A DNA stretch of 64,000 nt from Haliotis asinina (lineage: Eukaryota; Mollusca; Gastropoda; Lepetellida; Haliotidae): assembly GCF_037392515.1 (NCBI RefSeq), contig NC_090291.1, forward strand, positions 35,549,001 to 35,613,000, written 5' to 3'. A program made the position numbers and the translations under genes. Under the pieces are notes generated by a model. That model was given only the letters and a program-made list of their open reading frames with translations, ran no database searches and was not told the origin of the DNA. Below are positions 1 through 64,000 of this stretch, in pieces (within the stretch, counting starts at the first letter, position 1; every line of letters begins with the position of its first letter).

Positions 1-222
1 GCATTCAACACATTTCCACCACAGTCAAGTCAACGTAAAAACAATTACGAAAAAATAAGCCGCAAACGAGCGTTATATCTGATCCAGCCTAGCCTCATAT
101 GAAGACAAGCAAAACTTTCGGAGGACGTGTCATAACAAAAATTTCCTATCAGAAACGTTTCCCCCTCCTCCTCTGTGTGTGCATAACTGCAATTAGATCA
201 AGGTCCACGTCACCCAAACGTA

Positions 223-635
<413 letters not shown>

Positions 636-965
636 TAAATAGTCTGAAATGTATAAAGTCGCCGTGGGAAGATGGTACTCCAGTTGACGTTTTAAAAGAA
701 TGTATTTCTTCCTTTTATGAATAGTTTGTTTACTCGAATTCCATACCACGGCATATTTCCTGATTCCCGGAATGGAGGATTAATTGCACCTCTGTGCAAG
801 TCGGGTGAAAGGGTGATCCAAACAGTTAAAGGTATTGCGTTATTGAATACATTAAACAAATATTTGACACTATATTACATAATTGCATTTCGTCTTGGAT
901 ACTCGTGAAGGTTTATCTGGGTGCCAACTAGGATTTCGACAGAAATATTAAACTACGGAGCATAA
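636..965 (+). pseudogene. decayed LINE reverse-transcriptase fragment (second family)
   Basis: Conceptual translation shows, in order, SLKCIKSPWEDGTPVDVLKE (like the KSPGxDGxPxExxK block), a piece like LIAPLCKSGER (xIxPLxKxGD), a KGIALLNTLNK piece (RGIxLLxxxxK) and GCQLGFRQ (QxGFR). This is the order of the fingers and palm entry of LINE reverse transcriptases. The reading frame changes between blocks, so it is a dead fragment. It is not similar to the abundant I-like LINE of this window and is probably a CR1-, L2- or RTE-like family, but which one cannot be told by eye. Confidence 0.6.
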
Positions 966-1813
966 ATTTACTCTCAGTAGTATTAGCCATAATTTTCTTA
1001 CCTCACACATAAATGTCGCTGTCTGATTGGCTGAGGCTGTTCTATTAGTTTTAATAGCAAGTCATTCGGTACTTCGTGGCTGTTACTTTTTATCTCGAAT
1101 AACATTAAATGACACATGATGCACGGAAAACACCGATGTTTTGCGAATGGAAATCAATGGAAGGGAGATAACTCTGAATATGTTATTCTTGTGTCGTCCG
1201 CATAATCTAGAGATGGCTACGAAAACATTTGACTGTCTCTCCAAAAAATAAATTTTGACAAGACGTTCAAATGTAGTCCCAGTGAATAAAAAGGAAAGGA
1301 ATTACATCAGTAAGGTTGGCAGAAGAGTGCGATCTGTTACCAGTGCTTCAAACAGTTCAAAATTTACATTGAGGTGTTCGGTAAGATAAATGCGTTGTTC
1401 CCTGAATATATATGTACAGGTACATAATATATACATAAACCTGATAAATTAAGTCATAAGTGTGCAGTTATTTTCAGGTAAGGAAAACGAGGGATAATCT
1501 AAAATAGTGTCACGGTTTTCGTTTGACTGTTATTTGAACAGTATCCTCATGTTTTGGGTTTTGGGGAGTGTAGGGGTCTCTGTTCTTGTAGGAACAGTTT
1601 ATAACCTTGTCATGAATTAGTAAATAAAGTGTTTGTTATGATCGTTTCTGGCAACAAGAGCCACACTGCCATGTTTATCATATATATAACAGGCCCCCAC
1701 TAAGTATTTGCTAAGTCATGTCAAATTGATAATTAATTAAGTATCGAAGTAACGAGAAAAATAATTAAAATGTGCGTTCGAAATCACTTTACCTGGATTA
1801 TGGTTCTGATTTA
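966..1813. other. intergenic, AT-rich, with a short dispersed motif
   Basis: No gene is visible. From about 1120 to 1200 a block containing GATGTTTTGCGAATG and AAGGGAGATAACTCT recurs at about 32940-33025, downstream of P450 gene 2. A short version of the motif is common in molluscan intergenic DNA as far as I recall. Confidence 0.4.
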
Positions 1814-2171
1814 CTGATTTACGAGTGAGTGAGTGAGTTAATATTTAACGTCACATCGACAATATTTCAGCCATATCGTGACGAGAACATTCAACACTGA
1901 AAAGGACCATGTGTACATTATAAAACCTGTCAACGAAGGACAGTAAAACAACTACAATATCACAATTAGCATTATAACTAGTGTGGAAAGTTAAAACTGC
2001 TATCATTATATGAACAATACAGTATAAAAACAGGCTATAGATCGCCAACAACAGATTTAGATCACCACACTAGGGACCATGGAGGCTTACAGTACCTTTG
2101 CTACCTGCAATAATCAATGTTCCTAATCTATACTACCAATCATTAAAATTCAACTATCTACAGAACATATC

Positions 2172-5100
2172 AATTACAATTCAACAAGGAAATCAGTTTC
2201 CTTTAAAAAACCAAAACCAGTATTTACTGTGTTAAAAAGACCCGAAAGTGTTTTTACATTGAAATATTTATCCCTTGTGATGGAGAATTCAACACAGTCA
2301 AGCAGGATATGCTTGACCGTGGTTCTCTCATCACAAGGGATGCAAAACGGAGGATCTTCACCTTTCAACAGTTATGCATGTGTATACCTCGTATGACCAA
2401 TACGACATCGTCGTAAGATGACCTCTTCAAATCTGGACTGACAACCCAAATGGGTATAACCAATGTAAGGTTTTATCTCATGTAATTTATTGATACCCAC
2501 TTGGGTGTCCCACTTCTTTTGCATCAGATCACGGATATAAGATCTAATGGTGGCTTTGTAATCACTGTAAGGAATAAGAAGTGGTGTCACAGATTTGTTG
2601 AGTGCTGCTTTAGCAGCAAGGTCAGCCAATGTGTTACCAGAGATTCCTACATGGCTGGGTAACCAACAAAAGACGATGTCGTATTGGCCAGTAGCAAGAT
2701 CATTATACAATTCCATAATTTCTATTAAAAGTGGATGTGTGCAAGAAATATTTTTAATAGCCCGAAGGCAAGAAAGAGAGTCGGAATAGATTATATATTG
2801 TTTACGTTTAGGGTGTCTTTCGATATATTTAAGAGCAGTTAGTATGGCGTTGCTTCAGCTGTAAAAATAGAACTATTATCTGGTTGTCTAGAAGATATTG
2901 TTTTGGATCCAATGACAGTGGTAGAAGCCACTGCGCCACCGTCCTTGGAACCATCTGTAAATAAGGGTTTGTAATTGCTATATTTAGTTTTTAATTGATT
3001 ATATTCTTGTTTATATTGTAAATCATTAGTTTCTGATTTTTTAAATGCAGTTAATATAAGGTCGACTTGTGGCCTAACCAACTGCCAAGGAGAAGAAAGA
3101 AGAAGGGAGGGAGCTATGTTTTCCAGCTCAATGCCGACCGAAGAAAGAAAGGATTTAATTCTGTGCCCTAGAGGTGGAACAAGAGAAGACTTCTTTTAGT
3201 ACAAATCCTCATAAAGTGGATTGAACGCACAGATATATGCAGGGTTAGATTCATTAGGGTATAATTTAGTGATATATTGTAAAGACAGTTTTATACGACG
3301 TTGTGTAAGAGATGGTTCATCAGCCTCAACGTAGAGACTGTCAACAGGTGAGGTTCTAACAAAAGGACCCAAGACAAAGTCTTAGACCTTGGTGGTGGAT
3401 AGAATCAAGAAGTTTAAGGTTGCTTTTACAGGCTCCACCATATGCGATGGAGCCATAATCAAGTTGTGTGAGTGAGTGAGTGAAATGGAATATATGTGTA
3501 TTATACCAACCTGTCAACAAAGGACAATAAATCCACTAGAATATCAGAGACAAAAAATGTAAAACTAGTAACTATACCTAAACCATTTCTCTATAGAGGA
3601 CAATACAGTATAAAAATGGGCTATAGATTGCTAACAACTGAAGGTAGATCACCATACTAAGGACAATCATCCCCTCAGCCGTCAGCAATTTGTGAAATCT
3701 AGCCATACAATAAAAAGACACTTATTCTACGATATCAAGTTTAGATCGTACTAATGATCTGTATAAGTGAAGGAGGGTAGTTTGATCCCCTCCCCACTTT
3801 GAATCTGAAACAACTTTTAACAAATCAAGTGCCTTCAGGCATTTGACTTTATGGGATTTAATATGTGGTAAGAATGTTAAATGAGAGTCGAAAATTAAAC
3901 CCAAGAACTTTGCCTCCTTTACAACTTTGATAGGGGTGCCATTTAAAGATAATTCTGGGTCCTTAAGAGGCTTACATTGTCTACAAAATGTATACAATTC
4001 GTTTTGGATTTAGAAAATTTAAAGCCGTTTTCAAGACACTATTTATATATTTTGTTTAAACATAGCTGCAGTTACCGTTCAATTGTATGCATATTTTTAA
4101 AACGACAGGAAATATTAAAATCATCCACAAATAATGATCCATCAATGGAATCATTTAAAACCTTTGATAAACTATTTATCTTGATGCTAAAAAGCGTGAG
4201 AGACAAAATACTGCCTTGCGGGACACCTTGATCCTGAATATAATGATCAGACAGGGTAGAACCTACTCGAACTTGAAATTGCCTGTCTTTTCAAAACTCT
4301 GATGTAAAAAGAGGCAAACGGCCTCTCAAACCAAAATCATGCAAATCTTTCAAAATGCCATGCTTCCAGGTTGTATCATAAACATTCTCAAGATCAAAGA
4401 AAATTGATACAGCATGTTGTTTATGTACTATAGCATTTTTAACGAAGGATTCTAAACGTACCAAATGGTCATTGGCACTACCATTTTTCCCGAAACCACA
4501 CTAAATGTTGGTCATTAGGTTATTGGTTTCAAGATACCAAGTTAATCTATTATTCACCATACGTTCCATGGTTTTACAGACACAGCTAGTTAGAGATATC
4601 GGTCTGTAGTTTGACGGATCTGTATGATCCCAGCCAGGCTTTGGTATTGGAATTACAATGGCATTGCGCCATGATGGAGCAAATTCCCCAGACGTCCATA
4701 TTTTATCAAATATATCTAAAGGTGTCATCAAGCATGGTTCAGGTAAGTGTTTCAGGGGCTGGTAATGGATATTATCATCACCATCAACTCATGTAATGAA
4801 AACACTTCATTGTAATCTTCACCGTTATTTGAATCGAAATTACGTTTTGTCTTTTCCTGTTGGTTCTGATATCTCTGAAACTCAGGAACATAATTTGTCG
4901 ATGATGAATTTTCGGCAAGAGTTTCGCCGATTATATTTGCAATTTTAGACTTATCAGTAATTAAATTACCATCTTTGAGATGGTGAACGGCAGATTTGGA
5001 ACCTTTGCCTTTAATTCTTTGAACCATGTTCCAGACCTTGGACACTGGCGTGCGCGAATTAAGTTTGGAGACATAATTTCTCCAAGATTGTCGTTTGTTT

Positions 5101-5899
5101 TGTTTAAACGTACGATGCGCCTTTGCATTCAGTATTTTGAATTTATTTAAGTTATGGACAGTTAGATGACGGCGAAAATAATGTTCTGCCTTTTTCCTCG
5201 CTTTTCTGGCCTGTCTACAGTTTGCCTTGAACCATGGTTTTCGTACATGTGCAGTCGTAGAGGACTTTGGTATACACTCATCAGCTTTTTTATTTAAAAT
5301 GTCAGCAAAAGTGTGAATGGGATCAGTTATATCACTGAAACACTCAGGTCGCAGTTTTGATTCACTCATAGTTTGACATAAAGACCAGTTTGCCTTCGAA
5401 AAGTTCCATCTCGTAAACGATTGAGAATCAGACGGAGTAATTTCTGAGAGGATAGTTAGGAAGTGGTCACTTCCACAAAGGTCATTATGAACAGACCAAT
5501 CAAATTCATTGAGGTTAAAATCTGCAAGAGATGAATCTAGAGAAAAATAAGTTCCAGTTGCATGGTGCAGATAGGTGCTTGAATCATCATTAAATATGCA
5601 CAGATCATTATTTGAAATGAAATCTTCAAGTATTTTGCCTTTAGTATTAGTGTTAGTACTGCTCCATAATGGGCTGTGGCCGTTTAGGTCGCCCATAATA
5701 TCACATGGCTTCGGGAGTTGGTCCTAGAGTGATTGAAGATCAGTCTGTTGTAGTTTTGAAGAAGGCGGAATATACATAGAGCATAGTATAAATGCTCCTC
5801 CCAGAGTCAGCCGCACAGCAACAGCTTGTAGATTAGTTGTAAGTGTAACAGGGCTCTGTGAATAACATCCCGTCGTATAAGGATAGTGGAACCTCCAGT
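2172..5899 (-). pseudogene. LINE copy A ORF2 remnant (endonuclease, RT, RNase H)
   Basis: Endonuclease motifs GDLNGHSPLW and CGSDHF lie in an open stretch at 5696-4752, which also covers the linker (RKPWFKANCRQARK). RT block PIPKPGWDHTDPSNYRPISLTSCVCKTMER lies at 4731-4501. RT thumb-side residues FLGLIFDSHLTFLPHIKS lie at 3997-3722. RNase H pieces FTDGSKDGGA (3081-2839) and WLPSHVGISGNTLADLAAKAAL (2716-2372) follow. Stops and frameshifts between these pieces, plus the nested insertion at 3466-3733, make it non-functional. ORF2 normally encodes the nicking endonuclease and the polymerase for target-primed reverse transcription. Confidence 0.88.
3466..3733 (-). mobile_element. 5'-truncated LINE 3' end nested in LINE copy A
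   Basis: A 268-bp block begins with the GTGAGTGAGTGAG tail complement and matches the LINE 3' UTR in minus orientation, as at 50401-50750 reversed. It is flanked by the 8-bp direct repeat ATCAAGTT at 3458-3465 and 3734-3741. It interrupts the RT-distal part of ORF2 of copy A, so it landed after copy A. Internally it lacks about 45 bp of the 3' UTR seen in other copies. Confidence 0.85.
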
Positions 5900-6198
5900 G
5901 ATACCGGAATACCGACGAACGTTTCAGTTGACATCAAATTCGTTGCTTGTTGCCTTTTGCTGCACTCAGTGAGCAATGACCCTTAACGCAAAAGTCTAAT
6001 GCTGTTCACATCACCAGCTATGCCTTGTATGCCTTTTTGCACTGCAAAAGGATTCAACTTCAATCGTGTTTTATCTTTAGTCTCCATTACTTAAGAACGT
6101 GGCCAGTAGTAAATTGATTTTGGCTGTCTGTGGTCATCATGATCAGGATCAGTGTCGAGAGGACGTTTCGTTTTCTTTAAGGGAGTTTCGTAAGCCAT
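5900..6198 (-). pseudogene. LINE copy A ORF1 remnant
   Basis: Starts at ATG 6198-6196 with MAYETPLKKTKRPLDTD, matching the ORF1 start of copy B (MAYTTPLKRNKRQLD). It is followed after an in-frame stop by a piece like LNPFAVQKGIQGIAGDV, the conserved N-terminal ORF1 domain. The CCHC zinc-knuckle part is absent because the sequence jumps at about 5900 from ORF1 (VGIPVS) directly to ORF2 endonuclease (GGSTILIRR). ORF1 proteins of this LINE group bind the element's RNA. This copy cannot make one. Confidence 0.8.
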
Positions 6199-6796
6199 GG
6201 TTAGTGTTTTAAGATTCATCATCCGAGCTCCCCACCCACCACGGAGTATCATGAAGACAATGCTAAACACAAGTATGTCTCCAACTTGCAGCACCAAGGA
6301 TACTCGGATGATATACTCCAGCAGAAAAAACAAAAGATGAATTCTTCCACCAGATTGGCCCATGAGCCACCGCCTTCTGGGCATAAGACTCTAGGCAAAG
6401 TTCATGTTAACAAAATTCAAGTTAAATAATATTCTATAATCCAAGGGCGCCAAGACCAAAATACAGACAATTTCAAATCACATTTTGTGTAATTACGTAG
6501 AATCCATGCACAGGGCTTGGCAAGACCAGCCGATTGGTTGAACCGGGCACATTCAACCACCCGTCTAGGTGAAGTCAGGGCCAAAGTGGTGTGTTGAGCA
6601 ATAGGAACACTGGTCCTGCTCCCATTGCCCTCAACTACCAGGATCCCCTCCTCCACCGACACAGGGCCGCAACCCACAGCAAACGGGTTGGTGGACCAAA
6701 TATCCGCCCGGGTCCACAAGGGGGGTGAACGGCTCTTGGCGTTACCCAGCACCCACCACGCGGAGGTGGCCGTTCACGGGTGCCCCTGATTTACGA

Positions 6797-7316
6797 ACGA
6801 GCTGTCAGTCTCATCACGCATTAATCTTTTCAAAGAAGTAAACCCTGCAGTATGCATGCTGACGGCGTACCCCCATTGTTTATCCTATTCATTCTTTAAC
6901 ACCCTGTACCAGAAGGATAGGCATTTTTCTCACTACATTAAAATGTATGTTTTGAAATACAAAATGAAACATGTATTCGGGGGTGTAATATATTTTATAC
7001 ACGATTTTGACCAACATACCCGGGGATCTCTATCATAACAATTGGCACAAACTGAAGCATCAGTTGGTAAACACATATATGTATTTAAATATTCCAGGCT
7101 ATCTCTGTTTCCGTGAAGTATTTCTATGAAATAATATTAGTAGCAGTATAATGTGTTATGCTTTTGTATCTTATTGTGTGAGCCACGAGTAACTGAGTGT
7201 CTTTCTCATTCTTTTACTGTCTCATTTCCTTCTCATTACCCTCTCTGTTATCTCTCATTATCCTCCGTCTTGATCTCTCGCCCCTCCCATTATACTTTCT
7301 CAGTAACAGAAAGTGA
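6797..7316. other. 3' flank of P450 gene 1, nothing recognised
   Basis: Low-complexity C/T-rich sequence lies around 7200-7300. I could not identify a repeat family or another gene. The polyadenylation region of P450 gene 1 should lie here on the minus strand. Confidence 0.4.
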
Positions 7317-7495
7317 TTACATCCTTGGAATGGCTTTCACGAGGAAAGGCCTTGGAGAATACGTTAAACCTGGGATTGCATCCATGGAAGGCATCTGACC
7401 ATCCACGGGGACGAACTTGAACCTCTGGATCATGGTGGTCAGGAAGAGGAACAACTCCATCCGAGCCATCGACTCGCCCATACAAGCTCTTCGAC
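7317..7495 (-). CDS. P450 gene 1 exon 4 (haem-thiolate loop)
   Basis: The acceptor ATGTTTCAG|GTCGAAGAG is followed by [25 protein letters not shown] to the TAA at 7319-7317. It supplies the cysteine ligand (Cys439) and helix L. In the correct phase it reads through to the same C-terminal length as gene 2. It lies 3.7 kb from exon 3 because intron 3 has taken up repeats. Confidence 0.92.
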
Positions 7496-10400
7496 CTGAA
7501 ACATTTAAGATCTTTGGGTCTCAACTAGTTCATGTAAATCAGGAGTGAGTTAATTTTTAGCATCACATCGGCAACATCGCAGGCACATCGTGACGTGAAC
7601 AATTTAATATATATCAATCAATATTAAAATCAATAAATTTCTCATGTAACATTTTGTCATCTAAGTACAGTAAAACATCCAGACTACCACGGCTCCTGAT
7701 TTAAAACTATCACGCTATTATGAAAAATAAATCACGAGAGGCAACAATACAATATAAACAAGAAGACAAAGTCAGTATCTCCCTCAATGACAAAGTACTC
7801 TTCGTGAATGAGTTGTGATGAAGTTTTGGTATGTGTATAGACAAACTTGGAAGGAACGTATTGAAAGGCTTTCAAAAGTTCTGCTCCAGGAAGGAATACA
7901 ACCACCAGAAAATTCGTTGCTTTGGAAACACCAAAAATGTTTAATTCAGAAATCCAAAACTGCCATAACACTAACAGACCTATCGATGTGTCGCATTTGG
8001 TGAAAAAACATTCTACGATTTTCGAGTTTTGCTCCGGAAGAGAAAAATAAACACGGACGCGTTGCAGGGGATTTCTTAATCTTCCCCATTATCTGAACTG
8101 AAATTAATAGTTTTCTTTTCTTTGTTGTTTTTGATATTATTGGATTTTAGGCACATTATTGGATGAGGAAGAGTTTTAGTGAGAGTTTTACCCAGTTTAT
8201 TTGCAATATCTGATTTATCGGTAAGTAATTGATCTCTGTGTTTAAAATGATGAATGCTAGATTTAGTAGATCTACCTCTATCTTCAATTTTCAGGACCAT
8301 ATATCATACCTTAGACAGGGGCGTTGTAGAATTTATTTCAGATACATAATTTTGCCAAGGTTGGCGTGTATTCTATTTAAAGGTACGCTGCACGTTAGTA
8401 TTTAAAATTTTAAATTCATTTAAATTACAGACCATGGGATGGCGACGGAATGCTCAGCTTTCTTCCGTGCCTTCCTAGTCTGTTTGCACTCATTGGTGAA
8501 CCATGGTTTATTGCAGAAGATTTTGGGGCACACTCAGCTATGTCTTTGAGTTCATCAGAGAAACCTTGATGGGATCAGGAACCTAAAGTTCAGGTTTAAG
8601 TTAGTTACTACACAGAGTTCGATAATTCCAGAGAGCTTTTTTCCAGATGGGTTCACAGGTTTCAATTTCATTGGAAAATTGTCACTTCCACAGAAGTCGT
8701 CATGGACTGACAATTCAAATTCCCTCAACAGACTGGGTTTGTAATTGATAAGTATAGAGCTGAATAAGTTCCTGTGCCAGGATGTAAATTTGGAACCATC
8801 ATTATATACTAAACGCAATTAGTGAAAGGCCACATATATTTTGATGATTTATTTTACAGTAGTTTTCATCAATGTTGATAATGGCGATGTTGTCACCTAG
8901 TCATTGATTAACATTGCACTACACTAGACACTTTGTCTCATGTGCTTGTGTCTCCACTGTTGGTTTGTTCACATTCCCAAAAGTGAAGTGACCCGTGAAG
9001 GTCCCGGGGTAGAATAAGCCTTCAGGAACTCATGCTTGCCATAAAAAGCGACTATGCTTGTCGTAAGAGGCGACTAATGGGATCGGGTGATCAGGCTGGC
9101 TGACTTGGTTGACACATGTCATCGGTTCCCAATTGCGCAGATCGATGCTCATGTTGTTGATCACTGGATTGTCTGGTCCAGACTCGATTATTTACAGACC
9201 GCCGACATATAGCTGGAATATTGCTGAGTGCGGCATAAATTTAAAACTCACTCACTTACTCAATATTTGCGAAGACAATTCAAGACAAACACCATATTGG
9301 TCGCTAACGACTGAAGCTGTATGACCATACCAGGAACCATTTGTGGTGTGACGTTTCATCGATGCGCATCGATCGATCCATCCATACTCAGTTTTACACT
9401 GACGTATATCCCGATACGATACTTTTGAAAACCATTCAAGACCACATTAAGGATGTTTGGTTTTTTCGATCCCTTCTTAGCAACAGGCACAACAAGAACA
9501 CAGAGTTATCAATATCCCCGTAATGATAAATCACTCCGACATATGTAACTATTCACATACTTGCTGGCTTGTGGCAACAACAGACTGCCTGAGTGTTTCC
9601 ATGGTTTCACTTTAGTTAGTAATGCGGCTATAGGGATAGAGGTACAGTGTTGATTTATGTCACTGGGTTCTTGAATACCCCAAAAGTAGAATTAGAAAGG
9701 TTCAAAAGTTCTGCTCCGCAAAGGAGCACTAGCACCAATTGCAGTCAAAGTCAAACCTGTTGCTAAGGAAACGCAAAATGTAGTTTATTCAGAAATCCAA
9801 AACTACCAAAAGGCACTAGTTCTCCATCAGATCAAAGTGTGTGCCAAGTTTGGAAAAGAAACATTAAGCGGTTTTAGAGTTCTGCTTTGGAAAATAGCAT
9901 CACCACCAATTTCAGTCACAGTCGAACTTGTTGCCATGAAAACGCAAAACATATTTTATTCATAAATTTAAAACTATCAAAAGGCACCAGTTCACCACCA
10001 GGCATATCTATATGCTACGTTTGATGAAGAAATATTTATATTATTTTATGTTTAGCTCTAGAAAACACGATTTGCACATTTGCACAGGCGGACTCGACAG
10101 TAATAAAAGTAACGTAATATGTCAACCTCTACATCCAACACAGAGAAGGAGTTTTCTGATATACAGTGAATGCAACAATTCATCGCTGACTTATCAACAC
10201 TTATATGTTAAGCAGACGATGGAATTCTCGGAAAGCTTATCACTTTATTTTCCGCCAGAGCTTCTCGTGTTACCTCCCAGTATCAGTTCCCAATTTGCCT
10301 TGTCAGCAACATATAACCCACATGAATACAAAAAAGGTCATGGAAATAAGAACACTGTCGCTACCACATACTCGCATGGTTAAAAAACCACACGTATGCA

Positions 10401-13400
10401 CAACCCGACACCGCATAGAAAAACTAACGCCAAGCAGTGATGGTATGCAAAAGAAACTAGACAGCCAAACGAGCAGCGAACCGGAACACCCAGTTATTCG
10501 ACAGAGCGTTAGGAAAAACTTGGACCCAGGTTAGACGTGAATGACACAGTGCTGTTTTGTCAGCAACCTGTTAATGCGCATCTGTTAATACCTCCCATAA
10601 GTGATCGATCAGCCAAATATATATTATTTCATAAATATTGATACATAATGGTAATTACTTGGTTTTAAGTCACGTGATACTATATTTATTGTTGATTTTG
10701 ATGTACTGCACTTCAACGATCATTCTCATCTGATCATAATATTTGGATAATTTCTTTTATGTACATTACAGAACGAAGAACGGGAAATGGAGCTTATCGA
10801 CGCTCATGTAACCTTTCGATTTGTGAAAATAAATGATTCTCTGATACACCTGTTGTATGAATGTTTGTGTATACATGAATTCATCATAAACATTAAATGT
10901 ATTGCATATCCATTCGGCAAAAATACCAGTTATATATGCATTTAGCTTATGCATATGAACTTTCGTACCATAAGGGCAATGCATTGTTACGTTCGGATCT
11001 CACCCCTGAATCAATAAACTGAAAGTCAGTTATTACATTTCATATGTGTCGTTTCAGGAACTTCAGTAAAAGGATTTGCTAATGTGAACATACATGTTGG
11101 GAAACGTATAAAGAAAACAACGTAACGTTCAATAATTATACGTTCATTATTTACATATTTCATATTGTTTTCATTATTTAATTTCAAGGGGGCAGGGGGT
11201 AAAGCTTTTGGTCCGTCCACTATACTCACCCAGAGAGAAGGGGATAAATTCATCTTTCTTTACAACCTTGCCAGTGTCGTCAAGGAAACGGTCAGGCCGG
11301 AAGTTTTCTGGGTCACCCCATACATCCGGGTCTTGGAGGACGGAATTAAGCATCACTAAGACTGGGACACCTTTTGGGAACGTGTATCCCCTGAACTGGA
11401 CATCGTGGGGAACGGTGTGGGGGACCGATGTTGGGGCGATATCAGCTCGTCTCAACACTTCCATGATGGTTGCCTCCATGTAGGGCAGGTTTGTCTTGTC
11501 TTTCATGGAGGGCAGTCTGCTCTGGCCAATGTTTTCTTTGATCTCCTGAAAACACTTTTCCTGTACATCATGGTTATGGAGTAAATAGATCAGTGTCCAA
11601 CGTATTATAGTGGCTGTGGTATCTGTTCCGGCTGCGAAGAGGTCTGCAACAACCATGACCAAGTTCTCAACTGAAAAAGAACATCAAACTCAATACAAAT
11701 CTCCCTCACTGACATGAGACTGAGTGAGTTATTTAATATTTACAGTCATGTTGGTATTTCAGCTACGTGTGATTAAAATAAGCCATACTGGAATAATTTA
11801 TAATATCATATCACGTCGCGGAAAGATGGTAGAACAGCTACAATGTGACAGTTACAGAAATAGATATAAAACTAAAGGATTAATCACGCAATCATAGGCT
11901 GGATTGGATCTGAAAGAATTAGCCGACAACAACGTATCTGTAGCAGATAAATCACTACCTTGATGGACACCCTAATCTTGATTACAATGTTCAGACAGAG
12001 CTAAATCCACATTGGCTTCAAATTGCCTGTCAGATAAAAAGTGCGATATGTACGTAGACAAACGGCTATCAAATTCCAAATCTTTGAGTGAGTTAAGATT
12101 TTACACCGTATCGGCAGCCACATGTACACAGCGATGAGAACAATTTGAACAGCGTTAAAGGTCTGTCTACCGAGGACAGTAAAACACAGGTAGGTATTAA
12201 ACAAACTAAAAAATCTGTTAAATTACCATGCTTCCTTGTTGTGTCATTAAAGGAAATCAATGAATATGATTTTTACGCACCCTTTATAATCAGATTTATA
12301 TGTTAACAGCTGATACCTAGGTTTGACCTGATGTGTGATTTATCTCATATGCACAAGGTTCAAGGTTTGGTGAAATGTTTTTTTGTTTTTTTGTTTGTTA
12401 GTTTTGTTGTTTTGTTTGTTTGTTTGGGGGTTTTTTGTTGTTGTTTTTTCAGACCTGAACATATTCACAGTTATCCTCTCATATAATGATTTAAACACGA
12501 AACATATCGAGGAAAGCCACTAATTCGGCATTTAAACTGTCAAATACCAGAACAAGAAATCAAGTTTAGTTTACGTGGTGCTTACAGTCTAAGGTCGTCT
12601 TCTCTTCCTTTTCTTTCCGAAGTCGCATTTCCTTGATGTAGGCGTGGATGAAGCCGTCCACATTATCCCCGTCGTGGTTCTGCAAATGATCCTTTATCAT
12701 AGGGTCAATGAGAACTGAAATGATGGTTTGGATATTCTGTACAGTCTCCTTAAATTTAAATCGATCCCCTGGCAGAAAGCGCACTATTGGCAGCACGTTT
12801 AACACCTCAGACGAACCCAAGTTGGCAATATAATCTTCCATTGCTTTCAAAACTTTCACGAATAGCGGGTCGGTATATTCAAATCGCTTGCTGAACATGG
12901 TGGAGCAGATGACATTGCATACTGCGTTATGCACCAGGCGTTTGCAGTCAAACCCTTGTCCTCGTTCTGTCTCCAAAGCCTCGACAAGGTTTGTGACCTC
13001 TTCGTGTATTTTGTCCTCCATGATGTTCCTTCCCGCTCCAAACTCCCTGAGAGTGTTGACTGCGAATCGTCTTTGTTCGTACCAGAGCGCTCCCGAGGTC
13101 CCTGTCAGACCTGTCAAGGAAGAGGAACAGAATGTGTTACCACAAACATTTTCTCATTTAAAATGCAAGCATAACGGTTGGCTTATTCAGAATCATCTTC
13201 TGAAAGTCTTCACCTGTCAATTTGAAAACGAAATTTTTTCTGGTGGAATCATTAAGTATCTCACTTGCCATTTCTTTCCAGGGATACAGGTGGAGAATAT
13301 TTCTGAAATAACAAATAACCACATACTCTGGTATGCATGGAACATAAGGCAGTCTTGAATTGGTAACAATTATTCCTTAATCATATGTTATCGAACTCGA

Positions 13401-13886
13401 TTAATTTCTATGGATGACGCCAACTTAGCCACAGTGTTTTTTTACTTTACTGACTAACCATTTGCAACCAGAGAAATCATTTACGAATCCTTCACCTCGT
13501 GGGAAGCAACTTTTTCTTGTTATGGAACTTAACAGATTGTGACTCATACCTTTCCCTTTCACAATGTAGTCATTAAACGTTGAGTGAGGCCTGTCAGAGA
13601 AAACGTCGGCGTTCTTGACAATGGCGTCTCTCAGAGTGTTGTAGCCGTTTAGGACGATGAGAGGTTTGTGAAACATGTAAACACTGAAGATGTCGCCATA
13701 TTGTTGCCTGAGTTTCTGAAACGCGATTCTAGGATCGGAGTCCATGGATAGGACATTCCCCACAAACGGGAGGAGAGGAGGGCCGGGTGGAAACCCAGAA
13801 GGTCGCCGCATTAGCAACCATAACAAAACTAGGATGGTCACACACAGCAACACATATGCAGAACTGCAGGCGAATAGATCCATCAT
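7317..13886 (-). CDS. cytochrome P450 gene 1, CYP2-like (clan 2), 4 exons, 493 aa
   Basis: Exons on the minus strand are 13886-13550, 13110-12586, 11670-11230 and 7495-7317. All three introns are phase 1 with GT...AG ends (439, 915 and 3734 bp). The spliced frame is open for 493 codons and ends in TAA, the usual length for a microsomal P450. Visible motifs by residue: N-terminal hydrophobic anchor 11-26, PPGPP hinge 33-37, helix C WxxxR W122/R126, helix I AGTDTT 301-306, ExxR 358-361, PDRF 413-416 and haem loop FSLGRRACMG 432-441 with the thiolate Cys439. These make it a haem monooxygenase anchored in the ER, expected to work with P450 reductase. The substrate cannot be read from sequence. 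The start was chosen at ATG 13886 because it aligns with the starts of genes 2 and 3. Introns 2 and 3 are filled with LINE and SINE debris, but the coding exons look intact. Confidence 0.93.
7544..7762 (-). mobile_element. old LINE 3' end fragment in P450 gene 1 intron 3
   Basis: Begins with AGTGAGTTAA, then CATCACATCGGCAACAT...CATCGTGACGTGAAC and a diverged match to the LINE 3' UTR on the minus strand, ending near GGCAACAATACAATATAAAC. It is more diverged than the other tails, so it is an older insertion. Confidence 0.65.
7871..8045. repeat. dispersed ~150-170 bp repeat unit (CTGCTCCGGAA type)
   Basis: Contains TTCAAAAGTTCTGCTCC, TTTGGAAAC...TTCAGAAATCCAAAACTGCC, and GATTTTCGAGTTTTGCTCCGG. 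The same words in the same order occur twice more at 9701-10070. It is non-coding and lies within intron 3 of P450 gene 1. Confidence 0.7.
8083..8820 (-). mobile_element. LINE fragment (ORF2 endonuclease end to linker)
   Basis: Minus-strand homology to the I-like LINE runs from the endonuclease segment ([12 protein letters not shown]..., [12 protein letters not shown]) through the basic linker ([32 protein letters not shown]) to SDNGED just before the RT. It is full of stops and frameshifts. It has neither tail nor 5' end, so it is a decayed internal fragment. It lies in P450 gene 1 intron 3. Confidence 0.85.
8991..9261 (+). mobile_element. SINE-like dispersed repeat, (ACTC)n tail
   Basis: Runs from ACCCGTGAAGGTCCCGGGG through TTGTCGTAAGAGGCGACTAA and GGTTCCCAATTGCGCAGATC to ATATAGCTGGAATATTGCTG and an ACTCACTCACTTACTC tail. 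Copies or pieces lie at 17791-18041, 35042-35236 (minus) and 36808-36930 (minus). It has no coding capacity. Its last 50 bp resemble the LINE 3' end. I recognise it from memory as a very abundant Haliotis repeat, but I have no database name. Confidence 0.8.
9701..10070. repeat. tandem pair of ~171-bp dispersed repeat units
   Basis: Unit starts are at about 9701 and 9872, with a partial third near 10048. Each has a TCTGCTCCG/CTCTGCTTTGG start, a CAGTCAAAGTC/CAGTCACAGTC word, AACGCAAAA, TTTATTCA and AAAGGCACYAGTTC. The relative at 7871-8045 is in the same intron. No coding frame is conserved between units. Confidence 0.72.
10071..11229. other. remaining intron 3 sequence of P450 gene 1
   Basis: AT-rich sequence with no repeat family I can name. 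An open frame of about 120 codons at 10012-10383 has no recognisable domain and starts inside a repeat, so I do not call it a gene. Confidence 0.45.
11230..11670 (-). CDS. P450 gene 1 exon 3
   Basis: Codes for residues 288-434. The acceptor is TTTTTCAG|TTGAGAAC and the donor is CTGG|GTGAG. It carries helix I AGTDTT (oxygen activation), helix K EVLRR (ExxR), the [11 protein letters not shown] meander block and the start of the haem loop (FSLG). The intron cuts the haem motif between Gly435 base 1 and base 2, as in gene 2. Confidence 0.93.
11722..12280 (-). mobile_element. nested old LINE fragments in P450 gene 1 intron 2
   Basis: 11722-11956 is a diverged LINE 3' UTR with a GAGTGAGTTA tail. 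11957-12087 and 12206-12280 match the RT segment of ORF2 (same region as 4215-4400). 12088-12205 is another short 3' tail (TGAGTGAGTTAAGATTTTAC...) that splits this RT segment. All are minus strand, the same direction as the host gene. The divergence is clearly higher than in copies B to D. Confidence 0.7.
12373..12450. repeat. T/G-rich low-complexity tract
   Basis: Runs of T with TTTG and TTG repeats lie in intron 2 of P450 gene 1. On the transcribed strand this is A/C-rich. No element ends are visible. Confidence 0.85.
12586..13110 (-). CDS. P450 gene 1 exon 2
   Basis: Codes for residues 113-287. The acceptor is CCTTGACAG|GTCTGAC and the donor is AGACT|GTAAGC. It holds the helix C motif WYEQRRF, which contacts the haem propionate, and the conserved [12 protein letters not shown] and [12 protein letters not shown] blocks of helices D to F. 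Its length (525 bp) and phase equal gene 2 exon 2. Confidence 0.93.
13550..13886 (-). CDS. P450 gene 1 exon 1
   Basis: Codes for residues 1-112 plus the first base of codon 113: signal anchor, [18 protein letters not shown] hinge, [11 protein letters not shown] and the NADVFSDRP segment before helix B. The donor is AAAG|GTATGAG at 13549. An in-frame ATG lies upstream at 13991, but the homologues start at the equivalent of 13886. Confidence 0.92.
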
Positions 13887-14370
13887 TGCCTCCTCTTGTA
13901 ACGTTCTGAAATCGTGCCTTTTCCAAGCGAAAGAGGTCACCATTTGTTGTGGGAATATTGTTACCTTGTGCAACCGCATGCGTCGTTGCACAACGAACGC
14001 TAAATAAGCTACACTAGTCCTTGAATGTGTCCGAGTTCTGCCTCAGGAAATACGACACTAGAAATTAACTCAGCTGTGACTCAGCCTAATCTCGCGATAT
14101 GCACCACAGCATCTGCCATGAAAAAAGCCCCAAATAGAGAGATAACACATAATACGTATCATTTACCAATAGAAGTATATTAGTGCCCAGGGAAACACCA
14201 TCTGCCATAGAAATGTTCTATTGAGTAGACACTTTCACCTACGAAGAAGATTTGTCTAATTAACACAGACAGCGTGTGAGCCACATGACTATAATAGTTT
14301 CACATTGAAAACAAACAGTATGAATACAGTCAATAAAGGACCACAACGTGCCTAAATCGCTGTCTTTTTG
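13887..14370. other. 5' flank of P450 gene 1
   Basis: Holds the presumed promoter and 5' UTR of the minus-strand P450. I see no convincing TATA box in a sensible place and cannot fix the transcription start. Confidence 0.45.
14076..14085 (+). promoter_or_regulatory. possible antioxidant-response-like site upstream of P450 gene 1
   Basis: GTGACTCAGC fits the core RTGACnnnGC bound by Nrf2/Maf-type factors. It sits about 190 bp upstream of the start codon of P450 gene 1. A ten-base match is weak evidence, and I saw no equivalent upstream of gene 2 or the gene 3 exon. Confidence 0.25.
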
Positions 14371-15773
14371 TGAGTGAGTGAATTACAATTTATCGTCACA
14401 TCGGCAATATTTCAGCCATGTCGTGACGAGAACATATAAGTTATAGATGATACTGTGTGGTAAATTATAGAAACCTGTCATCGAAGGGCAGTTTAACTGA
14501 CTAAAATATCACAATATCAAGAAATATAGGTATCATGTACCTCTAATATAGTAAGTCCCCGTGGTCAATAACATGGTGGTCTACCTTCAGTTGCTGACGA
14601 TCTATAGCCTAATTTATATTGTGTTGTCCCTTATAGCTAAAATGTTTTAGATTTAATTACTAGTTTTACGTGTACATCTGTGATATTCTAGTTGCTTTAC
14701 TGTCCTTCGTTGACAGGATTGTATAATCTATCTTTTATTATTGTTAATCTCCGTATTTATTTAGTCACGATATCGCTGAAATATTGCCAAAGTGACCTTA
14801 AATTTTAACTCACTCACTCACTACCTCTAAAATAGGACTTAAGATTAGGATAATGCAATATAAAAAGGGCCGAGGATCGCCAACAACTGGAAATAGACCA
14901 CCACCCATGGGGACAATACTTCGGCTACCTGCATGGTCCCTAGCTGGATTCATACCATTGCTTCAGCCATTATCAGTTGTACCTATTGTTATCCATAGTA
15001 AAACAACAACAAAATTCTACGATTTAAATAGTGTGTAGAGCCAAACAGACTTTGAAAGTTTTGGGACTTACGTAACCTCTCAGGATGACAATACTTTCAC
15101 AGTACCTTAATCTTCTTCGAGTATACAGCCACTAAAAGCCTAAGTTACTAAGCTAAACTACCGATCATTAAAATGCATTTGTATAAAGAATATATTAATG
15201 AAATAAATTTCCTTGTGAAAACAATAATTAACCGAGAACTAACAGTGATAAAAAGACCATTAACTGTATTTACACTGAAATATTAACCCTTACGATGGAG
15301 TAATCAACACAGTTGAGTGCGATATGCTTGACCGTGACTCTCATCACAAAGGATACAAAACGAAGGATCCTCAGCTCCTGGACTGACAATCAAAGTAGGT
15401 AGTTGGTTTGATGTCATGTAATTTATTGAAACCAACTTGGGAGTCCCACTTCTTTTATATTAGATCACGGATATAGGTTCTAATGTTAGCTTTATAATCA
15501 GAGAATGGGATAAGAAGTGGTATGGCAGATTTGCTGGGTGTTGCCTTGGCAGAAGCCTCGGTCATCGTGTTACCAGAAATGTCAGGATAGCTGCATAATC
15601 AACAAATGACTATGTCGTATTGACCAGTAGCAAGATCATTGTATAGTTCAACAGTTTCAATTATAAGTGGATGTTTGTAATTATTAATAACTTGAAGGAA
15701 AAAAGAGTGTCTGAAAAAATATGTGTTCTTTATATTCAGGGTGATTATTAATATATTTTATGGATGTTAATAT
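14371..15773 (-). mobile_element. LINE 3' half, minus, with a nested opposite-strand LINE tail
   Basis: A GTGAGTGAGTGAA tail at 14371 is followed by 3' UTR, and from about 15230 to 15773 by the C-terminal RNase H region of ORF2. It is interrupted by a plus-strand piece at 14552-14821. Its 5' side stops where the solo LTR begins at 15774, within the codons for the RNase H AEANAILTAL block. Stops throughout show it is dead. Confidence 0.85.
14552..14821 (+). mobile_element. 5'-truncated LINE 3' end nested in opposite orientation
   Basis: A 270-bp block starts at TAAGTCCCCGTGGTC and ends with ACTCACTCACTCAC, matching the LINE 3' UTR on the plus strand. Flanking repeats TACCTCTAATATAG (14538-14551) and TACCTCTAAAATAG (14822-14835) form a 14-bp target duplication with one mismatch. 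The host LINE continues on both sides. Confidence 0.88.
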
Positions 15774-16391
15774 TGTAACTTCCCCTAGCCCGAGGCGTCA
15801 GTAAATGAGAGACCAGGTCAGGATTTAACAACAAATGTAAATGTTTAATGAATATTCAGAAGTGGTCCTTTCTTGCGGTATGTATGCACTTGATATCAGT
15901 GCATAAAGCTCAGTGATCGGCATAACAGCTTACTTCAGTGGATCAGTATTGCAAATAAAATAATAATATCCTATATTAGGAATTGAATTTCCCAAGGAGG
16001 AAGGTATATATGATAATGTATTCACGTATAGTAATACTCCATTAATGTGTGTTTGGGCCTAAAGGTGTCGACAAGATCAGCTATTACACAAGTAGTGCCT
16101 CTGAGGAGGTCTGATCAAGTCCCTGTTCGAAATTCGCACCGAGCTTATATAGATTCCTGACATGTCATGTGACTAGATAGTAGCCAATCAGAATCGACGT
16201 AGATGATTGGCTTGTTTACACTGGAAATAAACAGAGCAAATTTACAACAATACAAATGTACATGAGGTTGTCCTTTCAATGTCTGTTTTGTCCGAATTTT
16301 ACAAGGAAATGTTTGGTATAATTTGTTTTATGATAGACAGTAACATTTCAAAACGGACAAGCAAAAACTTTACTGAGCCTGTGCCGTGACA
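15774..16391 (-). mobile_element. solo LTR fossil of an LTR retrotransposon
   Basis: A 618-bp block has TGT...ACA ends on both strands. On the minus strand it holds a TATATAAGCTC box in mid-element, with an ATTAAA-type signal further 3'. No pol or gag is attached, so it looks like an LTR left after recombination. Family is uncertain (Gypsy-like at best). I found no matching short target duplication. It abuts the RNase H end of a LINE fragment. Age cannot be judged from a single LTR. Confidence 0.6.
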
Positions 16392-17790
16392 TGACGGTAA
16401 TGACGTCACATAGGTAAGGTAAATACATGAAAACATATTTAAGCAATTGTCCGTATTAATTTATACAGTGCGTAAGGCAGTTCCGGATCACTAACGAAAC
16501 ACCGACTGCATGCGCCTCCGCAAAAACATATCTGAAGCGACTAAGGGCAATTTCTGTCTGAGCAATGTTTCATGTTACTCACACCAAAATATAAAATTTA
16601 TTCGGTCCAGATTGACTTCAGAGATATCGCAAAAGAAACGCCCCTCCATTACGGCAGTTCCGAATCATTTCAGGGTATTCCGGATCAAGTGACATAACGA
16701 GGCAGTGTTCGGTTATCGATGCTCGTTTGGGGCAACAAGGGTCTGTGTCAAACCGTAACACGCGTTTAATTGAATAGATACGTTAACAATATTCATAAAT
16801 GTTTGAAAAAACGAATAATTAACAAACACTGCAGCTGATAACAACATCCGTTTGGTAGATAGGTTTAACACTTGCTGCTCTTAACAACACATTCTAGAAT
16901 CACGATTCCAGGTACCAGTGTGGGCTGAAAAATATTCTCTTTTGGTTTATACATACGTGTGTTTGGGCGCGTGTACGTGGTTTATGGTACTGATCTCTTC
17001 AGTAAATATTGATTTATAATGTTTTGTCGTGAATTTAACATGCGACTTTAACTTGTAAAGTACAACTATCGAGACAAAACAATCCATTTTTTCAGAACCC
17101 TTAAAGCTTTATTCAGTCAATATGAAGATTTTTAACATCACACCATCAGTTACTGATTGTAAAGGTAACGAGCATAATCTGTTAATACCAGCCTATTTGA
17201 ACTCTTTATGGGTGTGCATCTTCGTATATCTAAAAATGAAACAAACTAGCTCATGTCTACTCCAGCCTCATTGATTCCACCTCTGGCATAAGTAACCAGG
17301 CACTTTTGATTGTCATAAAAGACCACTTTCTGTTGCTGTGGTTAATAATGTGAGGATATGGTATGACCATGCCTCGCCTTTTATCTGCTGGTGAGCAGGC
17401 CAAGAGGGAAAACTTGGAACAGACTCTCCAGCTGGCTCAGCAAACACACTAGCTGCCACCTACATCAAGAATTTGCCTGAATAACCCTGCAAGACTGCTT
17501 GGCACTTGTATTGAATCGTACCATACTAAAATGCACCAAGTTAATAAAAAACCAAGAATAATATGACTTGAAAAAAAATTCAACCCCAAATCATTGTCAA
17601 GTTGGTTATTTTCTGACAGACTGTTCTGTACTGCAAATTATGCTTTGGTGAAATGAAGAATAAAACGTTTTATGTATCTACTTTGAGCAAAGAACATCTA
17701 AGACAGACCCTTGAGTGAGTATATATTTTAAATAAAGGGGACCGAAACACCATCACGGAACTTTATTTCAACAGTAATTAACATTTTTCG
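16392..17790. other. intergenic, nothing recognised
   Basis: AT-rich, with no conserved frame, tail repeat or terminal inverted repeat that I can see. It lies between the solo LTR and a SINE-like repeat. Confidence 0.5.
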
Positions 17791-18041
17791 GCGGTAGAAT
17801 AGGCCTTCAGCAACCCATGCTTGCCATGAAAGGCGACATGCTTGTCTTAAGAGGCGACTAACGGGATAGGGTGGTCAGGCTCGTGGACATGGTTGATAAA
17901 TGTCATCGGTTCCCAATTGCGCAGATCGATGCTCGTGTTGTTGATCACTGGATTGTCTGGTCCAGACTCGATTTTTTACAGACCGCAACCCAATAGCTGT
18001 AATATTGCTGATTGCGGCGTAAGACTAAACTCACTCACTCA
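17791..18041 (+). mobile_element. SINE-like dispersed repeat, second copy
   Basis: Same order of words as the copy at 8991-9261 (GTAGAATAGGCCTTCAG, GTCTTAAGAGGCGACTAAC, GGTTCCCAATTGCGCAGATC, GGATTGTCTGGTCCAGACTC). It ends in GCGGCGTAAGACTAAACTCACTCACTC. The first 15-20 bp of the other copy are missing or diverged here. Confidence 0.82.
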
Positions 18042-18372
18042 ACAACATTTTACAACCTCAACATGTCAGCTTGTAATCTAACGTGCCGAAGCAAAATAGA
18101 AATTACACGTCACGAAAATAGGTGACGATATTACCACATTACCACCCAGCACACAATTTGTTTGGAATCATCCCGACAAAAGTTATGAAAAGTTATGGCA
18201 ATGGTACAGTGATACGTCTAAGTGATTATGAATACTTGTCTAGCGTTCAAGAGTGAAATAATTACATCTAACTTCTATAATGTCCATGATGTAGTGTTTA
18301 GCATGGCAGATCCAGTAATGAATATTACACTTCCCGTCTTCACTTCACGTCTTGCTGGTAGAATCAACAGCA

Positions 18373-19235
18373 TCAAACCTCTCTCCAACACCTTTCGGGA
18401 CTCCATGGCAATGGGGAGCACAGAATCTGTCCTCTGCCTCTTAGCTGGTGTCCGGGAGACCGATGCCTCAGATGGCTGAGGAGTGGTGCCTCGGGAGAGA
18501 TGACTTTTCGAACTGGAGTGTCCTGAGATATGGTAGGCTGAGGTGTTGCTTTCCAGAAGTAGGCAGACTTTATTTCAGCTGGCATGATTCCAAGTGAAGT
18601 GCTCAAGTCTTGTGTCAATTGTAACAAATCAACTAGGACTGGCAGTCCATCTAGTCCTGGTTGTGCTGGACCTTCACGACCTGCAAACTCGATGAGCTTC
18701 TTTGACAAGATTAATGATAAATAGGTGTCCTTTAGGGTGTTGAGATTTAGACTGGTATGAAGCCACTTCCAGCTGCTCCATTCTCCTCCCATGCTGGGCT
18801 GGAGAGGGTCATATGGCTCGATATATACATTCGTCGAACAAGTCATCCTCACTGGGTGCCCTAATGGAAACTGCGTCATCTGCATCAACATTATCTGTTC
18901 TGTGCTGCGTGTCCTCTGTACCCCAACCACTTAACCACTGCTTCCTTGTCCTTTTGTAGAACTGGTCAAGGTTCCCGTCATCTAGCCAGTTGATAACTAG
19001 GGATCTTGCAGCCCTAGATAGCTCAGTCTGTTCGCTGTCCAACTGCCTTGCCATAATCCTGCGGCCTTAGGGTAAACCAGTAGCATTGGATCTCCTTCAG
19101 CAGAGCAGCTGTCCACATGCACCTTTAAGTCCAAGGCTCTTCTAAAGGTCTTTCCGTCGTCACACCATGGTTTCTCAACTCCCTCCTTGAGCCACATTTT
19201 TTGTCGCACATCCAACATTGATGCTTGGAAGCCAT
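18373..19235 (-). pseudogene. broken unknown ORF with C2H2-like zinc-finger start
   Basis: From the ATG at 19235 the minus strand reads MASKHQCWMCDKKCGSRREL. Further on it reads TFRRALDLKVHVDSCSAEG, reminiscent of a C2H2 finger. It then reads ARQLDSEQTELSRAARSLV and a longer acidic/proline-rich part down to 18373 (LIEFAGREGPAQPGLDGL). The pieces lie in different frames, so it is broken. It stands immediately left of the Gypsy-bearing tandem array and on the same strand. It could be a gag-like part of an element or an unrelated host-gene relic. I do not recognise the family. Confidence 0.4.
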
Positions 19236-19470
19236 ATCTATAAACACATCAAAGATCACCATCCATGTAGTTGGTACCGAGGCAAGCATACTTTTCATCT
19301 ATTTTATGAGTTATAACAAAGCACTAAGGTTATCAATGCATCTTTCCGAAACGTACACCAGTTTTACACTATGTTGTTCGTGTATACCCATCAAGTAAGT
19401 GTTAAGTATTTACAGTATATCCTGACATGCCAGAAGTCAAGAAATCCTATCGATCCTACATGAAAACCAG

Positions 19471-21355
19471 TATCCTAGAAAACTCAGTCCCTTGTGTTTG
19501 AATTGAGTGTGTCGACCAACTTTCATCCATCCGTAATTTCCATTGTATAAAATCCAAAAGGGACTGGTCCAATACAACTAAAGAAGCATAAGGTCCAAAA
19601 GACAGACAACAGAAAAAGTATACCACTGACTCTCAGATAACTCCAGATTTCCATCAAGTTCAAGGTGAGTGGACATAGTATCATTAATGCTTTGCCGTAT
19701 GATAAGTGTTCCTGCCCAGAATGTGATGCCTTGTAAAAGATTTCTCTTTGGGGTACCATTTCCAAGTAATCATCAATTGTTTATCATCCAATATTTAATA
19801 ACACCATGAACATATTTACAACAGCAGAAGATAAGAAAGCTTCCGCCAGTAATTCAGATTTGCTTCTGCACCTTGGAAATCCAGGTGGGCAGGCTCTTCC
19901 AGTGGTATGGAAGTAACCTGTTAACATGAATAGCCTTGGCTAACTGCTTTGGTGACTTTTTCACCGGATAAGTAAGGTCATCGAATCTCTTACTTATCAT
20001 GTAAGGTCCTGTCCAAGGACAGGTCAGTTTACTACACTCTTGGACAGGTCAGTTTACTGCAAGCACCAATCTTTCTGACAGGAGTTAACAACCAGACAGG
20101 CTGAACAGTGTTGAAGATTTTCTTCTTTGCCTTCAGATCATAGTGCCTCTTTTGATAAATCGACATCTGTTTGAGATGTGCCCGACCAATTGCATTAACA
20201 ATCTTATCTTTCAGATTAGTTACATACTCTGAAGACCTGTCTATCCTTTCTGGATCTCTGTATCTCACAACCAAGGCTTGCATGGGGAGAGTTACTTCTA
20301 TTTCCAACATCATCAGGTTTGGTGTCAAGCCAGTTGAAGCGTGTTTGGATGCTCTGTAAGCCATGAGCAGCTGGGACAGATATTCATCCCAAGTTCTTTG
20401 GTCTTTTTGTAAATACACGGTGAGCATCTGAATTAAAGTGCAAATAAAACGCTCGACATTTCCATTAGACTGTGGATACAAGCTTGTTGATCTTGTTTTC
20501 TCTATGTGTCCACAATTCACACTTCTTTGAACAATGAAGATTCAAAGTTTGATCCTTGGTCTGAGTGAACCTGTAGTGGGATACCAAAACGTGAAACAAA
20601 GTTGTCAACGAATGCCTTTGCCACAGACCTCGCCTAATGGTTAGGTAATGCAACTGCCTCTACCCATTTTGTGAACTGGTCAGCCATTACTAAGATGTAT
20701 CTGTTGCCAGTGTGACTTTTGGGTAATGGACCCATGATGTCCATAGCAACACGTTCCATAGGCTCGCCAGATAAGTAACTGTCCACTGGAGCTCTCTGGT
20801 GGACGGTTGTTTTCTTTGGCACGCAATGGTCGCATCATGCACAGTACTCGGTAACATCATCTTTCATCATTGGCCAGTAAAAAGATTGCTGTACTCTACC
20901 CAAGTTTCGTCTCCACCCAAGTGACCCGAAGAAGGGATATCATGATGCTATTTCATGGCGTGTTCTGACCACCACCTGCAATGCTGTAACGTTCTCATCT
21001 TCAGATTGCCATTTCCGGAAAAGGCATTCCCATGTGAATCTTGAGTCTGTCCCATTGGCGCCACAGTGTTTTGGTGAAAGATGTCATATGAGACACTGCT
21101 TCCCATTCTAGCCTTCGCTGGTTCTCCTCAACAGAAGCTAAAAGCAGTCCAGTATCTTGATCTTGTAACTGTGTCTGGCGGATCTCTTGTGGATCCCAGC
21201 CATCAAGCAATCTCATGCCATCTTTGCTGTGCATTGTTGTTCACTAGTCTTAGCTCTGATTACATGTCTACTCACTTCTGGACTGACGGAATCTCTGCAA
21301 GGAATTCACTACCTGGAATAGGTTCACATTCCTCATCTACTGACTGATGTTCTTG
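19471..21355 (-). mobile_element. Ty3/Gypsy pol fossil, array unit 1
   Basis: Minus-strand parts in order are a pre-integrase linker (21234-21001, QTQLQDQDTGLLLASVEENQ), an integrase core start (20822-20634, MERVAMDIMGPLPKSHTGNRY and ADQFTKWVEAVALP), and the integrase core end and C-terminal part (20520-20032, PQSNGNVERF, LLMAYRASKHASTGLTP). Reverse transcriptase, gag and LTRs are not present in the unit. It is a broken, partial fossil with several breaks. Its decay predates the tandem copying because all four units share it. Confidence 0.85.
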
Positions 21356-21798
21356 CCAATAACCTGCCTACGAAAATCACCGCCTCTCGGGGAAGAAATA
21401 CGATGTATTTCACTTTAAAACGCCCGATCGGCGAAAAACATAACATTACCGTAGTCGCTAGATATTCCGCTCTCGTTCTACAACCTCTCAAATGAAATAG
21501 GTTATTCTTCTACCTGCAATACGTGACTTTATTGGGAAAATAGCGGTGATCGAGTCCACCATGTTTGTCTTTCATCCTCAATAGGTTTGCACCAACGACG
21601 AGCTGCTCTCTGATTGGTCAAAAATAAAACACCTGTATTATTTTCATTTCGTGGTGCGATATATCGTGTTGGTGCGAGCCTATTGAGGGTGAAGGTCAAA
21701 CATGGTGGACTCGATCACTTGTTTTTTTCGGGTGTTATAAAGTGAAATACATCGTATTTCTTCCCGAGAGGCGGTGATTTTCGTAGGCAGGTTATTGG
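21356..21798. mobile_element. 443-bp foldback/MITE-like element, unit 1
   Basis: Outer arms start CCAATAACCTGCCTACGAAA and end with its reverse complement. They match over about 70 bp with only a few differences. A second inner pair of arms of about 50 bp (GTGATCGAGTCCACCATG and its reverse complement) flanks a short loop. About 115 bp between outer and inner arm exists only on the left side. There is no coding capacity. It sits at the 5' side of the pol fossil. Confidence 0.85.
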
Positions 21799-22039
21799 TG
21801 TACAAACGAAAACGTTGTCTTTTCCCGAGTTCCAAGCAAAGTTACCCGGTACATAGAAGACCGATTTTGATAATTTTGGATTCATTCGAAAGGGAATTTA
21901 TCTGGCTTTATTTCAGTAAGAATTGCGGCTGTATGTTCCACAATTTCCTACCCAAGATTCGCCCGCAATCAAGAGTGGGGTGTTCGACAACTTTGTGCGT
22001 GTTACATCCCTTTCCTTCTGTATATGTGTATGGATATCA

Positions 22040-23924
22040 TATCCTAGAAAACTCAGTCCCTTGTGTTTGAATTGAGTGTGTCGACCAACTTTCATCCATC
22101 CGTAATTTCCATTGTATAAAATCCAAAAGGGACTGGTCCAATACAACTAAAGAAGCATAAGGTCCAAAAGACAGACAACAGAAAAAGTATACCACTGACT
22201 CTCAGATAACTCCAGATTTCCATCAAGTTCAAGGTGAGTGGACATAGTATCATTAATGCTTTGCCGTATGATAAGTGTTCCTGCCCAGAATGTGATGCCT
22301 TGTAAAAGATTTCTCTTTGGGGTACCATTTCCAAGTAATCATCAATTGTTTATCATCCAATATTTAATAACACCATGAACATATTTACAACAGCAGAAGA
22401 TAAGAAAGCTTCCGCCAGTAATTCAGATTTGCTTCTGCACCTTGGAAATCCAGGTGGGCAGGCTCTTCCAGTGGTATGGAAGTAACCTGTTAACATGAAT
22501 AGCCTTGGCTAACTGCTTTGGTGACTTTTTCACCGGATAAGTAAGGTCATCGAATCTCTTACTTATCATGTAAGGTCCTGTCCAAGGACAGGTCAGTTTA
22601 CTACACTCTTGGACAGGTCAGTTTACTGCAAGCACCAATCTTTCTGACAGGAGTTAACAACCAGACAGGCTGAACAGTGTTGAAGATTTTCTTCTTTGCC
22701 TTCAGATCATAGTGCCTCTTTTGATAAATCGACATCTGTTTGAGATGTGCCCGACCAATTGCATTAACAATCTTATCTTTCAGATTAGTTACATACTCTG
22801 AAGACCTGTCTATCCTTTCTGGATCTCTGTATCTCACAACCAAGGCTTGCATGGGGAGAGTTACTTCTATTTCCAACATCATCAGGTTTGGTGTCAAGCC
22901 AGTTGAAGCGTGTTTGGATGCTCTGTAAGCCATGAGCAGCTGGGACAGATATTCATCCCAAGTTCTTTGGTCTTTTTGTAAATACACGGTGAGCATCTGA
23001 ATTAAAGTGCAAATAAAACGCTCGACATTTCCATTAGACTGTGGATACAAGCTTGTTGATCTTGTTTTCTCTATGTGTCCACAATTCACACTTCTTTGAA
23101 CAATGAAGATTCAAAGTTTGATCCTTGGTCTGAGTGAACCTGTAGTGGGATACCAAAACGTGAAACAAAGTTGTCAACGAATGCCTTTGCCACAGACCTC
23201 GCCTAATGGTTAGGTAATGCAACTGCCTCTACCCATTTTGTGAACTGGTCAGCCATTACTAAGATGTATCTGTTGCCAGTGTGACTTTTGGGTAATGGAC
23301 CCATGATGTCCATAGCAACACGTTCCATAGGCTCGCCAGATAAGTAACTGTCCACTGGAGCTCTCTGGTGGACGGTTGTTTTCTTTGGCACGCAATGGTC
23401 GCATCATGCACAGTACTCGGTAACATCATCTTTCATCATTGGCCAGTAAAAAGATTGCTGTACTCTACCCAAGTTTCGTCTCCACCCAAGTGACCCGAAG
23501 AAGGGATATCATGATGCTATTTCATGGCGTGTTCTGACCACCACCTGCAATGCTGTAACGTTCTCATCTTCAGATTGCCATTTCCGGAAAAGGCATTCCC
23601 ATGTGAATCTTGAGTCTGTCCCATTGGCGCCACAGTGTTTTGGTGAAAGATGTCATATGAGACACTGCTTCCCATTCTAGCCTTCGCTGGTTCTCCTCAA
23701 CAGAAGCTAAAAGCAGTCCAGTATCTTGATCTTGTAACTGTGTCTGGCGGATCTCTTGTGGATCCCAGCCATCAAGCAATCTCATGCCATCTTTGCTGTG
23801 CATTGTTGTTCACTAGTCTTAGCTCTGATTACATGTCTACTCACTTCTGGACTGACGGAATCTCTGCAAGGAATTCACTACCTGGAATAGGTTCACATTC
23901 CTCATCTACTGACTGATGTTCTTG
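22040..23924 (-). mobile_element. Ty3/Gypsy pol fossil, array unit 2
   Basis: Same parts as unit 1 shifted by 2569 bp: linker 23803-23570, integrase core 23391-23203 and 23089-22601. Broken. Shares its few variants with unit 1. Confidence 0.85.
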
Positions 23925-24367
23925 CCAATAACCTGCCTACGAAAATCACCGCCTCTCGGGGAAGAAATACGATGTATTTCACTTTAAAACGCCCGATCGG
24001 CGAAAAACATAACATTACCGTAGTCGCTAGATATTCCGCTCTCGTTCTACAACCTCTCAAATGAAATAGGTTATTCTTCTACCTGCAATACGTGACTTTA
24101 TTGGGAAAATAGCGGTGATCGAGTCCACCATGTTTGTCTTTCATCCTCAATAGGTTTGCACCAACGACGAGCTGCTCTCTGATTGGTCAAAAATAAAACA
24201 CCTGTATTATTTTCATTTCGTGGTGCGATATATCGTGTTGGTGCGAGCCTATTGAGGGTGAAGGTCAAACATGGTGGACTCGATCACTTGTTTTTTTCGG
24301 GTGTTATAAAGTGAAATACATCGTATTTCTTCCCGAGAGGCGGTGATTTTCGTAGGCAGGTTATTGG
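23925..24367. mobile_element. foldback element, unit 2
   Basis: Exact-offset copy of the 443-bp foldback element, with the same outer and inner arms. Confidence 0.85.
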
Positions 24368-24608
24368 TGTACAAACGAAAACGTTGTCTTTTCCCGAGTT
24401 CCAAGCAAAGTTACCCGGTACATAGAAGACCGATTTTGATAATTTTGGATTCATTCGAAAGGGAATTTATCTGGCTTTATTTCAGTAAGAATTGCGGCTG
24501 TATGTTCCACAATTTCCTACCCAAGATTCGCCCGCAATCAAGAGTGGGGTGTTCGACAACTTTGTGCGTGTTACATCCCTTTCCTTCTGTATATGTGTAT
24601 GGATATCA

Positions 24609-26493
24609 TATCCTAGAAAACTCAGTCCCTTGTGTTTGAATTGAGTGTGTCGACCAACTTTCATCCATCCGTAATTTCCATTGTATAAAATCCAAAAGGG
24701 ACTGGTCCAATACAACTAAAGAAGCATAAGGTCCAAAAGACAGACAACAGAAAAAGTATACCACTGACTCTCAGATAACTCCAGATTTCCATCAAGTTCA
24801 AGGTGAGTGGACATAGTATCATTAATGCTTTGCCGTATGATAAGTGTTCCTGCCCAGAATGTGATGCCTTGTAAAAGATTTCTCTTTGGGGTACCATTTC
24901 CAAGTAATCATCAATTGTTTATCATCCAATATTTAATAACACCATGAACATATTTACAACAGCAGAAGATAAGAAAGCTTCCGCCAGTAATTCAGATTTG
25001 CTTCTGCACCTTGGAAATCCAGGTGGGCAGGCTCTTCCAGTGGTATGGAAGTAACCTGTTAACATGAATAGCCTTGGCTAACTGCTTTGGTGACTTTTTC
25101 ACCGGATAAGTAAGGTCATCGAATCTCTTACTTATCATGTAAGGTCCTGTCCAAGGACAGGTCAGTTTACTACACTCTTGGACAGGTCAGTTTACTGCAA
25201 GCACCAATCTTTCTGACAGGAGTTAACAACCAGACAGGCTGAACAGTGTTGAAGATTTTCTTCTTTGCCTTCAGATCATAGTGCCTCTTTTGATAAATCG
25301 ACATCTGTTTGAGATGTGCCCGACCAATTGCATTAACAATCTTATCTTTCAGATTAGTTACATACTCTGAAGACCTGTCTATCCTTTCTGGATCTCTGTA
25401 TCTCACAACCAAGGCTTGCATGGGGAGAGTTACTTCTATTTCCAACATCATCAGGTTTGGTGTCAAGCCAGTTGAAGCGTGTTTGGATGCTCTGTAAGCC
25501 ATGAGCAACTGGGACACATATTCATCCCAAGTTCTTTGGTCTTTTTGTAAATACACGGTGAGCATCTGAATTAAAGTGCAAATAAAACGCTCGACATTTC
25601 CATTAGACTGTGGATACAAGCTTGTTGATCTTGTTTTCTCTATGTGTCCACAATTCACACTTCTTTGAACAATGAAGATTCAAAGTTTGATCCTTGGTCT
25701 GAGTGAACCTGTAGTGGGATACCAAAACGTGAAACAAAGTTGTCAACGAATGCCTTTGCCACAGACCTCGCCTAATGGTTAGGTAATGCAACTGCCTCAA
25801 CCCATTTTGTGAACTGGTCAGCCATTACTAAGATGTATCTGTTGCCAGTGTGACTTTTGGGTAATGGACCCATGATGTCCATAGCAACACGTTCCATAGG
25901 CTCGCCAGATAAGTAACTGTCCACTGGAGCTCTCTGGTGGACGGTTGTTTTCTTTGGCACGCAATGGTCGCATCATGCACAGTACTCGGTAACATCATCT
26001 TTCATCATTGGCCAGTAAAAAGATTGCTGTACTCTACCCAAGTTTCGTCTCCACCCAAGTGACCCGAAGAAGGGATATCATGATGCTATTTCATGGCGTG
26101 TTCTGACCACCACCTGCAATGCTGTAACGTTCTCATCTTCAGATTGCCATTTCCGGAAAAGGCATTCCCATGTGAATCTTGAGTCTGTCCCATTGGCGCC
26201 ACAGTGTTTTGGTGAAAGATGTCATATGAGACACTGCTTCCCATTCTAGCCTTCGCTGGTTCTCCTCAACAGAAGCTAAAAGCAGTCCAGTATCTTGATC
26301 TTGTAACTGTGTCTGGCGGATCTCTTGTGGATCCCAGCCATCAAGCAATCTCATGCCATCTTTGCTGTGCATTGTTGTTCACTAGTCTTAGCTCTGATTA
26401 CATGTCTACTCACTTCTGGACTGACGGAATCTCTGCAAGGAATTCACTACCTGGAATAGGTTCACATTCCTCATCTACTGACTGATGTTCTTG
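24609..26493 (-). mobile_element. Ty3/Gypsy pol fossil, array unit 3
   Basis: Linker 26372-26139, integrase core 25960-25772 and 25658-25170. Broken. Shares variants with unit 4 rather than with units 1 and 2. Confidence 0.85.
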
Positions 26494-26936
26494 CCAATAA
26501 CCTGCCTACGAAAATCACCGCCTCTCGGGGAAGAAATACGATGTATTTCACTTTAAAACGCCCGATCGGCGAAAAACATAACATTACCGTAGTCGCTAGA
26601 TATTCCGCTCTCGTTCTACAACCTCTCAAATGAAATAGGTTATTCTTCTACCTGCAATACGTGACTTTATTGGGAAAATAGCGGTGATCGAGTCCACCAT
26701 GTTTGTCTTTCATCCTCAATAGGTTTGCACCAACGACGAGCTGCTCTCTGATTGGTCAAAAATAAAACACCTGTATTATTTTCATTTCGTGGTGCGATAT
26801 ATCGTGTTGGTGCGAGCCTATTGAGGGTGAAGGTCAAACATGGTGGACTCGATCACTTGTTTTTTTCGGGTGTTATAAAGTGAAATACATCGTATTTCTT
26901 CCCGAGAGGCGGTGATTTTCGTAGGCAGGTTATTGG
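26494..26936. mobile_element. foldback element, unit 3
   Basis: Exact-offset copy of the 443-bp foldback element, with no differences noticed from unit 2. Confidence 0.85.
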
Positions 26937-27177
26937 TGTACAAACGAAAACGTTGTCTTTTCCCGAGTTCCAAGCAAAGTTACCCGGTACATAGAAGACC
27001 GATTTTGATAATTTTGGATTCATTCGAAAGGGAATTTATCTGGCTTTATTTCAGTAAGAATTGCGGCTGTATGTTCCACAATTTCCTACCCAAGATTCGC
27101 CCGCAATCAAGAGTGGGGTGTTCGACAACTTTGTGCGTGTTACATCCCTTTCCTTCTGTATATGTGTATGGATATCA

Positions 27178-29062
27178 TATCCTAGAAAACTCAGTCCCTT
27201 GTGTTTGAATTGAGTGTGTCGACCAACTTTCATCCATCCGTAATTTCCATTGTATAAAATCCAAAAGGGACTGGTCCAATACAACTAAAGAAGCATAAGG
27301 TCCAAAAGACAGACAACAGAAAAAGTATACCACTGACTCTCAGATAACTCCAGATTTCCATCAAGTTCAAGGTGAGTGGACATAGTATCATTAATGCTTT
27401 GCCGTATGATAAGTGTTCCTGCCCAGAATGTGATGCCTTGTAAAAGATTTCTCTTTGGGGTACCATTTCCAAGTAATCATCAATTGTTTATCATCCAATA
27501 TTTAATAACACCATGAACATATTTACAACAGCAGAAGATAAGAAAGCTTCCGCCAGTAATTCAGATTTGCTTCTGCACCTTGGAAATCCAGGTGGGCAGG
27601 CTCTTCCAGTGGTATGGAAGTAACCTGTTAACATGAATAGCCTTGGCTAACTGCTTTGGTGACTTTTTCACCGGATAAGTAAGGTCATCGAATCTCTTAC
27701 TTATCATGTAAGGTCCTGTCCAAGGACAGGTCAGTTTACTACACTCTTGGACAGGTCAGTTTACTGCAAGCACCAATCTTTCTGACAGGAGTTAACAACC
27801 AGACAGGCTGAACAGTGTTGAAGATTTTCTTCTTTGCCTTCAGATCATAGTGCCTCTTTTGATAAATCGACATCTGTTTGAGATGTGCCCGACCAATTGC
27901 ATTAACAATCTTATCTTTCAGATTAGTTACATACTCTGAAGACCTGTCTATCCTTTCTGGATCTCTGTATCTCACAACCAAGGCTTGCATGGGGAGAGTT
28001 ACTTCTATTTCCAACATCATCAGGTTTGGTGTCAAGCCAGTTGAAGCGTGTTTGGATGCTCTGTAAGCCATGAGCAACTGGGACAGATATTCATCCCAAG
28101 TTCTTTGGTCTTTTTGTAAATACACGGTGAGCATCTGAATTAAAGTGCAAATAAAACGCTCGACATTTCCATTAGACTGTGGATACAAGCTTGTTGATCT
28201 TGTTTTCTCTATGTGTCCACAATTCACACTTCTTTGAACAATGAAGATTCAAAGTTTGATCCTTGGTCTGAGTGAACCTGTAGTGGGATACCAAAACGTG
28301 AAACAAAGTTGTCAACGAATGCCTTTGCCACAGACCTCGCCTAATGGTTAGGTAATGCAACTGCCTCAACCCATTTTGTGAACTGGTCAGCCATTACTAA
28401 GATGTATCTGTTGCCAGTGTGACTTTTGGGTAATGGACCCATGATGTCCATAGCAACACGTTCCATAGGCTCGCCAGATAAGTAACTGTCCACTGGAGCT
28501 CTCTGGTGGACGGTTGTTTTCTTTGGCACGCAATGGTCGCATCATGCACAGTACTCGGTAACATCATCTTTCATCATTGGCCAGTAAAAAGATTGCTGTA
28601 CTCTACCCAAGTTTCGTCTCCACCCAAGTGACCCGAAGAAGGGATATCATGATGCTATTTCATGGCGTGTTCTGACCACCACCTGCAATGCTGTAACGTT
28701 CTCATCTTCAGATTGCCATTTCCGGAAAAGGCATTCCCATGTGAATCTTGAGTCTGTCCCATTGGCGCCACAGTGTTTTGGTGAAAGATGTCATATGAGA
28801 CACTGCTTCCCATTCTAGCCTTCGCTGGTTCTCCTCAACAGAAGCTAAAAGCAGTCCAGTATCTTGATCTTGTAACTGTGTCTGGCGGATCTCTTGTGGA
28901 TCCCAGCCATCAAGCAATCTCATGCCATCTTTGCTGTGCATTGTTGTTCACTAGTCTTAGCTCTGATTACATGTCTACTCACTTCTGGACTGACGGAATC
29001 TCTGCAAGGAATTCACTACCTGGAATAGGTTCACATTCCTCATCTACTGACTGATGTTCTTG
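27178..29062 (-). mobile_element. Ty3/Gypsy pol fossil, array unit 4
   Basis: Linker 28941-28708, integrase core 28529-28341 and 28227-27739. Broken. The unit ends cleanly at 29746, where single-copy DNA resumes. Confidence 0.85.
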
Positions 29063-29505
29063 CCAATAACCTGCCTACGAAAATCACCGCCTCTCGGGGA
29101 AGAAATACGATGTATTTCACTTTAAAACGCCCGATCGGCGAAAAACATAACATTACCGTAGTCGCTAGATATTCCGCTCTCGTTCTACAACCTCTCAAAT
29201 GAAATAGGTTATTCTTCTACCTGCAATACGTGACTTTATTGGGAAAATAGCGGTGATCGAGTCCACCATGTTTGTCTTTCATCCTCAATAGGTTTGCACC
29301 AACGACGAGCTGCTCTCTGATTGGTCAAAAATAAAACACCTGTATTATTTTCATTTCGTGGTGCGATATATCGTGTTGGTGCGAGCCTATTGAGGGTGAA
29401 GGTCAAACATGGTGGACTCGATCACTTGTTTTTTTCGGGTGTTATAAAGTGAAATACATCGTATTTCTTCCCGAGAGGCGGTGATTTTCGTAGGCAGGTT
29501 ATTGG
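29063..29505. mobile_element. foldback element, unit 4
   Basis: Exact-offset copy of the 443-bp foldback element. About 240 bp of unit sequence follow before the array ends. Confidence 0.85.
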
Positions 29506-30703
29506 TGTACAAACGAAAACGTTGTCTTTTCCCGAGTTCCAAGCAAAGTTACCCGGTACATAGAAGACCGATTTTGATAATTTTGGATTCATTCGAAAGG
29601 GAATTTATCTGGCTTTATTTCAGTAAGAATTGCGGCTGTATGTTCCACAATTTCCTACCCAAGATTCGCCCGCAATCAAGAGTGGGGTGTTCGACAACTT
29701 TGTGCGCGTTACATCCCTTTCCTTCTGTATATGTGTATGGATATCAGTGTAGGCCTGTTGCACCCAGGACGTATTATTTTCAGCAATACAAGCCCAAGTG
29801 GTTTTTGCTATTTCACAGGGGATCTTTTACACCTTTTGGAACACTAAATTCTTAACGTAACAATCGTTATTTGTGGATGATTTCAATATTTCCTGTCGTG
29901 GTAAAAATACGCACACTATTGAAAGACAACTGCAGTTGTATTTAAACAAAATAAGTAAACGCTGTCTTGAAAACGGCTTTAAATTTTCTACGTCCAAAAC
30001 TAATTGTATACATTTTTGTAGAAAATATAAGCCGCATAACGACCCTGAACTATCTTTAAATGACACTCCAATAAAGGAGGCCAAGTTCTTGGGTTTAATT
30101 TTCTTACCGCACATTAAATCACTTAAATCTAAATGCCTGAAGGCACTAGATTTGTTGAAAGTTATTTCCAACTCAAAGTGGGGAGGGGGTCAAACGACCT
30201 TTTTACACCTAAATCGATCACCGTATATGGAGCCTGCGAAAGCAACCTTAAACTTCTTGATTCTGTCCACCATCAAGGCTTGAGACTTTGTCATGGGTCC
30301 TTCAGAACCTCACCTATTGATAGTCTTTACGTTGAGGCCGATGAACCGTGTGTTATACAACGTCGTATAAAATTGTCTTTACAATACATTACTAAATTAT
30401 ATTGTAATGAATCTAACCCTGCCTATAACTGTGCGTTCAGTCCGCTTTATGAGGATTTGTATAACAAAAAGTCTTCTCTCGCTTTGCCTCCAAGACATAG
30501 AATTAAACCATTTCTTTCTTTCGTCGGCATTGAGCTGGAAAATATATCTCCTTCCTGTCTTCTTTCTTCTGATCCTTGGCATTTGGTTAGGCCACAAGTA
30601 GACCTAACATTAACTGCATTTAAAAAATCAGAAACTAATGAATTACGATATAAACAAGAAAATAATCAATTACAAAGTAAATGTTGGAATTATATATATA
30701 TAT

Positions 30704-31165
30704 ATCATCAATTAAAACATAAATAGAGCTATTATAAATCTATATATCATCAATTAAAACATAAATAGAGCTATTATAAATCTATATATCATCAATTAAA
30801 ACATAAATAGAGTTATTATAAATCTATATATCATCAATTAAAACATAAATAGAGCTATTATAAATCTATATATCATCAATTAAAACATAAATAGGGCTAT
30901 TATAAATCTATATATCATCAATTAAAACATAAATAGGGCTATTATAAATCTATATATCATCAATTAAAACATAAATAGAGCTATTATAAATCTATATATC
31001 ATCAATTAAAACATAAATAGAGCTATTATAAATCTATATATCATCAATTAAAACATAAATAGAGATATTATAAATCTATATATCATCAATTAAAACATAA
31101 ATAGAGCTATTATAAATCTATATATCATCAATTAAAACATAAATAGAGCTATTATAAATCTATAT
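30704..31165 (+). repeat. 42-bp minisatellite, about 11 units, inside a LINE
   Basis: Unit words are TATATATCATCAATTAAAAC, ATAAATAGAGCTATTATAAATC. Units differ by single bases (AGAG/AGGG/AGTT). The parental single-copy form, CATCAATTAAAACATAAATA, occurs in LINE copy B at about 49418-49455, between the RT thumb and RNase H. The array is therefore an expansion of LINE sequence. Every unit contains stop codons. Confidence 0.93.
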
Positions 31166-31194
31166 ACACAGATGGGTCCAAGGACGGTGGCGTA

Positions 31195-31914
31195 GTGGCT
31201 TGTGCCACTGTCATTGGATCCAGAACAATATCTTCTAGATTATCGGATAATAGCTCTATTTTCACTGCTGAAGCTAACGCAATATTAAAAGCTCTTAAAT
31301 ATATTCAGAAATATCCTAAACATAAACAATACATAATCTATTCAGACTCTCTTTCTTGCCTTCAGTCTATTAAAAATATTTCTTGCAAACATCCACTTGT
31401 AATAGAAATTATTGAATTGTATAATGATCTTGCTACTGGCCAATATGACATCGTCTTCTGTTGGTTACCCAAGCATGTAGTAATATCTGGTAACACACTG
31501 GCTGACCTTGCTGCTAAAGCAGCACTCAACAAATCTGTGACACCACTTCTTATTCCTTACAGTGATTTTAAAGCCACTAGTAGATCTTATATCCGTGGTC
31601 TGATGCAGAAGAAGTGGGACAACCAAGTAGGTACAAATACATTACATGAAATAAAACCGTATATTGGTTACACCTTCTTGGGTTGTCAGTCCAGATTTGA
31701 AGAGGTTATTTTACGACGATGTCGTATTGGCCATACACAATATACTCATGCACATCTACTGAAAGGTGATGATCCTCCGTTTTCTATCCCTTGTGATGAG
31801 AGTGTCACGATCAAGCATATTTTGCTTGACTCTGTTGAATTCTCCATCACAAAATATAAGTATTTTACAGTTAAAAAAATAAGGATCTTTTTACCAGCGT
31901 TAGTTCTCATTTAA
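31195..31914 (+). pseudogene. LINE RNase H domain fragment
   Basis: A 239-codon open stretch with TAEANAILKAL (the Glu), IYSDSLSCLQ (an Asp) and WLPKHVVISGNTLADLAAKAAL (distal His/Asp block), then the C-terminal zinc-like tail CRIGHTQYTHAHLLKGDDPPF. The tripeptide around the first catalytic Asp (FTDGSKDGG) is only partly preserved after the minisatellite (TDGSKDGGVV). RNase H removes the RNA strand during LINE second-strand synthesis. Confidence 0.85.
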
Positions 31915-32509
31915 TTATTGTTTTGTTTTAAAGGAAATTGATTTTTTGGTTGAATTTTGAGTAATATGTTCTGTAAATAGATGCATTGTAATGATTGGTA
32001 GTTTGGATTAGTAACTTGAATTGTTGGTGGCTGTACCCTCAAAGGGGGTTGAAGTATTGTAAAATTATTGTCCTCCTGAGAGGGTACGTAAGTCCCAAAA
32101 CTTTCAGGTCTATGGGAACTTCCCAGGCTTTTTAAACGTAGAATTATTGTTGTTTTAATTTTGGCTAACGTTTCCTACAATCGCCAGCAGCTGAAGGGAT
32201 GGTGTAAATCCAACTAGGGTCCATGTAGGTAGAAAAGTTACTGTAAGTCCCTATGGTCCCTAGTGTGGTGATCTACCTTCTGTTGTTGGCGATCTATAGC
32301 CTGTTTTTATAGTGTATTGTCTACATAGTGATATTAGTTTGAACTTTCCTCGCTAGTTTTAAATCCAGTTGTGATATTCTACTTCTTTTACTCTCCTTCG
32401 GTGACAGATTTGACCACATACATATATTTCATTTTAATGTTAAATGTTCTCGTCACGATACGGCTGCGATATTGCCGATGTGACGTTAAATATTAATCTC
32501 ACTCACTCA

Positions 32510-32651
32510 TATCTGTGATATTCTAGTGTTTAACTGTCCATCGTCGACAGATAGTATAGTATACATGTATTCCATTTTAGTGTTAAATGTTCTCGTCACG
32601 ATATAGCTGAAATATTGCCGATGTGACGTTGAATATGAACTCACTCACTCA
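32510..32651 (+). mobile_element. short LINE 3' tail directly behind another LINE tail
   Basis: Repeats only the last ~140 bp of the LINE 3' UTR (TGTGATATTCTAGTG... to AACTCACTCACTCAA), immediately after the tail of the preceding copy. Head-to-tail, same strand. Confidence 0.8.
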
Positions 32652-34180
32652 ACAGATTGCTGTCTTCGGGTACATTCAACATACCTTGAATGATATGAAT
32701 TTACAGTGGTCTTTATAACATATGGAGAATTTCATACCATAATCATTTGTTTGTCGATAAGCAATCTCGCACTGCAATGAACTGTAAGTCGAGTCAATGC
32801 AACAATAAGAACATTTACAGATACTTCTGTAAATGCCACATCTGCCATTCCTATTTATAATGAGGCACCGTTTGCATTGTCAGAAAAAAGTAAACATCGG
32901 CGTACTTGACAGTGGTGTCTCTTATCATATGATTATCATATGATGTACGGAACTTACCGATGTTTTGCGAATGTAAATCGATTAAAGGGAGATAACTCTA
33001 AATTTGTATTCCTGTCGTCTGCTAGATTCTATGTTATGTGAAAATCGTTTATTGAGTTGATGTATACAGTCCGTTTGAGTCAGAAGCGGACCGATAAATT
33101 GCAAATTTTATCTTTGTAAAAAAATGTTACATAAATATAAATAGTACACATGTTTATCATTTACGAATACCCGACAGCTTTCTGATATTTGAAAACTTTC
33201 CGGACTCCACCAAAAGAGTTGTTTAGGAACCTACCATCATTGAAAACGCATAAGTTGTTATCTGTCGCGGCGGGGTGAAACCGCAGAAACGGAACAGCTA
33301 GTCATAGCGGGAACATCTCAAAATCAATTCCGGGAGACATGTCGGTTCCTCGTCTGTCGTAGGGTCATAGTCCAGGATCTATGCTGCTAAATGTACATAT
33401 CCCAAATTGTTCTCTAACAACAAAGACTAGGTAATAACAAGAAATTTCAGTTTTCAGAGTGATACACAATTTCGTCGGTATCCGAATTCAAATGCTGGAA
33501 AGCCGGCAAGAGGACCACAATTGATTGTATTTGTGAAAAATATGACCATGAAAGAGCGTTTCGAATGTGGTTGCCAGTTGAGGTGACTGTGGTAATCAAA
33601 GGTGTCCTCTATGTAAGTGTAAGATTCACTGCTGGTTACGTCCTGAGATGTCGGATGACTGATAACTGACAAAACAGGTCATGATCGTCACTTTATTTTG
33701 ACTTAAGTGGTAGAAACTAACTTGACAAAACACCCCGGAATACATGTGTTAAATGGGAATAATAATGAAGACTGTCATTACCTATCACTATGACGCAAGG
33801 CATAGCTCAAGATTACATTCGGTCTGGAACAATGGAAACCTATGGTGGAAAACTTTAGAATAATTGCCTTTAGAATAATTACCTGTGTCACATTATCTAC
33901 CACCAACTGAAATAACTAAACCGGAAATGAAGCCTCGCAACAATGTTTGTTATTTTCATTGCGATTTGTCCAACAAAGAGGTAATGAAGTTAAGTGGAGT
34001 AACTGGGTGTAGACTTCTACTATGTTCAGTTACTGCGTTTACATCTGGTTGCAAAACAATATTAATAGCGTTTCAAAAATCATATCGAGCTTACATATCA
34101 AAAAATGCTGGAACAGGCTGATGTACACATCACATCTGCTGTTGGTTCCTACGTAGCAATCCCTGGCTCTCACAAACCAA
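32652..34180. other. 3' flank of P450 gene 2, no gene recognised
   Basis: Contains the block GATGTTTTGCGAATG...AAAGGGAGATAACTCT at about 32940-33025 that also occurs at about 1120-1200. The rest shows no recognised element or conserved frame. Confidence 0.45.
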
Positions 34181-34359
34181 TTAATTCCTTCGAACTGCTT
34201 TAATGACGAATGGTTTGGGGGAATGAGTTAATCCCATAAGTCCATCCAAGGAAGGCATTCTGCTTTCCAAAGGGACAAACTTGAACCTCTGGATCATGGT
34301 GGTCAGGAACAGGAACAACTCCATACGGGCCATCGACTCGCCCAGACACACTCTTCGAC
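34181..34359 (-). CDS. P450 gene 2 exon 4 (haem-thiolate loop)
   Basis: After ATATTTCAG| the frame gives [29 protein letters not shown] and ends KAVRRN-stop. Supplies Cys439. Only 188 bp from exon 3, in contrast to 3.7 kb in gene 1. Confidence 0.92.
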
Positions 34360-37300
34360 CTGAAATATTTCATATTTTCAACTCTTTTTTCAGGTTCAGT
34401 GCATAGTAAATACAAAATCTGTATCACAGTGTGTGATATATAACTGGACCCACTTTTGCATTTGTATATATATTGAAAATTGTGAAAATAACAAGTAAGT
34501 TCTAATTCGTTTAGCGCAGATAGCACTGAAGGCTGTGTTGAACTCACCCAGAGAGAAGGGAATAAACTCTTCTTTCTTTACAATCTTGCCACTGTCGTCA
34601 AGGAAACGGTCAGGCCGGAAGTTGTCTGGATCACCCCAAACATCCGGGTCTTGTAGGACAGAATCAAGCATCAGTATGACAGTGGAATCTTTTGGGAATG
34701 TGTATCCGTTGAACTGGACATCATGGGGAACACCATGTGGGAGAGATGTTGGACCAATATCAGCTCGTCTCAAGACTTCCAAAATGGTTGCCTCCACGTA
34801 TGGCATGTTGACCTTGTCCTTCATGGAGGGACGCCTACTCTGGCCGATATTTTCCTGGATCTCTCGGAAACACTTTTCCTGGACTTCCGGATAGTGGAGA
34901 AAGTATACCAGTGCCCATCGAATCGTAGTGGCCGTGGTTTCCGTTCCGGCCACGAAGAGGTCCAAAATAACCATGGCCAGGTTCTCCACTGAAACAGAGT
35001 GTGTGAGTAAGTTTAGATTACAAAATATACTCAGCAACATACCAGCCAAACAGCGGCAGTCAACAAATAATCGAGTTCGGACCAGACAACCCAGTAATCA
35101 ACAGCATGACCATGGAGCCACTGGGGAATGACATGTGTCCATCGAGTCAGCGAGCCTGACCACCCGATCGCGTTAGTTGCCTCTTACAACAAGCAAGGAT
35201 TTCTGAAGATCAAATCTAACCCGGATCTTCACAGGTCGATTGAAACAGAACAGCAACCGAGTAAAATATTACTGATTATTTAACGCGTCGCATCTGTGTC
35301 GTGTTGTTCCCCTTTCCTGTATCAGGGACTGTTGATTGGGGTCGGATTATTTTGTGATTGAAACCTTAACATACATACAGTGATATTACTGAACTCGTCA
35401 CAGTGTGATAACAAAAGCAAATAAGGTAACTAAATCACCCGAGTGCTGTCAGGCATCATTTGGCAACAAACATTACTTAATTTCGTTAATGCTTACAATC
35501 TAAGGATGTCTCCACGTGTTTTTCTTTGCGAAGACGCATTTCCTTTATGTAAGCGTGTATGAAGTCGCTGACGTTATCATCTTCCTGTTTCTGCATGCGC
35601 TCTTTAATCATAGGATCTATCAGAAGCGAAATGATGGTATCTACATTCTGCACTGTCTTCTTAAATTTGAACAGATCCCCTGGCAGAAAACGCACAAAAG
35701 GCAGCACACTCAACACACCAGACGGACTCAGATTGGCCAAATTTTCGTCCATAGCTTTTAAAAATTTAATAAACAGTGGGTCTGTATATTCAAACCGTTT
35801 TCCGAAAATAATAGAGCAAATGACATTGGACACTGCGTTGTGCACCAGGCGTTTGCAGTCAAACCCTTGTCCTCGTTCTGTGTCCAAACTCTTGAGAAAC
35901 TGTGAGATTTCCTCGTGTATTTTGTCCTCCATGATGTTCCTGCCTGCTCCGAACTCCCTGAGAGTGTTAAGGGCGAAGCGTCTTTGTTCGCGCCACTGAT
36001 CACCAGAGGCTGCAGACACACCTGTACCACAAAAATAAAAAAACAAGTAATAGGTCTGGCATACTTTGGAACTTGTTCTCCAAATAATGAAATCTAGACA
36101 GGTTGAACTTGTCCTCATGATTTTAACCATGCATTTGAAAATGTAGTATCCCTTTGTTAGCTTGTGGTGGAGTCATTCCTTTCCTGTATGTGGGGTGGTG
36201 TTGGGGTTAGAGGTTCAACAGTGAAAATCATAAGGCTAACCGACAAACCTCTTGAAGTTATATTGACTCAAACATCTCAGTTGCCAACAATGTATGCACA
36301 AAGAAGTTAATTAAGTACTCTTGTAGTTTTACAATGATAGGCCTGTGTGCAGGTGGAGGACGAGGCTGTGATGATTTAAAGGAGTCTGGTACCGTATTCT
36401 TTTTTGTCCACTTTGACCCTGACTTCACCAGGGTGGGTGGTAGAAATGTGTCGTGTTCTATCAATCGGCTGGACATGCCATTCCCTGTACATTTGAAACA
36501 TTCATGTTGAACTGAATACCTTTATTTCAGCTGACATTCAGGCCGACGATCTATTACAGCATAGAATGCTTGTTCAGTATCATAGCACAGTGCGCATGCG
36601 TAAAATATGTATATTCATATGTGTAATAACATATTGGTACAATGATTCATATGTGTGTGGGTTCATAATTTACACAATGTCTTTTCGTTCGATACCATTC
36701 GTCCTTCCAATTTCTATTTCTAGTGGGAGTGTACTGCAACGAAAGCCAAAATGCTCCTAATTTTTATTATTTGTATTGAATTGATGTACTCTTTAAATCT
36801 ATACTAGTCCAGCTATATGGCGGCGGTCTGTAAATAATCGCGTCTGGACCAGACAATCCATTGATCAACAATATGAGCATCGATCTGCGCAATTGGGAAC
36901 CGATGACATGTGTCGATCAAGTGCATGTCCAGAATAGACATTATAGGTGGATATCCATGAGATAGACATCATAGGTAGATATCCATGACAGACACTATAG
37001 GTAGATATCCATGACAGACATTATAGGTAGATATCCATGAGATAGACATTATAGGTAGATATCCATGAGATAGACATGATAGGTAGATATCCATGACAGA
37101 CACTATAGGTAGATATCCATGACAGACATTATAGGTAGATATCCATGAGATAGACATTATAGGTAGATATCCATGAGATAGACATTATAGGTAGATATCC
37201 ATGACATAGACATTATAGGTAGATATCCATGACAGACACTATAGGTAGATATCCATGACAGACACTATAGGTAGATATCCATGACAGACATTATAGGTAG

Positions 37301-40300
37301 ATATCCATGAGAGAGACATGATAGGTAGATATCCATGACAGACACTATAGGTAGATATCCATGACAGACACTATAGGTAGATATCCATGACAGACACTAT
37401 AGGTAGATATCCATGACAGACATTATAGGTAGATATCCATGAGATAGACATGATAGGTAGATATCCATGACAGACACTATAGGTAGATATCCATGACAGA
37501 CATTATAGGTAGATATCCATGAGATAGACATTATAGGTAGAGATCCATGAGATAGACATTATAGGTAGATATCCATGACATAGACATTATAGGTAGATAT
37601 CCATGACAGACACTATAGGTAGATATCCATGACAGACACTATAGGTAGATATCCATGACAGACATTATAGGTGGATATCCATGACATAGACATCATAGGT
37701 AGATATCCATGACAGACACTATAGGTAGATATCCATGACAGACATTATAGGTAGATATCCATGAGATAGACATTATAGGTAGATATCCATGAGATAGACA
37801 TGATAGGTAGATATCCATGACAGACACTATAGGTAGATATCCATGACAGACATTATAGGTAGATATCCATGAGATAGACATTATAGGTAGATATCCATGA
37901 GATAGACATTATAGGTAGATATCCATGACATAGACATTATAGGTAGATATCCATGACAGACACTATAGGTAGATATCCATGACAGACACTATAGGTAGAC
38001 ATCCATGACAGACATTATAGGTAGATATCCATGAGATAGACATTATAGGTAGATATCCATGACATAGACATTATAGGTAGATATCCATGACAGACACTAT
38101 AGGTAGATATCCATGACAGACACTATAGGTAGATATCCATGACAGACATTATAGGTAGATATCCATGAGATAGACATTATAGGTAGATATCCATGAGATA
38201 GACATTATAGGTAGATATCCATGAGATTGACATTATAGGTAGATATCCATGAGATAGACATTATAGGTAGATATCCATGACATAGACATTATAGGTAGAT
38301 ATCCATGACAGACACTATAGGTAGATATCCATGACATAGACATTATAGGTAGATATTCATGACAGGCATTATAGGTAGATATCCATGACAGACACTATAG
38401 GTAGATATCCATGACATAGACATTATAAGTAGATATCCATGACATAGACATTATAGGTAGATATCCATGACATAGACATTATAGGTAGATATCCATGACA
38501 TAGACATTATAGGTAGATATTCATGACAGGCATTATAGGTAGATATCCATGAGATAGACATTATAAGTAGATATTCATGACATAGACACTATAGGTAGAT
38601 ATCCATGACAGACATTATAGGTAGATATCCATGACATAGACATCATAGGTAGATATCCATGACATAGACATTATAGGTAGATATCCATGACATAGACATT
38701 ATAGGTAGATATCCATGAGATAGACATTATAGGTAGATATTCATGACAGGCATTATAGGTAGATATCCATGAGATAGACATTGTAAGTAGATATTCATGA
38801 CATAGACACTATAGGTAGATATCCATGACAGACATTATAGGTAGATATCCATGAGATAGACATTGTAGGTAGATATCCATGACATAGACATTATAGGTAG
38901 ATATCCATGACATAGACATTATAAGTAGATATTCATGACATAGACACTATAGGTAGATATCCATGACATAGACATTATAGGTAGATATCCATGACATAGA
39001 CATTATAGGTAGATATCCATGAGATAGACATCATAGGTAGATATCCATGACATAGACATTATAGGTAGATATCCATGAGATAGACATTATAGGTAGATAT
39101 CCATGAGATAGACATTATAGGTAGATATCCATGACAGACACTAAAGGTAGATATCCATGACAGACACTATAGGTAGATATCCATGACATAGACATTATAA
39201 GTAGATATTCATGACATAGACACTATAGGTAGATATCCATGAGATAGACATTATAAGTAGATATCCATGACATAGACATTATAGGTAGATATCCATGAGA
39301 TAGACATTATAAGTAGATATCCATGACATAGACATTATAGGTAGATATCCATGACATAGACATTATAAGTAGATATTCATGACATAGACATTATAGGTAG
39401 ATATCCATGACAGACACTATAGGTAGATATCCATGACAGACACTATAGGTAGATATCCATGACATAGACATTATAAGTAGATATTCATGACATAGACACT
39501 ATAGGTAGATATCCATGAGATAGACATTATAGGTAGATATCCATGACATAGACATTATAGGTAGATATCCATGAGATAGACATTATAAGTAGATATCCAT
39601 GACATAGACACTATAGGTAGATATCCATGACATAGACATTATAAGTAGATATTCATGACATAGACACTATAGGTAGATATCCATGAGATAGACATTATAG
39701 GTAGATATCCATGACATAGACATTATAGGTAGATATCCATGACATAGACACTATAAGTAGATATCCATGACAGACACTATAGGTAGATATCCATGACATA
39801 GACATTATAAGTAGATATTCATGACATAGACACTATAGGTAGATATCCATGACATAGACACTATAAGTAGATATCCATGACAGACACTATAGGTAGATAT
39901 CCATGACATAGACATTATAAGTAGATATTCATGACATAGACACTATAGGTAGATATCCATGACATAGACATTATAGGTAGATATCCATGACATAGACATT
40001 ATAGGTAGATATCCATGAGATAGACATTATAGGTAGATATCCATGACATAGACATTATAGGTAGATATCCATGAGATAGACATTATAAGTAGATATTCAT
40101 GACATAGACATTAGTATAAATATGTTACGCATGTGTGTGATTCAGTGCAAAAGGTTAGTCCATATAACCAAAATATGCATGTCTCAAATGATGTTAACAT
40201 TTTGAGTGAATGTTTCAAAATAAACAGTCACCTAGTGTGAAGAGATTACATTTTCGACATTGGATATTGTCCCTTGTTCTATCCAAAACATATATTCATA

Positions 40301-43054
40301 TGGTTAAATCTTTTTAACACATGTTTTCATACGCACGTTATCCCCTGAAAATGACCATAAAATAGTTTAGAAATTATATGAATTCACCGAGTTTTGTATT
40401 GGGAGGACACAATACCAATTCATAGCCACTAAATTTCAGCTGATTTCTCACCATGATTCTTCATAGGTTTAAAGTTGTAAAGATTTTTAAGGATGTAATA
40501 TACGTGAACACCAGAACAAATAAAAAAATGTACATCCAGTGTCACCAAAACGGTTTTAAAATGCGCGGACCTATTCTCAAGTAATGACTACGTGAGGGCG
40601 ACGCTCTTTGAAACTTTAAACATTTCTTGGGTGCTAAATGACATGTGTGTAATCTAAGTTCCTCATTTCATTCCGAAAAGGAGTATTATTTCTCGGTTTG
40701 CGCTCAGCAGTTACGTACCTCTGCTTCTGACCGTCCACTGGTTTAAGGAGTAATAAAGCACAAAAAGTTAATGTCATGAAATTTTGCTCAGTGGCGTGAC
40801 TGAAATGTGCACGACTGTCAAGTGAGGGTTGGCTGAAAAGTTCTAAGCCTCACTGTGAAAAAAAGTTACAAAGTCCACGTTTGTGATATATTTTTGTACA
40901 TAGTCCCCTTCCCAGTCTTGTGGGATTCCAGGGGTATTCTGCTCATTGATTATCTTGAAAAAGGTCAAACTATCAACGGCAGATACTATGCTGATCTACT
41001 GAACCAGTTGCGAGAAGCAATCAAAACCAAACGACGAGGGATGATCGCTAAAGGTGTCCTCTTCCACCAAGACAATGCGCCTGTTCACAAATCGGTGGTG
41101 GCCATGTCAACACTCCGCGATTGTGGCTTTGAACTCATTGACCATCCTCCTTATTCACCTGATTTGGCTCCTTCTGACTTCCACCTGTTCCCCAAAATGA
41201 AAAAGGAACTCGCCGGTCGCCATTTTGCAAGTAATGATGATGTCATTTCCGCTGTGACTGATTTTTTTTAGGGTAGCTGAAGAAGATTTCCTCCTGACCG
41301 GGATTTGGGCCTTGCAGCATCGCTGGCAAAACTGTGTGTACTTGGAAGGGGACTGTGTACAAAAAAAATTACAAACGTGGACTTAGTAACTTTTTTTCAC
41401 AGTGAGGCTTAGAACTTTTCAGCCAACCCTCGTAGGGGAAGTTTCTGTTTTCAGACATTAGAGAATCATGCATAGCCCTGTCACTGTAAATACCAATCTC
41501 CAAACTGTAACTGTTCGTCTGACGCTGCATATCCTTGTGAGAACCTGCTTCACACATGGGGACAAACAAACATAACTAGAAAAAAGTCCAGTAAGTTTAA
41601 AACTACGTTTACAATGTCAAAAATCGGAAATCCCCACACGCGGACAATCTAGTGGTGTCACCTGGGACATTCAGGAAAGGTCACTCTGGAAGTCTTCATT
41701 GTTGAGGCTTGAAAGAAGATGGCTGACCTTGGCAGCGGTGACGGAAGACCCGGCTCATCCGATAATATCTCGAATTATGTCAATTTCGCCGCATCAATAC
41801 TAAAAACTAAATTTCAAATAGTTTGTTTTTCTTTCGGCAAAGTTTGAAAATGCTTTGAATTTTGTGGAGATTTTTAATCACAAGTAATTAAACATGTCCC
41901 TCAATGTGGACATTAGGTTTCACTGCTGATATGGCTTGTCCATGGGTGTGGACAAGAGGTCTGAAATAGTAACAGTAAACGTTTGATGTTTTTAGCAAAA
42001 CTTTACGACTTTGTGATTAGAAAGCTTTCAATTCTAGTTTAAACCCTTTTAAAAACCTCACTAAAATCTGCTATTGTCCGCAACTTCAGTTTTTTTCCTT
42101 TTCTATCTTTATCAACCATTCATCATTTTCAAAATTTATACATTATTGATATGTTAAGAAGACCTGTGAGATCATATTTGTTCATGTCAGCGTTTTATTC
42201 GAAGGTTATTGTTCATGTTTTACTTCACAGTTTAGAGTTGATGTTAACGGTAGTATACCCATTTTACTGAATATATTGGGCTGAATTTTGCGAATTTTTA
42301 ATGTAGTTTGCTGAATACTGTGCTTTGACTGCTGACTGAATGCAATCAGCATTATTTCCACACAGTTGGGTCTATTATAAATTTTGTATCATTGTTTAAC
42401 ACATAGAAGAGATGTTAATGCATAATCAATGAGTTGTGTGTTCATTGTATCTGTCCATATATATAAACATGGAAAACATCTGTGTCAAGCTAAGTCCCAA
42501 TGTCCACACATGTGGACCCCTAAGATAACCCTATGGGGGTATGTTAGCATGAAATGACTTGAATTTCTGTTGTAAGTGAAGTCTTTGCCAAAGAAAAATC
42601 TACGTTAGCATTTACAATAAAAACGTTTGCAAATTTGGCTACCTCTGGGTCTCAAGGGATAGTGCATTTCAGGTAATAACCTATGTACCCTTGACTGTAG
42701 TAGTACCTGAGACCTACCTTTCCCTTTCGCTATGATGTCACCGAACGTTGAGTATGGCCTGTCAGAGAAAACGTCGGCGTTCTTGACAATTGCGTCTCTC
42801 AGACTGTTGTAGCCGTTGAGTACGATGACTGGTGTATTGAACATGTACACACTGAAGATGTCTCCATATTGTTGCCTAAGTTTCTTAAACGTGATCCTAG
42901 GATCGGAGCCCATGGAAAGGATATTCCCAATAAACGGGAGGAGAGGAGGACCAGGTGGGAGTCCCGAGGGTCGCCGCGTCAGCAGCCATACCAAAAGTAG
43001 CATGGCCACACACAGGAACACAGTTGTAGGACTGAAGGCGAATATTTCCACCAT
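34181..43054 (-). CDS. cytochrome P450 gene 2, CYP2-like (clan 2), 4 exons, 493 aa
   Basis: Exons on the minus strand are 43054-42718, 36021-35497, 34988-34548 and 34359-34181. They match gene 1 in length (337, 525, 441, 179 bp) and phase; introns are 6696, 508 and 188 bp with GT...AG ends. The spliced product is 493 aa ending in TAA (34183-34181). Motifs: hydrophobic anchor, PPGPP 33-37, W122/R126, AGTETT 301-306 (Glu in place of Asp, usual in CYP2 enzymes), ExxR 358-361, PDRF 413-416 and FSLGRRVCLG with Cys439. It is a predicted ER-bound haem monooxygenase and a clear tandem duplicate of gene 1. The huge intron 1 holds a 3.2-kb satellite, a mariner relic and a SINE piece. No coding defect is visible. 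Confidence 0.93.
34548..34988 (-). CDS. P450 gene 2 exon 3
   Basis: Codes for residues 288-434 with helix I AGTETTAT, helix [37 protein letters not shown] and FSLG. The acceptor is CTGTTTCAG|TGGAGAAC and the donor is CTGG|GTGAG. Confidence 0.93.
35042..35236 (-). mobile_element. SINE-like repeat piece in P450 gene 2 intron 2
   Basis: Reverse complement of the 8991-9261 repeat: AATAATCGAGTTCGGACCAG, GACATGTGTCC, AGCGAGCCTGACCACCCGAT, GTTAGTTGCCTCTTACAACA. The tail side is missing or diverged, and it is a diverged copy. Confidence 0.75.
35497..36021 (-). CDS. P450 gene 2 exon 2
   Basis: Codes for residues 113-287. The acceptor is GTGGTACAG|GTGTGTC and the donor is AGATT|GTAAGC. Contains WREQRRF (helix C), the same [12 protein letters not shown] and [12 protein letters not shown] blocks as gene 1, and [14 protein letters not shown] before helix G-H. 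Clearly orthologous position for position with gene 1 exon 2. Confidence 0.93.
36130..36807. other. intron 1 of P450 gene 2, left part, nothing recognised
   Basis: No gene or named repeat seen. Short AT-rich sequence up to the SINE piece that borders the satellite. Confidence 0.4.
36808..36930 (-). mobile_element. SINE-like repeat piece abutting the satellite
   Basis: CCAGCTATATGGCGGCGGTC, TCTGGACCAGACAATCCATT, GATCTGCGCAATTGGGAACC and GATGACATGTGTCGATC match the reverse complement of the SINE-like repeat. It is cut off where the satellite starts, close to 36931. Confidence 0.82.
36931..40112. repeat. 3.2-kb satellite of 26/28-bp units with higher-order structure
   Basis: The basic unit is ATAGGTAGATATCCATGACA followed by GACATT (26 bp), with a 28-bp variant carrying GAGATAGACATT or GACATAGACATT. 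There are roughly 115-120 units. The left part shows a 724-bp higher-order period: the block at 36969-37157 recurs without change in translation at 37693-37881. The right part uses a different subtype, with TATAAGTAGATATTCATG alternating with TATAGGTAGATATCCATG. Open frames in it are repeat artefacts. It lies in intron 1 of P450 gene 2. Confidence 0.97.
40113..40823. other. intron sequence between satellite and mariner relic
   Basis: AT-rich and single copy as far as I can see. No gene or element ends found. Confidence 0.45.
40824..41431 (+). mobile_element. internally deleted mariner (Tc1/mariner, DD34D)
   Basis: Ends are inverted repeats starting GAGGGTTGGCTGAAAAGTTC. The match is nearly perfect for about 60 bp and recognisable to about 85 bp. 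At 608 bp it is about half a normal 1.3-kb mariner. It contains the C-terminal catalytic half of the transposase but no N-terminal DNA-binding region. It sits in intron 1 of P450 gene 2 on the opposite strand. Confidence 0.92.
40855..41271 (+). pseudogene. mariner transposase, C-terminal catalytic part
   Basis: 138 codons. The first ~20 derive from the inverted repeat, so the ATG is probably not genuine. Then come LWDSRGILLIDYLEKGQTIN (first catalytic Asp), VLFHQDNAPVHKS (second Asp) and YSPDLAPSDFHLF (third Asp, in SDF). The last two are 34 residues apart, which is the mariner DD34D signature. A run of eight T at about 41262-41269 replaces an expected seven and creates the stop; beyond it the frame would continue RVAEEDF. 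The helix-turn-helix domains are missing, so it is inactive. Confidence 0.88.
41433..42600. other. intron 1 of P450 gene 2, right part
   Basis: No recognisable gene. Words such as CCCCACACGCGGACAATC and GTCCACACATGTGGACCCC near 41630 and 42500 hint at a decayed short inverted element, but I could not define its ends. Confidence 0.35.
42718..43054 (-). CDS. P450 gene 2 exon 1
   Basis: Codes for residues 1-112: MVEIFAFSPTTVFLCVAMLL anchor, [13 protein letters not shown] hinge, [11 protein letters not shown] and [11 protein letters not shown]. The donor is AAAG|GTAGGT. About 45 bp upstream of the ATG are also recognisable upstream of the gene 3 exon (CATCTTCA, TTGGAA, CATACGCTGC), so these are probably shared 5' UTR. 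Confidence 0.92.
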
Positions 43055-43377
43055 TGTCGGCTTCTGTCTCTTTCGCGCAGCGTATGGCTTCCAAACTGAA
43101 GATGTGAAGGTATGTCTGTGACAGTATATGTTCAGTTTTATGCCGCCTCATGTGTTGTTTCAGACATCCGAATTGCAAATACCAGTGACCTAATTCAGCT
43201 TGAGCAAACATGTGACCTCAATACGTTCTTGTGATTATAAATGTTGATTCTAAAACTCAATCTGTCGGTGAATGACGTCTGTATGTTGCAGGATGATAGT
43301 CATCAAATAATATCATGCATGCGATAACATGCACGAATGCATGACTAGATTTTGCCATTTTTTTTATGTCGGGAACT
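43055..43377. other. 5' flank of P450 gene 2
   Basis: The 45 bp next to the ATG resemble the sequence before the gene 3 exon. No TATA box or clear regulatory element was recognised further out. Confidence 0.45.
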
Positions 43378-43887
43378 GTGTGAGTGAGTGAATTAAGAGT
43401 TAACGTCACATCGGCAATATTTCAACCATATCAACAACGAGAAGGTATTTGGCCTTGAAACAGAATACGTGTATAATATAAACCCCGACTTCAGAGGACA
43501 GTAAACAACTAGGATATCACAATCACAAGTGAAACTAGTATGGAAAATTAAAACTATTGCCATTATTTGGACAGTACAATATTAAAACTGGCTATAGATC
43601 GCTAACAACTGAAGATAGATCACCATACTAGGTACTTACATTAGTTTTACTACCTGCATAGACCCTAGCTATATTTATATCATCTCTTCAGACGATGTCG
43701 ATTGTTAGAATTGTTAGCCAAAATTGCAATAACAAGATACTACGTTTAAAAACCCTGGTAAGTTTAAATTGACTAAACTGGGGATTATGTGCCCTCTCAG
43801 GAGGACAAAGATTTTACAATACTTCAGCCCAAAGCCACTAACAATCAGAGTTATTAATTTAAACTTCCAATCATCAAATAATTATCA
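43378..43887 (-). mobile_element. 5'-truncated LINE 3' UTR, minus strand
   Basis: Starts with the complement of the tail (GTGTGAGTGAGTGAATTAA) and matches the 3' UTR up to the segment after the ORF2 stop. LINE copy B begins directly where it ends, so the two are arranged back to back at their 5' sides. Confidence 0.85.
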
Positions 43888-45076
43888 GGCACCCGTGAAG
43901 AGCCACCTCCTCGTGGTGGGTGCTGGGTAACGCCAAGTGCTCTTCTCCCATGTGGACCTGGGACAGAATGTGTCCACAGCACCCCATTGCTGGTCGTAAG
44001 AGGCGACCAAATTGGGCAACCTGTTTGCCGTGTGTTGCGTCCCGTGTCGATGGAGGATGGCAGTCTGGTGGTTGAGGGCAGTAGGAGACTGAACCATTTA
44101 GCTCCTTTTGCTCAACACTACACTTCGGCCCTTACTTCACGATGACGGGTGGTAGAACTGGCCCAGTTCTATTAATCGGCTGGTCACGCCAAGCCGTTAG
44201 CTGCAACTATGAATGCTCAAAATTTTACTGGTAAACACATATATAAGATGATCCACGACCTGACAAATGACCCCAATTTGCATACTTGGGAACGCCCCAC
44301 AGAACGATCCACTTGAAACAAGAGGGAGACAGGTTGTCTGATAAATATCCAGAAGTTTATTTTCCCCGTGCGTTTCACGCATGAATTGTTATAGCACACT
44401 CGATTTGGGAACAGGTACAATCCCAACGAATTGAATCAACACAATATACTGAGCAAATAGGTTTAGGACCACCGATCCATTTCACGAAGCAAATGACATT
44501 TTCCTGGGGTTTTTTTTAACAAAATTGTTGAATATCAAAAATGCTTGTCAATGCCCCAATCATCTATTTGTCTTCGTCTTAACTAAAGGTTAGCGTGGAA
44601 TATCAGTATGTTATGCCTGAAATTGCAGTCTTATCATTCGACGGAATATGCGGTGTTGATTTCATGTCACGGTTAGCATGTATTGTACGTACATAATCGT
44701 CAAGCTACCTGTAGCAACCAAGTGTACTCGTCCAATTCGTTGTACCGCCTCTCTTGTCACAAATGCGTTTAGTGCTCAGGATCATCTAATATGTGTCTAG
44801 CAGTATGAAACTGTTAATTTGATTTTTTATGCTTGGCCAAACTATTTTGATTCTCTCATTTCAAATGTGTCATGTTATGTATGTTTTTGCCTAGAGTCGT
44901 ATGCCCAGAAGGCGGTGACTCATGGGCCAATCTGAAGGAACTTAGTTATTTATAATTCTTCCGCTGGAGTATATCATCTGAGTATCCTTGGTGCTGTAGG
45001 TCGTGTTTTTAGCATTGTCCTTGTCATACTCCGTGGTGGGTGGGGAGCTCAGATGATGGACCATACTACATTACCC

Positions 45077-46920
45077 ATGGCTTACACAACCCCCCTTAAA
45101 AGAAACAAACGTCAGCTTGACTAAGATGATGATGATGAACCTTGACCGTCCAGCTCAATCGAATACTGGCCACGTTTTCTCATTATGGAAACTCTTGACA
45201 AATCACCTATTAAATTAAACCCTTTTGCAGTATCAAAAGGTATACAAGGTATTGCGGGTGATGTCAGAAATGTCGGACGATTACGTTCAGGCTCTCTCCT
45301 TATAGAGTGTAGTCGAAAACAACAGTCCACCAACCTGATGTCTACGAAGTTATTCATTGGAGTTCCAGTCTCAATTTCCCCTCACAGGACTCTGACCAAG
45401 AGCAAAGGGATCGTCAGAGATGGAGATCGACTGTTTTCTGATATGTCAGAACTGGATATCGTGTCAGAAATGAAAGAGCAAGGAGTGACTTTTGTCAAAA
45501 GATTTACAACTCGAATAAACTCTGAAACAAAACCTACTAACCTACTCAACTTATCTTTTCCATTTTTCTTCACCAACCATTCCAAATTCAGTGCATTTTT
45601 AGAAGACTTAGATTTGCTAAATGAATTGTAAATAGATAAATATTTTATTCTTGGAAGTTGAATTAGTAACTTAGAGTGTTAGTTGCTGTATCCTCGAGGG
45701 GGTTGAAAGCACTGTAACATTATTGTCCTCCTGAGAGGATACGTAAGTCCTAAAACATTTAAAGTACATCAAAACGTTCCACTGTTTCTAATTGTAGAAT
45801 ACCTGTCTTTTTAATTTATGGCTAGATTTCCTGAATTGCTAATGATGTAAATCCAGCTAGGGTCCATGCAAGAAACAAATGTACTGTAAGTCCCCATGGT
45901 CCCTAGTATGGTGATCTGCCTGTCGTTGGTGATATATAACCCGTGTTTTATATTGTGTTATCCAAATAGTGATATTAGTTATAACTTTCCACACTAGTTT
46001 TAAATTGTAACTGTGATATTCTACTTGTTTTACTGTCCTTTGCTGACAGGTTTATTTATGAAATATATATCATCCATTTCAGTGCTAAATGTTATCGTCA
46101 CGATATGGCTGAAATATTGCCGATGTGACGTTAAATAATAACTCACTCACTCACTCACTCCAAAATCAGTTAGCAGGGTATTGCAATCTCAGTGTTGATA
46201 CCTACATTCCCAATCCACTGAGATGTTTCAAATGTCAAAAGTATGGACACGGTGTCACCACCTGTGCTAACTCGGTAACATGGGCTCATTGCAGTGAGAA
46301 AACACATGTTACTGAGGATTGCAATAACAACATTAAAAATATGCAAACTGCTCTGGGACACATTCATCTTTCTCTAAACAATGTCCCATCTGGACTCAAC
46401 TAATGGAGATCAACAAAATTAAATTCATGCAAAATATTAGTTTAGTTGATGCCAAGAAACTTGTTCTTCCCCCAACAGCACAGACCACTCCTTATGCCTC
46501 AGTTACGAGAATACCCTCTGCCGTCAACCGGCAACCGTATCCACTTCATCAATGGTGTGCCAAACTGATCTGACATGGGTGGATACTGAGAAACCTGAAA
46601 TATACACGCCCAACCAGTCGACCCAGACCGCTAAATCACTTCAAAAAACACTTGCTCCATTTCAGTCACGGTCATCTTCATCATCCTCCACATCACAGCC
46701 CATACCTAAACGTCAATCACAAACTAATGGGAAAGATATCACCAAAAATAAAATCAAAACCAGAAATGACTTACACATTAAAATGTCAAAGTACCAGACC
46801 CTCCAAAGGTTCAAATGTCACCATCAAACTTTTTAATAAGTTCGGATCCTTAGAGGGCATGGAAACATTCAAATTAGGGCACATAGCTTGTCGCCCTCAT
46901 GGAAATCAAGGGGTAGATCC
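45077..46920 (+). pseudogene. LINE copy B ORF1, split by a nested LINE tail
   Basis: Begins MAYTTPLKRNKRQLD. After an early stop comes LNPFAVSKGIQGIAGDVRNVGRLRSGSLLIECSRKQQS and GIVRDGDRLFSDMSELDIV. The nested insertion (45593-46159) separates this from the zinc-knuckle part NPLRCFKCQKYGHGVTTC. The second knuckle is only partly conserved (SVTWAHCSEKTHVTEDC). Serine-rich C-terminal segment. ORF1 is an RNA-binding, gag-like LINE protein. Confidence 0.85.
45593..46159 (+). mobile_element. 5'-truncated LINE 3' end nested in ORF1 of copy B
   Basis: A 567-bp block begins GCATTTTTAGAAGACTTAGA, the last ORF2 codons, then the stop, 3' UTR and an ACTCACTCACTCACTC tail. Flanking CCAAATTCAGT (45582-45592) and CCAAAATCAGT (46160-46170) form an 11-bp target duplication with one mismatch. 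Confidence 0.88.
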
Positions 46921-46945
46921 CCAATAAATCCTCCGAAGAAATAGT

Positions 46946-49900
46946 TTCTTCATATATTATTCAGTGGAATTGCAGGGGCTTAATGACTAATCTTAATGAG
47001 CTTCACCTATTAGTCCAAGAATTTACAACATCAGCATTCTGCTTGCAAGAAACGTATCTAAAGCAGACAAATACTTTTAACTTACGTCAGTATAATGCAT
47101 ATCATCACTTTTCCCCACCTGGTGATAGAGCCGCTGGAGAATCATCAATCCTTGTAAGAAATAATTTTATTCGCAGTCCTGTGACACACAAAACTAATCT
47201 TCAAGCAGTTGCAGTGCGAATTACTTTGAACGTTACGCTTACTTTGTGTTCATTGTACATTCCACCTTCGTCAACTCTTATGCAGGCTGATCTACAAATG
47301 CAAACTCTGTACGATCAATTACCCAAACCATGTATACTCATGGGTGATTTAAATGGGCACAGCCCACTTTGGAGTGGTGTAACCACACACGCAAAAGGTC
47401 AGGTTCTGCAGGATTTCATTTCGTATAATAATTTATCTATATATAATGATGGTACAAATACATATTTACATCCTTTCACAGGAACATATACAACTCTTGA
47501 TTTGTCACTAACTGGCTCCAACTTAATAAATGAATTTGACTTGTCAGTCCACAATGACCCCTGAGGAAGTGACCATTTTCCAACTATACTAAAATCTGTA
47601 ACACCATCTGGCCTTTATATGAAACGCTATGTGCTGCCAAGCTTCAACCTGAATATTATATTGCTGTTCCTGGCGCTATCAAAGCTTTTCTGATTAGCTA
47701 AAATCAGTAGCTGATGAATGTATACCAAAGTCATCTGCAGTTCATCTGCACATATTCGAAAACCGTGGTTCAACGATGAGTGCAAACAAGCCAAGAGGGC
47801 AAGGAAAAAAGCAGAACATTATTCCCGTCGCCATCCCGTGGTGCATAATTTAAATAAATTTAAATTTTACATTTTAAATGCTAAAGCGTGGCGTACCTTT
47901 AAACAGAATGAATGCCAATCTTGGCAAAATTTTGTATCCAAAATAAATTCTCGGACACCCATGTCCAAGGTATGGAACATGGTCCAGAAAATTAAAGGTT
48001 AAGGTACTAAATCTAATGCTCATCATCTGAATGCATGGACACGGATAAATCAGATATTGTAAATAAACTGGCTGAACCTCTCGCTAAACATTCTTCCTCT
48101 TCTAATTATGAGCCTAAATTCCAACAATATCAAAAACAACAAGAAAAGAAAACTATTATTTTCAACTCAGATAATGGCGAAGATTATAATGAAACATTTT
48201 CTATTCATGAACTCCATACTGCTCTTGATCAAGCTCACGATACTGCTACAGGAGCTGATAACATACATTATCAACTTCTGAAGCATTTACCAGAATCATG
48301 TTTACAGACGCTGTTATGTATTTTTGATAATATTTGGACTTCAGGGAAATTTCCTTCTTCATGGCGTGATGCTATAGTAGTACCAATACCTAAACCTGGA
48401 CGTGATCATACGGATCCATCCAATTATCGACCAATTTCATTAACTAGCTGTGTTTGCAAGACCATGCAACGCATGATAAATAATCGACTAGTTTCGTACT
48501 TGGAAACAAATAATCTCATAAGAGACATACAGTGTGGTTTCCGTAAAAACAGGAGTACAGTCGACCACTTAGTGCGTTGGGAATAATTTGTTAATAGCGC
48601 ACTAATTAATAAACAACATGCTGTGTCTACCTTTTTAATCTAGAAAATGCATATGACACAATCTGGGAATATGGCATTTTAAGAGACTTACATGACTTCG
48701 GCTTGCGAGGTCGTTTACCAAATCGAAAACTAACTGCATACAAACTACATAAAGACCCTGAACTATCTGTAGATGGCACGCCAGTTAAAGTTGTGAGGGA
48801 ACCTAAGTTCTTGGGTCTAATCTTAACGTTTTAACCGCATATTAAATCCCTTGAAACAAAATGGCTGAAAGCACTTGACTTGTTGAAAGTGGTTTCAAAT
48901 TCTAAATGGGGAGGGGATCAAGCTACCTTTCTCCATCCATATCCATCACTCGTGCGTTCTAAACTTGATTATGGCTCCATATGGGGGAGCCTGCAAAAGC
49001 AACTTACAATTAATAGACATTGTCCATCATCAAGGTGTGAGACGTTGTCTTGGCTCTTTTCGAACTTCACCTGTTGATAGCCTATATGTCGAAGCTGATG
49101 AACTATCTCTTGGGCAGCGACGTATAAAATTAGCTTTACAGTATGTAACAAAACTATATTCCAATGAGTCCAACCCTGCATATAAATGTGTTTTCAATCC
49201 TCTGTATGAGGATTTATACAAAAAGAAATCTTCTCTTGTTCCACCTCTTGGTTTAAGAATAAAACCACTTATTTCTGCTGCCAGCATTGAGCTGGGTATT
49301 ATAGCCCCTTTCCGTCTTCGTTCTTCTCCTCCTTGGCAATTGGTTAGGCCCAAAGTGGACCTAAATATTGCCTACATTTAAAAATCAGAAACTAATGAAT
49401 TACAATAGAAACAAGAATATCATCAATTAAAACATAAATAGAGCTATTATAAATCCTGATTTACAGATGGATCCAAGGACAGTGGCGTAGTGGCTTGTGC
49501 CACTGTCACTGGATCCAGAACAATATCTTCTAGATTACCGGATAACAGCTCTATTTTCACAGCTGAAGCTGACGCCATTTTAACGGCCCTTAAATATATT
49601 CAAAGACACCCTAAACATAAACAGTACATAATCTATTCAGACTCTCTTTCTTGCCTTCAGGCTCTTCAAAATATTTCCTGTAAACATCCACTTTTAATTG
49701 AAATTATTGAACTGAATAATAATCTTGCAACTGGCCAACAAGACATCGTCTTCTGTTACCCAGCCACGTAGGCATTTAAGGTAACACATTGGCCGATCTT
49801 CCTGCTAAGACAACTCTTAACAAACCTGTGACACCATTTCTTATTCCTCATTCTGACTACAAAGCTAGCATTAGAACTTACACTCGCGATCGGATGCAGA

Positions 49901-50246
49901 GGAAGTGGGACACCCAAGTAGGTATAAATAAACTACATGAAATAAAACCCTGCATTGGTTATACGTACTTTGGCTGTCAGTCCAGATTGGAAGAGGTTAT
50001 TTTACGACGATGTCGTATTGGCTATACACGATATACTCATGCATACCTATTGAAGTGTGAGGATCCCCGTTTTGTATCCCTTTTAATGAAAGAATCACAG
50101 TCAAGCATATCCTGCTTGACTGTGTTGAGCATTCCATCACAAGGGATCAGTATTTTAATTCACATCTTTCATATCTTTTTAATAACATAAGTTCTCATTT
50201 AATCATTGCATTTTTAAAGGAATTAGATTTATTAACTGAATTGTAA
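46946..50246 (+). pseudogene. LINE copy B ORF2 remnant
   Basis: Endonuclease: IIQWNCRGL, CLQETYL, MGDLNGHSPLW (to 47564). RT: IPKPGRDHTDPSNYRPISLT and QCGFRKNRSTVDHLV (48035-48586), then WGGDQATFLHPY. RNase H: TAEADAILTALKYIQ, IYSDSLSCLQ, ADLPAKTTLN and CRIGYTRYTHAYLLKCEDP. There are several breaks between these pieces, and the RT palm around the FVDD box is missing (sequence jumps at about 48715-48740). Cannot be active. It ends LDLLTEL-stop at 50246. Confidence 0.88.
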
Positions 50247-51372
50247 ATAGATAAATATTTCACTATTGGAAGTTTAGATTCATAACTGTACTTGTTAGTG
50301 GCGGTATCCTTAAGGGGGTTGAAGTACTGTAAAACTATTGTCCTCCTGACAGGGTACGTAAGTCCACAAACATTCAGTAAATTCTAAATTTCCAGGGTTT
50401 TAATCGTAGAATAAATGTCTTTTTATTGTATGACTAGATTTCCCAAATTGCTGACGGCTGAGGGGATGATGTAAATCCAGCTTGGGTCCATGCACGTAGC
50501 AAAAGTCCCCATGGTCCCTTGTATGGTGATCTACCTTCAGTTGTTAGCAATCTATAGCCCATTTTTATATTGTATTTTCCTCTATAGATAAATCGTTTTA
50601 GGTATAGTTACTAGTTTGACATTCTTTTCTATCTGTTTATCCTTTGTCCTTTGTTGACAGGTTTTTTTAATACACATGTATTCCATTTCATTGTTTTGTT
50701 CCTGTCACGATAAGGCTGAACTACTACCGACATGTCTTTAAACACTCACTCACTCACTCGACACTCATGGTGGGTGCTGGGTAACGGCAAGAACTCGCCG
50801 ACACCCCCGTAGTGGACCCGGGGGTATATTTGGTCCACCAACCCGTTTGCCGTGGGTTGCGGTCCTGTGTCGGTTGAGGAAGGGATCCTGGTGGTTGAGG
50901 GTAACAGGGGCCTGTGACCGTGTTCCTGTTGCTCAACACACCACTTTGGCCCTGACTTCACCAAACGGGAGGTTGAATGGGCCCGATTCAATCAATCGGC
51001 TGGTCACGCCATGCCCTGTGCATAGAAATTGCTTACATTTTGCACTTACATTTTCGGGTATTGGTCATTTTAAAATCTAGTATACAAATTATTGATACAT
51101 TTACTTACCTAGAGTCCTATGCCAGCAGGCGGTGGCTCATGGGTCAATCTGGTTATATAGACCTCTGAATTCCGTGTTCTGAAGAACAGTGTCATGGGCC
51201 GAACCAGTCTGACACTTATTCTTTAAGATACCATGGCTTTTCAAGTCTGTATTTTCTGCAGTATGACATCCCTGTAACCCTGGTGTTGCAGTCAGGTTTC
51301 CACTGCGGTACCGTCCTTGTTGACACTCCATGGCGGGCGGGGGATAGGGTTGTTGAATTACACTAATACACC

Positions 51373-52618
51373 ATGGCTAAAAACGCTCATTCTGGTTCAT
51401 CTAAAACGAGCAAACGTCGTCATATGTCTTCTTCATCCGATGAGGAGATATCTACTTTCACAAATGATTCCTGGCCAAGGTTTTTGGTCATTGAAAGTTC
51501 TGATGGCCATCCTTTAAATATCAATCCTTTTGCCGTCTCCAAGGGCATCCAAGGTATCCGTGGAGAGGTAAAAAACGTCACACGTTTACGAAATGGTTCT
51601 CTTTTGATTGAATGTTTACGTAGGCAACAATCAGTCAATCTGCTAGGAGTAAAGCAGTTTGTAAACAGCCAGGTTGTTGTTTCTGTTCACAAAACTCTCA
51701 ACAGCTGTAGAGGTATTGTTAGAGACAGGGCACGTTGTTTGTACGATATGACAGAAGATGAGATTGTGGCAGACCTGAAAGATCAGGGAGTTACTTCTGT
51801 TAAACGTTTCAGCAGAAAACAAGAATCAACTTTCGTCAAAACAAATACCTATCTTTTCACGTTTGGTATGACAACTCTTCCAAAATTCATAAAGGCTGGG
51901 TATTGTAATATTGGAGTGGAGGTATATATACCAAATCCACTCCGGTGTTACAAGTGTCAAACGTTTGGACATGGTGCAATATCTTGCACAGGTAAATCAG
52001 TATGCTCACGCTGTAGTGGAAACCACGAAGGCACTGAATGTACTAATGAGATGATAAGTGTGCTAATTGCAGTGGTAAGCATATGGCATCATCGAAATGA
52101 TGTCCAAAATTTGAGTATGAGAACAAAATCTTAAAACTGAAGTGCAATAATAATATCTCATACTTCGAAGCAAAGAAACTGATTCAGGCAACAGCAACAG
52201 TTCCTACCTATTCTGCCACAGTGTCTTCTCCTGTTCCCTCTTCTCTCAAAAAAATTTAAAGCTACCCTCGTTTCAACATCTTGTCAGACTGAAATATCTT
52301 GGATAAAGGATCCTCAAATAACCTTAGATGACGCGACTCACTCATCACAAGATTGTCAGCGATCATCAGCTTCACAAACTGAGAACAACCAGCCAGAACA
52401 AATATCTGATTTTAATTTAACTCATGATACTCAGAGTGTTGATAAACTCACAAATAAAGAAAAGAAAAAGTTGAGGAGAAAGACCAGAACCCTTCAGCAT
52501 TTAGAAGAGTCTTCTCATTTAACACCTTCTGTGGCGGTTCAAAATCTGTTCGAACCGCTTGAAATGGAGATAACTCCGTCACAAACAGGGTGTAGGAGTA
52601 GCGCCACTATCTCCAGTT
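51373..52618 (+). pseudogene. LINE copy C ORF1 (CCHC zinc-knuckle protein), broken
   Basis: Open for 253 codons to 52134. It reads MAKNAHSGSSKTSKRRHMSS, then the conserved INPFAVSKGIQGIRGEVKNV and GIVRDRARCLYDMTEDEIV domain, TNTYLFTFGMTTLPK, and zinc knuckles NPLRCYKCQTFGHGAISC and KSVCSRCSGNHEGTEC. A frameshift after the second knuckle moves the rest (CSGKHMASSK..., YFEAKKLI) into another frame with stops. In the best copies the full protein would be about 410 aa. Confidence 0.87.
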
Positions 52619-52639
52619 GAAGCGCCCTAAGCAGTGTTT

Positions 52640-55600
52640 ATGAAATTAATACAATGGAATAGCAGAGGCCTCAGGCACAATTTTACTGACTTACAGTTAT
52701 TATCACAAGATATTACACCATCAGCTTTTAGTCTACAGGAGACGTACTTGAAAAGTACAGATCGATTTGAATTGCGTCGGTACAATTCTTTTCATGCATT
52801 CTTCCCTCCCGATGGAAAAGCCACGGTAGGTGCTTCTATACTCGTAAGGCAGGGTGTTATTCATAGTCCATTTCCTCTTACAACCAATCTTCAGGCTGCT
52901 GCCGTCCGTCTTACTCTTCAGATAACCTTTACGCTTTGCTCTTTGTATATTTCCCCTTCTTCAGATCTTCAGCAGTCCGATTTTAAGAATCTATTTGACC
53001 AACTTCCCAAACCCTCTATAATTATGGGTGATCTGAACGGACATAATCCTTTGTGGGGAAGTACTAAGATTAATATTAAAGGCAAAATCCTTGAAGACTT
53101 CATTTCTAACAATAATCTATGCCTATTTAATGACGGATCAGCCACATATTTACATCCTGGAACTGGAACGTATTCTGAACTTGACTTATCACTCTCAGAT
53201 CCAAATATTTATAACGAGTTTGAATGGTCGGTCCATGATGACCTTTGTGGTAGCGACCATTTTCCGACAATTCTCTCCGCTTTAAATCCGACTGATGACC
53301 TACCTGCAACAAGGTGGAACTTTAATAAGGCCGACTGGCCTTTATTTCAAACACTTTATACAGAAAAATTGAAATCTGACACTTTTGTAAATGTTACTGA
53401 TCCTATTCAGGTGTTCTCGGATACACTGAATGATATCGCTGATGAAACTGTTCCCAAGTCCTCTGCTAAACCTCATTGCCGTAAACCATGGTTTTCTGAT
53501 GATTGTAAACAGGCAAGGAAGAACAGGGAAAAGGCTAAGAAGTACTTTCGACGACATCCAGTTCACAATTTAAATAATGTAAAAATAAATAATGCCAAGG
53601 CTCGGCGTACTTTTAAACAAAGTAAACGTCAGTCTTGGAAGACCTCTGTGTCGAAAATTAATTCACGTACACCAATGACGAAGGTGTCGAACATGATACA
53701 GAGAATCAAGGGCAAAGGTAGAAATTCTAGCGTTCATCATCTTAAAGATGGGCATGATATGTTAACAGATAAAATTGACATTGCCAACAAGTTGGGTGAA
53801 ACTTTAGCTAGTCATTCTTCTTCATCAAATTATCTTCCGAAGTTTCAGAGATATAAAACTCATCAAGAAAAGTTGAAACTCAACTTTCATTCCGAAAATG
53901 GTGAAGACTATAATGAAGTATTTTCACTGCATGAGCTGAATACTGCCTTGGCGCAAGCTCATGATACGGCAACTGGAGCAGATGATATCCACTACCAGCT
54001 CCTGAAACATTTACCCAATGCCTGTCTTTAAACACTTTTGAACATTTTTTATCATATTTGGACTACAGGGCACTGTCCTCCTTCGTGGCGTCATGTCATT
54101 GTTGTACCAATACCTACGCCTGGCCGAGACAATACAGATCCATCTAACTATAGACCAATTTCTTTAACAAGCTGCGTTTGTAAAACCATGGAACGCATGG
54201 TCAATAATAGATTAGTATGGTTTCTAGAATCCAATCATCTTATTTCTAACATTCAGTGTGGTTTTCGGAAAGATAGAAGCACTACTGATCATTTGGTTCG
54301 CCTAGAATCATTCGTTAACAATTCCATTGTAAATAACCAGCATGCTGTGTCAATCTTTTTTCGACCTGGAAAAGGCCTATGATACAACATGGAAACATGA
54401 TATTTTGAGACATTTACATGACTTTGGTTTGAGAGGCCGTTTTCCTTAATGCCTAATGTATATTGTCTAAAATATCTCAGTTCTTAGCAGGCAGACAATT
54501 CAAGTTCGCGTTGGATCAACCCTGTCTGAACATTATAATCAGGATCAGGGAGTTCCACAAGGTAGTATTTTGTCTGTTACCATGTTTAGTATAGTCTCTC
54601 GAAAATATTAAATGACTCAATAGATGGGTCATTGTTTGTGGATGATTTTAACGTTTCATGTTGTGGTAAAAATATGCATACCATCGAAAGGCAATTAGAG
54701 ATGTGTTTAAATAAAATTCATAAATGGTCACTTGAGAATGGCTTTAAATTTTCACAGATAAAGACCAAATGTATACATTTCTGTCGGAAATATAAGCCTC
54801 ATAAAGATCCCGAACTGTTCTTGGAGGCTCTCCAGTTAACGTTGTAAAGGAAGCCAAGTTTCTGGGATTGATTTTCGACAAACATTTGACTTTTTTACCA
54901 CATATTAAGTATCTGAAGATTAATGCATGAAGGCATTAGATCTGTTAAAGGTTGTTTCCAATTCAAAGTGGGGAGGAGACCAAACTACCCTACTCCACTT
55001 ATACAGATCTCTCATTCGTTCGAAACTTTATGGTTTATGGTGGAGCCTCTAAAAGCAACCTCAAAGTACTTGATTCTATCCACCATCAAGGTCTAAGACT
55101 ATGTCTTGGATCATTTAGAACTTGTCCTATTGACAGTCTTTACGTCGAGGCCGATGAACCATCTCTTACTCAACGACGTATAAACTCTCCTTACAGTATA
55201 TAACAAAACTATATTCTAATGAGGAAAATCCTGCATCTAAATGTGTTTTTAATCCTCTTTACGTGGATCTATACAATAAAAAGTCTTCTCTTGTTCCGCC
55301 TCTGGGACTTAGAGTGAAACCTTTTCTGTCTGCTTGCGACATTGAGCTAGCCAATATATCTCCTTCCCGTCTACTTTCGTCTCCACCTTGGAAGTTAGTT
55401 AGACCCGAAGTTGACCTAACACTGACGAGGTTTAAAAAATCAGAAACAAATGAATTACAATGTAAACAAGAATATAATCAATTAAAAAGTAACTATAATA
55501 CATACAAATCTTTATTTACAGATGGGTTGAAGGATGATCGCGCTGTGGCCTGTGCCACTGTCATTGGATCCAGAACAATATCTTTCAGATTACCGGATAA

Positions 55601-56064
55601 TAGTTCTATTTTCACAGCGGAAGCAAACGCTACGTTAACGGCTCTTAAATATATTCAAAGACATCCTAGACATAAACAGTATATTATCTATTCCGATTCT
55701 CTTTCTTGCCTCCAGGCTATTAAAAACCTGTCATGTAAACATCCACTTTTAATAGAAATAATTGATTTATAAAATAATCTTGCTACTGGCCAATGCGATA
55801 TCGTCTTTTGTTGGTTACCAAGCCATGCAGGCATTTCTGGCAACACAATGGCCGATCTTGCTGCCAAGGCAGCACTCAAAAAATCCGTGACTCCACTTCT
55901 TATCCCATACTCTGATTATAAAGCTACAATTAGATCGTATATCCGAGATCATCACAAAGGATCAGTATTTTCATTCACAAACTATGAAGGATCTTTTTAG
56001 CAATATTAGCCCTCATTTAATTATTGCATTTTTAAAGGAATTAGATTTGGTAATTGAACTGTAA
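52640..56064 (+). pseudogene. LINE copy C ORF2, long open endonuclease part then broken RT/RNase H
   Basis: The ATG at 52640 opens MKLIQWNSRGL. The first 463 codons (to 54028) are open and include LQETYL, MGDLNGHNPLW, CGSDHFPTIL (endonuclease) and the basic linker RKPWFSDDCKQARK. A stop after KHLPNACL ends this part. RT blocks follow: PTPGRDNTDPSNYRPISLT, QCGFRKDRSTTDHLV, VPQGSILSVTMF and FVDDFNVSCCGK. The RNase H start (TDGLKDDRA, TAEANATLTAL, YSDSLSCLQ) is at 55263-55772. Several stops and frameshifts, so inactive. Confidence 0.88.
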
Positions 56065-56639
56065 ATAGATAAATATTTTAAAATTGCAAGATTAAATTAG
56101 TAACTCAAATCGTTAGTGGCTGTACCTTCAAAAGGGGTTGAAGCACAGTAAAATAACTGTCCTCCTGAGAGGATACATAAGTCCAAAAACATTTGAAGTA
56201 AATTTAAGTTGTCCAGCTTTTTAATCGTAGAATAAGTGTGTTTTTACTTTATGGCTAGAATTGTCTAAATTGCTAACAGCTGAAGGTGTAAATCCAACGA
56301 TGATGTAAATCCAACTAGGGTCCATGCAGGAAGCAAATGTACTGTAAGTCCCCATGGTCCTTAGTATGGTGATCTACCTTCAGTTGTTGGCAACCTATAG
56401 CTCATATTTATATTGCACTTTCCTCTATAGATACATTGTTTTAGGTCTATTCACTAGTGTTACATTCTACTCTGTGATATTCTAGTTAGTTTTACTGTCC
56501 TTCGTCGACAGGGTTTTACAATGTATGTGCTATCTATTCATTTGTATTTTCATAATTACTCGTTCTCGTCACGATGTGGCTGCAATATTGCCGATGTGAC
56601 GTTAAATTTTAACTCACTCACTCACTCGCTCGCTCGCTG

Positions 56640-57145
56640 ACGAGGTTACACGATCCATTTCGTCACCACAACCACCTACCGTCACAAGTGTAATGAACTG
56701 ACAAGCATTCCGAGGCAACTTAATATATCGAAATTTCAAGATGATATGTTAAAATATCAAGTTAGTATCTACAAATTTCAAGATACTATCTTGAAATGTC
56801 AACTTAATATGTATCTTGAAATTTCAACTTAGGATCTTGAAATTTCAAGAAAAACAATTTAAAAACTGTATGTCCCTAAAAGGCTTCCGTAGACAATTGC
56901 GTTGTGTAAGGTGGCTGTGCTAAATTTAGTTTTGTCCGGGTGGCTAAGGCAGTCTCCGCCTGGGCTCCGTCTCCGTCCCACTGTTCTCGATCAAGGTTAT
57001 TACTTCAGCTAACTTTATCCCCTGTCTGAAAGAGTGGTACAGGTGGTTGCATAAAACGATACATGTGTATGCTATCGGTACCTGGATACTCATAGAACAT
57101 CTTCAATTTGGAACATACGCTGCCTGAAAAGGACAGTAGGACAGA
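56640..57145. other. 5' flank of P450 gene 3 exon with a palindrome-rich patch
   Basis: From about 56725 to 56855 the word CTTGAAATTTCAAG and its variants recur, including the perfect 23-bp hairpin ATTTCAAGATA-C-TATCTTGAAAT at about 56790-56815. Sequence just before the ATG matches the gene 2 5' UTR. Nothing else recognised. Confidence 0.6.
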
Positions 57146-57482
57146 ATGATGGATATATTCGCCTTCAGTCCCACAACTGTGTTGCTGTTTGTGGTCGTGC
57201 TAGTTCTGTCATGGTTGCTAACGCGGCGTCCCCCAGGGCTCCCTCCCGGTCCTCCTCTCCTCCCGTTTGTGGGAAATGCCCTCTGCATGGGCTCCGATCC
57301 TCGGATTACGTTTAAGAAACTCAGGCACCAATATGGGGACATCTTCAGTGTGTACCTGTTCAACAAACCAGTCATCGTCCTCAACGGCTACAGCACTCTG
57401 AAAGACGCCATTGTCAAGAACGCCGACGTATTTTCGGACAGGCCTTACTCAATGATAAATGACTTTATTTCAAAAGGGAAAG
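57146..57482 (+). CDS. cytochrome P450 gene 3, exon 1 only (CYP2-like), possibly orphan
   Basis: Codes for residues 1-112 of a protein very like genes 1 and 2: MMDIFAFSPTTVLLFVVVLV anchor, [28 protein letters not shown] and [11 protein letters not shown]. Length (337 bp) and phase equal the other first exons, and the frame is intact. The expected donor reads AAAG|GCATGT instead of GT, so splicing would need a GC-AG intron or another site. It lies on the plus strand, head to head with gene 2. No exon 2, 3 or 4 lies downstream inside the window; LINE copy D fills most of the space. Either the rest lies beyond 64000 or this is a duplicated lone exon. Confidence 0.75.
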
Positions 57483-57546
57483 GCATGTGCCGTATATGTC
57501 CTCACCACCCTACATGTCCATCACAGCTATTAACTGCAATTTCTTA

Positions 57547-57938
57547 GAACTTAAACTGTTCACACGTTGGCCTCTATTTGGCCTAAGTATCTCTCTCCTG
57601 TTTGCGTAACCTCTGTGCGTGGTGCGAGTGTTCAAGACTCGTGAGACCCGTATTAGAACAGAGGTTCGTAGGAAGATATGACAAGTAACCTCTGTGGGAA
57701 GAGAATGTGTGGACTGAAGTTTCTAAACATTTAGGCAGTGGGGGCATGGCTGGGCTACATGAGGTGATGACAGCATCACACTGAGCAGACCCCATGATCG
57801 GCTTCGTATAGGTGAAATAGATGACAATGACAGGACGAACGATGACCCTCAACAACCTGACCTATGTGTGCAACCAACCGCAAACAGGAGAGAGAAATTT
57901 AGGCCAAATAGAGGCCGACGTGTGAACAGTTTAAGTTC
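57547..57938. mobile_element. 392-bp MITE with 60-bp terminal inverted repeats
   Basis: Left arm GAACTTAAACTGTTCACACG... and its reverse complement at the right end match at about 57 of 60 positions, including GGCCTCTATTTGGCCTAA and CTCTCTCCTGTTTGCG. TTAA occurs at 57551-57554 and 57931-57934, so a TTAA target duplication is possible but cannot be separated from the symmetry of the arms. No transposase. It begins 64 bp after the gene 3 exon, in its presumed intron. Confidence 0.85.
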
Positions 57939-57969
57939 ACAGACACAATGCTACGAGAGATGTCAAGGT

Positions 57970-58063
57970 GCCAGCCTGGTTCCCTGGGTCTGATGCGCCT
58001 GCGCTAACGCTCCGACTCAGTGTCCGACTCCGACGCAGGTTCATCAGAATCAGGGAACCAGGT
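57970..58063. repeat. ~94-bp imperfect palindrome
   Basis: AGCCTGGTTCCCTGGGTCTG on the left pairs with CAGAATCAGGGAACCAGGTT on the right. The arms are about 30 bp with a GC-rich loop (CTCCGACTCAGTGTCCGACTC). Could be a small foldback element. No coding frame. Confidence 0.7.
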
Positions 58064-58184
58064 TGTCACGGTGCTAGATCTCAGTGGAACACAGATAAAT
58101 TTATCTGGGAATTTGAACATGTCTCCAAATAACTTTTGTAAAATCGTGCAGAGGGATAAACCGCTTAACATAACAAAGCTATTA

Positions 58185-58379
58185 AATGGAAGTATGGTGA
58201 TCTACCTGTCTATAGTGACTTAAATTCACGATAGCGAGCTACATTTTATTTTTATCTGTGATACTTTGATGACAGGTTTTTACTCTCTATATTTATTGAT
58301 TTTAGTATTGATGTAGAATTAATTGTTCAGGAAATAGGTTATAATATTGCCGATGAGACGCTAAATATCAACTCACTCC
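58185..58379 (+). mobile_element. 5'-truncated LINE 3' tail just upstream of copy D
   Basis: AGTATGGTGATCTACCTGTC through ATTGCCGATGAGACGCTAAA and an AACTCACTCC end match the last ~190 bp of the LINE. LINE copy D starts about 12 bp downstream. Confidence 0.82.
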
Positions 58380-58994
58380 AAATTGCACTAGGCACCCGTG
58401 GCGAGCCACCTCCTCGTGGTGGGTGCTGGGTAACGCCAAGAGCTCGCCGACACCCCCGTAGTGGACCCGGGGAGATATTTGGTCCACCAACCCGTTTGCC
58501 GTGGGTTGCGGCCCTGTGTCGGTGGAGGAAGGGATCCTGGTGGTTGAGGGCAATAGGGGCCTGCAACCGTGTTCCTGTTGCCTAATACACCACTTTGGCC
58601 CTGACTTCACCTAGACGGGAGGTTGAATGGGCCCGGTTCAACCAATCGGCTGGTCATGCCAAGCCCTGTTCATGAATTTGTATATAACTGCACCAAAATA
58701 TTTTGAATTGTTGAAATTATGGTCTTGGCGCCCTCTGTTCAAACAACATCATTTGATTCTGATGTAAGTTTGTATGAATAAATGTTTCATGACTTTTGCC
58801 TAGAGTCTCATGCCCAGAAGGCGATGGCTCATGGGCCAATCTGGTGGTACATTATCTGTAATGCTACTGCTTGAGTATACCCCTTTGGTATCCTTGGTGG
58901 CGCCTGTTGGAGGCCCACGGGCATTAGGCATCGTCCTTGTTGACACCCCGTGGTGGGTGGGGAGCCAGGAGGGTGAAAAAACAACTACACAACA

Positions 58995-60245
58995 ATGGCT
59001 AACCCAAACCCAAAAAAACAAAAACGTTCTCATATAGATGACTCTGATGATGATGAAGACACAATTACTAGATTGTGTTATTCTGACCGTGATACCTGGC
59101 CACGATTCATTATTGCTGAATCTAGTGAGACAAAGTTGACTTCTTGTTCGCCTTTTCTATTAGAGAAAGCGATCCAAGGTATTGCTGGAACAGTAAAGAA
59201 TGTGACCAAAACTAGATCCGGCTCAGTTTTAATAGAATGCTTGAGGAGAGAGCAAGCAGCTAATCTGATGGAAGCAAAATCTTTTGGAAATGTTCCTGTT
59301 AAATGTTATCCTCACAAAACACTGAACTTTAGCAAAGGTATTATTCGTGACAGAGACAGAAGTCTTGCTGATCTCTCCACTGATGACATTGTCAGTCAGC
59401 TACGGATGCAAGGAGTTAGGAGGCTAAGCGTTTCTCCTTTAAGAAAGATGGTATCGCTTCACCTTCCAATACCTATTTACTGACGTTTATAAATTTGATA
59501 TCCCAAAACTGCCCCAATCTATTAAAGTTGGATGTTTTTCTATGAAAATTGATCTATATGTCCCTAATCCTCTGAGGTGCTTTAACTGCCAGAGGTTTGG
59601 GCATGGACAGAAGACTTGTAAGAACCGATCTGTTTGTTATCGCTGTGGTGGTGACGATCATGATTCTACCACATGTTCATCTGACCCAAAATGTGTGAAT
59701 TGTTCTGGTTCGCACATGGCTTCCTCAAAAGAATGTCCAGCTTGGCAATTTGAAATGTCTGCTCAGCGTATCAAAACTGAGAAGAATATAAGTTTTTCAG
59801 AAGCAAAGAAACTGGCCGTTTCAGCTTCGACTTCTTGCAATGCTTCCTTGAGAGGTAAACCCACATACGCAGAAGTACTGAAACCATCTGTCAAGTCCAT
59901 TGAATGTCAGACTGATTTGACATGGATGTCTGCTGAAAAACCTGTGTGCATTTCTGATCTGACTTCCCTTTCTAACAGTCAATCTTCCTCACAAAAATCA
60001 CTTAAATCATCAGAAACTCAGACGTCAGCACCAGTTGTGAAAAAGAAAAATGCGAACGTTGATTATTCTAAAAAGCAAAATAGAACTGATCGTGTGCCTA
60101 AAGGACAAAGAGACCCTGTGTCCGTTCTAAATAGGTTTGAAATTTTAGATGACATGGACGTGTCATCTCAGGCAAGCACCTACTCCAGGAGTCATTCTCC
60201 AAAGAAAAAGGGTCGTGAACTTTCTCCAATAGCTCATCCTAAATG
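58995..60245 (+). pseudogene. LINE copy D ORF1, CCHC RNA-binding protein with frameshifts
   Basis: Opens MANPNPKKQKRSHIDDSDDD, basic then acidic. Then come LEKAIQGIAGTVKNVTKTRS and GIIRDRDRSLADLSTDDIVS. About 59420-59500 the frame shifts twice around the TNTYLLTF block. From 59542 the frame is open to TGA-terminated KKKGRELSPIAHPK. It contains three Cys/His knuckles: RCFNCQRFGHGQKTC, VCYRCGGDDHDSTTC and KCVNCSGSHMASSKEC. The C-terminal 130 residues are Ser/Lys-rich. Function in the family: binding and packaging LINE RNA. Confidence 0.88.
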
Positions 60246-60300
60246 ATTGTTACTCTAATGTAGTGATACTGGACTCATCCAGATCTCCTACTGAACCGTC

Positions 60301-63300
60301 ATGCGTTCTCAAAATATAATCCAATGGAACTGTAGAGGTCTGCGGAATAATTTTAATGATTTACAGCTTTTGGTTCAAGATTTGAAGCCATCAGTTTTAT
60401 GCTTACAAGAGACCTATCTCAAAGCCACTGATACATTTGACCTCCGACAGTATAGCTCATATCATAGTTTCTCCCCTCCAGGTCATAAGGCTACTGGAGG
60501 ATCTTCAGTTATTGTGAAGCAGGATATAATCCATGGTCCTATCTCACTTAATACCCCTCTTCAAGCAGTTGCAGTCAGGCTTACATTTAACTTTGTGTTC
60601 ACTTTATGTTCTCTGTACATTCCCCCTTCTTACTGTCTTCAGCAATCAGATCTTCAAGAGTTGTATGATCAACTTCCTAAACCCTGTGTTATCGCAGGTG
60701 ACTTGAACGGCCACAACCTACTTTGGGGTGGTTCAGTTATAAATACAAAAGGAAAAATACTTGAGGATTTCATCTCCAACAATGATTTATGTATATTCAA
60801 TGATAATTCACATACTTATCTGCATCCTGGAACAGGAAGTTATTCTTCAATAGATCTTTCCCTTACAGAATCCAACTTATTAAATGAATTTGCATGGTCG
60901 GTTCATGATGACCTTTCTGGAAGCGACCATTTTCCCACTGTTCTATCAACTGTACATCCAAGTGACACTCCGCCATCATCAAGGTGGAACTTTACAAAAG
61001 CTGATTGGTCTCTGTTTCGAACATTATGCACTGAAAGGTTGCAACCTAATTTATTCCTAAATGCCCCCGATCCTATTCAAACCTTTTCTGATAAATTAAA
61101 TGTCATAGCTGATGAATGCATTCCAAAATCCTCTACAGTTTCACACATTCGTAAACCTTGGTTTAACACTGATTGCAAACAAGCTAGAAGGGAGAGAAAA
61201 AAGGCAGAAAAATATTTCCGTCGCCATCCAACTGTCCATAATTTAAATCAGTTTAAAATTTCTAATGCCAAGGCTCGTCGCACATTTAAGCAACATAAGC
61301 GACAGTCATGGCAAAACTACGTTTCTAAAATCAACTCACGAACGCCAATTTCTAAGGTTTGGAATATGGTACAGAAAATCAAAGGTAAAGGATCAAAGTG
61401 TAGTGTTCACCATCTCAAGGAAGGTGACAGTTTTCTCACTGAAACATCTGATATTGCAAATAAAATTGGTGAAACGTTTGCAAAGCATTCCTCTTCGTCA
61501 AATTATTTACCAGACTTTAAGAAATTTAAAGATCAACAAGAAAAAAAGAACATTAATTTTAATTCCGACAATGGGGAGGACTACAATGAAATCATTTCTC
61601 TTCATGAGCTCCATACTGCCCTTGAGCAAGCTCATGATACTGCGACTGGAGCTGATAACATACATTATCAGCTCCTTAAACATTTACCTGAATCGTCTTT
61701 AGAAACATTGTTGAATATCTTTGATAATATATGGACGTCTGGTCATTTTCCTTCATCGTGGCGAAATGCTATTATCATCCCTGTTCCTAAACCTGGTCGG
61801 GATCATACTGATCCTTCTAACTACCGACCAATATCACTTACTAGCTGTGTTTGTAAGACTATGGAACGTATGGTTAATAATCGTTTAGTTTGGTACCTGG
61901 AAACCAACAACCTTATCACTAACATTCAATGTGGTTTCCGCAAAAATCGAAGTACCATCGATCATTTGGTATGTTTAGAATCTTTTATTAAAAAATCCAT
62001 GTTAAATAAACAACACGCTGTATCAATTTTTTCGACCTTGAAAAGGCATATGATACGACATGGAAGTATGGAATTCTTTAGGATCTTCATGACTTTGGTT
62101 TGAGGGGCCGTTTACCCCAATTTATATGTCAGTTTTTTGAAGACAGACAATTCCAAGTCCGAGTTGGTTCTACCCTGTCTGACCATTACAGCCAGGACCA
62201 GGGTGTCCCACAAGGCAGTATTTTGTCTGTCACTTTATTTAGCATCAAGGTCAATAGTTTATCCAAGGTTTTAAGTGGCTCAATTGATGGGTCACTTTTT
62301 GTGGATGATTTTAATATTTCTTGTCGTGGTAAAAATATGCATACCATTGAACGGCAAATGCAATTGTGCCTAAACAAAATAAATAAATGGTGTCTTGAAA
62401 ACGGTTTTAAATTTTCTAAATCAAAAACTAATTGCATACATTTCTGCCGTAAATATAAACCACATAAAGACCCAGAATTGTTTTTAAATGGCACTCCCAT
62501 CAAAGTTGTCAAAGAGGCCAAATTCTTAGGTCTGATTTTCGACTCACATTTAACTTTTCTTCCGCATATAAGATCCCTAAAAACTAAATGCTTGAAGGCA
62601 CTTGATTTATTGAAAGTCGTGTCTAATTCAAGGTGGGGAGGAGATCAAGCTACTCTCCTACACCTATACAGATCACTTGTCCGCTCAAAGCTTGATTATA
62701 CTACATCGTTTATGGTGGAGCTTGTAAACTTAAAACTATTAGATTCTGTCCACCACCAAGGTCTAAGACTTTGTCTTGGGTCCTTTAGAACATCTCCTGT
62801 CGACAGCCTCTACGTTGAAGCCGATGAACCATCTCTTACACAACGCCGCATAAAATTATCTTTACAATATATCACAAAACTATGCTCTAACGAATCTAAC
62901 CCTGCATATAATTGTGTCTTCAATCCCCTGTATGAGGATTTCTATAGCAAAATGTCTTCTCTTGTTCCACCTCTTGGGCTCAGAATAAAGCCGTTTATTG
63001 CTGCTGCTGGCATTGAGTTGGAAACTATATCTCCTTCTCGACTTCTTTCTTCTCCTCCTTGGCAGCTGGTTCAGCCACAAGTTGACCTAACATTAACATC
63101 ATTTAAAAAATCAGAAACCAATGACTTACAATATAAACAAGAATATCATCAATTAAAAAGTAAATATAATACTTACAAAGCCTTATTTACAGATGCATCT
63201 AAGGACGCTGGCGCTGTAGCTTGTGCCACTGTCATTGGATCCAGAACAATATCTTCTAGAATTCCAGATAACAGCTCAATTTTTCTGCAGAAGCTAACGC

Positions 63301-63995
63301 CATATTAACAGCTCTCAAGTATATTCAAAGACATCCTAAACATAAACAATATATCATTTATTCAGATTCTCTTTCGTGCCTTCAGGCTATTAAAAACCTA
63401 TCTTGTAAACATCCACTTTTAATAGAAATTATTGAATTATATAATGATCTTGCTACTGGCCAGTACGACATCGTCGTTTGTTGGTTACCCATCCACGTGG
63501 GCATTTCTGGTAACACAATGGCAGATCTTGCTGCCAAGGCAGCCCTCAATAAATCTGTGACACCACTTCTTATTCCATACTCTGATTACAAAGCTAGTAT
63601 TAGATCTTACATCCGTGACCTGATGCAGAAGAAGTGGGACACCCAGGTAGGCATCAATAAATTACATGAAATAAAACCCTATATTGGTTATTCCTACTTG
63701 GGTTGTCAGTCCAGATTTGAAGAGGTAATCATGCGGCGATGTCGTATTGGCCATACTAGATATACTCATTCATACCTATTGAAAGGTGAGGATCCTCCGT
63801 TTTGTATCCCTTGTGATGAGAGAACCACGGTCAAGCATATCCTGCTTGACTGTGTTGAATTCTCCATCATAAGGGATAAATATTTCAATGTAAAAACAAT
63901 GAAGGACCTTTTTAATAGCGTAAGTTCTCATTTAATTCTTGGATTTTTAAAAGAAATTGATTTCATCGTTGAATTTTTATTATTATGTCCTGTAG
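60301..63995 (+). pseudogene. LINE copy D ORF2 (endonuclease, RT, RNase H), nearly intact
   Basis: ATG 60301; first 600 codons open. Endonuclease: IIQWNCRGL, CLQETYL, AGDLNGHN, SGSDHFP. RT: IPVPKPGRDHTDPSNYRPIS, QCGFRKNRSTIDHL, then motif A (DLEKAYDTTW), which is reached only across a one-base loss near 62030. Motif B QGVPQGSILSVTLFSI and motif C FVDDF lie in the next open stretch (to 63308), together with the thumb and the RNase H start FTDASKDAGA. A second small deletion near 63285 shifts the frame before AEANAILTAL. RNase H then continues with IYSDSLSCLQ, WLPIHVGISGNTMADLAAKAAL and CRIGHTRYTHSYLLKGEDPPFC. The order EN-RT-RNase H places it in the I superfamily of LINEs. Confidence 0.9.
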
Positions 63996-64000
63996 ATAGC

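Follow-up and report, generated by a model that had tools for sequence, protein, structure and literature searches.

Four head-to-tail 2569-bp units of mobile-element debris in Haliotis asinina, probably amplified in place

Within a 64,000-nucleotide stretch of Haliotis asinina contig NC_090291.1 (hereafter the window), 10,276 bases consist of four nearly identical units of 2569 bp, arranged head to tail in exact register and each carrying a Gypsy-like integrase fossil together with a foldback element. We favor, with a probability of about 0.68, a recent tandem duplication of transposable-element debris in place, followed by unequal exchange between the copies.

Array geometry and variation among units

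Self-comparison at an offset of 2569 delimited the array to positions 19471-29746 of the window: the match sets in at 19471, its last base is 29746, and the bases directly outside mismatch. Among identical 24-mers of the window, 2569 was also the commonest spacing above 200 bases (7579 pairs). Chance similarity cannot have produced this register. The unit starts (19471, 22040, 24609 and 27178) and the array end proposed in an earlier note on this DNA proved exact, every unit measuring 2569 bases, and self-comparison likewise confirmed that neither flank has a second copy in the window. Units and flanks, none with an assigned strand, are as follows:

19471..22039, no strand: unit 1, 2569 bp, identical to unit 2
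22040..24608, no strand: unit 2, 2569 bp, identical to unit 1
24609..27177, no strand: unit 3, 2569 bp, private variant at 25517
27178..29746, no strand: unit 4, 2569 bp, private variant at 29707
19371..19470, no strand: left flank at the boundary, single copy in the window (self-comparison, E up to 1e-8)
29747..29863, no strand: right flank, 117 bp, single copy in the window, running to a LINE-like copy

The earlier estimate of about four differences among the units corresponds to exactly four variable positions (bases given for units 1 to 4):

Unit position 900: G, G, A, A
Unit position 909: G, G, C, G
Unit position 1191: T, T, A, A
Unit position 2530: T, T, T, C

Two of these split units 1 and 2 from units 3 and 4, and one each is private to units 3 and 4. 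Pairwise, units 1 and 2 show no difference, either of them differs from unit 3 and from unit 4 at three positions, and two positions separate unit 3 from unit 4; three unit types can be distinguished in the array. Calling the units perfect is thus accurate for the first pair and slightly too strong for units 3 and 4. The AABB pattern of shared variants, also noted earlier, holds at two of the four variable sites with no conflicting site. The mean pairwise difference is 0.09% (range 0-0.12%), so the units are either young or were homogenised not long ago. That sites 900 and 909 lie close together (P 0.044, post hoc) was dropped as a meaningful feature.

Retroelement and foldback content of the unit

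Of the ten pieces used in the Pfam search, five came from the integrase stretch of unit 1; four of these five matched. The zinc-binding, core and C-terminal pieces of a retroelement integrase follow one another in order on the minus strand:

19857..20939, minus strand: Ty3/Gypsy-like integrase fossil of unit 1, made up of Pfam pieces, recurring at +2569, +5138 and +7707
20838-20939, minus strand: Integrase_H2C2 piece, Pfam E 7.6e-7, above the curated cut-off
20637-20834, minus strand: rve piece, Pfam E 0.0008, under the curated cut-off
20520-20633, minus strand: rve piece, Pfam E 0.00028, under the curated cut-off
19857-20048, minus strand: Integrase_p58_C piece, Pfam E 2.1e-6, above the curated cut-off

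A 169-aa piece from the integrase side (20035-20541) had no Pfam match at E up to 1, and a 66-aa integrase piece compared with PDB sequences returned eight weak integrase matches (best E 0.13). Because the pieces are spread over more than one reading frame and broken by stops, the stretch is a fossil, and selection on an integrase product is unlikely despite the preserved order. The Gypsy fossil of the earlier note stands as far as the integrase pieces are concerned, which are real by Pfam; its Gypsy-like label comes from sequence motifs. By these motifs the fossil may belong to Ty3/Gypsy and not to some other retroelement with an integrase; none of the matched Pfam families is peculiar to Ty3/Gypsy, and a Tf2-1-like SH3 match was weak (E 0.035). 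Direct repeats inside the unit are only 26 and 20 nt long, with no LTR among them. The retroelement content of the unit is a fragment and comprises no complete element.

The foldback occupies the same position in each unit:

21356..21798, no strand: foldback of unit 1, 443 bp, inverted repeats I1-I3
23925..24367, no strand: foldback of unit 2, same unit position as in unit 1
26494..26936, no strand: foldback of unit 3, same unit position as in unit 1
29063..29505, no strand: foldback of unit 4, same unit position as in unit 1

Long terminal inverted repeats of ~132 bases per arm account for some 264 of its 443 bases, and positions 21350-21805 are predicted to fold into a long hairpin (-146 kcal/mol, z -24, none of 100 shuffles as good) whose left arm holds ~109 extra bases. 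Together, inverted arms and predicted hairpin corroborate the foldback assignment made earlier. When units 2-4 were masked, a search of the window with unit 1 (E up to 1e-8) recovered only the foldback's own arms.

Origin of the array

In the reading that we prefer, a 2569-bp segment of intergenic mobile-element debris, comprising the Gypsy-like integrase fossil and the foldback, would have been duplicated head to tail in place, the initial duplication joining without microhomology. The resulting dimer may then have expanded, and recently so, to its present four units through slippage or in-register unequal exchange between neighbors. The in-place origin, the order of events and their recency are most likely as described, and the array is probably functionless; since we found no feature spanning a flank-unit boundary, the in-place origin is unproven. 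Microhomology at the junction is indeed zero, as the base beside each breakpoint differs between unit and flank; the same was true of 55% of 20,000 breakpoint pairs drawn at random with this spacing. Two more tandem arrays have their ends no more than 10.4 kb away on the right, which argues that the region accommodates such arrays easily.

When a single-copy segment is duplicated in tandem, two whole units result between the original flanks, and each in-register exchange then gains or loses units as wholes. The integer copy number, which the earlier note had regarded as unusual, is for this reason to be expected from in-register duplication, and we rejected it as a surprise in itself. Nor does the whole count discriminate between origins, because tandem duplication, in-register exchange, a cut multimeric circle and an assembly-graph loop would all produce whole units.

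Doubling of a dimer was rejected, since it yields ABAB by construction, unlike the observed AABB, and the variants fit the neighbor-to-neighbor duplication that the earlier note preferred. Support for that preference is nevertheless partial: in a growth model that starts from an AB dimer and applies two one-unit exchanges with uniform crossover position, the outcomes were ABBB (0.41), AAAB (0.24), AABB (0.19) and mixtures (0.16). AABB is thus the third likeliest outcome, compatible with stepwise growth though not what the model favors.

Alternatively, the assembler may have miscounted a graph loop or placed two haplotypes, such as AA and BB, one after the other, and the true array would then be of another length. 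We consider this unlikely, if well worth weighing. False duplications arise when an assembly graph is resolved wrongly or variation between haplotypes is missed, as set out in the cited passage (PMC7794651), and joining two two-unit haplotypes would be expected to give the AABB pattern. The units are almost identical, and an array of 10.3 kb falls in the range where read length matters (mean read 15.7 kb in a HiFi abalone assembly, according to the part of the source cited here; PMC9709981). However, the repeat is limited to the unit while the flanks are not repeated, and three unit types can be told apart. Moreover, the two unit groups differ at 3 positions in 2569, or about 0.12%, which is below abalone heterozygosity as given in the cited portions of two reports (0.43-1.04%, PMC6373831; 1.56%, PMC9709981), although local heterozygosity varies. 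If the array is false, the locus would exemplify a miscounted copy number in repeat-rich DNA close to P450-related genes.

A more specific version of events is doubtful: the foldback hairpin (z -24) might have stalled replication and thereby seeded the duplication. The locus would then be a macrosatellite just born, at the stage of four units, within ~21 kb that hold three tandem arrays of different unit length.

Improbable, too, is that a multimeric extrachromosomal circle of the unit formed elsewhere and was re-inserted as four units. Such an insertion would likewise yield whole units and clean flanks, and arrays have been proposed to expand through rolling-circle replication followed by re-integration, whose participation is called hypothetical in the cited passage (PMC4079207). 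However, a rolling-circle product would be expected to be uniform or pattern-repeating, and AABB with private variants fits stepwise growth better; the window contains no donor copy, and a target-site duplication is not clear, CAG ending the left flank and CAG spanning the right array end (a 3-base match). We found no specific evidence for a circle.

Helitrons begin with TC at the 5′ end and finish with CTRR after a hairpin at the 3′ end. That the unit is itself mobile, Helitron-like or with very short inverted ends, having picked up Gypsy debris and integrated in the form of a tandem array whose unit ends are the element ends, is highly improbable: its TATCC start and GGATATCA end do form a palindrome with 6-bp arms at the internal junction, and a minus-strand CTAG lies four bases inside the unit's end, but palindromes at least as strong occur at 1.5% of random junctions, canonical Helitron ends are absent from the unit ends (by eye, both strands), and the window holds no other copy. 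The palindrome was accordingly rejected as a mobile-element mark, 1.5% being weak for a feature noticed afterwards. Pattern scans of viral contigs with the unit junction and with the foldback end gave 0 matches each, which is uninformative for an animal genome.

Related arrays and genomic surroundings

Ordinary tandem segmental duplications and copy-number variants consist of whole head-to-tail units with common breakpoints and non-repeated flanks. The Haliotis array is made up of head-to-tail copies with common breakpoints, and we found no difference between it and this class; as to satellite DNA, defined by a long array or many copies, four units were counted within the window. Gypsy and foldback elements have already been described as sources of tandem arrays, as the cited passages document (PMC7004042, PMC4079207). 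In Lathyrus sativus, satellites related to Ty3/Gypsy (Ogre) elements similarly have a Ty3/Gypsy-derived tandem unit, and many Lathyrus arrays are short; unlike the present case, the short arrays described there lie within Ogre elements flanked by direct repeats, and the satellites analysed have monomers of 32-660 bp (PMC7004042, cited part), whereas the Haliotis unit is a 2.57-kb composite of broken pieces found at one place. According to the same passages satellite monomers may exceed 5 kb (PMC7004042), so the unit size alone is not exceptional. The Tetris foldback of Drosophila virilis, which seeded TIR-220, a satellite in the making, likewise combines a foldback with a tandem array gaining units by neighbor duplication, for which its authors, in the portion cited, suggest unequal crossing over (PMC4079207). 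There, the repeat lies inside the inverted repeats of the foldback (PMC4079207, as cited), whereas in the Haliotis array a larger unit carries the entire foldback as cargo. The locus contributes a further small case, one in which the composite unit is larger, and has little significance beyond itself. If the array is true, it would show satellite birth from mobile-element debris at a clean early stage, its variants recording the stepwise growth, and its copy number may vary among individuals.

The array sits in repeat-rich DNA between two P450-related stretches:

13425-14042: P450-related stretch, Pfam p450 E 5.4e-12
34396-35097: P450-related stretch, Pfam p450 E 5.5e-56

Further stretches are P450-like by resemblance (11174-11683, 12566-13153, 35486-36172, 42605-43147 and 57140-57547), and the P450-related stretches are likely a cluster or the relics of one. 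Rfam gave 0 matches in the window and ARAGORN 0 genes. In the left flank, open stretches lie on the minus strand at 18376-19298; one of them (19128-19298) has a weak C2H2 zinc-finger match under the cut-off (E 0.016), and the three others had no Pfam hit at E up to 1. SINE-like copies at 9008-9256 and 17793-18039 are 88% alike, with partial matches at 35065-35195 and 36810-36925. They resemble a repeat of abalone and related snails, of which a 23-base motif occurs exactly at 9212 and with 2 mismatches at 17996; a literature search for short pieces of a SINE motif as printed sequence found none. P450 genes and LINE-like elements are in keeping with an animal, and the SINE-like motif would suggest a vetigastropod snail.

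To the right, a LINE-like copy aligns from ~29864, 117 bp beyond the array, with a reverse-transcriptase match below the curated cut-off (RVT_1 E 2.8e-5). The two neighboring tandem arrays are:

30689-31166: 42-bp tandem array, 11.4 copies, 98% matches
36934-40113: 28-bp minisatellite, ~116 copies, 3.2 kb

The 42-bp array lies inside the LINE-like copy, whose alignment to a relative at ~63.15 kb halts at 30682 and resumes at 31122. In an ungapped self-comparison of the minisatellite, 28 and its multiples scored best, indels being expected to blur longer periods. Among identical 24-mers of the window with spacings above 200, the commonest spacing after the 2569 series was 276 (421 pairs). Further right, a mariner-like transposase piece occupies 40837-41271 (Transposase_1 E 1.1e-13, DDE_3 E 3.9e-7).
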